A stretch of 64,000 nucleotides of DNA from Pedococcus bigeumensis (GTDB lineage: Bacteria; Actinomycetota; Actinomycetes; Actinomycetales; Dermatophilaceae), in the NCBI RefSeq assembly GCF_006438965.1, contig NZ_RCZM01000003.1, positions 372,001 to 436,000 on the forward strand, written 5' to 3'. Each line of letters opens with the position of its first letter. Position 1 is the stretch's first letter. Of the stretch, positions 1 through 64,000 are shown piece by piece. The position numbers and the translations under genes are program-made. The notes below the pieces were generated by a model. It had not been told where the DNA came from, ran no database searches, and saw only the letters and a program-made list of their open reading frames with translations.

Positions 1-326
1 TCTACCGCCTCAAGTGGAGCAACCACCCCCACGAGTTCGCCTACTCCGACCGGGAGCGCGACGCCATGGTCCAGGCCGGGCTCGGCCAGGGCTGGCGGCT
101 GCCGAAGGACGCCGGGATCCAGCGCTACAAGGGTCTGGGCGAGATGGACTACCAGGAGCTGTGGGAGACCACGATGGACCCCGACCACCGGGTGCTCCTC
201 CAGGTCACCCTCGACGACGCGGCTGCCGCCGACGAGATCTTCGCGATCCTGATGGGCGAGGACGTCGAGTCCCGGCGCGGCTTCATCCAGCGCAACGCCC
301 GCGACGTCCGGTTCTTGGACATCTAG
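1..326 (+). CDS. gyrB: DNA gyrase subunit B, C-terminal part (5' end outside window)
   Basis: This is the last 107 codons of GyrB, the ATPase subunit of DNA gyrase, which works with GyrA to add negative supercoils. The reading frame is open from base 3. The visible part contains the end of the TOPRIM domain and the conserved RYKGLGEM box of the GyrB tail, then the usual C-terminus ending RFLDI just before TAG. It lies 122 bp upstream of gyrA in the same direction, the normal actinobacterial order near oriC. There is no sign of damage; it is partial only because of the window edge. Confidence 0.97.
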
Positions 327-331
327 GGCCC

Positions 332-378
332 GTATGCCGGGTGGCCAGGTTCCACGTGAAACCAGCCACCCGGCATAC
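332..378. promoter_or_regulatory. parS-like site inside a 14-bp inverted repeat
   Basis: Bases 348-363 read GGTTCCACGTGAAACC, one base from a perfect palindrome and very close to the ParB-binding parS consensus (core GTTTCACGTGAAAC). The site sits in the loop of a perfect 14-bp inverted repeat (332-345 with 365-378), so the whole element could also fold as a hairpin behind gyrB. A parS site between gyrB and gyrA fits an oriC-proximal position. The match is seen in the sequence; ParB binding is inferred. Confidence 0.65.
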
Positions 379-448
379 CCACTGCATGTGAAATGGCACG
401 GCTGTTGACTGGCAGGCTGTTGAATAGCTTTGACGGACAAGGGAATTC

Positions 449-3096
<2,648 letters not shown>

Positions 3097-3100
<4 letters not shown>

Positions 3101-3612
3101 GCACGGCAGGCCAGACCAGCAGGTCGGCCCTCCCCCAGGGAGGGGCCGCCCCCAGCGTGAGCCCGGGTCAGGCGGGCTCTGCCCAGAGCGCACGCCCGGC
3201 CGGTGCCGCCCGGCCGACAGGCGCCCAGTCCGCCGCTGCGGCCGCCCGCGCTCGTCGCGTCAAGCTGACGGTCTCGCGGGTCGACCCCTGGTCGGCGATG
3301 AAGATGTCGTTCCTCATCTCGGTCGCCCTCGGCATCGCCGGCGTCGTCATGGTGGCGGTGCTGTGGATGATCCTGTCCGGCATGGGCGTCTTCAGTGAGG
3401 TCAACCGGCTGGTCGGCACGATCATCAGCGACTCGGAGAACCCGTTCGACATCATGGACTTCCTCGGCTTCGGTCGGGTGCTGTCCCTCTCGATCGTCCT
3501 CGGGGTCATCGACGTCATCCTGATGACCGCCCTGGCGACGCTCGGAGCGTTCCTCTACAACATCTGCTCGGCCCTGGTTGGCGGCCTCCAGCTCACCCTC
3601 ACGGACGACTGA
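3097..3612 (+). CDS. DUF3566 membrane protein downstream of gyrA
   Basis: A 171-aa protein starting at a GTG that overlaps the gyrA stop (GTGA), so translation is probably coupled. Residues 1-55 are Ala/Pro/Gly/Ser-rich and low in complexity. From about residue 58 the DUF3566 domain begins ([15 protein letters not shown]), with two membrane segments around residues 70-92 and 130-160. Mycobacterium has the same gene in the same place (Rv0007). The function is not known; the constant linkage to gyrase and oriC is the only contextual clue. Confidence 0.93.
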
Positions 3613-3648
3613 ACCGACCCCGAAACCCGGCCCCACGGCATGCCGGAA

Positions 3649-3690
3649 ACCGCCCGCTGACCTGCACAGGTCGGCGGGCGGTAACCGTTT
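3649..3690 (+). terminator. Rho-independent terminator of the gyrA operon
   Basis: A 16-bp stem (3649-3664 with 3667-3682) with a two-base loop, one G-T pair and no other mismatch, is followed by AACCGTTTT. It lies 37 bp after the DUF3566 stop and before tRNA-Ile. Confidence 0.8.
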
Positions 3691-3764
3691 TGGATGTGCG
3701 TGAGTGCGTGCTGTAACCTCGTGCCTCGCGCCACCTCCCGTGGCGCAGCGGAGATTGGGCTCAC

Positions 3765-3841
3765 GGGCCTATAGCTCAGACGGTTAGAGCGCTTCCCTGA
3801 TAAGGAAGAGGCCACAGGTTCAAGTCCTGTTAGGCCCACCA
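3765..3841 (+). tRNA. tRNA-Ile (GAT)
   Basis: Cloverleaf with acceptor arms GGGCCTA/TAGGCCC, anticodon stem CTTCC/GGAAG around the loop CTGATAA (anticodon GAT), a T arm with GGTTCAAGTCC, discriminator A and an encoded CCA. It is the standard tRNA-Ile behind gyrA in actinobacteria. Confidence 0.96.
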
Positions 3842-3884
3842 ATCCCGATCCCCGCGGTTGTTCTGCGAGGGAAGGCGACGGCCC

Positions 3885-4004
3885 ATGAAGAAGCTCCTGC
3901 TCCTCATCGTGACGGCCATCGGCGCCACGGCAATCCAGCGGAAGCTCAAGGCCCAACAGGCCGAGAAGGACCTCTGGGCCGAGGCGACGGACTCCCCGAA
4001 GTAG
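3885..4004 (+). CDS. DLW-39 family small protein
   Basis: A 39-residue protein between tRNA-Ile and tRNA-Ala. It begins MKKLLLLIVTAIGATA, a single hydrophobic segment after two lysines, then a charged helix with QRKLKAQQAEKDLW and a short acidic tail. The length of 39 and the internal DLW tripeptide are the defining features of the DLW-39 family, which occurs at this position in many actinobacteria. The ATG is preceded by a GGGAAGG purine run. No function is established; a membrane anchor or signal-like role is possible. Confidence 0.88.
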   Translation: MKKLLLLIVTAIGATAIQRKLKAQQAEKDLWAEATDSPK

Positions 4005-4053
4005 GCAACCAACCAGGTGAACGGGCCGGCCTCGATCCGGACCGTGATCCGAC

Positions 4054-4129
4054 GGGGCCATGGCGCAATTGGTAGCGCACCTGCTTTGCAAGCAGGGGGT
4101 TAGGGGTTCGAGTCCCCTTGGCTCCACCA
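4054..4129 (+). tRNA. tRNA-Ala (TGC)
   Basis: Acceptor GGGGCCA pairs with TGGCTCC (one G-T), the anticodon stem CCTGC/GCAGG encloses TTTGCAA (anticodon TGC), the T loop is TTCGAGT, and CCA is encoded. Confidence 0.96.
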
Positions 4130-4148
4130 GCTTCCCCACGACCACAGC

Positions 4149-4181
4149 AAGGCCCCGCCGGTATGCCGCGCGGGGCCTTTG
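4149..4181 (+). terminator. Terminator behind tRNA-Ala
   Basis: A perfect 10-bp inverted repeat, AAGGCCCCGC (4149-4158) with GCGGGGCCTT (4170-4179), is followed by TT. It sits about 20 bp after the tRNA. Confidence 0.65.
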
Positions 4182-4268
4182 CCGTCTCTTCGACTTCTGG
4201 CCATCCACACCGGGTCAGCCCCTGATGTCAGGGCAGCGCCCGGCACGGGTGGCCAGAAGAACCCGGAC

Positions 4269-4676
4269 TCAGCGGTCGAGCTGGATGAAGGCCGGGAAGC
4301 GGCCGCTGCCCACGACTTTCTTGATGGGTCCTGCCTTCGCCAAGGTCACGGCGACAGCTGGACCGACGATCCGCGCATTCGTCGTCCGCCAGTCGCGGCC
4401 CTTCCACGTCACGACGGCCCCACCTGCAGCGAGCACGTTCTTGGCCCAGTTCGTGCCCTCCCCCCAGGGCAGGCCGACGAGAAAGGTGTCCGAACCGCGC
4501 GTCGGGACGATGGCGACGGGAATGGCGTAATCCGTGCCGCTCTTGCGTCCGACGTGATGCATCACTGCCCAGAGCGGGAACCATGCGTGGCCTGCGAGGC
4601 GTCGTGCGAGCGGAGTGGTGACTCTGACCAGCCGGGACGGCGGGGCGGCTCGGCTCCGTTTCGTATGCTGGTCCAT
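4269..4676 (-). CDS. Nitroreductase/F420-dependent oxidoreductase family (DUF385) protein
   Basis: A 135-aa protein of the deazaflavin (F420)-dependent nitroreductase/Ddn-like split-barrel family. Typical elements are HVGRKSGTDYAIPV (the RKSG motif near residue 44), a segment with LPWGEGTNWAKNVLAAGG, then a Trp-Lys-Gly-Arg strand; these normally form the cofactor pocket. The substrate cannot be predicted. I chose ATG 4676 (MDQHTKR); an in-frame upstream start at 4745 would add 23 residues with no family resemblance and would reach towards the divergent gene. It is monocistronic. Confidence 0.82.
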   Translation of the reverse strand: MDQHTKRSRAAPPSRLVRVTTPLARRLAGHAWFPLWAVMHHVGRKSGTDYAIPVAIVPTRGSDTFLVGLPWGEGTNWAKNVLAAGGAVVTWKGRDWRTTNARIVGPAVAVTLAKAGPIKKVVGSGRFPAFIQLDR

Positions 4677-4822
4677 GACTCCAGCATGTGCCAATTCATC
4701 GCGCAATGAAAGAGCGCGGAGATCTTGATGGGCCGGGTCGAACACGACATTGCGGCCGCATCGGTGGACCCGCGAACTCGCCGTGGACTGGGAGGCTTCC
4801 GGGGAGACGTACAGTTAGCACT

Positions 4823-5242
4823 ATGAGTGATGACTGTAGGCACGGAATGAACCCAGCTTGGTGCTCTTCCTGCCTCGGTGACGACGATCGCGCATTCCCC
4901 GGCCTGAACGGCAGCGGTACCCGCACCGGAGTCTCCGAGCAGGAGCAGGTCGACCGCCTCTGCCGGCAGCTCGGCGTTCCGACGCAGACCGTCGGGGAGG
5001 GAGCCAGCCTCCCCCTGGACGTCTTCGAAGCCGCCGCGGTGCGCTGCGGCGTCAAGGTGGGGACCATGCCGGCGATGGGCCGGGCTCTCGCCAAGCAGGC
5101 CGGCCTTCCGTGGGGCGCCGCGTGCCACAGCCGCGCCACCGTGAGCAGCGGCGGCCCGACCGTCACTCGCGAAGGCCTCGACGTCATCAACCGGGCCGTC
5201 ACCCAGATCCTGGGCAGCGCCAACGCCAAGGCCAACGCCTAG
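4823..5242 (+). CDS. Hypothetical protein with N-terminal Cys pair
   Basis: A 139-aa protein. The start MSDDCRHGMNPAWCSSC suggests a small zinc-binding knuckle (Cys5, His7, Cys14, Cys17). The rest is a soluble alpha/beta protein with no motif I recognise. No Shine-Dalgarno sequence precedes the ATG, and a TACAGT hexamer lies 9-14 bases upstream, so a leaderless transcript is plausible. An in-frame start at 4688 exists, but its extension is low-complexity and runs into the opposite-strand promoter region. Orphan gene; function unknown. Confidence 0.75.
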   Translation: MSDDCRHGMNPAWCSSCLGDDDRAFPGLNGSGTRTGVSEQEQVDRLCRQLGVPTQTVGEGASLPLDVFEAAAVRCGVKVGTMPAMGRALAKQAGLPWGAACHSRATVSSGGPTVTREGLDVINRAVTQILGSANAKANA

Positions 5243-5260
5243 GCCCCTAGGCCACTCGGG

Positions 5261-5908
5261 TCATCCCACTCGGCGCTTGGCGTCCTCGCGCAGCTGGGTC
5301 GCGACCAGGTCGAACGGCTCCATGTCGCGCCGGGCGCGGGCCAGCACGACCGCCCCTTCACTGGCGGCCATCACCATCGTCGCGAACGACGTTGCCTCCT
5401 CGTGCCGAATTCCCCCGCGCTGCAACAGCTCGGCCAATCGCGCGCCCCACGACCGGAACACCTCTGCCGCCGCATCGAGGAGCTCCTCGGAGCCGCTCGA
5501 GACCGTGACTGCCAGCACCGAGCAGCCGGCCCCGAAGTCTGATCGCGCCAGCACCGTCCGCCAGAGCAGCATGAAACCGTCGACGACCTCCGGCGCCGGC
5601 AGACCGTCGAGGCTGTCGAGGACCGCGACCGCCCGCGCACCCGCGAGCTCCACGGCGGCGGCGATGAGCTGGTCCTTCCCGTCCGGGAAGTGGTGGTAGA
5701 TCGAGCCGCGCGGCGCCTGCGAGGCTTCCAGCACCGACGAGAACGACGTCGCCTGGTAGCCGCCCCGGGCCAACAGCAGGATGGCGCTGTCGACCATCCG
5801 CTGGCGTGCTGACCGCTCCGATGCCGACCGCTCCGATGCCGACCGCTCCGATGCCGACCGCTCCGATGCCGACGGCTCCGAGTTCCCCGACCCTGCCACC
5901 TGCGTCAC
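5261..5908 (-). CDS. TetR-family repressor with N-terminal SERSA repeats
   Basis: A 215-aa TetR regulator from a GTG start. Residues 1-35 are unusual: a five-residue unit (SASER) repeated four to five times. The HTH follows at about residues 35-80 (ARGGYQATSFSSVLEASQAPRGSIYHHF), ending in the usual YHHFPDGK. The C-terminal ligand domain has GAGCSVLAVT, as in the YxaF/LmrA branch. It is divergent from the tautomerase gene, with an operator-like palindrome between them, so it most likely represses that gene and itself. The inducer is unknown. Confidence 0.9.
   Translation of the reverse strand: MTQVAGSGNSEPSASERSASERSASERSASERSARQRMVDSAILLLARGGYQATSFSSVLEASQAPRGSIYHHFPDGKDQLIAAAVELAGARAVAVLDSLDGLPAPEVVDGFMLLWRTVLARSDFGAGCSVLAVTVSSGSEELLDAAAEVFRSWGARLAELLQRGGIRHEEATSFATMVMAASEGAVVLARARRDMEPFDLVATQLREDAKRRVG
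5811..5880. repeat. 15-bp tandem repeat in the TetR 5' region
   Basis: Four perfect head-to-tail copies of GACCGCTCCGATGCC (5811-5870) and a degenerate partial fifth. The unit is a multiple of three, so copy changes add or remove five residues at the TetR N-terminus without a frameshift. Slipped-strand variation between strains is likely. Confidence 0.95.
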
Positions 5909-5923
5909 TCACCTCGACTCTTG

Positions 5924-5943
5924 ACTATGACGATCATCATAGT
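5924..5943. promoter_or_regulatory. TetR operator-like palindrome
   Basis: A 20-bp inverted repeat, ACTATGA-n6-TCATAGT, self-complementary at 18 of 20 positions, lies in the 84-bp gap between the divergent TetR and tautomerase genes. Its size and placement fit a TetR dimer site. It also argues against starting the tautomerase at the upstream TTG at 5921, which would place the operator inside the coding region. Confidence 0.75.
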
Positions 5944-5992
5944 GGACCATCACGAGGAACCCTTCGGTCCCACCTCATGTCAGGAGTCCACC

Positions 5993-6442
5993 ATGCCCAT
6001 GATCGATGTGTATGCCCCCGCCGGCACCTTTGCCGACACGCAGCAGCTCGCGGTGGACCTCGCCACAGCCGTGATGACGATCGAGGAAGTGCCCAACATC
6101 CCGATGTTCCGGCAGAACACTGCCGCGTTCGTGCACGACCTGCCCGCGGACTCGCTAGCGAATGTCGACGGCGACAGCAGCTACGTGCGGGTCCAGGTCC
6201 TCACCAACGCGGGGGCCCTCGACCGTGACAAGCAGCTTGGTGTCGTGCGACAGCTCACCGACATCGTGGCGACGGCGGCCGGCGACCCGACCCTCACCGA
6301 CCGGACCTGGGTCATGCTGACAGAGGCTGTCGAGGGAGGTTGGGGTCTGCGCGGCCATGCCAACACCAACGCCGAGCTCGTCACCGCAGCGCGGGCCCAG
6401 ATCGCCGAGCTGCAAGGGGGTCGCCCAGCCGACGAGAGCTAG
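5993..6442 (+). CDS. Tautomerase-like protein (4-oxalocrotonate tautomerase superfamily)
   Basis: A 149-aa protein starting MPMIDVYAPAG, so after Met removal the N-terminal Pro1 would be the catalytic base, as in the tautomerase superfamily. CAGGAG lies 8 bp upstream of the ATG. The length fits a fused double-domain or extended family member. The second half has TDRTWVMLTEAVEGGWG, where the usual tautomerase has its beta-hairpin. It is transcribed away from the TetR gene and probably controlled by it. The substrate is unknown. Its TAG overlaps the stop of the convergent gene at CTAG. Confidence 0.82.
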   Translation: MPMIDVYAPAGTFADTQQLAVDLATAVMTIEEVPNIPMFRQNTAAFVHDLPADSLANVDGDSSYVRVQVLTNAGALDRDKQLGVVRQLTDIVATAAGDPTLTDRTWVMLTEAVEGGWGLRGHANTNAELVTAARAQIAELQGGRPADES

Positions 6443-6939
6443 GGCGCCAGCAGGACCAACGGGACGCGGCAGTTCAGGCCGACGTTGTTGAGCCGGTCGA
6501 CCAGGCCCTTGCCGTCGATCGTCGGCAGCACCATGGGTTTCGGCTTGCCCGCTGCGAGCGACCGCGCATAGGCGTCCCGCGCCGAGACCAGGCGCTGCCA
6601 GTCCTCGAGCCACTGGTCCGCAGGCTGGTCGGCCTGGAGGCGGTCCGGGCCGAGCTGGTTCATCGTGGCGATGAGCTCGGTGACCGCGTCGTTCTGGGCG
6701 TTGATGGCGCCGACCCGTTGCGGGATGGGTGCGGTCGAAGCCACTGCCGAGGCCGCTGCGGAGTCACGCATCGCCGCGCAGGCGCTCGACGCTGCTCGCG
6801 CGATGGAGCCCTGCTCGATCAGGTCAGGGTCGTCGGCGTTGGCGTAGGTCCACAACCGTGAGAGCGCGACGGAGACCACCACCGCTGCCACGACCACGGC
6901 GATCCGGGCCGACCATGCCCTCCACTGCTCCCCGGTCAT
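6439..6939 (-). CDS. Hypothetical single-pass membrane protein
   Basis: A 166-aa protein from ATG 6939 (MTGEQWRAWSARI). It has one N-terminal membrane segment at about residues 13-30 (IAVVVAAVVVSVALSRLW), then an exported helical region with CAAMRDSA and a C-terminal LNCRVPLVLL. Two cysteines in the outer part could form a disulfide. No family recognised. An upstream GTG/ATG at 7023 would add 28 non-conserved residues. The gene converges on the tautomerase. Confidence 0.68.
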   Translation of the reverse strand: MTGEQWRAWSARIAVVVAAVVVSVALSRLWTYANADDPDLIEQGSIARAASSACAAMRDSAAASAVASTAPIPQRVGAINAQNDAVTELIATMNQLGPDRLQADQPADQWLEDWQRLVSARDAYARSLAAGKPKPMVLPTIDGKGLVDRLNNVGLNCRVPLVLLAP

Positions 6940-7087
6940 CGCGCCCGGCCTGGCGGGATCGGTGCCGTCCGCAACTCCATCCACGTCCCGAGCCCCGACG
7001 CCAGATCCACGGTGCCGACACACGACGAGGCCCCGCGCGGCATAACGGGATGGTTGCCGAGCGAGGCCTGGTCGATGCTGTGGTGAG

Positions 7088-7270
7088 CTATCCGTCGACC
7101 TCGACGACGGGCGCCCCCGGCGCGTTCTTCTGCACGGAATCGATGCCGCTCTGTGCCGCCGCCTTCGACTCGTAGGCCTCGCCCACGGCGATCACCTGGC
7201 CGTTGCTGGACTTGAGCCGGAAGCGGTACTTGCCGGCCTTGTCCTGGTAGAGCTCGAACTTCCCCGCCAT
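7088..7270 (-). CDS. DUF1508 (YegP-type) small protein
   Basis: A 60-aa protein, MAGKFELYQDKAGKYRFRL, one DUF1508 unit: FELYQDKAGKYRFRLK, SNGQVIA, then AYESKAAAQSGIDSV. The family (YegP, two units in E. coli) is widespread and poorly understood. The ATG at 7270 has GGAGG nine bases upstream, which decides it over the longer frame from 7300. Confidence 0.88.
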   Translation of the reverse strand: MAGKFELYQDKAGKYRFRLKSSNGQVIAVGEAYESKAAAQSGIDSVQKNAPGAPVVEVDG

Positions 7271-7360
7271 CGCTACACCTCCGTGAGAGTGGTCCAACAC
7301 ACGCGAACGTTGGCAGCCTAGGGCTGTGGGTATGTCGCGTACACCCCTTCGGACGCACCG

Positions 7361-7795
7361 TCAGGCGGACTCCGCCATCGCCTTGAGCTTGGTCATCGCG
7401 TCCATCGTCTGCTTGGGCAGGTCGCGCCGAATCAGCGGCGTGAAGATTTTGCCGAGGCCCTTGGTGGCGATGTCGATCGAGTGCGTCAGCGTGGTGCCCA
7501 CCCCGTCGGAGGCAGCGACGAAGTCGACCGTCACGTCCATCATCTTGTCGGTGAACTTCATCGCGAAGTGCCGGTCCGGCTCCCGCGCGATGATCTGACC
7601 GTCCATCGTCCCGGAGCGGCGACCGTCGTTGTAGTGGTACTTCAACCGCGTCCCCACGTCGTTGCCGCCCTCGTCCAGCTTGTCGATGCCGGTGCATCGC
7701 GACAGCCACTGGGGGGTCTTGGTGAAGTCGTCGACGATGGTGAAGATGGCGGCGGGCGGCGCGCTCACGGACAGGGTGTGGTCAAAGTGCGGCAC
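7361..7795 (-). CDS. SRPBCC (START/polyketide-cyclase-like) family protein
   Basis: A 144-aa single-domain helix-grip protein. It begins PHFDHTLSVSAPPAAIFTIVDDFTKTPQWL, the usual first strand and helix of polyketide cyclase/dehydrase-type SRPBCC proteins, and ends with the long C-terminal helix (LPKQTMDAMTKLKAMAE). Such proteins bind hydrophobic ligands in a central cavity; the ligand is unknown. No cofactor motif is visible. Separate transcription unit. Confidence 0.85.
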   Translation of the reverse strand: MPHFDHTLSVSAPPAAIFTIVDDFTKTPQWLSRCTGIDKLDEGGNDVGTRLKYHYNDGRRSGTMDGQIIAREPDRHFAMKFTDKMMDVTVDFVAASDGVGTTLTHSIDIATKGLGKIFTPLIRRDLPKQTMDAMTKLKAMAESA

Positions 7796-7869
7796 GGCAG
7801 GGCCTCCGGGGGGAGAAGTGAAGTGGGCACACGCTACTGCGTGCGCACCGGTCCGGAGGAGTGCCTGCC

Positions 7870-8190
7870 TCAGATGTCCGGGAATGCCGGGAGCTCGGCT
7901 TCCGCCCGCAGGCTCGGCGGGTTGGGCAGCGGGCGCCGCGGTTCGCGCACGCCGGCCGTCCCGGTGTCCGGTCCGTCCGGAGAGAAGGCGCCCACCAACC
8001 GCCGGCCACGGACCCGGCGGTGCCGGTACACGGCATACAGGTCGGCGTGGGTGTGGTCCCGCTCGACGACGCGGCGCAGCGTCGGGCCACCGACCATCAC
8101 CGCCTCGCCCGGACTGTCCGCGGTGACGAAGACCGGGCGGCCGTGCGGCTGCCCGGCCCGGTTGTGGGCGATGAGCTCGTACCTGGCCAT
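7870..8190 (-). CDS. Hypothetical protein
   Basis: A 106-aa basic, Pro/Arg-rich protein from ATG 8190 (MARYELIAHNRAG). The first about 70 residues look folded, with alternating beta strands; the rest is proline-rich. No family recognised. A longer frame from 8223 is possible. It lies between the SRPBCC gene and selD on the same strand. Confidence 0.6.
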   Translation of the reverse strand: MARYELIAHNRAGQPHGRPVFVTADSPGEAVMVGGPTLRRVVERDHTHADLYAVYRHRRVRGRRLVGAFSPDGPDTGTAGVREPRRPLPNPPSLRAEAELPAFPDI

Positions 8191-8246
8191 GACCCCAGCG
8201 TGCGCCGAACCCCGCTCAGTCACAAGGCCTCTTGGACAGCAGCGGT

Positions 8247-9245
8247 TCAGCGAATCTCGATCCGGGCCGGTCCGGCGACCGTGTGGCCGATGACTGGCGC
8301 ACCCGGTATCTCACCGACGACCAGCAGCCCACCGCTGGTCTGGGCGTCCGCCAGCATGAGCAGCACATCCTCGGACGCACCACCGTCCAGGTGTGGTTGG
8401 ACCCACTCGAGGTTACGGCGGGTGCCCCCGGACACGTAGCCATCGCGCAGCGCCTCCCACGCACCGTCGAGGACCGGCACGGCAGCCGAGTCCAACGTCG
8501 CGCCGACCCCGGACGCGCGGAGCAGCTTGAAGAGGTGACCGAGCAGCCCGAACCCGGTCACGTCGGTCGCTGCCGCGGCCCCCGCCTCGAGGGCCGCTGC
8601 ACTGGCGATGTCGTTGAGCTCGACCATCGACGCGATGGCGTGCGGGAACACCTCACCCGTGGCCTTGTGCCGGTTGTTGAGCAGGCCGACACCGATCGGC
8701 TTGGTCAGCGAGATCGGCAACCCTTCCTGCGCGGAGTCGTTGCGCAGCAACCGATCCGGGTCGGCGACGCCGGTCACGGCCATGCCGTACTTGGGTTCCG
8801 GGTCGTCGATGCTGTGACCGCCAGCCACCGGGCAGCCAGCCTGCGAGGCCACGTCGAGCCCACCGCGGAGCACCTCGCGCAACAGCTCCATCGGCAGCAC
8901 CGACCGCGGCCAGCCGACCAGGTTGATCGCCAGCACCGGCCGGCCGCCCATCGCGTAGACGTCCGACAGCGCGTTGGCCGCGACGATCCGTCCGAAGTCG
9001 TAGGCGTCGTCGACCACCGGCGTGAAGAAGTCGGCGGTGCTGATCACCGCCACGTCACCGCTGACCCGCACCACGGCGCCGTCGTCACCGTCGTCGAGCC
9101 CGACAAGTAGGTCGTGCCCGAGCCCGCCCGACTGGCCACCCAGACCGCGCACCACCTCCTCGAGCTCACCGGGTGGGATCTTGCAGGCGCAGCCGCCGCC
9201 CGCGGCATACTGCGTCAGTCGCACGGGAACGCCCTGAATGGTCAC
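8247..9245 (-). CDS. selD: Selenide, water dikinase (selenophosphate synthetase)
   Basis: SelD makes selenophosphate from selenide and ATP, the Se donor for selenocysteine. The 332-aa protein has the catalytic loop GGGCACK near the N-terminus (Cys19 and Lys22, matching E. coli Cys17 and Lys20), so it is a Cys and not a Sec enzyme. Next come the AIRS-type ATP-binding motifs (STADFFTPVVDD, NALSDVYAMGG, GGHSIDD) and TDVTGFGLLGH. GTG 9245 (MTIQGVPVRLTQ) gives the normal family length; the open frame upstream of it runs through tRNA-Sec and is not coding. It is divergent from tRNA-Sec/selA/selB and completes the Sec module. Confidence 0.97.
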   Translation of the reverse strand: MTIQGVPVRLTQYAAGGGCACKIPPGELEEVVRGLGGQSGGLGHDLLVGLDDGDDGAVVRVSGDVAVISTADFFTPVVDDAYDFGRIVAANALSDVYAMGGRPVLAINLVGWPRSVLPMELLREVLRGGLDVASQAGCPVAGGHSIDDPEPKYGMAVTGVADPDRLLRNDSAQEGLPISLTKPIGVGLLNNRHKATGEVFPHAIASMVELNDIASAAALEAGAAAATDVTGFGLLGHLFKLLRASGVGATLDSAAVPVLDGAWEALRDGYVSGGTRRNLEWVQPHLDGGASEDVLLMLADAQTSGGLLVVGEIPGAPVIGHTVAGPARIEIR

Positions 9246-9269
9246 GCTGCCTACGCTAGCCTCGCCAAC

Positions 9270-9365
9270 GGAGGCGTGCAGGCGCCTGGTGGCCCTCCCG
9301 GTCTTCAAAACCGGTGCAGCCAAGCACCTCGGCTGGGCGGGTTCGATTCCCGTCCGCCTCCGCCA
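9270..9365 (+). tRNA. selC: tRNA-Sec (TCA)
   Basis: A 93-nt tRNA plus encoded CCA. The anticodon loop CTTCAAA carries TCA, read on UGA. The acceptor strands GGAGGCG/CGCCTCC and the long variable arm (CAGCC/GGCTG stem) are selenocysteine-tRNA features, as is the TTCGATT T loop. It lies between selD and selA, so all four Sec components are together. Confidence 0.95.
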
Positions 9366-9380
9366 ACGACAGGAGGGCGT

Positions 9381-10676
9381 ATGCCGCACCCCGCGGACGC
9401 GCGCCGCCTCGTGCCGCGCACCGATTTCGTCCTCGCGGAACCCGCTGTGGCACAAGCTGTTTCGCGCCTCGGCCACGAGTCCGTGAAGGCTGCCGTGCAA
9501 GCCGCCCAGGCGCTGGCGAGAGCAGGAGAAATCAGCCCGGACGACGTCGTGGCATCGACGCTCGCGGCCCTGCCAGAGCGGTCGACCACCCTGACTCCGG
9601 TCCTGAACGCGACCGGGGTCGTCATCCACACCAACCTGGGCAGGGCGCCCCTGTCCGACGCCGCGGTCGAGGCGATGCGCGCGGCCGCCGGCACTGTCGA
9701 CGTCGAGCTCGACCTGGCCACCGGTCGGCGGAGCACCCGGGGCCGGGGCACCCTCGCCGCCCTCCTCGAGCTGCTGCCCGAGGCAGAGGCCGCGCTCGTG
9801 GTGAACAACGGGGCGGCGGCCCTGGTGCTGGCCACCACCGCGCTCGCAGCCGGCCGAGAGGTGGTCGTCAGCCGTGGCGAGATGGTCGAGATCGGGGACG
9901 GGTTCCGGCTGCCCGACCTCATCGCGAGCGCCGGTGCGCGGCTGCGCGAGGTGGGCACGACCAACCGCACGACCCTGGCCGACTACGAGGCTGCCATTGG
10001 TCCCGAGACCGGCTGCGTCCTCAAGGTGCATCCGAGCAACTTCCGGGTCGAGGGGTTCACCTCGGCAGTCCCGGTGGCGGCCCTCGCGGCGCTGGGTCCA
10101 CCGGTGGTGCACGACATCGGCAGTGGCTTGCTGCGACCGCACCGGTTGCTGCCCGACGAACCCGACGCGGCGCGCTCGCTCGCCGACGGTGCGGCGGTGG
10201 TCACCTGCAGCGGCGACAAGCTGCTGGGCGGACCACAGGCGGGACTCGTCCTCGGTCGGACCGACACCGTGACCCGGCTGCGCCGGCATCCCCTGGCCCG
10301 GGCGGTCCGTGCCGACAAGACGACGCTGGCCGCGCTCGAGGCCACCCTGCGCGGTCCCCGCGCCCCGGTGTGGGACGCGCTCGAAGCCGACCCGGACCGA
10401 CTGCGCGCGCGTTGTGATGCTCTCGTCGCTGCCCTCCCCGAGGGACTCGGCACCACCGTCCCGGCCGACGGTGTGGTCGGCGGCGGTGGGGCGCCGGGCC
10501 ACACCCTCCCGGGGTGGGCGGTCGCCCTCCCAGAGTCGTATGCCGCGGGGCTGCGTCTGCAGCCCCGCCCCGTCCTTGCCAGGGTCGAGCGGGCTCACTG
10601 CCTGGTCGACCTGCGCTGCATCCCGGAAGCTGCGGATCCCTTGGTGGCACAGGCGATCCGCACCGTCGTCGGTTAG
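9381..10676 (+). CDS. selA: L-seryl-tRNA(Sec) selenium transferase
   Basis: SelA is the PLP enzyme that converts Ser-tRNA(Sec) to Sec-tRNA(Sec). The 431-aa protein has the family motifs NATGVVIHTNLGRAPLS, NNGAAA and VVSRGEMVEIGDGFRLP. The PLP lysine is Lys280 in SGDKLLGGPQAG. ATG 9381 has AGGAGGG upstream; the open frame continues upstream through the tRNA and is not coding. It lies 16 bp after the tRNA-Sec CCA end and 14 bp before selB. Confidence 0.97.
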   Translation: MPHPADARRLVPRTDFVLAEPAVAQAVSRLGHESVKAAVQAAQALARAGEISPDDVVASTLAALPERSTTLTPVLNATGVVIHTNLGRAPLSDAAVEAMRAAAGTVDVELDLATGRRSTRGRGTLAALLELLPEAEAALVVNNGAAALVLATTALAAGREVVVSRGEMVEIGDGFRLPDLIASAGARLREVGTTNRTTLADYEAAIGPETGCVLKVHPSNFRVEGFTSAVPVAALAALGPPVVHDIGSGLLRPHRLLPDEPDAARSLADGAAVVTCSGDKLLGGPQAGLVLGRTDTVTRLRRHPLARAVRADKTTLAALEATLRGPRAPVWDALEADPDRLRARCDALVAALPEGLGTTVPADGVVGGGGAPGHTLPGWAVALPESYAAGLRLQPRPVLARVERAHCLVDLRCIPEAADPLVAQAIRTVVG

Positions 10677-10690
10677 CGGGTGAGGCCCTG

Positions 10691-12226
10691 ATGGCCGTCG
10701 TCGCGACAGCAGGTCACGTCGACCACGGCAAGTCGACCCTGGTCCGCCTGCTCACCGGTCGGGAGCCGGACCGCTGGGCCGAGGAACGTCGTCGCGGCCT
10801 CACGATCGACCTGGGCTACTCGTGGACCGACATCGACGGCAGCCGGGTCAGCCTGGTCGACGTGCCCGGGCACGAGCACTTCACCGGCAACATGCTCGCG
10901 GGACTCGGACCGGTGCGAGCCGTGATGTTCGTCTTCGCCGCGGACGACGGGTGGTGTCGACAGTCGCAGGAGCACGCCCGTGCCATCGCCGCGCTCGGGA
11001 TCGAGCACGTCCTGCTCGTCGTGACCCGGTGCGACCGCACACCTGGCGAGAGTGCCGCGCAGGAAGCGAGGGAGCGCTGTACCGCTCTCGGGATCCGGGT
11101 GGCGGAGACGGTGTTGGTCTCCGGGGCAACGGGAGCCGGCCTGCCCGACCTCCGCGCAGCGCTGGGGCGCCTGGCGCAAGCGGTTGCGCTTCGCCCGATC
11201 GCTGACAGGGAGGACGAGCCCCCCGTCCGGCTGTGGGTGGACCGGTCGTTCACCATCCGGGGAGCGGGCGCGGTGGTCACCGGGACCCTGGAGTCGGGGA
11301 CGCTCCGGGTGGATGACGCTCTCCTGCTGCGAGGGCGTCGGATCACGGTGCGTGGCCTGCAGTCCTGCGACGAGCAGGTCGAGGTCCTGAGCGGCCCGGC
11401 CCGGGTGGCGGTGAACCTGCGCGGACTGGCCGCCGTGGAGGTGTACCGGGGCGATGCGCTGCTGACCGAGTCCTGGCCGCCAGCAGCAGCCATTGTCCAA
11501 GTCACCGGTCCCGAGGTCGGAGCGCGGCTCCCGAGAGAAGTGACGCTGCACGTGGGCACTGCGGCCCTGACCGTCCGCACCCAGCGGCTCCCTTGCGGAA
11601 TGGTCCGCCTCCGGCTGCCGCGACCCGTCCCCCTCGTACCGGGCGACCGTGCCGTGCTGCGTGACCCCGGTCTGCGCGAGGTGCTCGCCGGGGTCGAGGT
11701 CGCGGTGGTGGATCCACCCACGCGTCGCGACCGCCGTCGAGGCGAGGCACAAGCCGCCCCACCCGCCCCACCCGCCCCACCCTCTCAGCCTGCGCCAGAG
11801 GCACCAGACGGCATACAGGCGCTCGTTGGTTGGCTCAGCGCGCATCCGCTGCTGGCGCCGTCGCGTGACCAGCTCGATGTCTGGGCGTTCACCCCCCAGG
11901 ACCTGGCCCGCGCGGCGGAGCGCGGTCAGGTCCTGCGGCTGGCCGGGGTGGTCCTGGCCGGTGACGCCCTGCAACGCGCGGCCGCGGCGATCGGTCGGCT
12001 GGCGCAGCCGTTCACCGTGGGGGAGGCCGCGCGGGCGATGGGCACCTCACGCCGGGTGGCGGTGCCCTTGCTGGAACGCCTCGACAGCACCCTGGTGACC
12101 CGGCGCCTGCCCGACGGCAGCCGGGAGCTGCGCGAAGCGGCGCACGATTCCGACGGCGACCACGAACCCGACCGCGGAGATGAGCTCGAGCTCGACGACG
12201 ATCAGGCGCGCGGGATCACGTCGTGA
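10691..12226 (+). CDS. selB: Selenocysteine-specific elongation factor SelB (short C-terminus)
   Basis: SelB delivers Sec-tRNA to UGA codons marked by a SECIS element. The GTPase domain shows AGHVDHGKST (residues 7-16), the RGLTIDLG switch, DVPGHEHF and TRCD in the NKxD position. Domains II-III follow to about residue 340. After an Ala/Pro linker (residues 352-370) comes a winged-helix region. At 511 aa it is shorter than most SelB proteins (about 580-630) and ends in an acidic tail, so the SECIS-binding winged-helix part is reduced. The last 11 bp overlap the convergent gene. Confidence 0.94.
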   Translation: MAVVATAGHVDHGKSTLVRLLTGREPDRWAEERRRGLTIDLGYSWTDIDGSRVSLVDVPGHEHFTGNMLAGLGPVRAVMFVFAADDGWCRQSQEHARAIAALGIEHVLLVVTRCDRTPGESAAQEARERCTALGIRVAETVLVSGATGAGLPDLRAALGRLAQAVALRPIADREDEPPVRLWVDRSFTIRGAGAVVTGTLESGTLRVDDALLLRGRRITVRGLQSCDEQVEVLSGPARVAVNLRGLAAVEVYRGDALLTESWPPAAAIVQVTGPEVGARLPREVTLHVGTAALTVRTQRLPCGMVRLRLPRPVPLVPGDRAVLRDPGLREVLAGVEVAVVDPPTRRDRRRGEAQAAPPAPPAPPSQPAPEAPDGIQALVGWLSAHPLLAPSRDQLDVWAFTPQDLARAAERGQVLRLAGVVLAGDALQRAAAAIGRLAQPFTVGEAARAMGTSRRVAVPLLERLDSTLVTRRLPDGSRELREAAHDSDGDHEPDRGDELELDDDQARGITS

Positions 12227-13769
12227 TCGTGCCGCCCTCGAAGGTGCAGGTGAGCCCGTCGCCCGAGGCGGTCGTGTCGGTGACGGGGTAGCCGTACCTG
12301 CCGGTCGCCCCTCCGGCCGCCTTCCACTGCGTCAGCACCGCGCCGTAGACGCGTCGGGCGGGACCGGAGTCGAGCGCCCACAGCTCACCACCCTGGAAGG
12401 TCTGGTGCGACCCCCGCGTGTCGTCCGCCTGTGCTGCCGTCGGGAACCTGAGCACACCCTTGTCGAGTCGGTTGGCCACCCAGGTGGCGTAGATCGCGCC
12501 CGAGACGGCCTGCGTCGAGGTGGCGGTGGAGTCGGTGATCGCGCCGGTCTGGAACTGTTGGATCCAGGCGCCGTTCCCGAGGTCCTCCCGGGCGGCGACG
12601 GGGAAGCCCAGCGGACCGGTCTCGCGACCTGTCTGCTCCCAGACCGTCCAGCGCACACCCCACACGGCTTGGCTCGTGGTCGCCGTGCTGTCGACGATGG
12701 CGCCCTGCTGGAACCGTTGGATCCAGGCGCCGGGCAGGCTCTGCGTCGCCGAGATGGGATAACCGAGGTGGCCGGCCTCCCGGCCCTCCCGCTGCCAGAC
12801 CGGCCACCGGACACCCCAGACGAGCTGGGTGGAGGTGGATGCGCTGTCCGTGATGGCGCCGTTCTCGAAGGTCTGGATCCAGCCACCGTCCGGTCGCCCG
12901 GTGACCTTGTCGGCGGTCGGGTAGCCCAGGGCGCCGGTGGGACCACCGTTCGCCGTGAAGACCGAGTCGGTGAAGGCGGTCAGCGAGCGCGCGCCGGTCT
13001 TGGAGCTCCACAAGATACGGCCACCCTGGAAGCTGACGTACTGCCCACGGCCATCGCCGACGGCGCGCTGCGGACCGGTCGAGGCCTTGAGGAACGACCG
13101 CTGCTCGCCCAGCGCGCGGTACTTCGACGTGATCGCGCTCCAGACGGGGAGGCTGGGGGCGCTGTGCTCGCTCGTGCGGTTGTCGACCAGCGACGTCGTC
13201 GTGCAGCTGGTCCACTGGTAGGGCGCCACGCAGCTCACGACGCGGCAGTGGACGCCACCGCTGCACTTGATCTGGGTGTTGCACTGGCCGTAGCGGAAGG
13301 CGTTGCAGCAGATCCGGCGCTGGTCGCAGGTCGCCGTCGACCCGGTGCCGCACGAGCAGCTCCAGCACTTGGCGTCGCACATGTTGTCGCTGCACCCGGT
13401 CGTGCACTTCGAGCAGCTGGCGTTGCAGTCGACGATGTAGCGGTAGCCGCCGCCGCACCACGAGGAGTCGGCAGCCTTCCACCAGCCGGCTGCGAAGCTG
13501 CCGGGCGGGCAGGTGTTTACACCCTTGTTCACCGTCGCGCAGAACACCGTCCAGCCGCTCGACGCCGTGTTTCCGGGTCCGCAGATGGTGGCGTATGCCG
13601 CGACAGGAGTGAGTGCGTACTCCCTGGGCTTGGTGGCCAGGGCCGTGGCGGCCACCGTGGCACCGACGAGCACGTCCCGGCGCGAGACCGGCCGAAACCG
13701 TCGGGACAGGGCGCTCACGAACCCGGCCATCCCGCCAGGTCCGGCGTTGAGGTCCTCGAGGGTGCTCAC
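12216..13769 (-). CDS. Tat-exported Cys-rich protein, methylamine dehydrogenase light-chain-like, with LGFP repeats
   Basis: A 517-aa secreted protein. A twin-arginine signal (SRRDVLVGATVAATALA, residues about 29-45) is followed by a roughly 150-residue domain with some 20 cysteines. Its CPPGS...WW...C pattern recalls the small subunit (MauA) of methylamine dehydrogenase, whose tryptophans form the TTQ cofactor; whether the TTQ pair is present cannot be judged by eye. The C-terminal half is five LGFP repeats (LGYPT, LGYPI, LGFPV, LRFPT, YGYPV), which bind the actinobacterial cell wall. GTG 13769 overlaps the stop of the gene before it. The MauE-, MauD- and MauF-like genes upstream support a redox-maturated exported protein. 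Confidence 0.75.
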   Translation of the reverse strand: MSTLEDLNAGPGGMAGFVSALSRRFRPVSRRDVLVGATVAATALATKPREYALTPVAAYATICGPGNTASSGWTVFCATVNKGVNTCPPGSFAAGWWKAADSSWCGGGYRYIVDCNASCSKCTTGCSDNMCDAKCWSCSCGTGSTATCDQRRICCNAFRYGQCNTQIKCSGGVHCRVVSCVAPYQWTSCTTTSLVDNRTSEHSAPSLPVWSAITSKYRALGEQRSFLKASTGPQRAVGDGRGQYVSFQGGRILWSSKTGARSLTAFTDSVFTANGGPTGALGYPTADKVTGRPDGGWIQTFENGAITDSASTSTQLVWGVRWPVWQREGREAGHLGYPISATQSLPGAWIQRFQQGAIVDSTATTSQAVWGVRWTVWEQTGRETGPLGFPVAAREDLGNGAWIQQFQTGAITDSTATSTQAVSGAIYATWVANRLDKGVLRFPTAAQADDTRGSHQTFQGGELWALDSGPARRVYGAVLTQWKAAGGATGRYGYPVTDTTASGDGLTCTFEGGTITT

Positions 13770-14305
13770 GGTCGTCCTCCCTGTCGGGCGAGGGTGGCCC
13801 GATCGGTGATCCGGATCGAGGCGACCAACGCGGCCGCCCGGGGCACCGAGGCCATCCGGCGGGCATGGCTGCCCACGACGGTGAACAGGCAGAACGCCCG
13901 GCCGCCGGAGCTGAAGAAGTGCTGCGAAGCGCTCATCCCGGGCAGCGGTCGCTGCAGCCGGTTGGGCCCGAACTGCGACGGCGCCAGCCGTGGCATCCCC
14001 TGGTTCTCGAACAGCCCCTGGTCGGCGACCTCGGTGCCGTAGTCGACCAGCGCCACGAAGATGTCGTCCGGACCCAGCAGGTCCACCACGTTGCTGCCGA
14101 AGTCGCCACGGTCGGCCGGCATCGGGCGCGTGCAGGCATGCAGCACCGCGCGGGTCACGTCGGCCTGCGGCCCCTCGGCTGCGTGGGGGGCGGCGCCGCG
14201 GATGACGACCCCCGTGGGCGCAGCGGGCTCGGCACCAGGCCTACGGGTCACGGACACCTGCCAGCCCTGCGGCGCGGCGGCCCTGAGCCCGTAGTTGTCA
14301 GCCAC
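13766..14305 (-). CDS. Hypothetical protein in the Mau-like cluster
   Basis: A 179-aa protein without signal peptide or membrane segment. Conserved-looking parts are PQGWQVSVTRR near the N-terminus and a C-terminal GGRAFCLFTVVGSHAR strand pair. No family recognised. I chose GTG 14305 because GGGAG lies 8-12 bases upstream; the TTG at 14314 is also possible. It overlaps the next gene by 4 bp (GTGA), so the two are probably co-translated. Confidence 0.72.
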   Translation of the reverse strand: MADNYGLRAAAPQGWQVSVTRRPGAEPAAPTGVVIRGAAPHAAEGPQADVTRAVLHACTRPMPADRGDFGSNVVDLLGPDDIFVALVDYGTEVADQGLFENQGMPRLAPSQFGPNRLQRPLPGMSASQHFFSSGGRAFCLFTVVGSHARRMASVPRAAALVASIRITDRATLARQGGRP

Positions 14306-14310
14306 TGCTC

Positions 14311-14907
14311 TCAACTCCCGATTGCGGCGGCCAGCAGGATCGCGGCCGCTCCTCCCAGAGCCACCTTAGCGATGACTGCTGCCGGATTTGTCCATTGCTC
14401 GACACGGATGAAGACGCGGTGCAGGCTGTCGCGGTCATCGACGCGCGCCAGCAGCAGCGAGGGCAGCGCCCGAACCACCCCGAACGTCGCGCCCACCGCC
14501 AGCCCGGCGGCGAGGTGACCGGTGAGGGCGGCGAGCAGCACGACGGCATACGTGGTCGCGCTGGTGATGATCGTGACCAGGCCGAACCCGAGCTGGACGC
14601 CGAAGCCGCCGCCGTAGACCCAGCCCCGGTAGCGCGTCAGCCAGTCCACATCCACCTGGCGCCGCCAGGAGGGCAGCGACTGGGGGCCGCGCAGGTCGAA
14701 GGCCAGCCCGACCAGCAGCAGGCCTGCGACGACGACCAGGGTCCACCGCGAGGTCCGCACGGAGTCCGGCAGGGAGGAGCCGAGCAGGGCGGCCAGGCCG
14801 CCCATGGCGAGTCCACCGGCCAACGACCCGAGGAGGTATGCCGTGGCGGTCAGCCACCAGCGGGAGTTGCGGGCCCGCTCGCCGAGCGGGCTGATGCTCG
14901 AGAGCAT
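14311..14907 (-). CDS. Polytopic membrane protein, possibly MauF/CcdA-like
   Basis: A 198-aa integral membrane protein with about five to six hydrophobic helices (around residues 20-45, 55-72, 97-125, 128-148 and 178-195). In the methylamine utilisation cluster the equivalent slot is MauF, a DsbD/CcdA-type protein; position and topology agree, but no cysteine pair is evident, so the link is tentative. It is the middle gene of the minus-strand Mau-like operon. Confidence 0.6.
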   Translation of the reverse strand: MLSSISPLGERARNSRWWLTATAYLLGSLAGGLAMGGLAALLGSSLPDSVRTSRWTLVVVAGLLLVGLAFDLRGPQSLPSWRRQVDVDWLTRYRGWVYGGGFGVQLGFGLVTIITSATTYAVVLLAALTGHLAAGLAVGATFGVVRALPSLLLARVDDRDSLHRVFIRVEQWTNPAAVIAKVALGGAAAILLAAAIGS

Positions 14908-14916
14908 CGACTCGCC

Positions 14917-14997
14917 TCAAGGGGACCAGGTCGCCCGGACCGCGGCGACCGCGGCCATGGGGAGACCCAGCGCGAGGGCGAGCACGGTCACCGACAC
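14917..14997 (-). CDS. Possible 26-aa hydrophobic peptide
   Basis: A GTG start directly after the MauD-like stop opens a frame of 26 codons, MSVTVLALALGLPMAAVAAV then RATWSP, stopping at TGA. It would be a single short membrane segment. It fills the only gap in an otherwise tightly packed operon. No independent evidence; it may be chance. Confidence 0.3.
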   Translation of the reverse strand: MSVTVLALALGLPMAAVAAVRATWSP

Positions 14998-14998
14998 G

Positions 14999-15859
14999 TC
15001 AGTGCTCGTGGCGGTGCTCGGGGTGGTCGTGACCGGAGTGACCGTGCGCGTGGTCGTGCTCGTCGGCTGGCTCGGCGTCGGGGGCGCGGTAGAGGCTGGC
15101 GTCGCCGGGACCCACCCCAGCGGCCAGCAGCTCGGCGTCCATCCGCGGCAGGCTGTCGAGCTCGCCGCGGCCGAGGTCGGCGCCGACGAGCAGCCCGGGA
15201 CCGGTGCGGCCGGCGGCCGCCCGCGCCTCGTCGTTGTCGGCGACGCCCTGGGCCATCAGGTCGCGGACCTGCGCCCACGTGGTGGCCGAGCCCTCCCCGG
15301 TGACCACCCCGCCCTCGACGTAGACGAAGTACGGCGACCCGGGGATGTCGTAGTCCACCCAGGCGCCGGAGGACTGCACGACGTCGCGGTCCCTGGCCAG
15401 GGTGCGCAGGCTCGAGACCGACTCCTCGGCGGACCCCTTCGCGATGATCTGCAGGTCGCCGTTGCCGGGGACGTCCACCGGTCCCTGGAACTCGTCCCAG
15501 AACGTCTGGCAGACGCTGCACCCGCTGGTGAGGAAGGCCAGCAGCGTGCGGCAGCCGGGGGTCGTGACGGTGACTCGCTGCTCGGCCCGGTCCAGGTCGG
15601 TGCCGACGATGTCACGGGCGGTGGCCGAGTCCTTGCGGGTCGCCTGCACGACGCCCGTCTCGAGCTCGACAGGCACCGGTCCGGGCTTGCCGCCGGTGGT
15701 CGCCGTGGTGACTCCGGTACCCGCTTCCTTCTCCAGCTCCAGCCCGGCGCCGAGCTCGTGCAGGGCCTTGAGGATGAGCGCGTGGCTGCGCAGCAGCCCG
15801 AGGACGAGCACCCCGAGCAGCACGATGGCCACGCCTTCGGCGATCACGACGGTGAGCAT
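14999..15859 (-). CDS. MauD-like membrane-anchored thioredoxin-fold protein
   Basis: A 286-aa protein with an N-terminal membrane anchor (residues about 2-24) and a thioredoxin/redoxin-like domain whose active site is the CSVC motif (near residue 115), preceded by LLAFLTSG. A cis-Pro-like segment IPGSPYFVYV follows near residue 180. MauD is the disulfide isomerase needed to assemble the six-disulfide MADH light chain, and this copy lies beside a Cys-rich exported candidate. The C-terminus is His-rich (HDHAHGHSGHDH), probably metal-binding, which is not a MauD feature. Confidence 0.78.
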   Translation of the reverse strand: MLTVVIAEGVAIVLLGVLVLGLLRSHALILKALHELGAGLELEKEAGTGVTTATTGGKPGPVPVELETGVVQATRKDSATARDIVGTDLDRAEQRVTVTTPGCRTLLAFLTSGCSVCQTFWDEFQGPVDVPGNGDLQIIAKGSAEESVSSLRTLARDRDVVQSSGAWVDYDIPGSPYFVYVEGGVVTGEGSATTWAQVRDLMAQGVADNDEARAAAGRTGPGLLVGADLGRGELDSLPRMDAELLAAGVGPGDASLYRAPDAEPADEHDHAHGHSGHDHPEHRHEH

Positions 15860-15863
15860 CAGG

Positions 15864-16418
15864 TCAGTCCTTCGTGGTGGAGCTCGGGCGCGTCGGCGCG
15901 ACGCTGCTGCGGATGGCGACGGGGGACGTGGTCGGCAGGACGGCCATTACCTGCCAGGCGAGGAACCCGATGACCACGGCCAGTCCCGCGGTGGTCAGGC
16001 CAGCGGTGTCGACGTCCGACCACACACCGACCGGGGCGTCGACTGCCACGGCGAGCGCGGTCAGTGCAGCGACGGCGGTCAGGGCCAGGTGACTGCGGGT
16101 CGCGGGGGTGTCGGGCTTCCCGAAACAACCGCACGAGCCGAGCACCCCACCTCGCCCGTGCACCCGCGCCACGAACGCCGTGAAGACGAGGTAGGCCGCG
16201 GCCACCAGGGCGGCGCTCAGCCGTCCGGGCGCGGTCAGCGCCCAGCCGCCCACCCCGACCTCGGCGACGGCGAAGGCACGGACGAGAAGGCGGCCGGCCG
16301 GCATACCCGCCGCGCGCAACGCCCGCACCAGCGGCAGCGGATCGACGATCTTCGGGACCCCGGCGACCACGAGCAGCCCCGCCGCGGCGAGGAACGGTCC
16401 GGCAGCCAAGTCCCACAT
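15864..16418 (-). CDS. MauE/DoxX-like membrane protein
   Basis: A 184-aa protein with four predicted membrane helices. It begins AAGPFLAAAGLLVVAGVPKIVDP and has GGVLGSCGCFGKP around residue 100, the Cys-X-Cys loop typical of the MauE (methylamine utilisation, DoxX-related) family. MauE supports light-chain maturation, possibly passing electrons with the thioredoxin partner. It is the first gene of the minus-strand cluster and starts 40 bp from a long palindrome. Confidence 0.82.
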   Translation of the reverse strand: MWDLAAGPFLAAAGLLVVAGVPKIVDPLPLVRALRAAGMPAGRLLVRAFAVAEVGVGGWALTAPGRLSAALVAAAYLVFTAFVARVHGRGGVLGSCGCFGKPDTPATRSHLALTAVAALTALAVAVDAPVGVWSDVDTAGLTTAGLAVVIGFLAWQVMAVLPTTSPVAIRSSVAPTRPSSTTKD

Positions 16419-16458
16419 GCGGTCCCACGCTACCTTCCGGCTCGCTCACTCACCCTCC

Positions 16459-16552
16459 GTGCAGCACCCTTTGCCAGCAAAGGAAAGTGAAAGGTGGACA
16501 GGTCGCAACCTGTCCACCTTCCGCCAAACCTTGCTAGCAAAGGGTGCTGCAC
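16459..16552. repeat. 94-nt nested palindrome
   Basis: The outer arms GTGCAGCACCCTTTGC-AGCAA (16459 on, and its complement to 16552) match apart from one base. The centre is a second perfect 13-bp inverted repeat, AAGGTGGACAGGT with ACCTGTCCACCTT, around CGCA. A short internal loop separates them. It lies between the end of the 273-aa gene and the MauE-like gene, both on the minus strand. It has no T-run. It may end transcription, form a structured RNA, or be a small mobile repeat. Confidence 0.85.
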
Positions 16553-16567
16553 ACCCTGGGGAACGGG

Positions 16568-17389
16568 TCAGTCGACCTTGTTCTTGGCATCATCGGCGGC
16601 GTCGGAGACCTCGTCAGCGGCATCCTGCACACCGTCGGCGGCGTCGGTCGCGACGTGCCGACCCTTGCTGGTCACCTTGTCCTTGGCGTCGGATGCGGCC
16701 TCGGTGGCCTTGTCCTTGGCGTCAACGGCCTTGTCCTTGACGGTCTCGGCGGCGCTGCTGGCCTTGTCCTTGGCGGCGTCGGCGAGGTTGGCGACCTTGC
16801 TGGTGCTGGAGTCGCGACCGGTCGTCGGCGCGGTGTAGGGGTCGTCGAGCGGCGTGGCCCACGGGTCCTCGCGCGGCGCCGACTTCTTGAACGCGGCGAG
16901 CGCGGCTGCAGCGGCGGCCGCGAGGCCGAGGAACAGCAAGATCTTGCCCTTGCGCTTGCGCGGCTTGGCGACCGCGTCGCCCTTGAGCACCGAGTAGGCG
17001 TCCGAGGAACGGTCGGCAGTGTCGCTCGCGGCGGTCTTGGCGGCGGCAGAGGCAGCAGCCACCGCAGCGATCGCCTCGGCGACCCTGGGGAGCAACGAGT
17101 CGACGATCGTGTCGCGCGCGGTGTCGACCCTGGGGGCCAGCCCCTCGACGGCACCCTGCAGCTTGGGAGCGGCGACCTCGATGCCGTGGTCGACGTGCGG
17201 CTTGGCCCACTCGCGCGCGGCATCGACGTGCGGCTTGCTCCAGTCCTTGGCCTGGGTCGCGCGCTCCTTTGCGACCTCGGCGGCCGGTGCGACGCGCTCC
17301 TTGAGGGCGACGGCGTAGTCGGCTGCGCTCTGCGCGGAGCTGCTGACGGCCTCGGTGGCCTGCTCAGTCTTGGTCTTGGTGCGGAACAC
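16568..17389 (-). CDS. Ala/Lys-rich membrane-anchored protein with LEA-like repeats
   Basis: A 273-aa protein from GTG 17389, preceded by AGGAGG. Residues 1-150 are a long amphipathic helical region with repeats of the type W(S/A)KPHVD. A membrane segment follows at about residues 155-175 (ILLFLGLAAAAAAALAAF). The tail is built from KDKA...AKDK units resembling late-embryogenesis-abundant or YtxH-like stress proteins. It is likely a cell-envelope or stress protein; function unknown. The open frame continues upstream past the start to 18856 and is not coding there. Confidence 0.75.
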   Translation of the reverse strand: MFRTKTKTEQATEAVSSSAQSAADYAVALKERVAPAAEVAKERATQAKDWSKPHVDAAREWAKPHVDHGIEVAAPKLQGAVEGLAPRVDTARDTIVDSLLPRVAEAIAAVAAASAAAKTAASDTADRSSDAYSVLKGDAVAKPRKRKGKILLFLGLAAAAAAALAAFKKSAPREDPWATPLDDPYTAPTTGRDSSTSKVANLADAAKDKASSAAETVKDKAVDAKDKATEAASDAKDKVTSKGRHVATDAADGVQDAADEVSDAADDAKNKVD

Positions 17390-17566
17390 CGTGGCCTCCT
17401 GTGACTTGGTGTGCGATGGACTCCGGACGGTCGCGAACCAGTGCCGATCAAGGCCCCGGTTGCCGACCGGACGGACGACTTCTCCCGACCCATCCTGCCT
17501 TGTTTCCGCTGGTGAGCAAGCCCGCGGGGGTACTGAGAGCCATCTGACCGGACGTCGCATGGAAGG

Positions 17567-18094
17567 ATGAGCGACATGGACGTCACCCTCAAGACCAACC
17601 ACGGCGACATCAACGTCACGCTGTTCCCCGACCACGCCCCGAAGACCGTCAAGAACTTCGTGGGACTGGCCAAGGGCGAGCAGGAGTACCGCGACGACGC
17701 CGGCCGATCCAACCCCACGCCGTTCTTCGACGGCCTGGTGTTCCACCGCATCATCCCCGGGTTCATGATCCAGGGCGGGTGCCCGCTCGGGCAGGGCTTC
17801 GGCGGCCCGGGCTACACCTTCGATGACGAGATCAGCCCCGACAAGGACTTCACCAAGCCCTACATGCTCGCCATGGCCAACGCCGGCAAGCGGATGGGCA
17901 AGGGGACCAACGGGTCGCAGTTCTTCATCACCGTCGGAAACACCACCTGGCTGCAGGGCAAGCACACCATCTTCGGTGAGGTGTCCGACGGCCCGAGCCG
18001 TGAGGTCGTGGACAAGATCGCGGCCGTCCCCACCGGTGCGAACGACAAGCCCGTCGAGGACGTTGTCCTGGAGTCGGTCGTCGTCCACGACTGA
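17567..18094 (+). CDS. Cyclophilin-type peptidyl-prolyl cis-trans isomerase
   Basis: A 175-aa cytoplasmic cyclophilin that speeds prolyl isomerisation. Core motifs: FFDGLVFHRIIPGFMIQGG (catalytic Arg and the FMxQG element), MANAGKRMGKGTNGSQFFIT, and LQGKHTIFGEV. There is no signal peptide. ATG 17567 follows GGAAGG. The gene holds the position of the mycobacterial ppiA, ahead of the rhomboid gene. Confidence 0.95.
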   Translation: MSDMDVTLKTNHGDINVTLFPDHAPKTVKNFVGLAKGEQEYRDDAGRSNPTPFFDGLVFHRIIPGFMIQGGCPLGQGFGGPGYTFDDEISPDKDFTKPYMLAMANAGKRMGKGTNGSQFFITVGNTTWLQGKHTIFGEVSDGPSREVVDKIAAVPTGANDKPVEDVVLESVVVHD

Positions 18095-18133
18095 CGGCGA
18101 CCCAGCAGCACCCCTCCAAGGCAAGGTCCACGC

Positions 18134-19021
18134 ATGAGTGAACCCGCGGCATACCCGCAGCAGCAGACGACACCAGTCTGTCCGCGGCACCCCGACCGGG
18201 TCTCCTATGTGCGCTGCCAACGCTGCGGCCGGCCGGTCTGTCCCGAGTGCCAGCGCCCGGCCGCGGTGGGCGTCCAGTGCGTCGACTGCGTCAAGGAGCA
18301 GGCGAAGACGGTCCGCACCACGCGGACCGTCTTCGGCGGCAACGTCACCGACACGCCGGGGGTGTCCTACGCGATCATCGCGATCTGCGTCGCCGTGTTC
18401 GTGCTCCAGACGGCGCGCCCCTCGGTGACCGAGCAGATCCTGTTCGACCCCGGCGCGGCGCGGGACCAGCCGTGGCGCTTCCTCACCGCCGCGTTCGCGC
18501 ACGCGACCATCACCCACATCCTGTTCAACATGCTGGCCCTGTGGATGGTGGGTGCACAGTACCTCGAGCGACTGCTCGGTGGCGTGCGGTATGCCGCGGT
18601 CTACCTCGTCAGCGCGCTCGGCGGCTCGGTCATCTACATGCTTTTCACGTCGCCCCGGACGGTTCCGTACGCCCCGCCGTACGAGAGCTTCTGGGGTCCC
18701 GGGACGGTCGGTGCGTCGGGTGCGGTGTTCGGCCTGTTCGGTGCGCTGCTGGTGCTCAACCGGCACCTCGGCCGGTCCTCGGCCGGCATGTACGCGACGA
18801 TCGGCATCAACGCCGTGATCGGGTTCGTGGTGCCAGGCATCGCCTGGCAGGCCCACCTCGGCGGCCTGCTCACCGGAGCCGCAGTGGCTGGGGTGATCGC
18901 CGCGACCTCGTCGCGCGAACGGCGTCGCTGGCAGTGGCCAGGCGTGGCGCTCGTGCTGGTCGTGCTGGTCGCCATCGCGGTCGCGAAGTATGCCGCGTCG
19001 CCGGCTCCGCTCTTCGGCTGA
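18134..19021 (+). CDS. Rhomboid-family intramembrane serine protease with N-terminal zinc ribbon
   Basis: A 295-aa protein. Residues 16-55 form a B-box-like zinc-binding module (CPRHPDRVSYVRCQRCGRP...C..C...C). Then come six membrane segments with HILFNMLALW, the catalytic serine in GASGAVFGLFG and the catalytic histidine in AWQAHLGGLL, so the Ser-His dyad is intact. Such proteins cut membrane substrates; the targets are unknown. It sits 39 bp after the cyclophilin gene, the usual actinobacterial pairing. Confidence 0.94.
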   Translation: MSEPAAYPQQQTTPVCPRHPDRVSYVRCQRCGRPVCPECQRPAAVGVQCVDCVKEQAKTVRTTRTVFGGNVTDTPGVSYAIIAICVAVFVLQTARPSVTEQILFDPGAARDQPWRFLTAAFAHATITHILFNMLALWMVGAQYLERLLGGVRYAAVYLVSALGGSVIYMLFTSPRTVPYAPPYESFWGPGTVGASGAVFGLFGALLVLNRHLGRSSAGMYATIGINAVIGFVVPGIAWQAHLGGLLTGAAVAGVIAATSSRERRRWQWPGVALVLVVLVAIAVAKYAASPAPLFG

Positions 19022-19060
19022 GCCCCGTCTACGGTCAATGCCGTATTACACGGCTGTTAT

Positions 19061-19092
19061 TTGTCCCCAGCTGTGGACAACCCTGTGGACAA
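19061..19092. promoter_or_regulatory. Cluster of DnaA-box-like 9-mers
   Basis: Two perfect copies of TGTGGACAA (complement TTGTCCACA, the high-G+C DnaA box) at 19072-19080 and 19084-19092, starting 12 bp apart, plus TTGTCCCCA at 19061-19069. They fill the gap between the convergent rhomboid and crgA genes. DnaA binding is inferred. Confidence 0.5.
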
Positions 19093-19125
19093 CCGACGCG
19101 CCACGGGTGCGCAGTCGTGCGGTCG

Positions 19126-19374
19126 TCAGCGCCAGCGGGTCGTCATCGCGAAACCGGACAGCATCAGGGCGAAGCCGATACCGAGGTTCCAGCGGCCGAG
19201 CGACTCGACGGGGAAGCGCTGGCTGGTGATGTAGAAGACCACGACCCACAGGAGGCCGACGACCATGAGCGTCAGCATCACCGGCACGAACCAGGGCGGG
19301 TTGCCGACCTTGGCCTTCGCGGGCTTGCTCGGCGGGGTGTACGCGCGCTTGGCGCGACCCTTGGACTCAGGCAC
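19126..19374 (-). CDS. crgA: Cell division protein CrgA
   Basis: An 82-aa protein: a basic cytoplasmic N-terminus (residues 1-27) and two membrane segments (WFVPVMLTLMVVGLLWVVVF and IGFALMLSGFAMTT). CrgA is an actinobacterial septum protein that coordinates FtsZ, PbpA and other divisome parts. Its place in front of the sortase/trpG/pknB block, with pbpA and rodA nearby, is the canonical one. Confidence 0.95.
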   Translation of the reverse strand: MPESKGRAKRAYTPPSKPAKAKVGNPPWFVPVMLTLMVVGLLWVVVFYITSQRFPVESLGRWNLGIGFALMLSGFAMTTRWR

Positions 19375-19438
19375 GAAACACTCCTCGGAACTCGGACGGC
19401 AGCGTCAACCGTCACGACGTGTGGCATAGCGTAGTGCC

Positions 19439-20191
19439 ATGGCGGACCAGCGGCTGACGTGGCTGACGCGCCGCCCCACCCTCTGGTCGGCCGTGGTTCC
19501 GCTGGTGGCGCTGGCTGCCGGGCTGCTGTTCGCCCTGAGCGCGGCCACCGCGCGCGGCACCGATCTGCGGTCGTCGGGTGGTGACCTGCCGGGCCTGATC
19601 CGCGATCACACCCGCCAGAACACCGTCCTCGCCGACCGGGTCGCCCAGCTGCGGGCCGAGGTCGACCGGCTCTCGGCCGAGCAGGCCCCCGGCGACCTCC
19701 GGGTCACCCAGCTGACCAGGCAGGCCGACACGCTGATGCTGGCCGCCGGCACCCAGGCCGTGTCCGGTCCCACAGTGCGGGTCTCGCTCACCGACGCCAA
19801 GAACGTCCCGTCAAGGCTGCCCGACGGCATCTCCGTCGACGACTACGTGGTCCACCAGCAGGACGTCCAGGCCGTCGTTAACGCACTCTGGGAAGGCGGG
19901 GCCGAGGCGATGATGCTGATGGACCAGCGGATCATCTCGACCAGCGCCGTCCGCTGCGTCGGCAACACCCTCATCCTCCAGGGCCGGGTCTACTCACCGC
20001 CCTACGTCATCTCTGCCATCGGCAACCAGAACAACCTCAAGGACGCCCTCGAGCGCAGCCCGACGGTCTCGATCTACCGGCAGTGGGTCGGCGCGGTCGG
20101 CGTCGGCTACGACGTGACGACGCGCTCCAAGCAGACCTTCCCCGCGTACGCCGGCTCGATCAACCTCGAGCGCGCGCGGGCCACCCGATGA
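19439..20191 (+). CDS. DUF881 family membrane protein
   Basis: A 250-aa protein: one N-terminal membrane helix (residues about 16-36), a coiled coil (LADRVAQLRAEVDRL), then the DUF881 fold with GPTVRVSLTDA, NALWEGGAEAMMLMDQRI, ISTSAVRCVGNTLILQG and YSPPYVISAIG. DUF881 proteins are common beside division genes in Gram-positives; their role is unknown. The stop overlaps the sortase ATG (ATGA). Confidence 0.93.
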   Translation: MADQRLTWLTRRPTLWSAVVPLVALAAGLLFALSAATARGTDLRSSGGDLPGLIRDHTRQNTVLADRVAQLRAEVDRLSAEQAPGDLRVTQLTRQADTLMLAAGTQAVSGPTVRVSLTDAKNVPSRLPDGISVDDYVVHQQDVQAVVNALWEGGAEAMMLMDQRIISTSAVRCVGNTLILQGRVYSPPYVISAIGNQNNLKDALERSPTVSIYRQWVGAVGVGYDVTTRSKQTFPAYAGSINLERARATR

Positions 20192-20877
20192 AGGCGGCCC
20201 GCTGGACCCTGGGGATCGTCGGCGACCTGTTGGTCACGGCCGGGCTGCTGCTCCTGCTCTTCGTGGGCTGGCAGCTGTGGTGGACCGATGTCACGGCCAA
20301 CCGCACCCAGGACGCGACCGTGTCGACGTTGACGCGGGACTTCGCCGAGACACCGGCCCCGACCGGTCCGACGAGCGAGCAGCCCAAGGCCGTCCCGTTC
20401 GGGAAGGCGTTCGCCATCGTGCGGATCCCCCGCCTCGGCGCCGACTACGCCCGCCCGCTCCTCCAGGGCACCAGCCGGGACGTCCTCGAGGACGGCATCG
20501 GCCACTATGACGGCACGGCAGGCCCGGGGGCGATCGGCAACTTCGCTGTCGCCGGGCACCGCACGACCTACGGGCGGCCGTTCCACGACATCGACAAGCT
20601 GCGCACCGGTGACGTGGTCGTGGTCGAGACCAAGACGGCATACAGCGTGTATGCCGTGAAGCGGCACGAGATCGTGGCGCCCACCGACGTGCAGGTGATC
20701 GCGCCCGTGCCCGACAAACCCGGAGCAAAACCCACCGAGCGCTGGATGACGATGACCGCGTGCCACCCGAAGTACAGCGCGGCGCAGCGCTACGTCGTCT
20801 TCGCCGAGCTGGTGAAGACCTACCCGCGTGCCGACGGCCTGCCCGCCGGCACCCTCGCGGTCCCGAAGGGAGCCTGA
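20188..20877 (+). CDS. Class E sortase
   Basis: A 229-aa membrane-bound transpeptidase that anchors surface proteins to peptidoglycan. It has an N-terminal membrane helix (residues about 10-31). The catalytic triad is His124 (AGHRTT), Cys192 (TACHP) and Arg201 (QRYVVF). Actinobacterial class E enzymes use LAxTG-type signals. ATG 20188 overlaps the DUF881 stop by 4 bp; the frame open upstream of it belongs to the DUF881 shadow. Confidence 0.93.
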   Translation: MKAARWTLGIVGDLLVTAGLLLLLFVGWQLWWTDVTANRTQDATVSTLTRDFAETPAPTGPTSEQPKAVPFGKAFAIVRIPRLGADYARPLLQGTSRDVLEDGIGHYDGTAGPGAIGNFAVAGHRTTYGRPFHDIDKLRTGDVVVVETKTAYSVYAVKRHEIVAPTDVQVIAPVPDKPGAKPTERWMTMTACHPKYSAAQRYVVFAELVKTYPRADGLPAGTLAVPKGA

Positions 20878-20880
20878 CCG

Positions 20881-21084
20881 ATGCTGTATGCCGCGATCTG
20901 GCGGGCGCTGCCCGGTCCCCTCGCAGTGCGGATCCTGCTGGCGGCCGTGCTGGTGCTGGCCGTCGTGGCCGTCTGCTTCCTGTGGCTCTTTCCCCGGATC
21001 GCCCCGCTGATGCCGTTCAACGACAACACGGTCGACCCCTCGGCCGCCCGTGCCGCCAGCTACGTCCACCAGGACCACCGATGA
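20881..21084 (+). CDS. Small membrane protein downstream of sortase
   Basis: A 67-aa protein with one strong membrane helix (residues about 17-38, ILLAAVLVLAVVAVCFLWLF) and a short polar tail. It starts 3 bp after the sortase stop and is followed 13 bp later by the glutamine amidotransferase. Small proteins of this type are regular in the crgA-sortase-trpG block; function unknown. Confidence 0.85.
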   Translation: MLYAAIWRALPGPLAVRILLAAVLVLAVVAVCFLWLFPRIAPLMPFNDNTVDPSAARAASYVHQDHR

Positions 21085-21097
21085 CCCGGGAGCAGCC

Positions 21098-21754
21098 ATG
21101 ACGCGGATCCTCGTCGTCGACAACTACGACAGCTTCGTCTTCACCATCGTCGGCTACCTGCAGCAGCTCGGCGCCGAGTGCGAGGTCGTGCGCAACGACG
21201 CCGTGCTCCCCGCTGACGGTGCGGAGTTCGACGGGGTGCTGATCTCGCCCGGCCCCGGGACACCGGAGGGGGCCGGGGTCTCGATGGCGATGATCGAGGC
21301 CTGTGCCGAGCGGGTCCAGCCGATGCTCGGGGTGTGCCTCGGTCACCAGGCCCTCGGGGTCGTGGTCGGTGCCACCGTCGGCCGGGCGCCTGAGCTGTTG
21401 CACGGCAAGACGTCCCGGGTCGTGCACGACGACACCGGCGTCCTGCACGGGCTGCCGTCGCCGTTCACCGCGACCCGCTACCACTCGCTGACCATCGACC
21501 CCGCGACCGTGCCGGAGACCCTCGTCCCCAACGGGCACACCGAGTCCGGGATCATCATGGCCGCCCGGCACCGCGACCTGCCCCTGCACGGGGTGCAGTT
21601 CCACCCCGAGAGCGTGCTGACCGAGGGTGGGCACCGGATCCTGGCCAACTGGCTGGTCCACTGCGGCCTGGACGACGCGGTCGCCCGCTCGGTCGGGCTC
21701 AGCCCGCTGGTCCGCGACGCCGAGGGCGTGGCCAGGGCGGTCGCCGCCAGCTAG
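21098..21754 (+). CDS. trpG: Glutamine amidotransferase, anthranilate/aminodeoxychorismate synthase component II
   Basis: A 218-aa class I glutamine amidotransferase. The nucleophile is Cys80 in GVCLGHQ, the oxyanion region is SPGPGTPE, and the His-Glu pair is in VQFHPESVLTEGG. It supplies ammonia to a chorismate-utilising partner (TrpE or PabB) that is not in the window, so TrpG and PabA cannot be separated. Its location beside pknB is conserved in actinobacteria (annotated trpG in Mycobacterium). It converges on pknB. Confidence 0.93.
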   Translation: MTRILVVDNYDSFVFTIVGYLQQLGAECEVVRNDAVLPADGAEFDGVLISPGPGTPEGAGVSMAMIEACAERVQPMLGVCLGHQALGVVVGATVGRAPELLHGKTSRVVHDDTGVLHGLPSPFTATRYHSLTIDPATVPETLVPNGHTESGIIMAARHRDLPLHGVQFHPESVLTEGGHRILANWLVHCGLDDAVARSVGLSPLVRDAEGVARAVAAS

Positions 21755-21780
21755 GCCGACCGTCGCGCGGACCCCTCTGG

Positions 21781-23625
21781 TCAGGGGACCGTGATCGTGG
21801 CCGTGCCGGTGGGTGGCGGGGTGGTTGCCGTGGTCGTGGGCGTCGTCGGTGGGGTCGTGGGCGTCTGTGTCGGCGGGGGCGGCTGCGCGATGGTCAACGT
21901 GATGGTGGTGCCGTCGTCGACCTTGGTCTTGGCCTTGATGCTCTGCTTGAGAACGGTGTTCTCCGGCTCGGTGCTGTCGACGTAGGTCGTCTTCACGCTC
22001 AGCCCGAGCTCGCCGAGCATGTCGGCCGCCTCGTTGCGGGTCTTGCCCACGACATTGGGGACGGTCACCTTGCCGGACGCCACGTTCAGACCGACGGCAG
22101 AGTCCACCGGGACGGACTCACCCGCGGCCGGCGTGGTCGTGAAGACCTTGCCCTTGTCGAGCCCGGTGTCGTCGACCTGCTTGATCGTGCCCACCTTCAG
22201 GTTGAGGTCGGCCAGGGCGGCGGCCGCCTCGTCCTGGGTGAAGCCCTTGAGGTCGGGCAGCTCGACGGTCTTGGGTCCGGCCGAAACGCTGAGCGTGACC
22301 TTCGACCCCCGGGCGACCATCTCGTCGGCCCCCGGGCTCTGGTCGACGACGAGGCCGACCTCCTTGGCGCTCGGGACGTCCGTGGCTTCGGGGACCAACC
22401 CCGCAGCGCGGATCTTGGCGGTGGCCGTGTCGACCGGCAGGTCCACGACGGAGGGCACCGAGATCTTCGGCTGGTCGGTCGGCGGCCGGTCGAGCAGCGC
22501 CTTCCCGGCCACGCCGATCAGGGCCAGCGCACCGAGCACCGCGAGGACGAGCAGGAAGTAGGCCAGTCCGCGTCGCTTGCGCGGCTCGTCGTCCGGGTCG
22601 TGTCCGATCGCCGGTAGCGACGCCGTGTTGGACCCGACCGGTGCCGGCGCGGCATACGTCCCCCGGCTGGGCAGCATCGTGGTGGCTGCGGCGACGCTGG
22701 CCGGTGCGAGGGCAACCGTCTGCTCGGCCACGCTACCGGCGGCGGTACCGCGGGCTGCGTCGCTGATCGGGCGCCCCAGCCGGGCTGCCTGCAGGTCGGC
22801 GCGGAACGCGGTGGCGTCCTGGTAGCGCGCCTCACGGTCCTTGGCCAACGAGTGCAGGACCACCGCGTCGAGCGCGTGGTCGATGCCGGGGCTCAAGGTC
22901 GACGGACGGGGCGGGGGCTGGCCCACGTGCTGGTAGGCGATCGCCACCGGGGAGTCGGCCTGGAAGGGCGGCCGCCCGGTGAGCAGCTCGAAGAGCAGGC
23001 AGCCGGTGGAGTAGAGGTCGGACCGGGCGTCGACGTGGTGCCCCTGCGCCTGCTCCGGGGAGAGGTACTGGGCGGTGCCGATGACGGCCTGCGTCTGGGT
23101 CATGGTCGCGTTGGCGTCGGCGACGGCGCGGGCGATGCCGAAGTCCATCACCTTGATCTGGCCCTGCGGCCCGATCATGACGTTGGCGGGCTTGATGTCG
23201 CGGTGCACGATCCCCATGCGGTGGCTGTAGGCGAGTGCATCGAGGACGCCCTCGGTGATCCGCGCTGCCTCAGCCGGCGCGAGCGGTGAGCTGTCGTTGA
23301 GCAGCTCGCGCAGGGTCTGTCCCTCGACGAACTCCATCACGATGAACGGGACGGGGACGCTGGCACCGCCGGTCTCGACGGCGTAGTCCTCGCCGGAGTC
23401 GAAGACCGCGACGATCGACGCGTGGTTCAGCCCCGCGGCGGACTGGGCCTCGCGGCGGAACCGGGCGAGGAACGAGGAGTCGCGCGCCAGGTCGGAGCGC
23501 AGCATCTTGATGGCAACCGGTCGCGACAGACGGGTGTCGTACCCGAGGTGTACCTCGGCCATGCCGCCACGGCCGAGGAGCTCCCCGACCTCGTAACGTC
23601 CCCCGAGCAGGCGTGGTGCGGTCAC
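21781..23625 (-). CDS. pknB: Ser/Thr protein kinase PknB with PASTA domains
   Basis: A 614-aa membrane kinase. The kinase domain (residues 1-275) has the P-loop GRGGMAEVH, catalytic HRDIKPANVM, DFG and YLSPEQAQG. A membrane helix follows near residues 352-372. Outside are three PASTA repeats (starting VPSVVDL, LPDLKGF, VPNVVGK) and a Pro/Thr-rich tail; Mycobacterium PknB has four PASTA units. It senses muropeptides/lipid II and phosphorylates FhaA, FhaB and other division proteins. Last gene of the tightly coupled minus-strand operon (GTGA overlap with pknA). Confidence 0.96.
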   Translation of the reverse strand: MTAPRLLGGRYEVGELLGRGGMAEVHLGYDTRLSRPVAIKMLRSDLARDSSFLARFRREAQSAAGLNHASIVAVFDSGEDYAVETGGASVPVPFIVMEFVEGQTLRELLNDSSPLAPAEAARITEGVLDALAYSHRMGIVHRDIKPANVMIGPQGQIKVMDFGIARAVADANATMTQTQAVIGTAQYLSPEQAQGHHVDARSDLYSTGCLLFELLTGRPPFQADSPVAIAYQHVGQPPPRPSTLSPGIDHALDAVVLHSLAKDREARYQDATAFRADLQAARLGRPISDAARGTAAGSVAEQTVALAPASVAAATTMLPSRGTYAAPAPVGSNTASLPAIGHDPDDEPRKRRGLAYFLLVLAVLGALALIGVAGKALLDRPPTDQPKISVPSVVDLPVDTATAKIRAAGLVPEATDVPSAKEVGLVVDQSPGADEMVARGSKVTLSVSAGPKTVELPDLKGFTQDEAAAALADLNLKVGTIKQVDDTGLDKGKVFTTTPAAGESVPVDSAVGLNVASGKVTVPNVVGKTRNEAADMLGELGLSVKTTYVDSTEPENTVLKQSIKAKTKVDDGTTITLTIAQPPPPTQTPTTPPTTPTTTATTPPPTGTATITVP

Positions 23626-24887
23626 TTCTTCTTTCCCCCTTTGCCATTGCCGTTGCCCTTGCCCTGGTGGGCAGGAGCCTTCGGCGTGGCAATGCTGGCG
23701 GGCGCAGTCGTCCGGCTCGCCGTCGTCTGAGTGGTCGTCGCGGTCGTCGGGGTGGTCGCCGGCTGGGTTGTGGTGGCGGTGTCCCCGCTGCCACCCGGCC
23801 CCGCAGTGGCCCCGCGGCTGCCGAACGCGATTGCTGCCACGATGATGACCAGGACCACGAGGGCCGCGGCTGCCGGGATCAGCCAGGGCGGCCGGCGGGT
23901 GTCGTGCAGCACCGAGTCGGTGCCTTCTGCCGTGGTGATGGCGGCGCCGAAGGGTGCTGGCGTGGGTATGACGGAGGTGGGCAGGGTTCCCTCCGGCCCC
24001 AGGTCGGTCGGGACGCCGACGATGAAGGGTGCGACGGCCGCGGCGGCGCCGGCGACCAGGTGCTCCGGCACTTCCCCGGCGGGGAGCCGGAGGGCCGCGG
24101 CGAATGCAGCTGCGCTCTGGGGCCGCAGGGTCGGGTCCTTGGCCAGCGATGCCATCACCGTGGTGCGCAACGGCTCCGCGACATCGTCGGACAGCGGCGG
24201 GGCGGGTTGGCTGATGTGCGCGAGGGCGGTGGTGACCATGGTCTCGCCGGAGAACGGCCGCTGTCCGGTGATCATCTCGTAGCCGACGACGGCCAGGGCG
24301 TAGACGTCGCTCAGCGGCCCCGCCTGTTCGCCCTTGGCCTGCTCGGGCGCCAGGTAGTGCGGCGTGCCCAGCACCTCGCCGGTCTGGGTCAGCGGTGCCT
24401 CGTTGAGGGCGCGCGCGATACCGAAGTCGGTCAGCTTGGCGTACCCGTTGGCGTCGACGACGATGTTGGCCGGCTTGACGTCACGGTGGACCACGTCCGC
24501 CTCGTGAGCGGCCTGCAACGCCAACGCCGCCTGGTAGAGGATGTCCGTGACCTCGTCCTGGGGCATCGGTGCCCGCTCGCGGATCAGGGTCGACAGCGGT
24601 TCGCCCTGCAGGAGCTCCATGACGAGGAACGCATTGCCGTCTTCTTCGCCGAAGTCGTGGACGGTGCCGATGTTGGGATGGGTCAGCCCTCCACTGTGCC
24701 GTGCCTCGGCGCGGAACCGCTCCAGGAAGCCCTCGTCGTTCGCGCTGCCGGGCAGGAGCATCTTGACGGCCACCTCGCGATCGAGCGTCTCGTCGTGGGC
24801 GCGCCACACCTCACCCATGCCGCCGAGCGCGATGCGTTCGACGAGCCGGTAGCGGTTGGCCAGCATCTGGCCGGTCTCGTGCGTCAC
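23622..24887 (-). CDS. pknA: Ser/Thr protein kinase PknA
   Basis: A 421-aa kinase. The kinase domain spans residues 8-275, with ALGGMGEVWRA, HRDVKPANIVV, DFGIA and YLAPEQAKG. A single membrane helix lies near residue 345-362, and there is only a short Thr/Lys-rich outside tail without sensor repeats. PknA controls growth and septation together with PknB. GTG 24887 overlaps the pbpA stop by 4 bp. Confidence 0.95.
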   Translation of the reverse strand: MTHETGQMLANRYRLVERIALGGMGEVWRAHDETLDREVAVKMLLPGSANDEGFLERFRAEARHSGGLTHPNIGTVHDFGEEDGNAFLVMELLQGEPLSTLIRERAPMPQDEVTDILYQAALALQAAHEADVVHRDVKPANIVVDANGYAKLTDFGIARALNEAPLTQTGEVLGTPHYLAPEQAKGEQAGPLSDVYALAVVGYEMITGQRPFSGETMVTTALAHISQPAPPLSDDVAEPLRTTVMASLAKDPTLRPQSAAAFAAALRLPAGEVPEHLVAGAAAAVAPFIVGVPTDLGPEGTLPTSVIPTPAPFGAAITTAEGTDSVLHDTRRPPWLIPAAAALVVLVIIVAAIAFGSRGATAGPGGSGDTATTTQPATTPTTATTTQTTASRTTAPASIATPKAPAHQGKGNGNGKGGKKK

Positions 24888-26341
24888 TTGCCCAGCACCG
24901 CTTCCATGACGGCCTTGGCGATCGGGGCGGCTACTCGTCCACCGGCTGCCTCGTTGCCGGCGTTGCCGCCGTCCTCGACGACGACCGCGACGGCGACCTT
25001 GGGGTCGCTCGAGGGGGCGAAGCCGGTGAACCAGGCGTGCGGCGCGGAACCGGCGGCATGCTGCGCGGTGCCGGTCTTGCCCGCCACGTCGATCCCGCTG
25101 ATCTGGGCCGCCCGGCCGGTGCCGCTCTTGACGACGGCCTCCATCATCCGGGTCAGCGCGGCGGCCGTGTCGGCCGAGACGGCCTGGGAGAGCTGTTCGG
25201 GCTGTGTCTCGTCGATCACCTCGAGGTCGGAGGAGGTGACCTTCTTGACGAGGTGCGGACGCATCACGATGCCGTTGTTGGCGATCGCGGCCGAGATCAT
25301 CGCGATCTGCAGCGGTGTGACCCGCACGTCGTACTGGCCGATGGCCGACTGGGCGAGCTGCGGCATGTTGAGCTCTGCCGGCACCGAGCTCGGGGTGACC
25401 GTCATCGGCACCGACAGGCGGTCACCCATCCCGAACTTTGCCGCCTGGGCCCGGAAGGCGTCGGCGCCGACCTGCATGCCGAGCCACCCGAAGGCGGTGT
25501 TGCAAGAGATCTCGAGGGCGTGGGTCAGGCTGGTCTTGTTGTTCGGCCCGCAGTTGCCCTGGAAGTCGTTGGGCAGGTCGGCAGTGGTCTGGGGCAGGTC
25601 GAGTACGGCCGGGCCGGGGATCTGACTCTCCTCGGTGAACTTGCCCGACTCCAGGGCCGCGGCGGCGGTGACGATCTTGAAGGTCGAGCCCGGCGGGTAG
25701 AGGTTCCCGGCGATGGCGCGGTCGACCATCGGCTGGGTCGATGCGGCGTTGAGCTGCTTCCAGGCCGCGACCACCTTGTCGGTGTCGTGGCTGCTCAGCA
25801 CCGAGGGGTCGTATGCCGGGTGGCTGACCAGGGCGAGGATCTCACCGGTGGTCGGGTCGAGGGCGACGACGGCGCCGCGCTGGTTGCCCAGCGCCTTGTC
25901 CGCGGCGGCCTGGGCCTTAGCGTTGATGGTGAGCTCGAGGCTCGCGCCGGTCTGCTCCTTGCCGGTGAGGATGTCGGAGACCCTGCGGTAGAAGAGCTTG
26001 TCGGACGAGCCGGCCAGTAGGGCGTTCTCGGCACCCTCCACGCCGCCACCGGCGCCGTAGGTGAACGAGTAGTAGCCGGTGATGTGCGAGTAGAGGTCGC
26101 CCTGCGGGTAGGTGCGCAGCCACTTGAGCTCGTCCTTGGTGGCGGTGGACTTCGCGATGGGTTTGCCACCGACGAGGATCTGGCCGCGCTCGCGGGCGTA
26201 GTTGGCCAGCAGGGTGCGGCGGTTCTCCGGGCGGTCCTGCAGGGACTTGGCCTGGACGAACGAGATGTAGGTCGAGGAGAGCAGCAGCGCCGTGAACAGC
26301 AGCGCGACCACGGTCGACAGTCGGCGGATGGGGGCGTTCAC
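24884..26341 (-). CDS. pbpA: Penicillin-binding protein A (class B transpeptidase)
   Basis: A 485-aa peptidoglycan transpeptidase. It has an N-terminal membrane anchor (residues 9-28), then the PBP dimer domain with RRTLLANYARERGQI. The catalytic motifs are SxxK in PPGSTFKIV, SxN in ISCNTAF and KTG in AGKTGTAQ, all intact. GTG 26341 (MNAPIRRLS) gives the family N-terminus; the frame upstream lies inside rodA. It partners the SEDS glycosyltransferase encoded just before it. Confidence 0.96.
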   Translation of the reverse strand: MNAPIRRLSTVVALLFTALLLSSTYISFVQAKSLQDRPENRRTLLANYARERGQILVGGKPIAKSTATKDELKWLRTYPQGDLYSHITGYYSFTYGAGGGVEGAENALLAGSSDKLFYRRVSDILTGKEQTGASLELTINAKAQAAADKALGNQRGAVVALDPTTGEILALVSHPAYDPSVLSSHDTDKVVAAWKQLNAASTQPMVDRAIAGNLYPPGSTFKIVTAAAALESGKFTEESQIPGPAVLDLPQTTADLPNDFQGNCGPNNKTSLTHALEISCNTAFGWLGMQVGADAFRAQAAKFGMGDRLSVPMTVTPSSVPAELNMPQLAQSAIGQYDVRVTPLQIAMISAAIANNGIVMRPHLVKKVTSSDLEVIDETQPEQLSQAVSADTAAALTRMMEAVVKSGTGRAAQISGIDVAGKTGTAQHAAGSAPHAWFTGFAPSSDPKVAVAVVVEDGGNAGNEAAGGRVAAPIAKAVMEAVLGK

Positions 26342-27714
26342 CGGATCGCCACCACTTCGGTCTTGGCCTCGCCGGACGGGGTCGGGCCGGCCTGGACCTC
26401 CTCGACGGGTCGGCGGGCGACGTCGCTGATGCGCAGCAGCAGGGCGACGAGGGACCAGTTGGCGAGCAGGGAGGAGCCTCCGTAGGACAGGAACGGCATG
26501 GTCAGCCCGGTGAGGGGGATGACGCGGGTGACGCCGCCGACGACGACGAAGCACTGGAGGGCGACCGAGAACGCCAGCCCGGCGGCGAGCAGCTTGCCGA
26601 ACCCGTCACGCACTCCCAGTGCGGTGCGCAGGCCGCGCTCGACGAGGAGCACGTAGAGCACGAGCAGCGCGAACAGCCCGATCAGGCCGAGCTCCTCGCC
26701 GAAGCTCGGGATGATGAAGTCGGACTCGGCGAAGTAGGTCAGGTCGGGTCGACCGCGGCCCAGCCCGGTGCCGAGCAGCCCCCCGGCGGCCATGCCCATC
26801 AGCCCCTTGGCGACCTGGTCGGACTGGCCGGGCGCGAACGGGTCGAGCCACAGGTGCACGCGTTGCTGGACGTGCCCGAACACCAGGTAGGCGAGGTAGG
26901 CGCCACCGCAGAACAACGTCATGCCGATGGCGATCCACGAGGTCCGCTCGGTGGCGACGTAGAGCATCGACACGAACAGCCCGAACAGCAGCAAGGACGA
27001 CCCGAGGTCCTTCTCGAAGACCAGGACCATGAGGCTCAGCACCCACGCGACGATGATGGGGCCGAGGTCGCGGCCGCGCGGGAAGGTGAACCCGAGGACC
27101 TTGCGACCGGCGAGGGACAGCGCGTCGCGAGTCTGCACGAGGTAGCCGGCGAAGAACACGGCCAGCACGATCTTGGCGACCTCACCGGGCTGGAAGGTGA
27201 ACGGCCCCAACCCGATCCAGATCCGCGAACCGTTGACGGTGCGGCCGATCCCGGGGACCAAGGGCAGGATCAGCAGCCCGAATCCCACGACCGCCGCGGT
27301 GAAGGTGTAGCGCCGCAGCATCCGGTGGTCGCGCAGGAACCACAGCACGACGGCGGCGATTGCCACGGCCAGTGCACTCCAGGTGAGCTGTTTGAGCGCC
27401 AGGCCCGAGCCGACGTCACGTCCGTTGGCGATGTCGAGGCGGTGGATCATGACCAGCCCCAGCCCGTTGAGCAGGGTGACGATCGGTAGCAGGAGCGGGT
27501 CGGCGTACGCAGCCTTCCACCGCAGCAACAGGTGGAAGGCGAGGGAGATGACCAGCAGGCCGGCGGTGTGGGTGACCAGGCCGGGAGGGAAGGCGCCGGA
27601 GACGGACAGGCCCACGTTGACGTAGGCCAGCACGACGATCCCCACGGCCAGCAGGAGCAGCACCAGCTCGACGTTGCGGCGGGTGCGGGGGGCGAAGCTC
27701 GAGACCGTGGTCAT
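26338..27714 (-). CDS. rodA: SEDS-family peptidoglycan polymerase (RodA/FtsW)
   Basis: A 458-aa polytopic protein with about ten membrane segments. SEDS signatures: QLTWSALAVA, NGSRIWIGLGPFTFQPGEVAKI, LEKDLGSSLL-type (here VFEKDLGSSLL), and EELGLIGLF near residue 345. SEDS proteins polymerise lipid II with a class B PBP, here PbpA. Mycobacterium has rodA in this slot; ftsW is the close paralogue. Overlaps pstP and pbpA by 4 bp each. Confidence 0.94.
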   Translation of the reverse strand: MTTVSSFAPRTRRNVELVLLLLAVGIVVLAYVNVGLSVSGAFPPGLVTHTAGLLVISLAFHLLLRWKAAYADPLLLPIVTLLNGLGLVMIHRLDIANGRDVGSGLALKQLTWSALAVAIAAVVLWFLRDHRMLRRYTFTAAVVGFGLLILPLVPGIGRTVNGSRIWIGLGPFTFQPGEVAKIVLAVFFAGYLVQTRDALSLAGRKVLGFTFPRGRDLGPIIVAWVLSLMVLVFEKDLGSSLLLFGLFVSMLYVATERTSWIAIGMTLFCGGAYLAYLVFGHVQQRVHLWLDPFAPGQSDQVAKGLMGMAAGGLLGTGLGRGRPDLTYFAESDFIIPSFGEELGLIGLFALLVLYVLLVERGLRTALGVRDGFGKLLAAGLAFSVALQCFVVVGGVTRVIPLTGLTMPFLSYGGSSLLANWSLVALLLRISDVARRPVEEVQAGPTPSGEAKTEVVAIR

Positions 27715-29057
27715 CTCGTGGTCGTCGTCGACGGGGTGGTCGGCGCCGTGGTGGTGGTCGTGGACGGGGTGGTGGAGGGTGTCGTGGTGCTGGAGTCGTC
27801 ACAGGCACCGCCCGTCGCGCGGCTGGCGGCACACCGCAGCGCATCGGTCCGCAGCCGGTTGAGCAGCGCCTGCGCGTCGGTCAACGAGTCCTTGACGATG
27901 GTTTCCTGCACCTGCTGACGCTCGAAGTCGGGCAGGTCGTCGATGAGGACGTCGGACTCGGACTCGACGTGGGACAGCTTGATGGGCCCGAGGTCCTGCG
28001 AAACCCCTTGGTAGATGGCGACATTGCCCTGATGATCGGCGACGAAGTACTGGCGCTGGGACCAGGCGTACGCTGCATACGCGCCGCCGCCGAGGACGAT
28101 GAGCACCAGGCCGAGCACGGCCACCCGACGCAACCACTTCGCCGGCCCGGAAGCCGGACCCTCCTCGGCGAGAGTGACGTCTCCGTCGTCGTCCTCGCTC
28201 TGGCCCGCGGCTTCGCGGGACAGGGCAGCGGCCTTGGCGGCGGGAGTGACGGGGATCGGCCGGGTGCCGCCCTTGGTCCGGGTGGCGGCCGCCCCGACGA
28301 TCTGGGGCTGGGTCGGGGGCGCGGTCACCTTGGTGATGTCGACGACGTCGCCGATGACGATCGTGACGTTGTCGGGCGCTCCGGCCTTGAGGGCGAGGGC
28401 GACCAGGCGGTCGGCCGTGGCGGCCGGGGTCTCACCGGCGAGAACCAGCTCGGCGATGGTGTCGCCGGCCACGTAGTCGGTGAGTCCGTCCGACGCGATG
28501 AGGTAGCGGTCGCCGATGCGGGCCTCGCGCACGGTCACGTCGGGCTCGTCGTCATCCTGACCGGTCAGGACCCGGGTCACCAGCGAGCGCTGGGGGTGAC
28601 CCATCGCCTCCTCCTCGGTGATCCGTCCCTCGTCGACGAGGTTCTGGACGAACGAGTGGTCCTTGGTGATCTGGGTGAGCTTGCCGTCGCGGGCGAGGAA
28701 GGCACGGGAGTCGCCGATGTGAGCGAGGACGAGCTTGTTGTGCGAGCGCAGGATCGCGATGAGGGTGGTGCCCATGCCGTGCAGGGCCGGCTCTGCCTTG
28801 GCGATCTCAGCGAGCTGGTCGTTGGCGGCCGTGATCCGTTGCAGGAGAGCCGAACTGGCCTCACTGCTCCCCAGCGCCTCCCCGTCGAGGTCGACGAGGG
28901 CACCGATCACGGTCGAGGACGCGATGTCGCCGCCGGCGTGGCCGCCCATGCCGTCGGCCATGGCGAGGAGCCGGGGCCCGGCATACCCGGAGTCCTGGTT
29001 CTCCGAACGGACCATGCCGACGTCGGAGCGCGCGGCGTAGTGGAAGGCGAAGGGCAT
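27711..29057 (-). CDS. pstP: PP2C-type Ser/Thr phosphatase PstP
   Basis: A 448-aa phosphatase that reverses PknA/PknB signalling. The catalytic PPM domain (residues 1-240) has RSENQDSGY, DGMGGHAGGDIASS, HIGDSRAFL and SDGLTDYV, with the metal-binding aspartates present. A linker, a membrane helix (residues about 315-335) and an extracytoplasmic domain follow, ending in a Thr/Ser-rich tail. Confidence 0.95.
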   Translation of the reverse strand: MPFAFHYAARSDVGMVRSENQDSGYAGPRLLAMADGMGGHAGGDIASSTVIGALVDLDGEALGSSEASSALLQRITAANDQLAEIAKAEPALHGMGTTLIAILRSHNKLVLAHIGDSRAFLARDGKLTQITKDHSFVQNLVDEGRITEEEAMGHPQRSLVTRVLTGQDDDEPDVTVREARIGDRYLIASDGLTDYVAGDTIAELVLAGETPAATADRLVALALKAGAPDNVTIVIGDVVDITKVTAPPTQPQIVGAAATRTKGGTRPIPVTPAAKAAALSREAAGQSEDDDGDVTLAEEGPASGPAKWLRRVAVLGLVLIVLGGGAYAAYAWSQRQYFVADHQGNVAIYQGVSQDLGPIKLSHVESESDVLIDDLPDFERQQVQETIVKDSLTDAQALLNRLRTDALRCAASRATGGACDDSSTTTPSTTPSTTTTTAPTTPSTTTTR

Positions 29058-29069
29058 CGTCGTGGCTAC

Positions 29070-29573
29070 CTATCGCCGAAGCTCGATGACGGTCTTGCCG
29101 ATCCGCAGGGTGCTACCGGCCTCGACCCGGACCGGGCCGGTGAGGCGCTCGGTGCCGACGAAGGTGCCGTTGGTCGAACCGAGGTCCTCCACGAACCAGG
29201 CGCCGTCGCGGTGGAAGATCCGGGCGTGCCGGCCGCTGGCGAAGTCGTCGTCGAGGATTAGCGCGCACTCGGGGTTGCGACCGATGATGGTGCCGGCCTC
29301 GCGCAACGGGAGGCTGGTGCCGGTCAGCACCCCCTGGGTGACCACGAGGGATTGCGGCACCGTCGAGTGCGGCTGGCGCTTCTGCCGCTTCTGCGGGGCC
29401 GGCGTGTCCGGCCGTTCGGCGGGCTTCCGTGCGGGTGCAGGCTTGCGCGGTGTGCGGCTGACCACACGCGTGCCGTAGATGTCACCGCGCAGCACACCGA
29501 CGACGCTGAAGATGAAGATCCACAAGAGGACGAGCAGCCCAAGACGGATGATCGTGAGGGTGAGTTCACTCAT
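29070..29573 (-). CDS. fhaB: FHA-domain membrane protein FhaB (FipA)
   Basis: A 167-aa protein: an N-terminal membrane helix (residues 8-28), a Pro/Lys/Arg linker, then an FHA domain (residues 75-165) with TIIGRNPECALIL, DDFASGRHARIF and DLGSTNGTFV, the phosphothreonine-binding signature. In Mycobacterium FhaB/FipA links kinase signalling to the divisome. 12 bp before pstP. Confidence 0.94.
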   Translation of the reverse strand: MSELTLTIIRLGLLVLLWIFIFSVVGVLRGDIYGTRVVSRTPRKPAPARKPAERPDTPAPQKRQKRQPHSTVPQSLVVTQGVLTGTSLPLREAGTIIGRNPECALILDDDFASGRHARIFHRDGAWFVEDLGSTNGTFVGTERLTGPVRVEAGSTLRIGKTVIELRR

Positions 29574-29582
29574 GCGTGGCGT

Positions 29583-30446
29583 TCACCGCCGCCCGGCGCG
29601 GTAGATGACGGAGGTGCGCCCCACCGTGATCCGGTCCCCGTCGGACAGGCGCTGACTGGTGATGCGTTCGCTGTTCACGAACGTGCCGTTGGTCGACCCC
29701 ATGTCGCGGATGCTCGCGACGAGGTGCGGGCCGTCGTTGGTCACGCGAATCTCGCTGTGCCGCCTGGAGATTCCCGGGTCGTCGAGGATGATGTCGGCGC
29801 TGTCGTCGCGGCCGAGCACGGTCATCGCGCCCATCAGCGGGTAGCGCTCGCCGTCGACGTCCAGCCACGGCCGGTCGGCCGGGTTGACCCGGCGCGGCTG
29901 GGCCGGCGGTGCGATCGGAGCCTGCCGCTGGGTGGCTTCGAGCCCGTCCTCGTCGGTATGCCGTGGGCGTGCGGCCGGCGCGGCCGCGGGCGGGACTGCC
30001 GGGGCAGGTGCGGCGGGGCTGGGAGCCGGCGTCGCGGCATACCCCTCCTCGCCTCGCTTGGGAGCAGCACCGGGACGCCGGGCTGTGGAGGTGCGCAGCC
30101 GGAAGACGCCGGTCTCGAGGTCGTTGGCGCTCGCGAAGGTGACCTGGAGCGGGCCACCGGGCTGGTAGCGCTGCGACTCGGCGTGCTCCTGGGCTGCGGC
30201 GATCAGCTCGTTCTCGAGCTCCTCGTCGTAGCCGCCGAGCCGGTCGTAGTCGGTGTCGGACAGCTCGACGGTGAACAGGTTGGGCACGATGGTGCGGCCC
30301 TGGCCGAGGACGGCGGCGCGGTCGTCCATGGCGCGGCGGATCGCGGAGGCGATCTCCACCGGCTGGACCTCGGACTTGAAGGCGCGGGCGAAGGCGCCGT
30401 TGACGGCACGCTCGAGGCGTTGCTCGACCCGGTCGAACAGACCCAC
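29583..30446 (-). CDS. fhaA: FHA-domain protein FhaA (DUF3662)
   Basis: A 287-aa protein. The N-terminal DUF3662 domain (residues 1-115) begins MGLFDRVEQRLERAVNGAFARAF. A Pro/Ala linker precedes a C-terminal FHA domain with TVLGRDDSADIIL, PGISRRHSEI and DMGSTNGTFV. FhaA binds phosphorylated MviN and PknB to regulate peptidoglycan synthesis. GTG 30446 with AGGAGG upstream sets the start; the frame open upstream covers tRNA-Leu and is not coding. First gene of the operon. Confidence 0.95.
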   Translation of the reverse strand: MGLFDRVEQRLERAVNGAFARAFKSEVQPVEIASAIRRAMDDRAAVLGQGRTIVPNLFTVELSDTDYDRLGGYDEELENELIAAAQEHAESQRYQPGGPLQVTFASANDLETGVFRLRTSTARRPGAAPKRGEEGYAATPAPSPAAPAPAVPPAAAPAARPRHTDEDGLEATQRQAPIAPPAQPRRVNPADRPWLDVDGERYPLMGAMTVLGRDDSADIILDDPGISRRHSEIRVTNDGPHLVASIRDMGSTNGTFVNSERITSQRLSDGDRITVGRTSVIYRAGRR

Positions 30447-30707
30447 TGCTCGCACCTCCTCACCTGTTGTCTTGCGATGGCTGGTCACGTCTGGTCCCCG
30501 ATCGTAACGGGCTGCTCTGGGCAGACCGGTCACGCGCGCCGCGGGAGAAACGTCGGCGGGCTCCTGACTGCGCAGACCTGGGGACGTCTGAGCAGTGAGC
30601 CGGTGTCTGCGAACCGACCGGAAGTCTGCGCAGTCGGCGACAAAGGGGCCGGACAGGGGCCGGTTTGGCGAACGCAGGGGGCGTACGCCACAATTGGCCG
30701 TTCCCAC

Positions 30708-30790
30708 GCGCGAGTGGCGGAACGGCAGACGCGCTGCGTTCAGGTCGCAGTGTCCGAAAGGGCGTGGGGGTTCAAATCCCCCCTCGCGCA
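30708..30790 (+). tRNA. tRNA-Leu (CAG)
   Basis: Acceptor GCGCGAG/CTCGCGC, anticodon stem CTGCG/CGCAG around TTCAGGT (anticodon CAG), a class II variable arm (TGTCCGAAAGGGCG) and T loop TTCAAAT. CCA is not encoded (CACAC follows). It closes the conserved block; everything to its right in the window is accessory. Confidence 0.95.
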
Positions 30791-30825
30791 CACAGGGTGG
30801 TTCAGAGAAATCTGATCCACCGGTT

Positions 30826-30867
30826 CAGGTAATTCCGTAGGCCCCTGGCCTGCGGAATTACCTGTTT
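30826..30867 (+). terminator. Strong terminator behind tRNA-Leu
   Basis: A perfect 12-bp repeat, CAGGTAATTCCG (30826-30837) with CGGAATTACCTG (30853-30864), continues inwards through one T-G pair to AGGCC/GGCCT around a three-base loop, then TTT. It also insulates the core from the accessory region. Confidence 0.85.
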
Positions 30868-30989
30868 CCGGGGTCAACAACGTCGGTGTCGGACGAAACG
30901 GAGGATCAGGTGATTTCGCACCTCAAATCTGCGTTCTGCCCGCCGCCCCATCCGAACGTGCTGTCGGTCCTTCCCTGCACAGTGGGGGC

Positions 30990-31238
30990 GTGACCCTGAT
31001 GCCGACGAACCCAGAGCTGGAGCAGGCGCGCCAAGATGCCCTGGTCGCCCTGGGCCATCGGGTCCGCGAACTGCGGATGGCGAGGTCCATGACTCAGCAG
31101 CAGTTGGCCGACGCCACCGGCCTGCACCGCGTCAGCATCAACAGGTTGGAGCACGGTCAACTGGACGTCGGCGTGAGTAATGTGAAGGCTCTTGCCGCCG
31201 CGCTGGGCGCTCAACCTCAGGATCTCTTCACGATCTGA
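30990..31238 (+). CDS. XRE-family HTH regulator
   Basis: An 82-aa single-domain regulator with a Cro/CI-type HTH: LGHRVRELRMARSMTQQQLA, ATGLHRVSINRLEHG, then VKALAAALGAQPQDLF. The GTG start follows GTGGGGGC. The first about 15 codons and the upstream sequence recur at 38460-38527 as a truncated copy. First gene of the accessory region; it may be an immunity or element regulator, but no partner is obvious. Confidence 0.85.
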   Translation: MTLMPTNPELEQARQDALVALGHRVRELRMARSMTQQQLADATGLHRVSINRLEHGQLDVGVSNVKALAAALGAQPQDLFTI

Positions 31239-31426
31239 CGGTCGGCACGGGACAGAAGTGAACGAAGCGGAACCGCACGGCTGCAGCGGTCGCAGGGAGC
31301 GCGCGAGAAACCAATCTGGGCGGTTGGACTTCGGCGCGGACTCACGGGGCGAAGTCGGGCAGGCAGTCTCCTGGGGGTGAACGCTCCTCACCTTTGGGAC
31401 GCTTGGTTGGTCCGAGCGGTGGCAGG

Positions 31427-31460
31427 CCCTAAGCCCTACCTCACCCTAAGCCCTACCTCA
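31427..31460. repeat. 17-bp tandem direct repeat (two copies)
   Basis: CCCTAAGCCCTACCTCA occurs twice head-to-tail (31427-31443 and 31444-31460) in the gap between the HTH gene and the next gene. It could be a protein-binding iteron or a replication slip. Confidence 0.9.
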
Positions 31461-31486
31461 CGGGCACCTCGTCATGGGACGGCAAC

Positions 31487-31774
31487 TCAGATCAGGCGAG
31501 GATCGCCGTCCTCGTCGAGGACGATGTGCCTCATCCCGCTCGCTAGTTGGTCGAGCGTTAAGCGGATGTCGTCAACGGCACCGTCGGAGATTGCGCGGGG
31601 TCCTACCACCAGGAGGTGGTTCACTGAGTCGTCGTTCTTGTCGATCGCCGCGGCGGTGACGCCGACGTACTCGGGGTTTGGTGCGGTGATGAAGCGAAGG
31701 TCCCAGCCGATCTGCCAGCCGACCTGTTGTGCGCGTTCGTCGAGGGCGACGATGAGTTCGGGGTCGAGAGCCAC
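31487..31774 (-). CDS. Hypothetical protein
   Basis: A 95-aa acidic protein from GTG 31774 (MALDPELIVALDERAQQ). It looks like a compact alpha/beta protein with IAAAxD-type loops and the end MRHIVLDEDGDPRLI. The frame is open upstream to 32032, but that part is Arg-rich and looks non-coding. No family recognised; moderately sure it is a gene. Confidence 0.5.
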   Translation of the reverse strand: MALDPELIVALDERAQQVGWQIGWDLRFITAPNPEYVGVTAAAIDKNDDSVNHLLVVGPRAISDGAVDDIRLTLDQLASGMRHIVLDEDGDPRLI

Positions 31775-32037
31775 GCCTACAGCCTTGCTTACGGATGCTG
31801 GCCTCGCCACCGGCTTGTCCGCGCTGGCGACCAACAACGCTCGGGGCAAGCGCAAGAGTCCTACACGGCACAGGGAGCTGCAGTGGTCCGATAGGGGCCA
31901 CGGCCTAGCCCGCCGTAAGGGGGCCACCGAGTTGTTTCGATGGCTCCAGTCAAGATGAGGCTGTGCATGCCTACGGACGCGTGCTCGGTCCGTGGGGCGT
32001 GCGTCTCGCTTACCCTGCGGCCGAGCCCTCATGGTCG

Positions 32038-32667
32038 CTAGACGTCGAAGTCGTCAGGAAACAGTCGCACCTGCGAAATGTGATCCAAGATGTCTGGGAT
32101 CGGCCCCGGCACGGTCACCTCGACCACCGGGTCTGCCGAGCGCCCCCGAAACCTCGCCCAGTAGTCGTAGTCGTAGTCAGCGATGAGTTGGAACGTGCTT
32201 CGGCCCCGTCTTGGGAGGCCAGGAACGTGAACGTCGCCAGAGTTGTACGGCGACAGTTCGATGATGTCACCGTAGGCAGACACCAACGACGCAGTGTCGA
32301 CGCTCAGCACGACTTGGGGCGTATTGCGGTAGTTCCTTCCCTTCACGATTCTCATAAGCCTGTCCTCGGTCGCCCAGAAAAAGCAGCGTCCATCGAGGAT
32401 GTCTAGGAAGTCCTGCTCCGTGGTGTCCTCGTGGAGGACCTGGTTGAGGAACTTGAGGGGTTGTTGGTCGCGGATAACGACCGTGTGATCGGAACCGGGG
32501 ACGGTGTACACCGTGCTTCGCCGCCGTGCGCCCGTGAAGTCGGCCCCCACCAGATCGCGCAGCATCGCGGTTGGCAGGAGTCCGTGCGTCTGGATGGAGT
32601 CCCAGGCCCGCGCGTCTGCTGTATGGAACACCTGGGGATGACGATCGATGAGGGTTTCGGCAAGCAC
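32038..32667 (-). CDS. DUF7002-like protein, possible ADP-ribosyltransferase-type fold
   Basis: A 209-aa protein. The N-terminus HPQVFHTADARAWDSIQTHG with GLLPTAMLRDL fits the DUF7002 pattern (His ... Trp-x-x-Ile-x-x-x-Gly-Leu-Leu) and loosely recalls the NAD-binding start of DarT-like ADP-ribosyltransferases. Later, FFWATEDRLMRIV and STFQLIADYDYDYW are further ordered parts. Toxin or enzyme function is only a hypothesis; no antitoxin is evident, although the MazG-like gene starts 59 bp away in the opposite direction. Confidence 0.6.
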   Translation of the reverse strand: MLAETLIDRHPQVFHTADARAWDSIQTHGLLPTAMLRDLVGADFTGARRRSTVYTVPGSDHTVVIRDQQPLKFLNQVLHEDTTEQDFLDILDGRCFFWATEDRLMRIVKGRNYRNTPQVVLSVDTASLVSAYGDIIELSPYNSGDVHVPGLPRRGRSTFQLIADYDYDYWARFRGRSADPVVEVTVPGPIPDILDHISQVRLFPDDFDV

Positions 32668-32726
32668 AGGGCGAATCGTACGGCCGGTCCCGCCGCCATC
32701 TTGCCCGGAGGTGGCAGTATGGCGGC

Positions 32727-33332
32727 GTGCTGCTCGGACAGGTGACCCTCGATCTGAGTGGCATCATGGACGACCTCCCCGCGTCGAGTAGCGACCTGTC
32801 GGCGCCTCCGTGCACTCGCGCGCCGGACCTGTTCCTGGAGCAGCCGTTGCCCCTAGACGTTGAGGCTCCGTCGAACAGCTGGCAGTCCACGCTGAGTCCC
32901 GCCCCGCATCCTGGGCGGACGGCTCAGCACGTGTACGCCTTCCATCGTGCGTTCGATCTTCCCCGGCGCGCGGCCCCTGTGTCGCCGAGCCTGGGCGAGG
33001 TTGAGGACAGCCTGCTGCGGTTGCGCGAGCGGCTACTGGAGGAAGAGACCACCGAGTACATGGTGGCCTCGCACCGGCGGGACCTAATCGGCATGGCTGA
33101 CGCGCTGGCGGACATCGTCTACGTGGCGTATGGGACGGCGATCAGTCTCGGGCTCGACTTGGACCTCTTGCTGGACGAGGTCCACCGCTCGAACATGAGC
33201 AAACTCGATGAGCATGGGGAACCTGTCCTGCGTGACGACGGCAAGGTGATGAAGTCGCCCCGTTACGAGAAGCCGCGCATCGCTGCGACCCTGAATGCAC
33301 AGAGGGTTCTGCCGTTCGCTGAGGACCTCTAG
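32727..33332 (+). CDS. MazG-like all-alpha NTP pyrophosphohydrolase
   Basis: A 201-aa protein. Residues 1-65 are a Pro/Ser-rich extension; the all-alpha NTP-PPase domain starts near residue 68. The metal-binding motif is EExxE (Glu106, Glu107, Glu110), followed by Asp125 and Asp129 in MADALADIVYVAYG. The C-terminal EVHRSNMSKL...GKVMKSPRYEKPRI is typical of DR2231-like/phage MazG enzymes that cut (d)NTPs to monophosphates. It ends 20 bp from the tail of the PurZ-like gene, which would use a purine monophosphate. The true start may be internal; GTG 32727 is the first. Confidence 0.8.
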   Translation: MLLGQVTLDLSGIMDDLPASSSDLSAPPCTRAPDLFLEQPLPLDVEAPSNSWQSTLSPAPHPGRTAQHVYAFHRAFDLPRRAAPVSPSLGEVEDSLLRLRERLLEEETTEYMVASHRRDLIGMADALADIVYVAYGTAISLGLDLDLLLDEVHRSNMSKLDEHGEPVLRDDGKVMKSPRYEKPRIAATLNAQRVLPFAEDL

Positions 33333-33352
33333 ACGGGCGCCCGTCACCCGCC

Positions 33353-34975
33353 CTACGTCAGTACGTGCCCGCGCCAGTCACGGCGGTCGATCACCGCGCG
33401 GGTTGAGAACTTCGTGGAGATCAGTGACACAGGTGCACCGGCTACCCGTTCGACCTCCTCAAGAAACTGAATCGTCTCGCTGGTGAGTTGGTCGAACCGG
33501 TACGCGTTCTGGTTCTCCTTGTCGAGATAGTCAACGAAGGTGATCGCGATGTCGGTTGCGCCGTTTACATCGGCCGCCCATCTCAGCAGGGTCCAGTCGA
33601 ACTCCGCCACGCGCCGCTGATTGTTGGACACGGACCCGCGCTCGACGATGACGTCACGGGGCAGCCCGGACCGGCTGGCGATGTCCTCCCAGGTCAGCTC
33701 CTTGCCACCCATGGGCCCAGAAGGCCCGCCGACGCGGATCGGGTAGGTGCGGAAGGCGACGATCGTGCGCCGAACGCGGCGCGAACTGATGCCTGCTTCG
33801 CTGAGGACCCCCGCAGCGGTGGTGTCGCGGCTCGTCACGTGGGGATACTGGCCATGGAACAGGCTGAGTCCCGTTCCTTGGGTTCCTTCGAGCAACACTC
33901 GTTGACCTGCGGCGAACGTCTCAGCCAGCACCTGACGAGCAGACCCGAGGAAGGGTTTGAGGTCCTCGCATCCCTCCGCCAAGATGCTGCGGTCGCCGTC
34001 GCGACCAAGGATGCGTCGAGCCGCTGCCTGTCCAACGCCCTGCCCGGTGCTGCCGATTGCGGCTTTGAGTCTCTTCTCGGCTGCCACGTCCTCCGGCGTG
34101 ATGACCATCGCTTGAGGATCGATGATCAGACGCCGGGGGTCGACACCCGTCTCCGCGAACTCTTCGAACAGCACGCGGGGGCTGATGACGGCGCCGGGAC
34201 CGATGAGAAGGCGAGCACGCTGATTTGCGCTAGCCCCGGACGGAATGGAGCGATGAGTGTTCGTTTCGGGGGTGGGCACTTGATGTCCGGCGTTGGGGCC
34301 ACCGACCCGCATGAGCAGGTCATACTCGGGAGCAAGGTAGAACGCCAAGTTCCCCTTGCCCTCAGAGCCGTACTCGCCGCCCACGAGGATGTCGACGAGG
34401 GCGGCGTCTAGGTCGGCGAGAAGTCCCAGTCTTGCTGCGCAGCGAACGAGTATGTCCGCCTGGGTGTTTCGGTGCGTGTCTAGAACTAGGTCGGCGTGCT
34501 GTGCCAACGACGGCACCTCAGACTCGGTCCGATTTTCTTGGACGGCCCGGTAGGACCCGAGTTCGTGCAATTCGCTTTCGGTTCGCCTCCTGTCGTATCG
34601 GTCGGCCAGTTCGCCGACGTCGGAGGAGAACAGGTGGACGTGCCAGACGCGACGTCCGAATCGCTCGCGCAGTGCCTCGATCTGGCCGAGCACGCGCACT
34701 GAGTCAATGACCACCAGCGGTTCGTCGCCTTGCGCAACCGTCGTGACGTCCTCCGCTAGCCAGGCGCCGCCGTCCTGACCGTCTAGGTGCTCACCAAACT
34801 CTTGGAGGGCCCGCCGTTCGTTTAGGTCACCTGCCTGGTGCAACGCGGCGAAGCGTTCTTGGAGCAGGAGTCGCGTCCTGACGACGCGGGCGGAGTACTC
34901 CACCTTCAGCCCCGCAGCTAGCGAACTCTTGCCCGCGGCCACAGGCCCGGACAGCACCACAATATTTCGCGCCAT
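33353..34975 (-). CDS. P-loop kinase fused to a PurZ-like adenylosuccinate-synthetase homologue
   Basis: A 540-aa fusion. Residues 1-185 are a P-loop kinase-like domain (GPVAAGKSS, residues 10-18). Residues 192-540 are an adenylosuccinate-synthetase fold in which the catalytic GDEGKG loop reads GSEGKG (203-208), so Ser204 replaces the catalytic Asp. Other motifs are PNAGH (227-231), IGSTGQG (307-313), EGTQG (363-367), TSRDTT (381-386) and PIRVGG (412-417). The Ser substitution and RVGG/TSRD forms are those of phage PurZ, which joins Asp to dGMP for 2-aminoadenine (Z) DNA, not of bacterial PurA. The fused kinase could phosphorylate the product. Substrate is inferred. Confidence 0.8.
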   Translation of the reverse strand: MARNIVVLSGPVAAGKSSLAAGLKVEYSARVVRTRLLLQERFAALHQAGDLNERRALQEFGEHLDGQDGGAWLAEDVTTVAQGDEPLVVIDSVRVLGQIEALRERFGRRVWHVHLFSSDVGELADRYDRRRTESELHELGSYRAVQENRTESEVPSLAQHADLVLDTHRNTQADILVRCAARLGLLADLDAALVDILVGGEYGSEGKGNLAFYLAPEYDLLMRVGGPNAGHQVPTPETNTHRSIPSGASANQRARLLIGPGAVISPRVLFEEFAETGVDPRRLIIDPQAMVITPEDVAAEKRLKAAIGSTGQGVGQAAARRILGRDGDRSILAEGCEDLKPFLGSARQVLAETFAAGQRVLLEGTQGTGLSLFHGQYPHVTSRDTTAAGVLSEAGISSRRVRRTIVAFRTYPIRVGGPSGPMGGKELTWEDIASRSGLPRDVIVERGSVSNNQRRVAEFDWTLLRWAADVNGATDIAITFVDYLDKENQNAYRFDQLTSETIQFLEEVERVAGAPVSLISTKFSTRAVIDRRDWRGHVLT

Positions 34976-35127
34976 CGTGCCCCTCCACGCGCAGGTCGCT
35001 CACCGCCCACGGCGGGTGCTGCATGCAAGCATGGGCGAGGGGCACAGGCAAGACGCCACACGGGTGCGCTGACCAACTTGCTGGGCTTGCCGGACGAGCG
35101 TGCGTTCTTCCGCGCTGTGCGGGGCGC

Positions 35128-35553
35128 CTAGGCTGCGGAGTGGTGGCCCTTGAGCCGCCGGGGCGCGTGGTGCCCAGCCGGAAGGCTCGTGATGGTGTCG
35201 CAGCCGACGATTGGCTCCGGGTATCCATCAACGATCGCTGCGTGCACGGCCACGGCGCCCATGGATCGAGCCCTGAGTGCTGTTTCGGATATGCCTACAG
35301 GTCCGGCTACCGCGCCCGACACGAGTAGGACCACGATCCCGTCCATCCGCGACCAAGGGTCTACAACCTGGGCATCACCCTTGGCCAGGGCGGCCCCGAT
35401 TATGCGTTCGCCGTAAGCGTCGACGCTCCTCAGGACCGCACCGAGTTCGAGGGCAGTCCTACTTACTTGCGTGGCGATCCTGGAAAGGGCCGAACCGGAC
35501 AGCCCGCGATTGGCCTGCACGGCCTGACCGTAACGCTCGTCCATCTGTGCCAT
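35128..35553 (-). CDS. Hypothetical protein, possible SIS-like fold
   Basis: A 141-aa protein from ATG 35553 (MAQMDERYGQAVQAN). An N-terminal helical part is followed by DGIVVLLVSGAVAGPVG and GAVAVHAAIVDG, an alternating beta-alpha pattern a little like sugar isomerase (SIS) domains, but key Ser/Thr residues cannot be assigned. The promoter carries two TAAGTAAG repeats. It is divergent from the HTH gene at 35635, which could control it. Confidence 0.6.
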   Translation of the reverse strand: MAQMDERYGQAVQANRGLSGSALSRIATQVSRTALELGAVLRSVDAYGERIIGAALAKGDAQVVDPWSRMDGIVVLLVSGAVAGPVGISETALRARSMGAVAVHAAIVDGYPEPIVGCDTITSLPAGHHAPRRLKGHHSAA

Positions 35554-35554
35554 G

Positions 35555-35594
35555 TAAGTAAGTGTGCCTCTGAGGTGTGACAAAACTAAGTAAG
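35555..35594. promoter_or_regulatory. Paired TAAGTAAG repeats in a divergent promoter
   Basis: TAAGTAAG occurs at 35555-35562 and again at 35587-35594, 32 bp apart (about three helical turns), between the divergent genes. A related AAGTAAGTAG lies inside the left gene near 35459-35468 in the same reading on the minus strand. Same-face direct repeats suggest sites for a regulator, possibly the neighbouring HTH protein. Confidence 0.55.
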
Positions 35595-35634
35595 ACGCTT
35601 GCGTGTCTGTCGGAACATGCAGCACCATCCTTGA

Positions 35635-36078
35635 ATGACCTCGGAGGAGGCGCTGACTATTGCCGAGGCAGCGCAAGGACTTGATCTGAGCACGGCGCGC
35701 ATCCATCAGTTGCTGTCCGAAGGTAGGCTGCGAGGCCCCGCGGTTGAGGGCCATCGCGCCCGCGCTGGTGCTCCCCGCGTATGGGTGTCGTCTCTTCGAG
35801 CCGAGATCGAGCGTCGCTCAGGTGGACCGGTTCGAGCGGCCCGATCTCACCACGATGCGCATGCCGCGCATGCCCTCAAGGTGGCGTTGGATGCCTCCAG
35901 GGATGCGCTGCGGGCCCAGCGCAAGCAGACGGCGATCGTTACGGATCTCTTGGCTCAGGCAGTGGCTGCTTTGCAGTCCCAAGAGCGCCTGACCGCGCAG
36001 GCGGATGATCTGACCGAGGGGTACAGCGAGGCCCTGACTCAACTGCTCAGTCCCTCAGATCCGAGCGCCTTGGCGTAG
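35635..36078 (+). CDS. HTH DNA-binding protein with C-terminal helical domain
   Basis: A 147-aa protein. Residues 5-33 form a MerR/excisionase-like HTH (LTIAEAAQGLDLSTARIHQLLSEGRLRG), and residues 45-65 an arginine-rich strand (PRVWVSSLRAEIERR). The rest is a long, probably coiled-coil, helical region (residues 75-135). It could be a local regulator of the divergent gene and of the kinase cluster. No Shine-Dalgarno sequence is visible, so a leaderless start is possible. Confidence 0.72.
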   Translation: MTSEEALTIAEAAQGLDLSTARIHQLLSEGRLRGPAVEGHRARAGAPRVWVSSLRAEIERRSGGPVRAARSHHDAHAAHALKVALDASRDALRAQRKQTAIVTDLLAQAVAALQSQERLTAQADDLTEGYSEALTQLLSPSDPSALA

Positions 36079-36084
36079 GTGGGC

Positions 36085-36576
36085 CTAGGACCAGCGGTCG
36101 TGAACCAACCCGGACAGTGCGGCCGCTGCTGCCTCGACCAGTGACTGCTTTCCCACCAGCGCGAGTGCCTCAGCGTCCACATCCTCTTTGCGGGTGCCGT
36201 GAGCTGCACCGCACTCGCGGCCTGTGCGAACGACCGTGTGGGGTACAAGGAGCCGCGCAGTCGCAGCAACGGCCCCCGTGGCCATGAGCCGCCACCGCGG
36301 ACCGTCCGCGTTGGATGGCCGCTGCGGCATGTCCGCGCGCCGCACCACCACTATCTGTGGATCCAGCGACTGGATGCGGCCGGTGACGGCCTGGCTCAGC
36401 TCCGCGACTTGGCTGGCGATGTCGCCGGGCATGGTCGGGACCTCGAACGAGTCGACGACGGTGATGTCGGCGGCGGCGGGGGTCAGGGAGACGGGAAGAG
36501 CGTCCTCCAGCAAGACCGCCCGCAGGGCGGGTCGACCCTTCTGCGGCATGTCTACGGTGAGTCCCAATGCTCGCAT
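36085..36576 (-). CDS. Hypothetical protein, possible RNase H/RuvC-like fold
   Basis: A 163-aa protein from ATG 36576 (MRALGLTVDMP). The pattern ALGLTVD..., a second strand ITVVDSFEVP, an amphipathic helix (SQVAELSQAVTGRIQSL), DPQIVVVRRAD and the late DVDAEALAL is what an RNase H/RuvC-like domain would show, with acidic residues in roughly the right places. This is a weak structural guess. It is divergent from the kinase gene (26 bp gap) and convergent with the HTH gene (6 bp gap). Confidence 0.6.
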   Translation of the reverse strand: MRALGLTVDMPQKGRPALRAVLLEDALPVSLTPAAADITVVDSFEVPTMPGDIASQVAELSQAVTGRIQSLDPQIVVVRRADMPQRPSNADGPRWRLMATGAVAATARLLVPHTVVRTGRECGAAHGTRKEDVDAEALALVGKQSLVEAAAAALSGLVHDRWS

Positions 36577-36602
36577 TGCCCCATCATGCCAACCTTTGCC
36601 CC

Positions 36603-37694
36603 ATGTCTTCACCTCCTTCGCTGACCGCCCTCAACGCTGGCTTCATCATCGACCAGCGGTACGAGGTGGTTCGCAAACTGGGTCAGGGCGCCAATGGCGT
36701 CGTCTACGAGGTGCAGGACCACCGCATGGGGCAGCGCAGCGCCCTGAAGTTCTTGCTCAACTTCGATCCTTCCGCTCCTTGGGAGGAGGCAGCAGTTCTG
36801 ACGGGGCTGGAGGGCGAGTTCGTTCTGCCCGTCCGTAACGCCCACCACGAATCGGGTATCCCGTTCATCGTCACCGAGATTGCTACTCACGGGACTGTCA
36901 AGGACAAGATCAAGCCGGGCGTAGGCATGCCGGTGGATCAGGCTGCTCAGTGGACGCAGCAGGCGAGCCGCGGCACAGCACGGGTCCACGATCGACAGCT
37001 GCTGCACTTGGACATCAAGCCGGACAACCTCTTCTTGGACGCCCACGGCAACGCAATCCTTGGAGATTTGGGGCTGGCCAGCCTCCGTGACACCAGCGGC
37101 CACGGCCGGTTCGGGGGAACCCCTGCCACAATGGCGCCTGAGGTGGCGCAGGCTGCCGCTTCGACCCCGGAGGAGAACTGGCCAAGCCTGCGACCGACAT
37201 CTGCACGGTCCGATGTCTACAGCCTGGGAGCCACACTGCACTGGATGCTCACCGGGAGGCCGCCCATCGAGCCGACCGGCGCCGATTGGCCGCAAATCTT
37301 TCACGAGGTCGCAACCGTCGAACCTCGGGACCTACTGGAGGTCGCGCCCCACGTACCCCGGGGGGTCCGCGACGTCGTCCGAACCGCCATGGACCGAGAC
37401 CCTGCCATGCGGTACCCGACGCCTTCAGCGCTTGATGCGGCGTTGGGTCGACGGGCCCGGCCCCTGCGCAATTGGACCAGGCTCGTCCCACACCCCGGCC
37501 ATCACCAATGCTTCACCGGCACGGGTGGTTCCAAGCGAGACCTTGCAGTCTGCGTGGTTCCCACCGGGGCTAGGACGCAGCATTCGATCAGGGCGTTCTA
37601 CCTTCAGAGCGGCCAGCGCGCCTGCGCGGAGTCGGTCGTATCCCTTAGCCAGGTCCCGGCGGCGCTGCGCTCCCTCTTCCGGCGGCTGCAATAA
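36603..37694 (+). CDS. Cytoplasmic Ser/Thr protein kinase with a small C-terminal domain
   Basis: A 363-aa kinase. The kinase domain covers residues 15-280: GQGANGVVYE (P-loop), ALKF (Lys), HLDIKPDNLF (the HRD motif reads HLD), GDLGLAS (DFG reads DLG) and MAPEV. The catalytic Lys, Asp, Asn and Asp are present, so activity is expected, though HLD makes it a non-RD kinase. About 80 residues follow without a membrane helix or PASTA unit. Unlike PknA/PknB it is soluble and accessory, and may act in the local gene cluster. ATG 36603 was chosen over 36567 because the kinase fold begins soon after. Confidence 0.85.
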   Translation: MSSPPSLTALNAGFIIDQRYEVVRKLGQGANGVVYEVQDHRMGQRSALKFLLNFDPSAPWEEAAVLTGLEGEFVLPVRNAHHESGIPFIVTEIATHGTVKDKIKPGVGMPVDQAAQWTQQASRGTARVHDRQLLHLDIKPDNLFLDAHGNAILGDLGLASLRDTSGHGRFGGTPATMAPEVAQAAASTPEENWPSLRPTSARSDVYSLGATLHWMLTGRPPIEPTGADWPQIFHEVATVEPRDLLEVAPHVPRGVRDVVRTAMDRDPAMRYPTPSALDAALGRRARPLRNWTRLVPHPGHHQCFTGTGGSKRDLAVCVVPTGARTQHSIRAFYLQSGQRACAESVVSLSQVPAALRSLFRRLQ

Positions 37695-37783
37695 CCATCA
37701 CCACAGCAGACCTCTTTCCTGCCTAGACCGCGTCTGACGAACGGTAGGTATCAGCGGGCGGCAGGTGTGCCGATGGGTAGGAC

Positions 37784-38374
37784 ATGACCCTCAACCTGTC
37801 CCACGACCCATCCGAGACCGACTCCCCCTGGATCTGGCCCGCCACCGCATCCGTGCTTCCGCATGGGCTGCCGCTCGGCGTTATGACCCTTGTCCGTGTG
37901 CGCACCAAGTGGACCGAGTCAGGCCTGCTGACGCTGGCCGACCTGTTCAAGTCCGTTGTGGACGGAGGGATGGGTGGTGGTCTCATCATGGGGAACTGTC
38001 ACGTGTTCGGTCCGGGTTCCGGTCCGACGGCCGTCAACGTGTGTACGGTCCTCGACTCGCTCGCCCGGAGTGTCCGGCTCACGCGAGTCTTTGAGACCGA
38101 GGACTGCCTGGAGCCGAAGGTGCTTAGCGCAACAGTCGCGGCCGAGGTGGCGGGTTTGGCGAGCACCTACAGTCGAGCAGCCACGGTGGGCTTCTGGTGG
38201 GAGTACGAGGACGAGGACGACGAGGCCACCCACGCCCTGGACGCGCTGATCAAGGTCGCTCATGTCGTGATCGAGGTGGTCGGCTTTGACGAACACGGCC
38301 CTCTCCTGACGGTCTCCAGCCGCACCAGCCTGGATGACGACCTCCCATTCCAGCGGCTGATCCCTGGGTCCTAA
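37784..38374 (+). CDS. Degenerate DnaB/RecA-like protein 1 (no Walker A)
   Basis: A 196-aa protein. ATASVLPHGLPLGVMTLVRVRT matches the strand before the P-loop of DnaB-type helicases (GL.PG.LT..), but the GxxGxGK(S/T) loop is absent. The end, IEVVGFDEHGPLLTVSSRTSLDDDLPFQRL, parallels the C-terminal strand of DnaB (..G..GTV.L.F....F). It is a paralogue of the gene at 38686, shorter by a central segment. Each has the leader CCGATG-n8-ATG. It probably lacks ATPase activity; function unknown. Confidence 0.6.
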   Translation: MTLNLSHDPSETDSPWIWPATASVLPHGLPLGVMTLVRVRTKWTESGLLTLADLFKSVVDGGMGGGLIMGNCHVFGPGSGPTAVNVCTVLDSLARSVRLTRVFETEDCLEPKVLSATVAAEVAGLASTYSRAATVGFWWEYEDEDDEATHALDALIKVAHVVIEVVGFDEHGPLLTVSSRTSLDDDLPFQRLIPGS

Positions 38375-38459
38375 GGGGCAACCGACCCGGGAAGGCGGAA
38401 TGGAAAGCATCGATTGGTCGCACCCTCCGTCGTCCTCACGTCCCGGCGTCGCGTCCTAT

Positions 38460-38606
38460 CGGTGCTTCCCTGCACGCGAGGGTGTGACACCGATGCTGAC
38501 GAACCCAGAGCTGGAGCAGGCGCGCCATGACCTACTGACCGTGGTCGATGGCCGTCCGGCGGGCACTCATGGCAGGAACGCAATCGCGTCCCATAACTTC
38601 CGATAA
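38460..38606 (+). pseudogene. Truncated second copy of the XRE regulator 5' region
   Basis: Bases 38460-38527 are a near-copy of 30965-31033: the same leader (CGGTnCTTCCCTGCAC), a GTG start at 38484 and NPELEQAR in the product. After about 17 codons the similarity ends, no HTH follows, and the frame stops at 38606 after 40 residues. It is either a decayed duplicate or a captured promoter. Confidence 0.75.
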
Positions 38607-38685
38607 GTCGGGCGCCGCGGAGCCCGTTCCGAGCATCCGGTCGAACTTGGTCCGGACGGGGCGGGGCCCCGCCGATGTATTGGAC

Positions 38686-39453
38686 ATGATGACAAACCCG
38701 ACCTGCCCCATCCACTCCAACACGAACGCGCCGTCCTGGTCCTGGACGGCCGCCGAGAGCGTCCTGCCCAACGGACTCCCCGCCGGAGCCCTGACGGTCA
38801 TCCGGATCCGCACGAACAACGACCCCGGCCGCGAGTGGCACAAGACCGTCGCCGACCTTGTAAAGACGACCCTCGTCCACAACAGGCACGTTGCTTACGT
38901 GCCGGTCGACAGCGACAACCCCCAGCAACCGATCAACAAGGTGGCCGCGCTCCGCGGCGAAGGCGGCAGGCTCGGCATCCTCCTCGACGAGGATCACCTG
39001 GTGCACGTGCGCGACGACCGCGGTCGCCCAAGGACCTACGGGTGCGGAGTTCCGACCATGGACCGCGTCCGGGAACTGGCCGGAGGCTGGCAGGACGACT
39101 ACGGCCCCTCCCTCGTCGTCCTGGATGGCCTGGAAAAGGCACGGCCGTACGCGGCCACGGCACAGGATCTGGTCACGTTCCCGAACGGGATCACGATCAC
39201 CCGCCGCGCCCTCAACGAGTGGCGGGCACTCGAAATGAGCGGCTACGCCAACACCCGCCCGGACGCCCCCACGGTCGTCGTGTGGAACGACGACGGCTCA
39301 CCTGCTCACTCGGAGGCCATCGAACTGCTCTGCGACGTGGCGATGGTGATCGTTGAGGCCTTCTCCTCCCCTGACGGTGACGTGCTGACCGTCAGCCAGC
39401 GCGACCACATCGACCAGCGCTTCCCGTATCAGCAGGCCGTGCACCTCGACTAG
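38686..39453 (+). CDS. Degenerate DnaB/RecA-like protein 2 (no Walker A)
   Basis: A 255-aa protein, paralogue of the gene at 37784. The N-terminal core WTAAESVLPNGLPAGALTVIRIRT resembles DnaB before the P-loop, but no Walker A Lys is present. A Walker B-like strand SLVVLDGLEKA lies near residue 145, and VIVEAFSSPDGDVLTVSQRDHIDQRF parallels the DnaB C-terminal strand. A CxxH-like N-terminus (CPIHSN) is seen. Non-catalytic modulators of a replicative helicase, or a RecA-fold structural role, are possible. Confidence 0.62.
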   Translation: MMTNPTCPIHSNTNAPSWSWTAAESVLPNGLPAGALTVIRIRTNNDPGREWHKTVADLVKTTLVHNRHVAYVPVDSDNPQQPINKVAALRGEGGRLGILLDEDHLVHVRDDRGRPRTYGCGVPTMDRVRELAGGWQDDYGPSLVVLDGLEKARPYAATAQDLVTFPNGITITRRALNEWRALEMSGYANTRPDAPTVVVWNDDGSPAHSEAIELLCDVAMVIVEAFSSPDGDVLTVSQRDHIDQRFPYQQAVHLD

Positions 39454-39461
39454 GGACAGGT

Positions 39462-39495
39462 CCTGCTGGCGAGCCCAGGTGAGTTCGCCAGCAGG
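39462..39495 (+). terminator. Terminator-like hairpin
   Basis: A perfect 11-bp inverted repeat, CCTGCTGGCGA (39462-39472) with TCGCCAGCAGG (39485-39495), starts 9 bp after the DnaB-like 2 stop. No T-run follows. Confidence 0.6.
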
Positions 39496-40101
39496 AGCGC
39501 TGCCCCCGGAAGCACGACGGCAGTCGGGGGCACCTCAGCCGGACGCGTCGTCGAAGTCGAACGTCTGCCGTGCGCCTCGGCTAACAATCACCGGCTTGCT
39601 GCGAACCCGAGGGCCGATTCCCAGTAATGTGGTGGACCCGGTCCGACCGATTCATCGATTCGAGGTCACACCGCCTTCGGGTACTCGGCGCGGCCCTGTT
39701 GCCGACAAACTAGGGCGGGAGGAGGCCCGGGGCCCTGAACCGGTTCGACGGAGGGGCGGTATGGAAGGCGCCCGGGTCCGCCGATGAGTAAGGCATGACC
39801 ATCAGACCTGCCCCAAGTCGCGTCCGCGATTAACCCCACGACGGATTCCGATGCGCTGAGGTAGGTGACCCGAGCCGCGCTGGCGTTGGAGTGAATCCGT
39901 GATCGGCTAACGGGCCGAGCGCGGCGTCAGACACCCCACCTGTGCGGACGCTGGCAACCGCATGCGGCCACAGCGGACGCCCGGCCCACGAGCCGCGAAG
40001 GTGGCGACCCCTCATCGTAACGCCCAAAGCCCCGTCTGCTCAGCGGGCTGTTCGGAGACGGACGCTCAAAACCTTGAGACGCGGGGGCTGCGGGTAAGTT
40101 G
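39496..40101. other. Non-coding stretch with a third leader remnant
   Basis: About 600 bp without a convincing gene. At 39781 the sequence CCGATG-n8-ATGACC repeats the leader found before both DnaB-like genes (ATG exactly 14 bp after the C in all three). The copy here opens only 12 codons (39795-39833) before TAA, so a third family member has been lost. The rest shows nothing I can name. Confidence 0.6.
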
Positions 40102-40129
40102 TTGTCGCGAATTGATGCGTCGAGATAAT
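40102..40129 (+). promoter_or_regulatory. Sigma-70-like promoter for the hydrolase operon
   Basis: TTGTCG (40102-40107) and GATAAT (40124-40129) with a 16-bp spacer lie 38 bp ahead of the GTG of the hydrolase gene. The A+T-rich consensus form stands out from the surrounding DNA. Confidence 0.55.
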
Positions 40130-40167
40130 GACTCGGCTACTCTGCACCGTGAAAGAGGGAGGGGACA

Positions 40168-41694
40168 GTGCCTGTGGCGACCATGGTCTTGGTACATGGC
40201 CTATTCTCTTCAGCCTCCACTTGGGACCACTTAGTCGGGCTGTTCGAGGAAGATCCCCTCGTAGCCGATATTGACATCCGGACCTTTGAGTACCCATCTC
40301 CCTACCTCCAATTCAATAGATTGCGGGCCATTCCCAATATCGACGTCTTGGCTGATAGCTTAGCGACGTACCTAGAGAACCTTAAACGTGATGGCGCTGG
40401 ACCTCTTGTTCTGATCGGCCACAGTCAGGGCGGATTAGTGATCCAGCGCTTTCTACACCGGACTCTCAGTCGGGGACATAGTCACGAACTAGAAGACGTC
40501 CGCGGAATCGTCCTTCTCGCCTGCCCAAACGGGGGCTCTGACCTATTGGTTGGCCTGCGGCGAGTACTCTTTGGAAGACGGCATGCCCAACTCGCCGGAC
40601 TCGCTCCCCTGACTGAAGCTGTGGCCGAGGCACATCAGACCGTGGTGGAGCGCGTGATTTTCGCTCGGGAGAATACTGGGTCCGCCCGCAAGATCCCCCT
40701 CAAGGCCTTTGCCGGGCAACAGGATGCCGTCGTGACGATCGCCTCCGCAAGAGGTGCCTTCCCGGACGTTGGGGTGCTCCCTGGAGACCACTTCTCGATC
40801 CTCAAGCCCTCAGACAGATCGGATTTGAGGTACTGCGCGGTTCAGCGTGAAATTTTGGCAGCCCTCCACGTTGACGACGAGGGCAATCGAAGAATCACCG
40901 CTCGGGGCCACGGCCATGAGGGTCTTGAAGTCCCAGCTCCCCAAGAGATCGAAATCATTGCCGAGATCCTCGACACGCAATTCGCACCAACAGATAGCAC
41001 CACACCTGGTTCGCTCGCCGCACGCTTCCAAGCTCAGCAAGAGCAGGCGCAAGCGACTGAAGATTCCGCAATAGCCGAGCTTCTGTCAGCACCGTCGAGC
41101 GTCGGGCTGCACCGTGTCCTCGTCAACATGACAAAGGAACGAGTTATCTCGCGGCAAGGAATCCGAGTTCACCTGGTTGACCAAAGGGCGCCCATTTACG
41201 CACGCCTAGTACCACGTGACGTTTCGGTGGAGATTCTGATCGAGCGCAGAGACGGGTCCCTGATAGCGCAGGAGGAATGGCGTCGGAGCGAAGACTATTT
41301 CCACTTCATGGAAGTGCTGGCCGCATTGCTGCGCACGAATTCGCTGATGAGTCCCAGCTTCGACGCGACTTTCTGGCTGAAGGAACTTGTCACCGCCCTC
41401 TTTCGACTGCGCACCGAGAGACGCCGCTTCGCATTGATCGAGTCTCTGGACGATGCTCTTGAATACTGTTCTCCTCAGTGGGCCATCTACGAGTGGGGTA
41501 TAGGCGGATGGTACGAGCATCGTCTAGATCCCTACATAATCACCGCATCCCGCTTGGGTGAGACGGATTGGGGGTCGCACATGGAGGAAAAGACGTGGGT
41601 CGACGCTCGCTCATTTCAATATGCCTTGGAGACCTCGCGCCTACTTAGACTGGCTGGGCGGTTAGACGGCACTGATCCGAGCACTGGCCCCTGA
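40168..41694 (+). CDS. Alpha/beta hydrolase (lipase-like) with C-terminal extension
   Basis: A 508-aa protein. Residues 1-230 are an alpha/beta hydrolase: VLVHGLFSSASTWDHL (oxyanion HG), nucleophile Ser86 in GHSQGG, probable Asp in GQQDAVV and His in GDHFSIL, close to the DUF676/PGAP1-like lipases. Residues 270-508 are an extra domain of unknown type, helical with WAIYEWGIGGWYEHRL. GAGGGAGG precedes the GTG. Base composition is clearly lower in G+C than the core, with codons such as TTA and ATA. First gene of a four-gene plus-strand set; phage-defence hydrolases of this layout exist, but the role is unknown. Confidence 0.8.
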   Translation: MPVATMVLVHGLFSSASTWDHLVGLFEEDPLVADIDIRTFEYPSPYLQFNRLRAIPNIDVLADSLATYLENLKRDGAGPLVLIGHSQGGLVIQRFLHRTLSRGHSHELEDVRGIVLLACPNGGSDLLVGLRRVLFGRRHAQLAGLAPLTEAVAEAHQTVVERVIFARENTGSARKIPLKAFAGQQDAVVTIASARGAFPDVGVLPGDHFSILKPSDRSDLRYCAVQREILAALHVDDEGNRRITARGHGHEGLEVPAPQEIEIIAEILDTQFAPTDSTTPGSLAARFQAQQEQAQATEDSAIAELLSAPSSVGLHRVLVNMTKERVISRQGIRVHLVDQRAPIYARLVPRDVSVEILIERRDGSLIAQEEWRRSEDYFHFMEVLAALLRTNSLMSPSFDATFWLKELVTALFRLRTERRRFALIESLDDALEYCSPQWAIYEWGIGGWYEHRLDPYIITASRLGETDWGSHMEEKTWVDARSFQYALETSRLLRLAGRLDGTDPSTGP

Positions 41695-41722
41695 TCCCCT
41701 AGATTTGGACAACGGAGGATTA

Positions 41723-43288
41723 ATGAGCGACGCAGAAGATTCTGGTCGTGTCCTCCGTTCTCGGCGCCCCGAGGATGAGTCGACATCGGTCCAAATCGGG
41801 CTTGATAGGGATCGTCAGGTCGACATTTTGTCCAGATCAACCGGCGTCGTCGTCGTAGGCATAGCGAATGCGTGGCTGGCCGATGTTGTCGAAGGGGCGC
41901 TCGCAGCCAAGCGACAGGCCGAGCAGAATCAGCGGGCTTTCTGGGAACATCTTCAGGTAGTCTTTCTCGCCGAACATCTCCTAGAACATGTTCAGGATCA
42001 ACACGGCTGGGAATCACCCAACGCCGACGAGGTGGTGGAACAGCGAGTCCGTCAAGCCAGCCATATCAAGCGTCGTCTCATGTCCTTCCTAATTCGGCAT
42101 GGGACGATTGGGCAATGGGCCCTTTATAGCTCCCCCCATCTCCTTCCCTTTGTCGGCTCAATCTTCGAAATTCCTGACGAAGGGAAGCTCGTTCAGCTGA
42201 TGATTCCGTCGGGCCCGAGCGGCGATGCCAGCGCGCGGATCCTCGAAATTCGTGGGGACCAGGGCCAGATCTTTCAGTCGACGTTCCAACAAATCGTTCA
42301 AGCCAGTCGGGAGGAGCACGAAGTCATCGTGGTGGGAAGCCCTACTGTCAACGGAGACTTCGTATGCCGGGGTGCGCGATTCAGGCGTGCGCTGCTGCGC
42401 GAGGGAAGCAATGCGTCCGACTGGATCCCCGCCATGGTGGCGGTAACTTGGCGACGAGGGGCGCAAGGGGCCGAACCGCTCCTCCAAGTCAACACGCCTC
42501 AGAATTCTACCCGGGAGATGGGTAAGGCCTCCCATGTAAGTGGCTACATCAATGTTGTCGACCAGGCTCTCTTCGAGGGAATCGAATCGGCGACCCCTCT
42601 CCAAGAGGAGTCACCGTCGCTGCTTCTTCGTGGGGCCGTCCGATCCGCAATCAAGCGAGAACTTAGATCTGATTTTGGCATAGTCGAAACCCCCACAATC
42701 GAGGAGTATATCGACACGATACCGTTCTATTACGCGGATAAAGAGAACCTGTTCTTTTACCTGATGAGTCAGGAAATTTCGCGAGATCAGGTGTTCCCGC
42801 CTTCGTGTCAGATGTTCGCATGGAAGTTGCCTGAGCTCGAATCGGCCCGGCGTCGACAGGTAGCCCTCAATGCGCTCGCCGCCCTCCGAGCCGCCCTGCG
42901 CCCCGCCGAGCGAAGACGAATAGGCGAAGTGCTTGCCTTGAACTTTCGGGTACACGGGCTCCCAGAGCTTGCATTCACTGTGCTCGAGGCCCTCGATTCG
43001 GGCGTTCCATCAGACGGTATTGTGACTCGTCTTGAGGAATTGGCCGAGGCTAACCTCATATACAAACATGCAGGGGGACGAGTCTTCGGCGTTGATGGTC
43101 TGGCTGGTCTGCAGTACAGGATATTTCATAGCCACCTCCTCCCGACATACGCCCGCCTCGGGGTTCAAGGTGCTGTTGCTGCCATGCAGTCCATCGAGGA
43201 TCAATACGATCGCAAGATGGCCGCCACCTCGTTAGCCGGGCTCTATTCCGACGAAGACTTCGTGTGCTCTTTACCGATGGAGGTGTAG
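41723..43288 (+). CDS. Unknown protein in the hydrolase-methyltransferase-Nudix set
   Basis: A 521-aa protein from ATG 41723, which has GGAGGA six bases upstream (the frame is open from 41705). The N-terminal 60 residues are acidic and polar. A middle part has helices (FWEHLQVVFLAEHLLEHV) and a strand-rich block around residues 150-270. The last 100 residues include GLPELAFTVLEALDSG and look helical. I recognise no family or catalytic motif. It is followed 2 bp later by the methyltransferase. Confidence 0.75.
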   Translation: MSDAEDSGRVLRSRRPEDESTSVQIGLDRDRQVDILSRSTGVVVVGIANAWLADVVEGALAAKRQAEQNQRAFWEHLQVVFLAEHLLEHVQDQHGWESPNADEVVEQRVRQASHIKRRLMSFLIRHGTIGQWALYSSPHLLPFVGSIFEIPDEGKLVQLMIPSGPSGDASARILEIRGDQGQIFQSTFQQIVQASREEHEVIVVGSPTVNGDFVCRGARFRRALLREGSNASDWIPAMVAVTWRRGAQGAEPLLQVNTPQNSTREMGKASHVSGYINVVDQALFEGIESATPLQEESPSLLLRGAVRSAIKRELRSDFGIVETPTIEEYIDTIPFYYADKENLFFYLMSQEISRDQVFPPSCQMFAWKLPELESARRRQVALNALAALRAALRPAERRRIGEVLALNFRVHGLPELAFTVLEALDSGVPSDGIVTRLEELAEANLIYKHAGGRVFGVDGLAGLQYRIFHSHLLPTYARLGVQGAVAAMQSIEDQYDRKMAATSLAGLYSDEDFVCSLPMEV

Positions 43289-43290
43289 GC

Positions 43291-43992
43291 ATGACTGAAA
43301 TAGAAGACTTCTTTGATCGCGCGTATCGACAACACCCTCGGTATTGGTGGCGGAACGAAGGTCGATATTCCATCTCCCCAGACGACCATCCAACATCTCT
43401 CCTCACGCAACATGCGCTCAGGTGGGCGACCGACCGCGAGCCTGGGCGCGTCCTTGACGTGGGCGCCGGGGAGGGAGCAGATGCGATCCGGATGGCCCTT
43501 CTTGGCTGGGAGGTGGTTGCCGTCGAATTGTCCCAACAAGCAGTTGAAAAGATCGATAAATTGGCCCGTGAGGCAGGTGCGGAGGTTACTGTCACCAAGG
43601 GGGACCTCAATACTCTTCAGGTCCGGGGCCAATTCGATCTGGTTATCTGCAACGGCGTTCTGCACTACGTTGAAGACAAGCGAGCGGCCTGCCGCACTCT
43701 TCAAAGCATGACCGCGCCCGGGGGCGCCAATCTCGTGTCGTTGTGGAGTTCACACACTCCGGTACCCGAATGTCACCAGATTATTCCTACCTTCCCAGAT
43801 GCTGAGGAGGGTGATGTGCGTGACTCGTATCGGACATGGCGCAAGTCGCTGATGTATCTAGAACGCGGACGCTTGGAGCAGAGCCATGACGACATGTCAC
43901 CACATGTGCACAGCTTCATCAAGATGTTCGCACACAATGAACCGGTAAAGCCAATTGCTGGAGGTCGTAATGACAGTGCGATTGAATGGTGA
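43291..43992 (+). CDS. Class I SAM-dependent methyltransferase
   Basis: A 233-aa enzyme. Motif I is VLDVGAGEGAD (residues 54-64), motif II VVAVELS, and the post-II strand FDLVICNGVLHYV is of the methyltransf_11/TehB type. GGAGG lies 10 bp upstream of ATG 43291. A small-molecule substrate is likely. It starts 2 bp after the previous gene and is followed 12 bp later by the Nudix gene. Confidence 0.88.
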   Translation: MTEIEDFFDRAYRQHPRYWWRNEGRYSISPDDHPTSLLTQHALRWATDREPGRVLDVGAGEGADAIRMALLGWEVVAVELSQQAVEKIDKLAREAGAEVTVTKGDLNTLQVRGQFDLVICNGVLHYVEDKRAACRTLQSMTAPGGANLVSLWSSHTPVPECHQIIPTFPDAEEGDVRDSYRTWRKSLMYLERGRLEQSHDDMSPHVHSFIKMFAHNEPVKPIAGGRNDSAIEW

Positions 43993-44004
43993 AAGGGAAG
44001 GCTC

Positions 44005-44481
44005 ATGCGTGACATCGTAAATGAAGACGACGAGGTGCTGGGCAGAGCGGACAAGTCGGAGTTTGGCGCTGGCGGACATATTTGTCGGGTCGCCTTCATC
44101 ATGCTTGCCAACGCGAAGGGGGAATTGCTTCTGCATCAACGGTCAGCTAATAAGAGGTCGTATCCTCTGTACTGGTCTGGCGCCGCTGCTGGCCACTTAG
44201 ACGCAGGCGAATCCTACGAGGAAGCTGCCATCCGCGAAATGCGGGAGGAAATCGGGGTTTCGGCGGACCTTGAGTTCGTTGGAAAGTTTTACTCCGAGGC
44301 CGATCGTGAGATGGTGGGCGTTTTTCTCGGCCACTATGACGGGCCGATCGAAGTGGAACCTAACGAAGTGGCCCAAGTGGTTTATTTCACGCCCAGGCAA
44401 CTCGAGCAGCGTCCGACGGAAATGCGAATCACTTCATATGTGGAGCGCTCGCTGCCCCTGGTCCTTGAGCGACTTTCTTAG
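44005..44481 (+). CDS. Nudix hydrolase
   Basis: A 158-aa protein with a complete Nudix box: Gly63-x5-Glu69-x7-Arg77-Glu78-Met-x-Glu81-Glu82-Ile-Gly84 (GHLDAGESYEEAAIREMREE). The frame around it (HQRSANKRSYPLYWSGAAAG) resembles the IPP isomerase/YfcD branch, so both diphosphate hydrolysis and isomerisation are conceivable. Last gene of the low-G+C set. Confidence 0.9.
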   Translation: MRDIVNEDDEVLGRADKSEFGAGGHICRVAFIMLANAKGELLLHQRSANKRSYPLYWSGAAAGHLDAGESYEEAAIREMREEIGVSADLEFVGKFYSEADREMVGVFLGHYDGPIEVEPNEVAQVVYFTPRQLEQRPTEMRITSYVERSLPLVLERLS

Positions 44482-44988
44482 CGGCACTTTCGCCGAAGGT
44501 TGCCCTGGGCCACCACTGCGCGATGTGCGGCCAAGGTACCCAATTGAGACCCTGCATGGGTCTGAGGCACCAGCGGGTGGGCGTCGGCTCGGGCTCGAGG
44601 TGCGGCGTCTGGCCAACCAGTTCGCTCATCCGCGTGGCCACCCCCGGGCGTCTTCCGGCTTAAGGGGGGTGCGGCTGGGTCCCATAGTGCGAGAGCAAAG
44701 GGGCGGTGAAGGGTCCGCGTTAGGGGCCCTTCAAACCCAGGCCCCTGCCCGTCTTGGTTGTCGCGGCACCCGGGGTTGGTTGCGCTAAGTGGCTCGTGGC
44801 CTCAGGACGACAGCGACCGTCGGGGTGATGTCAGATCGAGTGATTCTGCGACATCTCTAACCCGGTCAGCCCACGAGGGTCGCTTTGTACCGGATAGCCG
44901 CAACGGTCGTAAAACGCCCACAAGCGTCAGACCCCTCCAGCACACTGTTGCCTGGCAGCCGGGTCGAGTAGCAGGGGAGGCAACGGCG
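44482..44988. other. Non-coding stretch ahead of the defence locus
   Basis: About 500 bp with no convincing gene; one frame from 44758 is continuous with the next gene but has no family-like residues before ATG 44989. It presumably holds the promoter of the large plus-strand operon. No clear -35/-10 pair seen. Confidence 0.5.
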
Positions 44989-47829
44989 ATGGCAGATGTG
45001 GCTCAAAGCAGCACAATCGAGTTGCTGCAGTACCTCCATGATGCCCTCGCCTCCCACTTCCACATGCTGCATGCTAAGCGGGCCAGCTTGGAGCCAAGTT
45101 CGCCTGTATTCGCGCTTGAACACGACCTGTCGCCTGAGGACGTTGACCTCCTCAAGACAAGTGTCCGCGCAGCGGTGCAGACCGGTCTGGGAGCGCGTCA
45201 CCGACAATGTTGGCTGCCATTTGTCGTGTATGCGGCGGAGTCGGGCTACGACTACGTCGGTGACGAGTACTGGCGGAGCTTCGAGCGGTCCACGCCGGGA
45301 TGGCGGGACGACCACCGATCTTGGATCAAGATGTGGTTTCAGAGGTTCGCCACCGAGTATGGCGGTGCTGTTCCGACGGGCGCCTTCGCCTCGACCTTCA
45401 CGATCATCGCTTGGCCCATCACACACGGCGTCCTGCCGAGGTACCTTCAGCGTCAGCTTGCCCAACTGCTGTTCGAGTTCAGTGGCGCGCTCACGTCGGA
45501 CCTGCTTGACGATCCGGCGGCGCTAGGGCTTCGCCTGGCGCGTCGAGCATCGACTTACACGGAGAGGTTCCGCATCTTCTGCGAGAACACGACCCTCGTG
45601 GGACAGGTGGCCACTGCACTGCTGTCCGGGAAGGACGAGCCGACCCCCTACCTACTGCCGTCGACATTGGATCGGATTCTCGCTGATCTGTTCAAGGAAC
45701 ACCAAGCGCGCCACTGGCTGAAGTCCGCGCAGCAATCCGCCACCCGTGCCCGTGGCTTCCGCTCGGTCAATTCAATAGGCCAGCCCAGTAGCAAGGACAG
45801 GGCACTATCACGGGCCTCCGATCCTCGGCTCATCCTGAAGTTCGAAACCGAATGGAACGGTTACGCCGAGTTGCCGGACCTGACACCGCTCGGAGTGGGG
45901 CTTCCTGATGTCTTTAGCCAACTCCGAACCTCGCGTGGGCTTGTAAACGGGGGCGCGCGACATGTGCCGCCAAGTGGGCTTCTCTATCCAGGGCAGGAGG
46001 TGCGCTTCGCAAATTGGCCGCGCCCTGATGCTCCGTTCTTACAACTCGACCGGGCTGAGGAGGGCGTTAACCGAGTCTTGGCCGACCAGTGCGCTATCAG
46101 CCAGGGGCCTTGGTGGCTCTTTCGGCGCCAAGGGTCCGGCCTGGCCCTAGAGGTCAAGGGAAAGTTCGTCCGACCAGGCCACCGCTATGTCCTGGTCGGA
46201 GCGGGCTCGGTCGAAGCCCCGCAGGTGTCGTGGGGCAGGGAAGTTGCCCTCGCGGCCGAGGGTGCCCGCGCCTACGAACTCGTCGTTCCCGAGCAGATCA
46301 ATGAGTCGGATGAGGCCGTGCTCACGGCCAGCGGCATCGGGGTGGTCTCGCACGTCTCGATCCGTCCGGTCGGCGTCGTCGCGAGCGCCTGGGATGGGGA
46401 AGGCGATGTCGAATGGCTGGCCGGAGAGCCAGGCATTCTCGGTATTCGGTCAGACCTACTGCCCAAGCACTGCCGCCTAACGATTGATGGTGCCGTGTAC
46501 CTTCTCGACTGGTCACCGGAGCACGTCGAGCTCCTGCTTTCGCTTGAGGGTCTACCCGTTGGCAGCCACTCCGCGACGGTCTCTCTGCTTGGAGATAGTG
46601 AGCGACAGGTGGCCACGGGTTCACTCATCATCACTATCCGCGACCCGCGAATCCGCCCTGAGGGCGCATGGGTCGGAGAGGGCATCAGGATGCTGGCGGC
46701 GCCCGCCCGCCCGACCCTCAGCGAGTTGTGGGACGAGCGGGTAGGCCTCACCATCGACGGGCCGACGGGTTCTGAGGCTGAGCTTGTCGTGACTCTGCGC
46801 GACGCAAACGACGTGCCCCTTGTAGACGTAAAGCGCTCGATCAAGCTGCCGGTCGACGAGGACCAGTGGAGGGCGACCGCTAGGGCGCTCCGCAAGGACC
46901 AGCGCTTCAGCGATGCATACGACGAAGCGGAGTCGTGTGTCGTGACCGTGTCTAGAGAAGGCATCGGATTCGCGTCGCTGACGTGTGAGCGTGGGTTCCA
47001 GCCGCTGCGCTGGCGCTTCGCTCGAACGCACGATGGCGCGGTCATCGCGCACCTTATAGACCGCACGGATGGAGGGAACACCACGATCCAGTTCTTCGAC
47101 GTCGAGACTCCTCTGGTGCCTGTGCCGAAATGCGCCGATGCCCCGATCCCCGTTCCCCCCCGTGGTGGCCTCGCAATCGCACGCTCCGGCGAATCGGCAG
47201 CAGCCGTCATTCTGCCGACCGATCCGAACACGGTCTTCCGGCTGCCCCGCGCCATACCCTCGGTTTCGGCAAGGACCCGCACCTCCAACGAGATCCGCCG
47301 TCTGGCAGCAGGTCACGCTGAGTGGCTGGCGGCGGACCTCCCGGCCGACGCGTTCGCGACCTACGAGCAGCAGTTGGTCGGCGACGCGATTGCACGGGCA
47401 ATTGGGACACTCATCGGGGGCGGCCACTGGGCCCAACTAGAACGGCAACTGGCCACGGCTTCTGACCCCGCCGATCACCTCGAAGCCATGCAGGCCGCGG
47501 TTGGTGCATCGGCGTCCCAGAAGGAACTGGCTTCAACCATCGCCTTCAGCCTCTATAGGTGGCTCACGCCGGACGCCCTACTGCTGGGATTCGACAAGGT
47601 CATTGCGCCCCACCTCGCGGCCTGTGGCGTCATTCGTAAGCCAGGTGCAGCTCGGTTCCTGCTGATGCTCGCCGGTCGGCCGGGATACATCGGTGAGTGG
47701 GAGGCCAGTGAAGCGGACTTCCTTATCAACCGTGTGCTGCTGTCGCCCATGCTGTACCGGGCTGCGAGGTTCGCCGTCATAGGGACGCGGGCACTCAATG
47801 ATGCCGATGGCGTGGATAGGAGCTTCTGA
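44989..47829 (+). CDS. Large unknown protein, first gene of the Druantia-like locus
   Basis: A 946-aa protein from ATG 44989 with GGGGAGG upstream. The N-terminal 250 residues have WIKMWFQRFATEYGGAVPTG and IIAWPITHGVLPRYLQRQLA, a strongly patterned helical region. The middle (residues 330-720) is beta-rich, with repeated strands and Gly/Asp turns like beta-sandwich modules; the end is helical. No enzymatic motif found. The 1-bp overlap with the next gene and coupling to the helicase suggest it is a core component. It could be a remote DruB/DruC counterpart or a new part. Confidence 0.78.
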   Translation: MADVAQSSTIELLQYLHDALASHFHMLHAKRASLEPSSPVFALEHDLSPEDVDLLKTSVRAAVQTGLGARHRQCWLPFVVYAAESGYDYVGDEYWRSFERSTPGWRDDHRSWIKMWFQRFATEYGGAVPTGAFASTFTIIAWPITHGVLPRYLQRQLAQLLFEFSGALTSDLLDDPAALGLRLARRASTYTERFRIFCENTTLVGQVATALLSGKDEPTPYLLPSTLDRILADLFKEHQARHWLKSAQQSATRARGFRSVNSIGQPSSKDRALSRASDPRLILKFETEWNGYAELPDLTPLGVGLPDVFSQLRTSRGLVNGGARHVPPSGLLYPGQEVRFANWPRPDAPFLQLDRAEEGVNRVLADQCAISQGPWWLFRRQGSGLALEVKGKFVRPGHRYVLVGAGSVEAPQVSWGREVALAAEGARAYELVVPEQINESDEAVLTASGIGVVSHVSIRPVGVVASAWDGEGDVEWLAGEPGILGIRSDLLPKHCRLTIDGAVYLLDWSPEHVELLLSLEGLPVGSHSATVSLLGDSERQVATGSLIITIRDPRIRPEGAWVGEGIRMLAAPARPTLSELWDERVGLTIDGPTGSEAELVVTLRDANDVPLVDVKRSIKLPVDEDQWRATARALRKDQRFSDAYDEAESCVVTVSREGIGFASLTCERGFQPLRWRFARTHDGAVIAHLIDRTDGGNTTIQFFDVETPLVPVPKCADAPIPVPPRGGLAIARSGESAAAVILPTDPNTVFRLPRAIPSVSARTRTSNEIRRLAAGHAEWLAADLPADAFATYEQQLVGDAIARAIGTLIGGGHWAQLERQLATASDPADHLEAMQAAVGASASQKELASTIAFSLYRWLTPDALLLGFDKVIAPHLAACGVIRKPGAARFLLMLAGRPGYIGEWEASEADFLINRVLLSPMLYRAARFAVIGTRALNDADGVDRSF

Positions 47830-48917
47830 TGGGGGTCACCAGGCTAACGGCAGACGACGCATCCGTTCTGGCGGTGGAGACGTTAGGACTCGACTCCGGC
47901 TCGATCGAGCTGATATCAATCGAGGGCATCGCTGCATCGCTCCGAAGGGCCGCGTCGTTCATGTGCCCTACGAGCCCTAGCCGCCTGGTTGACGCCGTCT
48001 TGGGCGCCCTCCGTCCCCTTGCTGCAACGGAGGTCGAACGCACCGACGTCGCTGATGTACTGGAACTGCTGGTCGCATCGGGTGACCTTCTGGAGCTCCG
48101 TCAGGAGAGTGGCCGGTCCATTCGTTTGCTTTACCTTGCTCCACCCTCGTACATCGAGCGGCGGCCGGGGAGCTTCTTGCTCATGGGGATTCGGCCATTC
48201 GGTATCTCGATACTTGAGGGCGAACTTCGGAAAGCGATCGAGTACGAGGGCCACACCCGGGTGCTAGAGCTGGACCCGGATACCGGGGCGGAGCAGTTGC
48301 GGCAATTGGAACTCCGGCCCGTCAGGAAGGACCGCTGGGTGTCGACTCCGGCTCTCGAAGCACCACCCGGTCTCATCGAGCGTTATCGAGCACGTTTGGA
48401 CGTGTCGGGAGATGCGGGGCGGCTCGATGGCCTTGTGATTCTCGACGCGGAATCATCAGTCCGCTACTACCGAGGACGTTGGCGGGCACCGACATCACGC
48501 GACAACGGCGACATGGTTGCGCGCCGACCGCAGGCCTATGGGGCTGACCTATGGTGTCTAATCCGGTTCGAGTCCGGTGTGCCCGGGCGGCTTATGGAAT
48601 TTCCAGCGGATGACCCCGTCCTGCCGGGCCGTGATGAGGCGTGGCGCTATCAAGCCGCGGTGGATGCGCTGCGCGGCGCGCCGCAGCGATTCCGTGTTCG
48701 TCGTGGGTCGACGCCCGAAGACGACACGACTTTCGACTTTTTCGGGCCGTTGCCAGGTTTTGCGGCCAGATATCTGCAGATCGCAGGACTCGCGCTCGGA
48801 AAGACCCAGGGCGCGCTGTTTTCGTTCCGCGTCCCGCTCGCGGCAACTCAAGACGTGAGCGCGTTCTTGACTGACATGCTTTGGATGGACCAAGAGGAGG
48901 CAGCACGTGGCGTCTGA
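47829..48917 (+). CDS. Unknown protein, second gene of the Druantia-like locus
   Basis: A 362-aa protein overlapping the previous stop by one base (TGATG). Residues 35-110 look like winged-helix DNA-binding units (DVADVLELLVASGDLLELR). The rest is mixed alpha/beta, with SVRYYRGRWRAPTS and FDFFGPLPGFAARYLQ. No known family. It overlaps the helicase gene by 11 bp, so translation of the set is likely linked. Confidence 0.78.
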   Translation: MGVTRLTADDASVLAVETLGLDSGSIELISIEGIAASLRRAASFMCPTSPSRLVDAVLGALRPLAATEVERTDVADVLELLVASGDLLELRQESGRSIRLLYLAPPSYIERRPGSFLLMGIRPFGISILEGELRKAIEYEGHTRVLELDPDTGAEQLRQLELRPVRKDRWVSTPALEAPPGLIERYRARLDVSGDAGRLDGLVILDAESSVRYYRGRWRAPTSRDNGDMVARRPQAYGADLWCLIRFESGVPGRLMEFPADDPVLPGRDEAWRYQAAVDALRGAPQRFRVRRGSTPEDDTTFDFFGPLPGFAARYLQIAGLALGKTQGALFSFRVPLAATQDVSAFLTDMLWMDQEEAARGV

Positions 48918-51900
48918 AGCCCCGACGATCGCCGAGACGATCGACGAGATACAAGCGGCCCTGCGGGACTACATCGAGGCGACTTACCACGTCGGCAACC
49001 CCACCGTGATTGAGCAGCGGCGGCAATTGCTCAAGACGGAGGGCGTGCTCTTTAAGGCGCCATACATCGAGAGCACACCCCGCTACCAAACCAATCGTCG
49101 GTTCGGCGATCTCGAGCTCAACGCCGCCGTCCACCAGTTGTTCGGCATGCTTACCCAGAAGGTTGGTGACCTCGACCGTCTCCTCTATGACCCGCCGTAC
49201 ACACACCAGGCCGAGGCGTTGGAGTGGACCTCCCGAGACGGTAAGAGTTTGGCGATCACCACCGGAACTGGCTCTGGAAAGACCGAGTCCTTCCTCCTGC
49301 CCATGCTGGCTAAGTTGGCAACGGAGGCAGCACAGCGACCCGCATCGTTCCAAGCGCCCGCAGTCCGGGCTCTGATCCTCTACCCCATGAACGCGTTGGT
49401 GAATGACCAACTCGGCCGACTCCGTCTGCTCCTCGGCGATGCTCGCGTCACGACGCAGTTCCAGGCGTGGGCAGGTCGACCGCCGAGGTTCGCTCGCTAC
49501 ACGAGCCGCACGCTGTATCCGGGAGTGCGGACAGTTAAGAAGGACCAGCAGCGCTTGGGCTCCATCGAGGACTTCTACATCCTCCTTATCAACCAGGCAG
49601 CCGACCCAACGTCCCCCTGGCACCAAGAGGCTAAGGCGCTCAAGGACAAGCTGGAGAAGCGCGGCAAGTGGCCTGCCAAGCCGGATCTCAAGGCATGGTT
49701 CGGCCAAAAGGGATCTCGCTGGCAGGACAAGGACGGCAACTTCGTCCGTGCTGTCATGCAGCCGGATGATCCGGAACTCCTGACTCGTCATGAGGTCTTG
49801 GCTGCACCCCCGGACGTCCTCATCACGAACTACTCAATGTTGGAGTACATGCTGATGCGGCCGCTGGAGCGCCCGGTTTTTGACCACACGCGCCAGTGGC
49901 TTGCCGACAACCCCGAGGAGAAGTTTCTACTCGTAGTCGACGAGGCACACCTCTACCGGGGCGCAGCAGGTGCCGAAGTGGCGCTCCTCCTCCGTCGCCT
50001 TCGCGCCCGCCTTGGGATCTCGTCCGAGCGACTTCAGATCATCACCACAAGCGCCAGCTTTACGACCGCCGAGTACGCGCGATCATTTGCCGCCCAGCTG
50101 ACAGGAAAGGATCCCGACGACTTTCGGACGGTAACGAGCAAGTGGGCGCTCCGCGATGGGGCATCCACTGGTTCGGCTACGGACGCTGCCATGCTGGCTG
50201 AGTTCGCCCTGGACGACTTCTACGCGGCAGAGACCGATGCCGAGCGCGCGGCGGTCGCATCAAGGGTCTTAAGTGAGCGTGGCGTAGGGGATCTGGACCG
50301 CGGCATCGGGTCATTGTTGGATGAGGCCCTCGGTTCATACGGGCCGATGAGCCTGCTCGTCAACGAGACTATGCAGAAGGCGCAGCCGCTCAGCGAACTT
50401 GGCAATGTCATCTTCCCGGGCGTCGACGCCCCAGTAGCGGACAAGGCCGTGACAACTCTCGTGGCGCTCGGTAGCGCGGCAAGGCGGAGGCCCGATGAGG
50501 CTGGTCTGCTGCCCTGCCGCGTGCACGCCTTCTTTCGTGGCCTCCCTGGACTTTGGGCCTGCCTCGACCCCGAATGCGATGCCGTAGATCGACACACCCT
50601 GCCACCTGCCCTCGGACCCATCGGCAAGTTGTTTGCCCAGCCTCAGGCAACGTGCGATTGCGGCGCTCGTGTATTCGAGTTCTACACGTGTCGCCACTGC
50701 GGGTCGGCCTACGCGCGGGCCTATACCGACAGTCTTCAGGACCCGTCCTTCCTATGGCACGAGCACGGAGGTGCATTCCAGAGCACTGCTGGTGCGATCC
50801 CGGAACTGTTCGCATTGGACCTCCTACTCGAAGAGCCGTCCGCCGGACAGGTAGAGGTTGTTGAGATCGACCTCGTGACCGGCCGCCTCAATCCGCCGAA
50901 ACCACCAGCCCGAAGCCGAGTCGTGTTCATCCCCAAGCTTCGCAGCGGCGAAACGGTCACCGGCGACGACGAGGATGACGACGCCGATGACCGGGCCGAG
51001 GCCACCGGAGAATTCAAGCCTTGCGGCGTGTGTGGTCAACTGGCTGGTTTCGGACGTTCATCGGTCCAGGACCACCAGACAAAGGGCGACCAGCCGTTTC
51101 AAGCGCTGGTCACTCGCCAAATCGAGGTACAGCCGCCGAGCGCCCCGTACTCGGACTTTGCCCCCTTGCGGGGTCGCAAGGTGTTGGCATTCTCCGACTC
51201 GCGTCAGGTCGCCGCCCGGCTCGCCCCGAACTTGCAGGCCTATTCGATGCGCGACGTGATTCGGCCCCTGATCCTGAAGGGGTGGACCGACCTAGCCGCC
51301 CAACCGGGCATCGGCGAGCAACTCAGCCTTGAGCGGCTGCATCTGGCTGTGATGGTGGGAGCGAAACAGCTCAGGGTGCGATTGAGACCCGAGTTGCGTC
51401 AGGCAGAGTCGCTTCACGTCTTGGGCGATGTTGGCCGAGCCATCGACAAGGGCGCACTAACCGGCAACATCGCCGCCACGATGGAACTACTGATGCTCAC
51501 AGCTCAGCCGCCTCAAGCACTCCTTCGCGCGATGTACCTGACACTCACCGACAAGTACTACGGACTGACGTCTCTGGGACTCGCGTCCCTGCGCGAAAAG
51601 GCCAGCATGACTGATGAACTGTTGGCCCAGTTGCCCGCCATAGATGGGGTCGCGTCCAGCAACGATGAACGGCTCGCACTGCTCCGCCTGTGGCTTGCCC
51701 AGTGGTCGACCCCGGCACGCGGCATCTGGTTTCCTTCGATGACGGAGGAGTGGTGGCGGCAGAAGGGCGGCGTCAAGCCACACTCGGGCAGGTTCCAGAT
51801 CATTGAGCGCTGGCTCGCCACTCCGGCGGCCAAGAAGGTCTTCAAGGAGTCGTGGCTTCCCACCCTCCTCACCAAGTTCTGCGAGCAGACGGGTTCGAAG

Positions 51901-54477
51901 TACCGGATGTTGGCGGGCAACGTCGGTCTCGACCTCGGCGGCATGTGGGGCTACTGCGAGCGCTGTCGCTTCACGCAGCGTCCGTTCCCTGGATCGTCCA
52001 AATGTGTGAGCTGCGGTGCTGACCGCGTCCGGACCCTCGACCCGGAGACGGACGAGGTTTTCCAAGCACGGAAAGGCTATTACCGGGGCAGCGCAGAACG
52101 TGCGCTGCGGACGCCCGAGAAGCAGATCATGAGCATCATCGCGGCCGAACATACCGCCCAACTCAACGCAGCCCAGTCCGACGCCGTCTTCTCGCGCGCA
52201 GAAGAGTACGAACTGCTGTTCCAAGACGTCAACGTGGGCTTGCCTCGCCCGGGAGAGCATGAACGGGCAGCGATCGACGTGCTGTCTTGCACGACCACGA
52301 TGGAGGTCGGCATCGACATCGGCAGCTTGTCAGGTGTCGCTCTACGCAACATGCCGCCGTCGCGAGCCAACTACCAGCAGCGAGCTGGTCGGGCGGGCCG
52401 CCGAGGCAATGCGATCGCGACCGTCGTGGCGTTTGGAAGCGCCGACACTCACGACGACCACTACTTCCGCAACCCCGACCTCATGATTCGCGGTCAGGTC
52501 GACGACCCGATCTTGACGCTGGACAACGACGAGATTGCTCGACGGCACCTCATCGCATATCTGCTCCAGCGCTACAACGAAGACCGGCTACCTCAGATCG
52601 AACCCGAGGATCAGCCACAATTGTTTGCGGTGCTGGGAACAGTTCGCGGCTTTGTCGGCACGACCTCACCGCTGAATCGCACCGACTTCGAGGAGTGGTT
52701 GAAGGAGCACGAGGCGACCCTTCAAAGCGATGTCGATTCGTGGCTGCCCGCGGAACTGACGATTGAGGATCGAAGAGGGCTCCTTGGCGGGCTGGTATTC
52801 CGCACACTCGACGAGATCGATAAGGCACTCGACATAGAACCGAACGGCAAACTGCCCGAGCCCGAGCGAGGCGACGTGACGCCGGAAGCTGAGGAGGTCG
52901 ACGAGGGCGAGTCAGGTGAGGATGGTGCTGAACTCCCCAGCGAGCATCGAAGCCAGACGAACCTTCTTGACCGCCTTCTGTACAAGGGAGTGCTGCCTCG
53001 ATACGCCTTTCCAACGGACGTTGTCGCCTTCCACGTCTTCGATCGGGACAAGTCGGAGCCGTTTCGCACTGAGTTCCGCTACGCACCGAGCCAAGGCCTG
53101 CCGGTCGCGCTAAGCCAGTACGCTCCGGGCAAGGTGGTGTGGATCGACAACAAGGAGTGGACCTCCGGCGCGATCTACGCCCCAGTTCACAAAGAGCGGT
53201 TTCAGGCATGGCGCGACAAATGGCTCTACTTCGAGTGCCAGGTCTGCCACTACGCCAAGCACTTTCCGTATGACCAAGCCGAACGCGGCGAGGAGCGTGA
53301 TTGTCCGGCGTGCGGCGCGGTGGGCAAGTTTGGTAAGGCGATGAACTGGATGCGCCCGCCCGGCTTTGCCCACCGCGCGAATGACGAACCTGGTACCAGC
53401 CCAGACGATGCCCCGGCGAATAGCTATGCAACGCGGGCCAAACTGGTTGCGGAAGGCCCGGAGGAAGACGAAGCCTGGGACCACGTTGCGGATCGTGTGG
53501 AGCAGACTTATCGCAGGGACAAGCTCCTGGTCACCAACACGGGCCCCCGCGGCGAGGGCTACAGCTACTGCACACGATGCGGCCTGATCGAGCCCACCAA
53601 GGGTGCAACCGGAATCGTCGCGGGGACCCACCCGAAGCCGTATCCCGACGAGCGGGAGCCGGATTGCCAGGGCTCGGCGGCAACGCGGGGCCTGGTGTTG
53701 GGAACGGACTTCATCTCGGACGTCCTGCTCGTGCGCTTGACGGTCGAGGAGCCGATCACCCTGCGACCTGAACTGCTCTCGACCCAGGTGGCCCTTCGAA
53801 CCATCGCAGAAGCGCTCACCATTGCGGCCACCGGAGAACTCGATATCGATGCCAGCGAACTTCAAGCCGAGTACCGTCCGGCGCTTACCCCTGGCGGGAA
53901 CCACGGTCTGGAGGCGGAGATCTACCTGTACGACACCTTGGCCGGTGGCGCGGGCTTCACTCGCCGGGTGCATGGCTACGGCATCTCGATATTCCAGAAG
54001 GCGCTGGAGCGGCTGGAGGCTTGCCCGGCCAATTGTGACGCCTCGTGCTACCGGTGCCTGAGGAGCTTCCGCAACCGGTTTGAGCACGGGCTCCTAGACC
54101 GCAAGGTCGGTGCCGCGCTCCTTAGGTACGTCCTTGACGGCACCATTCCGACGCTCGACGCCGTGCGTGTGAATCAATCGATTGACAGGCTCCTGGCTGA
54201 TCTACAGAGCCGCGGTATCGAGGGCGTGGAGTTCTTGAAGAACCAAGCAGTCGAGATCGATGGCCTGGGCACCGTCACGGCTCCCATTCTGGTTCGCGAC
54301 AAGGGTCGTGAGCGCATCTTCTACATTCATAGCCCGCTCACGCGCGACAGGCCGCCCTCCCGGGACCTATGGGACGCCAAGGAGTTGGGTGGTGTACCGG
54401 TGTACCCGATCGACGATCTGGTGGTCATGCGGAACCTACCCGTCGCCAGCCAGCAGGTACTGCGATGGCTGACCTGA
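48907..54477 (+). CDS. Giant DEAD/DEAH-box helicase with DUF1998 (MZB) domain, DruE-like
   Basis: An 1856-aa superfamily 2 helicase. Walker A is GTGSGKT (residues 120-126), motif Ib LYPMNALVNDQ, Walker B DEAH (345-348), motif III TTSAS. The C-terminal helicase half has TTTMEVGIDIGSL and QQRAGRAGRRG (about 1157-1166). Four zinc ribbons lie around residues 555-600, 1015-1040, 1440-1480 and 1540. The C-terminal DUF1998 Cys cluster CPANCDASCYRC is near 1706. Size and layout match DruE of Druantia more than DrmA/DrmB of DISARM. GTG start; the last 13 bp overlap the nuclease gene. Confidence 0.88.
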   Translation: MASEAPTIAETIDEIQAALRDYIEATYHVGNPTVIEQRRQLLKTEGVLFKAPYIESTPRYQTNRRFGDLELNAAVHQLFGMLTQKVGDLDRLLYDPPYTHQAEALEWTSRDGKSLAITTGTGSGKTESFLLPMLAKLATEAAQRPASFQAPAVRALILYPMNALVNDQLGRLRLLLGDARVTTQFQAWAGRPPRFARYTSRTLYPGVRTVKKDQQRLGSIEDFYILLINQAADPTSPWHQEAKALKDKLEKRGKWPAKPDLKAWFGQKGSRWQDKDGNFVRAVMQPDDPELLTRHEVLAAPPDVLITNYSMLEYMLMRPLERPVFDHTRQWLADNPEEKFLLVVDEAHLYRGAAGAEVALLLRRLRARLGISSERLQIITTSASFTTAEYARSFAAQLTGKDPDDFRTVTSKWALRDGASTGSATDAAMLAEFALDDFYAAETDAERAAVASRVLSERGVGDLDRGIGSLLDEALGSYGPMSLLVNETMQKAQPLSELGNVIFPGVDAPVADKAVTTLVALGSAARRRPDEAGLLPCRVHAFFRGLPGLWACLDPECDAVDRHTLPPALGPIGKLFAQPQATCDCGARVFEFYTCRHCGSAYARAYTDSLQDPSFLWHEHGGAFQSTAGAIPELFALDLLLEEPSAGQVEVVEIDLVTGRLNPPKPPARSRVVFIPKLRSGETVTGDDEDDDADDRAEATGEFKPCGVCGQLAGFGRSSVQDHQTKGDQPFQALVTRQIEVQPPSAPYSDFAPLRGRKVLAFSDSRQVAARLAPNLQAYSMRDVIRPLILKGWTDLAAQPGIGEQLSLERLHLAVMVGAKQLRVRLRPELRQAESLHVLGDVGRAIDKGALTGNIAATMELLMLTAQPPQALLRAMYLTLTDKYYGLTSLGLASLREKASMTDELLAQLPAIDGVASSNDERLALLRLWLAQWSTPARGIWFPSMTEEWWRQKGGVKPHSGRFQIIERWLATPAAKKVFKESWLPTLLTKFCEQTGSKYRMLAGNVGLDLGGMWGYCERCRFTQRPFPGSSKCVSCGADRVRTLDPETDEVFQARKGYYRGSAERALRTPEKQIMSIIAAEHTAQLNAAQSDAVFSRAEEYELLFQDVNVGLPRPGEHERAAIDVLSCTTTMEVGIDIGSLSGVALRNMPPSRANYQQRAGRAGRRGNAIATVVAFGSADTHDDHYFRNPDLMIRGQVDDPILTLDNDEIARRHLIAYLLQRYNEDRLPQIEPEDQPQLFAVLGTVRGFVGTTSPLNRTDFEEWLKEHEATLQSDVDSWLPAELTIEDRRGLLGGLVFRTLDEIDKALDIEPNGKLPEPERGDVTPEAEEVDEGESGEDGAELPSEHRSQTNLLDRLLYKGVLPRYAFPTDVVAFHVFDRDKSEPFRTEFRYAPSQGLPVALSQYAPGKVVWIDNKEWTSGAIYAPVHKERFQAWRDKWLYFECQVCHYAKHFPYDQAERGEERDCPACGAVGKFGKAMNWMRPPGFAHRANDEPGTSPDDAPANSYATRAKLVAEGPEEDEAWDHVADRVEQTYRRDKLLVTNTGPRGEGYSYCTRCGLIEPTKGATGIVAGTHPKPYPDEREPDCQGSAATRGLVLGTDFISDVLLVRLTVEEPITLRPELLSTQVALRTIAEALTIAATGELDIDASELQAEYRPALTPGGNHGLEAEIYLYDTLAGGAGFTRRVHGYGISIFQKALERLEACPANCDASCYRCLRSFRNRFEHGLLDRKVGAALLRYVLDGTIPTLDAVRVNQSIDRLLADLQSRGIEGVEFLKNQAVEIDGLGTVTAPILVRDKGRERIFYIHSPLTRDRPPSRDLWDAKELGGVPVYPIDDLVVMRNLPVASQQVLRWLT

Positions 54478-55694
54478 TAGAGCCGAAGAGCTTCGATACT
54501 GGAGTCCTCTTCGGACGTGCGCTACTGCCCGAAGGTCCCGCGATGTGGAGTTACTCGTCTCTCAAGGAGATCGAAACCTGCCCGCGCCGCTATGCCTTGT
54601 CCCGTGCCGACTACCCAGAGCTGTGGGGGCAGAACGGTTATCCGCGCGTGCCCGTTCCGGCTGCTATCAAGGGGGACGTGGTGCACGGCGCGCTCGAAGC
54701 AATCGTAAGAGCGCTGGTCAGGGCGGGATGCTCGTCCACGCGATCGGCCGATGCGGTTGCGGTCCTGCGGGAACTCGGAGGATACACAGAGGTCGCTAAA
54801 CGGGTGCTCGCGGCACAACTCGCTCGACTTGACGGGAACCCGCGCCTCAGCAGCGAGCGGCGAGAACAACTTACTCGCGCCCTTAACGACTGGTTACCCG
54901 AAGCACGCGAGCAGATCCAGACCTACCTCACTCGGATGGAACTTCATCCCGGCGCAGACGCTCCCGTTAAGGCGGCCACAACGCCAGGTGGATCCGCGAC
55001 TCGTCATGCCGCGCGGCGGGGTGATCACCCCGAGCGAGAACTCGTGGCGACTGATCTGCGCCTCAAAGGTCGAGTGGATCTCTTAAGCGTTGACGCGAAC
55101 GGCGCCTGGATCACGGACTTCAAGACCGGCGCGGAGGACCCGACGCATCACGACCAGCTCAGGCTGTACGCACTACTTTGGGTGACCGACACCATTGCCA
55201 ACCCGGACGGATTAGATGTATCCGCCCTAGTTGCTGCCTACCCGACTCATGAGGTTGAAGTGCCGGTTCCAAATGCCAGTGAGCTTTCGGGACTCGAACG
55301 CGAAATCATCGCCAGGATCGAAGCAGCAGAGGCGGTCGCCACGTCTGATGTGCCCACTGCCGTGGTTGGTGAGCACTGCGGGGTGTGCAATGTCCGAGGA
55401 CTTTGTGACAGGTACTGGACGACGAGCGCGCCAAACACGGCAGAAGTGGCCGACGGGGATTGGTACGACCTCCAGGGAACCGTCGTGCGGGAACACGGCG
55501 TCAAGAGTTGGGTGCTACGCGAAACGAAATCGGGTCATGAAGTCTTGGTGCGGACACCCACTCCGTCGTTTGCGCTGCCGATCGGCCTTGAGGTTCGTGT
55601 TCTTGGTGCGCGACGGACCGTTGATCCCGACGACGAGGACTCTCTGATCGCTGTGCTCACCGGCTTCTCGGAGGTACTTCGGCTTGCGGGCTAG
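54465..55694 (+). CDS. PD-(D/E)XK nuclease with Fe-S cluster cysteines (Cas4/RecB-like)
   Basis: A 409-aa nuclease. The core has GDVVHGALEAIV (His), KGRVDLL (Asp near residue 205), ITDFKTG (Asp218, Lys220) and DQLRLYALLW, as in the RecB/AddB/Cas4 clade. Cys39 in ETCPRRY and a late cluster CGVCNVRGLC (about residues 305-314) would hold a 4Fe-4S cluster. The last about 90 residues form an extra beta domain. ATG 54465 lies inside the helicase end, so the two are co-translated. It stops 4 bp from the convergent DruA-like gene. Confidence 0.87.
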   Translation: MADLIEPKSFDTGVLFGRALLPEGPAMWSYSSLKEIETCPRRYALSRADYPELWGQNGYPRVPVPAAIKGDVVHGALEAIVRALVRAGCSSTRSADAVAVLRELGGYTEVAKRVLAAQLARLDGNPRLSSERREQLTRALNDWLPEAREQIQTYLTRMELHPGADAPVKAATTPGGSATRHAARRGDHPERELVATDLRLKGRVDLLSVDANGAWITDFKTGAEDPTHHDQLRLYALLWVTDTIANPDGLDVSALVAAYPTHEVEVPVPNASELSGLEREIIARIEAAEAVATSDVPTAVVGEHCGVCNVRGLCDRYWTTSAPNTAEVADGDWYDLQGTVVREHGVKSWVLRETKSGHEVLVRTPTPSFALPIGLEVRVLGARRTVDPDDEDSLIAVLTGFSEVLRLAG

Positions 55695-55698
55695 CCCG

Positions 55699-57681
55699 TC
55701 ACGCCTCGTGCCGAGCGCGGCTTGGCATCGGCAGGTCTCCATTATCGGTCGGTAAGGGGACGCGGGCCCCATGCTGGATCGGCCGGACCAGTCGGTGCTC
55801 ACGCATCGTCTCCCGGACTTGATCTTGGGCTGCGCGGTTGCGCGCCCACCGATCGAACCACCAACTGGCCACTGCCTCTCCGGCGTCGTGCGGTTCCGGG
55901 TCGAGCAGATACTGGGGCTCTGGGTCGATACCGAGCGAGTAGTCGCGCAAGTTCTCGACGAGCGGCACGCCGTACAGGATGCGTTCACGCCCATGCTTGA
56001 GCAGGTCGTTGGCCGACCAGCCGAGCGAGGCTAAGCCAAGCCGTACTTTGCGCAGGCGTGGACTAACGCCCTCGCCGAACAGACTGTTAACCCGGACAAG
56101 CCCACCGGTGTGCTCTGACAGCCGCACCAAGGCTTCAACGGTCTCATCAGAGAAGTGTGAAGTCCCGAACGAGCGCGAGCGACCAAGCTTGTGGAAGCCA
56201 ATTCGGGACTGCTCGGAACCACCGACGGCGGAGGCGGGCCAGAACAATCGGTTGTACTGACTCGATCCAGTCCCATACAGCGAAGTGGTTCCCACGAAGG
56301 CCAGTCGAGCCTCCCGGGTGATCGGACGACCGGCCATTGCCGAAGCTATCTCGCTCGGGCGCGAGTACTTGGCCCGGTAGGCCCCCAACATCTGCGGTGA
56401 TGCAGCCAAGGCCCCAACCAGCTTGCCTGCTGCCAAGGAGTTGTATGGCGCAACGGCGCCGCACACGGTGAGATCCGCGATGACAGTGCCGACGCGCTCA
56501 CCTCGGGCCCGCCGCGATATCCGCCCGATCTGCGCTTTCGCCCTCGGGTCAGCCAGGGCCTTGCGGAGACCGGCAGCGGTGGGCCTATCGCCTAAGTAAC
56601 TGCCCAACAGTCTTTGAATATCGAGAGTCTCCGCGAGGACTGATGATCGCTTTGAACGAAAGAGATGCGATTCGGCTCGCTCGACCCAGGCATCGGTCTG
56701 GATGTTGCGAACTTCGCGGATCGTCCCCCCACGATGGTGTTTCGCCCGATGGCGCTCTGCGTCGGCCTTGAGCCGAGCGACGACATCCTGCGTCGGGGCC
56801 TTCAGGTCGTTCGGTTGCAGCACACCGTCGCGAAGCAGGTCCTCGACATAGAGTTCGCGCTTCTGCGTCTTGATGCGTCGCCCCAGCCAACGAGCCACTT
56901 CATCCGTCGGTTCACGTTCCAGGGCCGCAACGAACTGCTTGGTGTCCCAGCCCATCCAGGTGTCACGTTCAGCAATTTGGACGACGGGACTGGAGATCGC
57001 AGCCAGGCCGATCACGGCGTGATACTGCGTAGCAGCGTCACGGATCAGGATGGGCATGGAGCGCCCGGGCACGGTCGAGTAGGCATTCGACCAGGTGTGA
57101 CGGAAGTAGCGCCAGACGTCATGCAACCTGAAGCCGGTTAGTTCGCAGATCGCGGAACCATCCACGATCTGGATGTACGGCTGGATTGTGTTCCGATCGT
57201 CAAGGTTTGCCTCAAGCGAATCGGCAAGTTCGCGCCCATCACGCATCAGGTTAAAGATTGACACCAGTCTGTCGTTGTACTGATGGGGCCGTTCCATGCC
57301 TTCCACGAACCTGCGCACGCTTGGCTGCCGAAGCTGGGCGTCACGGCGAAGGTGTTCCTGTCGCCGGATGCGCGCTTTCTCGGTGGCGCGCTCGGCCTGC
57401 GTTTCGGGAGGGCTAAGGAGGGGCCCATGCCTGTCCACCTGGGCTGTCCAGCCTTGATCGACCAAGTCGATAACCGTGTGTGCGGCTGCGGCCAGCCGTG
57501 GTTGGTTGTAGATGTCACCGAGTTCCGCGGCGGCAATCCAGAAGGCGTGATCGAGTCCCGCGTCGGCGTCGAAACCCGCACGCGCGAGCAGAGTGCACAG
57601 CCGGGTGAAACCGCGTCGCTCTTTCGCTGTTGCTCCCGGTGGAAGTGCCAGCGGGATGTACTTCGAGTCGTCTTCTCTCAT
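55699..57681 (-). CDS. DruA-like (DUF4338) protein
   Basis: A 660-aa protein. Residues 165-250 carry PYIQIVDG..., VPGRSMPILIRDAA, AVIGLAAISSPVVQIAERDTWMGWD, recalling the RDxxIGW core of the DruA/DUF4338 family. The second half has CGAVAPYNSLAAGKLVGAL (407-425) and TTSLYGTGSSQYNRL (465-479), the strongest conserved block. DruA marks type I Druantia, but E. coli DruA is shorter (about 400 aa). It overlaps the GHKL ATPase stop (ATGA), so the two form an operon facing the helicase operon. Confidence 0.62.
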   Translation of the reverse strand: MREDDSKYIPLALPPGATAKERRGFTRLCTLLARAGFDADAGLDHAFWIAAAELGDIYNQPRLAAAAHTVIDLVDQGWTAQVDRHGPLLSPPETQAERATEKARIRRQEHLRRDAQLRQPSVRRFVEGMERPHQYNDRLVSIFNLMRDGRELADSLEANLDDRNTIQPYIQIVDGSAICELTGFRLHDVWRYFRHTWSNAYSTVPGRSMPILIRDAATQYHAVIGLAAISSPVVQIAERDTWMGWDTKQFVAALEREPTDEVARWLGRRIKTQKRELYVEDLLRDGVLQPNDLKAPTQDVVARLKADAERHRAKHHRGGTIREVRNIQTDAWVERAESHLFRSKRSSVLAETLDIQRLLGSYLGDRPTAAGLRKALADPRAKAQIGRISRRARGERVGTVIADLTVCGAVAPYNSLAAGKLVGALAASPQMLGAYRAKYSRPSEIASAMAGRPITREARLAFVGTTSLYGTGSSQYNRLFWPASAVGGSEQSRIGFHKLGRSRSFGTSHFSDETVEALVRLSEHTGGLVRVNSLFGEGVSPRLRKVRLGLASLGWSANDLLKHGRERILYGVPLVENLRDYSLGIDPEPQYLLDPEPHDAGEAVASWWFDRWARNRAAQDQVRETMREHRLVRPIQHGARVPLPTDNGDLPMPSRARHEA

Positions 57682-59129
57682 GACTTCTGCAGCATCCGTC
57701 CGTAGGTGCTACCCCAAGCGTGGAGAAGATCATCCAGGCGGTGGCCCGCCCGTTCCATCTGGACCGCAGTTCGCGCGAACGACAGCAGGAGCAATTCAAT
57801 AGAGGTCCGGAGCTCCGCTGCCGCCTCGCTGTCGATGGACTGCAGCGGCTGATACAGAGCTGAGAAGGCTGGATGGTCGGTGTTGAGGGTTAGCGAGAGC
57901 GTCCGCTGCGCAAGCGTCGAGCGAAACATCACCTCCATCGGGAGCACATCGGACGAAATTCGGTACTGGATGGCGCCCCCTCTCGCGCGTGAGGGGATAA
58001 TCGGTAGGTCCGGGTCGACCGCGGTCGCGATGCGACACGACGCCTCGGCAGCGGACTGAAACTTCAGATCCTCGAATGCCTGGCGCACCTTCGCGTTCAG
58101 GAGGCGGGCGATCGATTCTAGTTCGGGCTCTATGGCATGGCGGAGTGCCCTCGAAGGGCGGATGCCCTGCTTGTTGATCGTGATGCCAAAGTGCTCGTCA
58201 AGGATGGGGTCAAACTCGATCTCGCAGCGCCACCAGTCGTCATAGTTCTCCTTGCGCTTGGAACCCATGAGGTGCCAACCGCTCGCGATTTCACGACCCG
58301 CGCGCAGGATCGAGACACCCCCGCCGCCGACGATCCCTACCCGCCGCTTCGTCACGTTATCGAGGTGCTGCCAGCGCTGCACTGGGAGCATGGCGAAGCG
58401 CACCGTCACGACGGAGGAGTCGCCCCCGCTCGTCTCCAACTCGTACTCAAGCTGATCGAATGCCAGGCTGGCGGCAGCACCCTCAAGCTTGGTCGTGAGC
58501 AACATGGGATCGACCGCCTCCACCGGTGACCCATTGATGGTCATGTTGAAGCCCGCTGTGAGGAAGCGCCGGTACATACGTCCGAGGTCGCGATGCAGAG
58601 ACCGCTCCAGCCACGCCAGTCGGCGATACTCGATGCGGTCACATTCCATCCAGCGCACTCGACAACCGGAGTCGCTGGTGCTGAAAGCCCCGCGGTGAGC
58701 TCCGATCGCGGGATCACTTCCGGCCACGATCGCATCGACGTCGAGGGTGACGGACTGCTCGGACTTGTGGTTCTGCCACGCGGTCACCTCCACGCGTCGA
58801 GCCTGGCTGAGGCTCGCTGCGGGGAGACCCATGCCGAAGCGACCGAAGGACTTCCGCGCGTCGAAGCGGGTGGAGCCCCCGAATCGCAGGCACAGTTCGA
58901 GTTCGACCTTGGACATGCCGACGCCGTTGTCTTCCACCACGATCTGGGGAAGAGCGTCCGATGTGATGCGGCTGATCGTGATGGCGACCGCGGTGGCGCA
59001 CGCCTGCAGGGAGTTATCGACTAGTTCAGCCAGGGCCGTTGAGATGCTCAGGTACCCAGACTCACGAACCGCCCGAATGAAGTTCGCGGAGACCAGGAGA
59101 TCGTCAACTCGTTCCGGTCGTCGGCTCAT
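57678..59129 (-). CDS. GHKL (Hsp90/MutL/histidine-kinase-type) ATPase
   Basis: A 483-aa protein from ATG 59129. The Bergerat ATP fold is intact: N box ELVDNSLQA, G1 VEDNGVGMS, G2 FGRFGMGLPAASLS. There is no DHp or receiver domain, so it is not a sensor kinase; it resembles the stand-alone Hsp90-like or MORC-type ATPases common in defence islands. After the ATPase a second domain has GGGGVSILRAGREI and TINKQGIRPSRALRHAI, as in MutL/GyrB-like transducers. Coupled to the DruA-like gene by a 4-bp overlap. Confidence 0.88.
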   Translation of the reverse strand: MSRRPERVDDLLVSANFIRAVRESGYLSISTALAELVDNSLQACATAVAITISRITSDALPQIVVEDNGVGMSKVELELCLRFGGSTRFDARKSFGRFGMGLPAASLSQARRVEVTAWQNHKSEQSVTLDVDAIVAGSDPAIGAHRGAFSTSDSGCRVRWMECDRIEYRRLAWLERSLHRDLGRMYRRFLTAGFNMTINGSPVEAVDPMLLTTKLEGAAASLAFDQLEYELETSGGDSSVVTVRFAMLPVQRWQHLDNVTKRRVGIVGGGGVSILRAGREIASGWHLMGSKRKENYDDWWRCEIEFDPILDEHFGITINKQGIRPSRALRHAIEPELESIARLLNAKVRQAFEDLKFQSAAEASCRIATAVDPDLPIIPSRARGGAIQYRISSDVLPMEVMFRSTLAQRTLSLTLNTDHPAFSALYQPLQSIDSEAAAELRTSIELLLLSFARTAVQMERAGHRLDDLLHAWGSTYGRMLQKS

Positions 59130-59221
59130 GACTCTCCGTATGTCGTGGCGAAACTGTCTGGGGTCAGAGTAGCTGCCCGTCTGGCTGGTGCGCACCTTGT
59201 GCGCGAGTCCGAAGCGTCACG

Positions 59222-59671
59222 TCACCCGCGCACACGAATGGTCACCGCTATGCGCTTGGTGCGCCCCGGCTCGGTTAGGTCGAGGCCCTGCCCATTGGCG
59301 AGGATGAGGCGCACCGTCGGCCTCGAAGCGCCACCCGTCACAGCGTATGGCTGGGCGCTGCTCAGCCAGAGAACCTTGCCGGTGCGCTGAAGGTCGAACT
59401 CGACCTGATGACTGTCCGTGGTCACTGTAAAGCGTCGATCGTCGACCTTCGTGCACTCGATCGTCTCGCCCGTAAGGGCGCCCGGCATGGGCGACAGCGA
59501 CTTCAGTGAGTTGATCCCGAGCACCTCCAATGAGGCGCACTTCTCGCCTTCGAGACGCGCCACGAGGGTGCTGATTTCGTCGGGTGTCTGGATGGCCGCC
59601 ATGGCGACATCCTCCCCCAAGTTGGCTAGGACTTCTGCGGCTAGGTGCGGGTTGACCAACGACACAGGCAT
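59222..59671 (-). CDS. Small unknown protein upstream of the GHKL ATPase
   Basis: A 149-aa protein from ATG 59671 (MPVSLVNPHLAAEVL). The N-terminal half is helical; the second half is beta-rich (DDRRFTVTTDSHQVEFDL, VRLILANGQGLDL). No family recognised. It is 92 bp upstream of the GHKL gene on the same strand and 20 bp from a divergent gene, so it is probably the first gene of the minus-strand defence operon. Confidence 0.68.
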   Translation of the reverse strand: MPVSLVNPHLAAEVLANLGEDVAMAAIQTPDEISTLVARLEGEKCASLEVLGINSLKSLSPMPGALTGETIECTKVDDRRFTVTTDSHQVEFDLQRTGKVLWLSSAQPYAVTGGASRPTVRLILANGQGLDLTEPGRTKRIAVTIRVRG

Positions 59672-59691
59672 TCGCTTGAAAGGATGTCTGA

Positions 59692-60477
59692 GTGGCAACT
59701 CTTCAGGAACCTACTCGTGAGCTTCGCCGACTAGCGAGTCGCATCGATGTGGGCATGGGCAGGTACCTTGCCCAGCGGGGAACCTGGGCGCTCACCACAG
59801 AGTGGGAAGCGCTGCGCTATGGGTGGTCTCTGAGCAACCTGGCACTCCGGCACGCAGAAGCCACCATCACGCTTGCTAGGACAGACATGGCCCTGGCTCC
59901 GTCGGCATGGGTGACTGCACGGGCAGCAACCGAGGCGGCCGCCCGCTGTCTGTGGCTTCTGCAGCCAGAGGACGAGTGGCAACGCGAGGCCCGATGGCTG
60001 GCCCTTCTACACGAAGGTGCGCGTCTCGGAACGCGCAGCGAGACAAGAGACTCGCATCGGATCGTGGCCCAGTCGGAGCAGATCGGCGCCTTTGCAACGG
60101 CCGTAGGTGCCAAGCTTCCCCGAGGTACCGCTGTCCCCGGCATGGCATCGATCCAGAGCATTTTGGCGGAAGAGGGCTCGGGACTCGCCGAGTTCTACGT
60201 GTTGGCGTCGCAGTACACCCACGCAGCGGAACTAGCAACGAGGTCTTCGCGCGCCGACCTAGGCACCGACGCGGCATACGGAGACTTCGCAGGGCCGTCG
60301 GATTGGCTGCAGCCGGTATGGATGGCGTGGCTCTCCTTCCGGGTGACTGCAGTTCGCCTCATCAATCTCAGTGGCAGTGGCACGCCGGAGGCCCTGGCGC
60401 TGGTCGACCATCAGGTGACTAAGACGCGAGACGCCCTTGTAACGGCTCTGCAAACGCAAGGAGAACCGCTGCGGTAG
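59692..60477 (+). CDS. Hypothetical helical protein (DUF5677-like pattern)
   Basis: A 261-aa, almost entirely helical protein from GTG 59692 with AAAGGATG upstream. WVTARAATEAAARCLWLLQ and AALLHEGARL-type segments (here WLALLHEGARLG) resemble the HEPN-like/DUF5677 group of helical proteins. No RxxxxH RNase motif is evident. Divergent from the defence operon; role unknown. Confidence 0.68.
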   Translation: MATLQEPTRELRRLASRIDVGMGRYLAQRGTWALTTEWEALRYGWSLSNLALRHAEATITLARTDMALAPSAWVTARAATEAAARCLWLLQPEDEWQREARWLALLHEGARLGTRSETRDSHRIVAQSEQIGAFATAVGAKLPRGTAVPGMASIQSILAEEGSGLAEFYVLASQYTHAAELATRSSRADLGTDAAYGDFAGPSDWLQPVWMAWLSFRVTAVRLINLSGSGTPEALALVDHQVTKTRDALVTALQTQGEPLR

Positions 60478-60525
60478 TCGGCCTACAGTTCTCGGTCCAC
60501 ACTCGAAACCAAAAGGCAGGGCGGC

Positions 60526-61089
60526 ATGCTGCGCGATCTACTCATGCGGTTCGAACCGCGCGACCGCGCGACCCGTCTGAAGGGTCGCGGCGCAGAACTC
60601 AGGGGTCTGGCAACCTGGGAGGTCTCCCTCTCCGAGGCCGACACTCAGTTCCTGGCACAGGCGTTCTCGGAGAGCCACGCCGTCGATGAGTGCTTCGAGA
60701 AGGTTCCTGGCAGCGTCAGTTTTCCTGACGGATCGCGCTTCCATGCCTGCCGGGTCAATGTTGTTTGGGACCCAAACGATTGGTCCAGGATCTGGATCGA
60801 CTACATCGCCGTTGGCGAAGATCCGGACGCTCCCAAGCGAGACGTGGAAGTTGCTGACCTCGACGACGACCTCACCGCACGACTGGGGGCGGTGTGGCAT
60901 CTCTGGCAGGGAGGTGTCACGAAGCCCGAGCACGTCGTGCTGGCGATTGCGGCGGGCTTCGAGCCGGGCGAGGTCAAGGACTTGTCCGCGGGTGACCCCG
61001 AGGCGTTCGAGGACACAGCCCGCATGATGGCCGGGCTTCGAGGCGAGGACGTGATGAGTGTCGAGGATGGGTGGATAAGGCTCTATTGA
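60526..61089 (+). CDS. Hypothetical protein
   Basis: A 187-aa acidic protein. A beta-rich middle (RVNVVWDPNDWSRIWIDYIAV) and a C-terminal helical part (HVVLAIAAGFEPGEVKDL) are visible. No family or catalytic motif recognised. AGGCAGGG lies just upstream of the ATG. It follows the helical protein by 48 bp in the same direction. Confidence 0.68.
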   Translation: MLRDLLMRFEPRDRATRLKGRGAELRGLATWEVSLSEADTQFLAQAFSESHAVDECFEKVPGSVSFPDGSRFHACRVNVVWDPNDWSRIWIDYIAVGEDPDAPKRDVEVADLDDDLTARLGAVWHLWQGGVTKPEHVVLAIAAGFEPGEVKDLSAGDPEAFEDTARMMAGLRGEDVMSVEDGWIRLY

Positions 61090-61213
61090 GGTATGTGGCG
61101 GCAGGCGGCGGTTCGTCGTCGCGTCGGGGACCGCGCGCTGGGTTCGCCGAAAGATAGGGATTTTCCAATTTCTGCTTATCTCTTGCTATGGCATGGGGTC
61201 GCCCCGTCGACCG

Positions 61214-61250
61214 CGGGGGTATACAGATTTCTGTATACCCCCGTACTTTT
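61214..61250. terminator. Bidirectional terminator
   Basis: A perfect 14-bp inverted repeat, CGGGGGTATACAGA (61214-61227) and TCTGTATACCCCCG (61230-61243), with a two-base loop, is followed by TACTTTT. It lies between convergent genes, 125 bp after one stop and 58 bp from the other. Confidence 0.85.
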
Positions 61251-61300
61251 CGCTACAGGGCGTCGGAGGCGAAGCGCAACGGAGACCTGCCCAGCCGTGG

Positions 61301-61786
61301 CTACACGCCTTGGGGGTCGGTGGTGGTAGCCCAGAAGGGCTGACCAGGGTGGTGCAGCGCGACCACCGCGTCGGCTCGTGTTCGTAGTCGCTTGCTGACC
61401 AACCCTGGGGTCAATGTCAGCACGGTGACTCCCGTCTCAACCGGAAGACGAGCGAACGCTCCGTCGTTGCTGGCAACGACGAGTATCGAGACGCCCCTGC
61501 GAGCCAGGATGTGGCCGTAATGCAACAGTTGTCGATCCGCCCCTTGCGAGCGCAGGCCACCACTGATCACCGTGATGCCGATGGCCGCGAGCATCAGGCG
61601 ATGCTGACGGTAGGTCCCTCGATGTCCCGCGGCGTAGAGCAGGTTCGAGCCGCCGCAGTGCTCGATGATTTGCTTTCCCAGCGCGTGGTCGGCATCCACT
61701 CCCGCCGTGACGTTGTCCAAGTCCCATAGCAAAGCCGTGTGACTGCTAGGCCCATGAGCCTTGCCTCGGAGTCTCTCCGGCATCAC
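61301..61786 (-). CDS. NYN-domain (PIN-like) putative ribonuclease
   Basis: A 161-aa protein. LLWDLDNV (Asp22, Asp24, Asn25) is the first acidic motif of NYN domains; GADRQLLHYGHILARRGVSILVVASNDGAF supplies the second Asp and the SNDxxF motif in place of SxDxDF. A metal-dependent RNase is likely. It overlaps the upstream gene by 4 bp (ATGA) and is the last of a three-gene operon. Confidence 0.8.
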   Translation of the reverse strand: MMPERLRGKAHGPSSHTALLWDLDNVTAGVDADHALGKQIIEHCGGSNLLYAAGHRGTYRQHRLMLAAIGITVISGGLRSQGADRQLLHYGHILARRGVSILVVASNDGAFARLPVETGVTVLTLTPGLVSKRLRTRADAVVALHHPGQPFWATTTDPQGV

Positions 61787-62331
61787 CGCGGGCGAACCTC
61801 GTCAGGCGGTTGGCCGACCTCAACACCCGACGAGGCCGAATTGGCCGCCCCATAACCGTGATCGAGGTTGGCTGGTTGGTCGACGACGCGCTCCCACGCG
61901 CGGAACGCCCGCAGTGTCATCGCCGCATCGCGGCGCTGCCCGTCGATCTGCGCTTTGTGATAGCCGCCGGGCCCTGTGCCGACCCCCTCCATGCGGGCCA
62001 AATTGTCATGAGAGCGCAGGACGGCCCCAGCGAGCATGGCCAGCACAAGGCGGTGGTCCAGTGTGGCCCGCAGCGTCCCCTCCAGGGCCCCAGACAGGGT
62101 CAGCCCGTTGCTGTCGTCTTCGACCCCTGTGCTCGCGCGGGCTGCGGCGATGATCGCAGTGATCGAGGCCTCCTCGATGTCGGTCATGTCCGCGAGCACC
62201 CGCGACAACACGAGGTGTGCCGTCCTTGCTGTGTCGTGGGCTTCACTGTCAGCCGGGTTCAGCGCGATGAGCAGCCTGAGGGTGTCCAGGCGCTCCGGAT
62301 CGAGGAGCGCGCTCCATGGGGTCCGGGTCAT
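61783..62331 (-). CDS. Hypothetical helical protein in the NYN operon
   Basis: A 182-aa helical protein from ATG 62331 (MTRTPWSALLDPERL). Segments such as LRLLIALNPADSEAHDTARTA and DHRLVLAMLAGAVLRSHDN form amphipathic helices. The start overlaps the stop of the preceding gene and its stop overlaps the NYN gene, so all three are co-translated. No family recognised. Confidence 0.7.
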   Translation of the reverse strand: MTRTPWSALLDPERLDTLRLLIALNPADSEAHDTARTAHLVLSRVLADMTDIEEASITAIIAAARASTGVEDDSNGLTLSGALEGTLRATLDHRLVLAMLAGAVLRSHDNLARMEGVGTGPGGYHKAQIDGQRRDAAMTLRAFRAWERVVDQPANLDHGYGAANSASSGVEVGQPPDEVRPR

Positions 62332-62612
62332 CGTGCAGCACCCAGCCTCACGGTGCTTGAGCGTCGCCGGTGTCCACTCGGATGAGCGGCCTTCGCGACC
62401 CGGCCCATTGGCCAGTCGCCGGTCTCGACGGCAGCGACCGTGGCGCACCACCGTGCCTGTCTTGAGACGGGGTCGAAGAACGTGCGAAAGACGCCTGTCA
62501 CGTCGGTCGTGACCCGCCTCGGATTCATGCGTTCACGAATTCTCGTGGCGACCTGACGTGCGCTATCCGGCGGCGTGGCGTCGGTAGCCAGGTCGCGGGT
62601 GTGCCCGTCCAC
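62328..62612 (-). CDS. Small basic hypothetical protein, first gene of the NYN operon
   Basis: A 94-aa Arg-rich protein from GTG 62612. A central RRVTTDVTGVFRTFFDPVSRQ segment could be a folded core; the tail is basic. The 4-bp overlap with the next gene is the main support that it is real. A DNA- or RNA-binding helper for the NYN protein is conceivable. Confidence 0.55.
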   Translation of the reverse strand: MDGHTRDLATDATPPDSARQVATRIRERMNPRRVTTDVTGVFRTFFDPVSRQARWCATVAAVETGDWPMGRVAKAAHPSGHRRRSSTVRLGAAR

Positions 62613-62763
62613 GCCAAGTCCGCCGATGAAGTGTTCGGACAGGACGGGGCAGGTTCGGACAGGTCAGGAAAGGAGGTGAACGCGAGACCTGGACCGGGCG
62701 GAATTCCACGCCTGAAGTTTGAAGTGAAGCCTTGAGGAGCCACAGCTCTTCCCCTTAACTGGG

Positions 62764-62783
62764 ATGTAGTTGATCGACTACAT
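62764..62783. promoter_or_regulatory. Palindromic operator-like site ahead of the integrase
   Basis: A 20-bp inverted repeat, ATGTAGTTGATC and GATCGACTACAT sharing the central GATC, matches itself at 18 of 20 positions. It lies 64 bp before the chosen start of the integrase-like gene and overlaps a TACATA hexamer, so it may control that gene or serve as a recombination site. Confidence 0.6.
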
Positions 62784-62847
62784 AACAGCATGCGGCTCCA
62801 GCTCCTGTCCAGACGCATCCGCACACGCATCAGCACAGGAGAAGACC

Positions 62848-63987
62848 TTGACCCGCACGACTGGACGACCCGCACGCAGGACACTGAGCGTCAGCCCCTC
62901 CCAGGTCCGCGCGCTGATGGACCGTCAGATCGGACACTACGAGGAGCCCGACGAGGACTCGGCCCCCTCAGCGCCTCAGCCCGCACCTAGCACGGACTCG
63001 CTGATCGACGGAGATCGTTCCCAGCCAACTGACAACCCGTCCACGATTGCCCTGCGAACTGGCGCCGCTCGCAAGGACCCCCTGCGCGCCGAAGCGCTCA
63101 AGATGTTCCAGCCGAAGATTCCCCTCGCCACGGCGCGAGAGATTCGAGAGGCGGTCGTAGGGCAGATCATGCTCGTGCCGTTCGAGTCGGTGCGCTCCGA
63201 CCGGACCATGTGCTCAGTCCTCTATCGCTTCGCGGACTACGTCTACTCGCGCACCGCGACGTTTGACCCCGACAAGCACCTGACGGAATCGATGATCGGG
63301 CACTACCTCAAGGACCGCGAACGGGAACTGAAGATCTCATCCCAGCGGACTCACCGCAGCACCCTCCTGCGCATCCGCGAAGGACACCCGGACAAGCCGC
63401 GCCCCCAGCGCATCCCGCGTCAGGCCCCGGCGCTCCCGTACACCCAAGAGGAGTGGAACAACCTGCGCCGGAAGGTCCGGGAACTCCTAGACCCGGACCT
63501 CAAGGGCCAGTTGACCATGCTGCTCGACCTCACCGGAGAGGCCGGTCTGCGCTCGCAGGAGGCGATCCGAGCGACCGGCCAGTGGATCGTCTTGGTCGAC
63601 GGCGTGACGGTCATCCGGATTCCCGACAAGAACGGTGAGTTCCGGGACGTACCGATCTTCGGGCTTGTTGGTGATCGGCTCTACCGGTTCCGTGGCTCCA
63701 AGGACTACTTGCTGGCCCCGCACCTCAACGCACGAGCCAACGTGATGACAAAACTGCGACTCCGTGCAGAGCCCCATGCAGGTCTGGCCGACATCAACCC
63801 GATCCGCGCTCGGAACACATGGCTCGTCCATCTGCTCACCCAGCGAGTCCCCTCCAACGTGATCTGGGCGGTCGCCGGTGTGCAGCCCGGCGCGGGAGGC
63901 CACACCATCAGCGACCTCATGACCCATGCCCCAACGCCCGACTCGCGCACGATCGTGCGCGACCTCAACTACGCCCGCACTCGATAA
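62848..63987 (+). CDS. Divergent tyrosine-recombinase/integrase-like protein
   Basis: A 379-aa protein. I chose TTG 62848 because AGGAG lies 8 bp upstream; an in-frame TTG at 62770 overlaps the palindrome. The N-terminal 80 residues are disordered, and residues 100-200 fit a SAM-like core-binding domain. The catalytic half has GEAGLRSQEAIRA (first Arg), IPDKNGEF (Lys strand) and NPIRARNTWLVHLL (second Arg), followed by VAGVQPG at the LGH position. No Tyr is found at the usual distance, so it may be inactive or atypical. It is the only mobility gene in the window. The last bases (63998-64000, GTG) may start another gene. Confidence 0.65.
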   Translation: MTRTTGRPARRTLSVSPSQVRALMDRQIGHYEEPDEDSAPSAPQPAPSTDSLIDGDRSQPTDNPSTIALRTGAARKDPLRAEALKMFQPKIPLATAREIREAVVGQIMLVPFESVRSDRTMCSVLYRFADYVYSRTATFDPDKHLTESMIGHYLKDRERELKISSQRTHRSTLLRIREGHPDKPRPQRIPRQAPALPYTQEEWNNLRRKVRELLDPDLKGQLTMLLDLTGEAGLRSQEAIRATGQWIVLVDGVTVIRIPDKNGEFRDVPIFGLVGDRLYRFRGSKDYLLAPHLNARANVMTKLRLRAEPHAGLADINPIRARNTWLVHLLTQRVPSNVIWAVAGVQPGAGGHTISDLMTHAPTPDSRTIVRDLNYARTR

Positions 63988-64000
63988 GGACTCCACCGTG

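Follow-up and report, generated by a model that had tools for sequence, protein, structure and literature searches.

A kinase-PurZ fusion protein as a distinct branch of PurZ, probably within a defence-type cassette with a DarT-like ADP-ribosyltransferase

The fusion gene and its genomic setting

The window analysed here, a stretch of 64,000 nt from Pedococcus bigeumensis, contains a cassette of three genes preceded by a tRNA-Leu gene (30708–30791). A DUF7002 protein of 209 aa is encoded on the minus strand (32038–32667), followed on the plus strand by a nucleotide pyrophosphohydrolase of the MazG/PRA-PH type with 201 aa (32727–33332), and on the minus strand by a 540-aa protein with an ATG start (33353–34975), in which a P-loop kinase is joined to a PurZ-type synthetase. 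The pyrophosphohydrolase gene lies antisense between the other two, the same arrangement as in Terrabacter. The G+C content is 0.69–0.71 ahead of the tRNA-Leu and 0.57–0.67 past it. At a distance of about 13–24 kb, the island carries genes for DruD (E 1.5e-126), DruE (E 0) and DruA (E 1.7e-272) of Druantia, together with an MzaB-like ATPase. When 57 related genomes were searched, every match to the fusion protein fell within residues 178–488, in the synthetase part, and residues 1–177 had no match. The fusion gene therefore appears to be a local acquisition. The placement in an accessory region, as supposed in the original prediction, agrees with the tRNA-Leu, the drop in G+C, the Druantia genes beyond and the kinase part lacking a counterpart in those genomes. 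A canonical PurA is encoded elsewhere in the same genome (599.5 bits).

All the motifs that had been quoted for the fusion protein are present in the open reading frame at the residues given, namely GSEGKG (203–208), IGSTGQG (307–313), TSRDTT (381–386) and PIRVGG (412–417); the N-terminal half has the P-loop GPVAAGKSS. An AlphaFold2 model built from an alignment of 27 sequences reached a pLDDT of 91.1 and a pTM of 0.81. Full-length relatives occur in Terrabacter (61% identity) and Amycolatopsis (56%, both in the best segments) and, among 91 plasmid records with a match, in 8 (44–48%); the gene is thus more than a chance open reading frame. An artefactual fusion was considered and ruled out, as three actinobacteria, eight plasmids and nine different viral-contig loci all have a kinase part attached to the synthetase. 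The supposed joining of a kinase to a PurZ-like enzyme is accordingly real, with the kinase fold and the PurZ clade both recovered.

The kinase domain, of an NMP/dNMP-kinase-like type by Foldseek and by its viral kinase matches, comprises residues 1–190 (34406–34975, minus strand). Its fold matches the AMP-bound, adenylate-kinase-related structure 3lw7 in the PDB (Foldseek E 3e-6; TM-score 0.79 by target length), and against a viral library the matches are dNMP kinases among other P-loop kinases. By sequence the likeness is weak: PF13238 gives E 0.049 with the full protein and 0.004 with the half alone, missing the Pfam cut-off. The dNMP kinase family phrog_139 is matched by the homologues of two viral contigs, L059 (E 7.1e-6) and L062 (E 2.7e-4), and is not matched by the window protein at E 0.01.

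Placement and pocket of the synthetase domain

The synthetase domain covers residues 191–540 (33356–34405, minus strand), with Ser204 at the position of PurA Asp13 and Phe480 at that of Phe306 in S-2L PurZ. It scores 168.5 bits with PF00709 of Pfam and 221.7 bits with phrog_1211, a PurZ family. The curated NCBIfam model of PurZ, NF038379, is missed (186.1 bits against a cut-off of 300), and so is the archaeal PurA model NF003295 (290.4 against 368), whose score is the higher of the two. Similarly, the best structural match of the fusion model in the PDB is archaeal PurA 5k7x (E 1.1e-31); phage PurZ structures come next among other PurA, with 6fko at 3.6e-26, 7odx at 1.6e-23 and PurZ0 7vf6 at 2.8e-23. 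The short archaeal PurA of Pyrococcus horikoshii (2d7u/5k7x) is thus the best solved match both by sequence (199 bits) and by fold, and differs in having the catalytic Asp, an IMP-bound structure and no kinase.

The trees place the protein with PurZ. In a tree of 56 rows, in which the catalytic motif was masked in every row and 26 of 44 unfused viral rows were left out, residues 194–534 fall in a PurZ clade of 48 rows apart from PurA (support 100/100). An earlier tree of 81 rows, obtained after 26 near-copies had been dropped from 107, agrees on this clade (support 100). The clade contains phiVC8, S-2L, DMU1, Ghobes, Hiyaa and Jera, and every member of it has Ser at the catalytic position in the alignment. 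Within it the kinase-PurZ fusions form one subclade of 21 rows (100/100), where the window protein pairs with Terrabacter (100/99) and then with Amycolatopsis (100/98). The P. horikoshii PurA and a short synthetase from Rhizobium, both with Asp, lie outside the Ser clade. Across the alignment the catalytic column is S in 74 of 82 rows and D in 8, a count biased because viral-contig rows were recruited with a pair of patterns and GSEG is part of one of them; the rows of phiVC8, S-2L, Ghobes, Hiyaa, Jera, BpsS140 and DMU1 and the plasmid rows are free of such recruitment. According to the available portion of a published survey, 100% of 147 phage PurZ have Ser, four archaeal relatives carry either Ser or Gly, and Asp13 is present in 99% of PurA-group members (PMC12884076). 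Replacement of the catalytic Asp by Ser, on which the original prediction relied, is to that extent a hallmark of PurZ in print.

The fusion lacks the catalytic Asp and lies outside the PurA clade, so that its identity as a canonical or archaeal PurA is ruled out by the tree and Ser204, though its best solved match is an archaeal PurA. In both trees the protein is neither inside PurA nor far from PurZ, which bears out the proposed affinity to PurZ and backs the suggestion of a new branch of the family. A kinase fusion had been described as lying outside the known Z pathway. This part stands, since host enzymes finish the phage Z pathway in the part of the literature available (PMC12884076); as a one-off, however, the fusion does not, because it is also present, whole or in part, at seven phage-type loci on viral contigs. 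The fusion is a real, conserved and distinct branch of PurZ.

The residue roles assumed for PurA are the classical ones. For the S-2L enzyme, the accessible text names Gly22, Ser23, Asn49, Ala50, Thr132, Gln190 and Val241 in the base pocket for dGMP, Phe306 stacking on the adenine of (d)ATP, and Arg146 binding a phosphate across the dimer (PMC8342488). In the alignment the pocket residues are kept, in the same order, as Gly203, Ser204, Asn228, Ala229, Thr310, Gln366 and Val415. Most of these are common to PurA as well; Ser204, Ser309 and Phe480, the last aligned with S-2L Phe306, distinguish the fusion from E. coli PurA. Other positions vary. S-2L Arg146 aligns with Gly324, next to Arg325, and the mismatch is perhaps a shift in register. 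S-2L Tyr203 and Cys204 become His379 and Val380, and Pro336 is aligned with Phe523. S-2L Gln308 becomes Asp482, an Asp as in PurA, Ghobes and Jera. The tip of the aspartate-binding loop is TTVT in S-2L; of the 21 fused rows, 11 have G-S/T-V-S instead, and the window protein is one of these. The fusion shares with PurZ0 (Ghobes type, 7vf6) the Ser position and the Asp at the E. coli Asp333 position, also found in Jera, while the PurZ0 clade is separate from the fused clade. Of the two other proposals in the original prediction, the making of a modified purine nucleotide is likely, and depletion of dGMP as a defence stands as a rival reading.

Partner genes and distribution of the cassette

The two genes that accompany the fusion in the window, for DUF7002 and for the MazG-type enzyme, do not figure in the original prediction. 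The DUF7002 protein matches PF22531 with E 1.1e-50. A single AlphaFold2 model from 6 sequences (pLDDT 82.7, pTM 0.83) was searched against the PDB with Foldseek, and the best match was DarT of M. tuberculosis (2.8e-4), with E. coli DarT1 at 1e-3 and Thermus DarT also found. DarT chains occupy ranks 1, 2, 4, 5, 9 and 11, one of them at E ≤ 0.001, interleaved with ADP-ribosyltransferases of the cholera-toxin type and followed by tRNA 2'-phosphotransferases; the TM-scores to DarT are modest (0.39–0.51). The fold of DUF7002 is therefore predicted from the model to be that of a DarT-type ADP-ribosyltransferase. Residues invariant in 14 DUF7002 sequences include His15, Arg66, Arg103, Tyr113, Arg154 and Glu183, the last of which we take to be the catalytic Glu. 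A sequence profile of DUF7002 against the PDB gave nothing significant and did not reach the DarT chains, and the family name was not found in the literature searched. The predicted fold, along with a macrodomain on a neighbouring protein in one viral contig (L061), recalls DarTG1 and DarTG2; the cassette differs in its nucleotide-making enzymes, in having no DarT match by sequence, and in having no macrodomain among the window neighbours scanned.

The MazG-type protein matches PF01503 (E 7.6e-16), phrog_671 (E 1.8e-36) and the structure of DR2231 (E 1.6e-12), its best solved relative; MazZ is absent among the eight structures listed. A MazG/PRA-PH gene is present in the three actinobacterial fused loci, with homologues of the window gene in L014 and L015; the query used across all loci was the Amycolatopsis MazG only. 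The eight plasmid loci instead carry an HD gene, and the HD protein of one of them, L017, matches the dNMP phosphatase family phrog_318 (1.2e-61) and weakly the dATPase family phrog_7076 (5.4e-7). In the Amycolatopsis locus a second PurB lies beside the MazG gene (367.5 bits against a cut-off of 326.2, covering positions 3–387 of a 436-position model), the best copy elsewhere scoring 430.6. The MazG enzyme, the HD phosphatase and the second PurB fit Z-nucleotide synthesis. A conserved protein of about 455 aa is found in the eight plasmid loci, with no Pfam match for the two tested and no significant match in a PDB profile search. By eye only, it looks ATP-grasp-like.

An ImmA/IrrE protein is encoded directly upstream in Amycolatopsis, L072 and L076. 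The macrodomain of L061, which is the same contig as L076, lies on this protein (PF01661, E 1.1e-7); the ImmA/IrrE proteins of L059 (51%) and L015 (37%) can be aligned to it, and Pfam did not reach a macrodomain in either. That of L059 resembles CapP and RmrA in PADLOC-DB. The ImmA profile in the locus comparison was built from sequences that include L014, L015, L059 and L061, so that the matches of these four follow from its make-up. A Pfam scan of window neighbours found neither an HD family nor a macrodomain nor an ImmA domain.

In total 21 fused loci were collected, on actinobacterial, plasmid, prophage-like and phage-type viral contigs, and all eight plasmid records are alphaproteobacterial. 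At 80% query cover the fusion was found in none of 218 matching phage records. For viral contigs a single-sequence scan gave no match and alignment queries did, with relatives taken from the top 80 out of 210 matches. In a survey of 394 genomes from the class to which Amycolatopsis belongs, the fusion was seen in Amycolatopsis itself only, and one other genome has the kinase with no synthetase nearby; since at most 8 candidates were scored per genome, misses are possible in this survey.

DUF7002 adjoins the fusion in 14 of the 21 fused loci (the window, added to 13 of 20 from the locus comparison, Terrabacter, Amycolatopsis, the eight plasmids, L072, L076 and L077) and is adjacent in 0 of the 72 loci whose synthetase is unfused. 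Its frame overlaps the fused gene in L017, L019, L020, L023, L024, L072 and L076. The remaining seven fused viral-contig loci, without DUF7002, are called phage-type here; the division of viral contigs into cellular and phage-type is defined by this neighbour and is descriptive. L077 has the look of a prophage, given its phage tail protein. Separately, L072 adjoins genes that by eye resemble type I restriction genes. A family-A polymerase was found in four of the seven phage-type fused loci (L073, L075, L078 and L105), three of which were the source of the three polymerase queries, and in 23 of the 72 unfused-type loci; none of the queries matched in 13 DUF7002-bearing loci, a set that does not include the window. 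The loci compared range from 4.5 to 18 kb, and L074, L079 and L081 end at a contig end, so that a missing neighbour counts for less there. Four contigs were seen twice (L059/L072, L061/L076, L062/L075 and L063/L081). L081 starts inside the synthetase, and its kinase part is visible as L063 only. L060, with DUF7002 at a contig end, was excluded from the counts, and L080 was excluded from the locus comparison because it nearly duplicates L078.

The cassette is not the only setting of DUF7002, which is also present elsewhere without the fusion. Of 396 actinobacterial genomes, 13 have it, counting that of the window (11 above the cut-off), and none of 14 control genomes does. DUF7002 regions were fetched from 11 of the 12 other actinobacterial genomes, and within these stretches none has the fusion; in at least three of them (L040, L041 and L045) a gene that looks DnaE-like by eye lies beside DUF7002. 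Nine other actinobacterial loci have DUF7002 without this synthetase.

Besides the Druantia genes of the window, defence genes recur near the fused loci on annotated plasmids. L017 adjoins GajB of Gabija, L020 adjoins SIR2 and, by annotation, AbiE genes, L024 by annotation adjoins AbiJ-NTD and RelA/SpoT genes, and L023 adjoins a UvrD-helicase gene with weaker similarity to GajB. No clear defence gene was seen in the annotation tables of L018 and L019; L021 and L022 are unannotated and fall outside this reading. None of the three proteins of the cassette matched a PADLOC-DB family at E ≤ 0.01. The genomic context suggests that the cassette is of a defence type, and the fusion is probably part of such an undescribed cassette together with the DarT-like ADP-ribosyltransferase. 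Among the literature matches listed, judged by title and the start of the abstract and with most subscription papers and bioRxiv outside the scope, no description of the gene set was seen. These gene sets may represent an unrecognised antiviral system.

Possible functions of the cassette

The cassette resembles phage PurZ of phiVC8 and S-2L in the Ser at the catalytic position, in most of the named pocket residues and in its clade, and the S-2L cluster with MazZ and DatZ in its MazG-type partner in actinobacteria and its HD-type partner in plasmids. It differs in its bacterial, plasmid and prophage-like location, in the fused kinase, in the DUF7002 neighbour, in the altered aspartate loop and in the lack of a family-A polymerase match in the DUF7002-bearing loci searched. 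On balance we lean towards a mobile cassette of the defence type, one producing 2-aminoadenine deoxynucleotides from dGMP and coupled to a DarT-like effector. What the computations show is the clade, the pocket residues, the folds and a gene set that recurs, several times near defence genes; the reactions, their order, their trigger and the outcome in defence we infer as follows. The MazG-type enzyme would convert dGTP to dGMP, and the PurZ domain, as its clade and pocket indicate, would join Asp to dGMP to give succino-amino-dAMP. An adenylosuccinate lyase, whether host PurB or the copy in the Amycolatopsis cassette, would release dZMP, and the kinase, in view of its fold and its fusion, would phosphorylate dZMP towards dZTP. 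DUF7002 would act on nucleic acid, either by attacking replicating DNA that contains Z or by being gated by a Z nucleotide, and the infected cell would thereby halt phage replication. DarT1 ADP-ribosylates the amino group N2 of guanine, as given in the available part of its description (PMC11543638); since 2-aminoadenine also has a 2-amino group, Z-bearing DNA is a conceivable target of DUF7002. A more elaborate form of this scheme, which we regard as doubtful, is that a viral Z pathway has been captured as an immune weapon. Infection would then lead to dZTP, phage DNA would take up 2-aminoadenine (or dZTP would act as a messenger), and the DarT-like enzyme would ADP-ribosylate the Z-DNA, possibly at the 2-amino group, with the cell's own adenine DNA spared.

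Alternatively, MazG and PurZ could simply drain the deoxyguanylate pool of dGTP and dGMP during infection, in the way of defences that deplete nucleotides, the Z product being waste. The MazG gene adjoining the fusion, the HD phosphatase of the plasmid loci and the defence neighbours are in keeping with such depletion; however, a fused kinase and, in one locus, a second PurB would be pointless for a waste product and DUF7002 is left unexplained, which makes this reading improbable. We give little credence as well to a Z nucleotide serving as an infection signal, in the manner of Kongming, that never enters DNA and switches on DUF7002 or another effector. The nucleotide enzyme of Kongming is a deaminase, whereas the cassette uses a synthetase, has its kinase fused and has other neighbours. 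The two are alike in making a non-canonical purine deoxynucleotide with a dNMP kinase. The signal reading gains from the fusion of a kinase to a nucleotide-modifying enzyme and from the precedent of dITP, a messenger whose production involves a phage dNMP kinase, as far as the available text reports it (PMC12948488), yet searches of a general kind revealed no separate protein that would sense nucleotides.

Protection of DNA, in which Z would be placed in the DNA of the host or of a mobile element to evade restriction, as in Z phages, is a rather slim prospect. The PurZ clade is common to Z phages and family-A polymerases occur near phage-type fused loci, but those polymerases had no match in the 13 DUF7002-bearing loci, the genome retains PurA, and expression of the S-2L Z cluster is toxic to E. 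coli according to the accessible part of its report (PMC8342488). It is very unlikely that the protein is a salvage paralogue for adenylate, a PurA-like enzyme acting on IMP or GMP: its best solved relatives are archaeal PurA that use IMP, while Ser in place of Asp, the position in the tree and the canonical PurA of the genome speak against this. Scarcely any weight is given to the production of a nucleoside natural product, with the synthetase belonging to a biosynthetic cluster of the type that we presume to be that of toyocamycin. Rhizobium plasmids do carry a short synthetase within a 7-deazapurine-like cluster; nevertheless, that enzyme has Asp and lies outside the Ser clade, and the annotated plasmid loci showed no similar group of pathway genes next to the fused ones.

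In the portions of the literature available, Z-DNA chemistry is a phage trait. Here a PurZ branch is found that is chromosomal and plasmid-borne, comes with a kinase and, in one locus, with a lyase of its own, and lies beside a DarT-like enzyme. If the reading of a defence-type cassette that makes Z nucleotides is true, cells would be able to produce dZ nucleotides on their own, and a viral DNA alphabet may serve them as a weapon or a signal. DUF7002, a family with no assigned function, would gain an activity that can be tested. It is also feasible that a single protein takes dGMP to Z nucleotides, which may be of use in synthetic biology.

Defence-type genes and a possible boundary in the window

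Druantia-type genes and an MzaB-like ATPase together span positions 47829–59195 of the window. DruD lies at 47829–48917 and DruE at 48907–54477, while DruA (55699–57681) and the ATPase (57678–59195) are on the minus strand. Near the cassette of kinase-PurZ fusion, MazG-type and DUF7002 genes, a serine/threonine kinase (36567–37694, PF00069) is similar to the defence kinases mad6 and PD-T4-6. Close to the window end, an ORF at 62770–63987 resembles, as judged by eye, a tyrosine recombinase, and could mark a boundary of the element. A selenocysteine tRNA with anticodon tca is predicted by ARAGORN at 9270–9365.

Related genes in actinobacteria and on rhizobial plasmids

DUF7002 was also found without PurZ in other actinobacterial genomes (L040–L048). 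A gene judged by eye to be DnaE-like adjoins it in at least three of these loci, and a gene that looks Cas3-HD-like by eye is near it in two.

Among the rhizobial loci, a Rhizobium leguminosarum plasmid (L025, 6357–14705) holds a 7-deazapurine-like cluster of FolE, a short synthetase with the catalytic Asp of PurA, PurB, QueE, IMP dehydrogenase, a nitrile hydratase subunit, QueC and 6-carboxytetrahydropterin synthase, reminiscent of toyocamycin clusters. On a Sinorhizobium medicae plasmid (L026, 6284–14963), an unfused synthetase with Ser at that position is accompanied by an HD phosphatase of the same kind as that of the plasmid cassettes and by a protein with weak dCTP-deaminase likeness; the group adjoins BilC and BilD. 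In R. leguminosarum pRLN3 (L018), an 844-aa protein with an adenosine-deaminase domain (3555–6089; PF00962, E 4e-15) is encoded upstream of the cassette.

Separate kinases, and polymerases and lyases on viral contigs

A kinase of the same family as the fused domain stands alone in L154 (6780–7343, E 1.7e-34), the 15 kb covered there containing no synthetase. A prophage-like contig (L077) carries a separate second copy of the kinase domain (7992–8549) immediately before the fused gene.

Two viral contigs with kinase-PurZ also encode a family-A polymerase, L078 (11664–14654) and L105 (11636–14599). The L078 enzyme has an N-terminal uracil-DNA-glycosylase domain, and that of L105 is its close homologue. 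On viral contigs, 11 loci (L110, L122, L123, L128, L132, L136, L137, L140, L144, L147 and L150) combine an unfused PurZ with a PurB-like (adenylosuccinate lyase) gene, although several of these loci are near-copies. These PurB-like genes suggest that some Z phages carry their own lyase.
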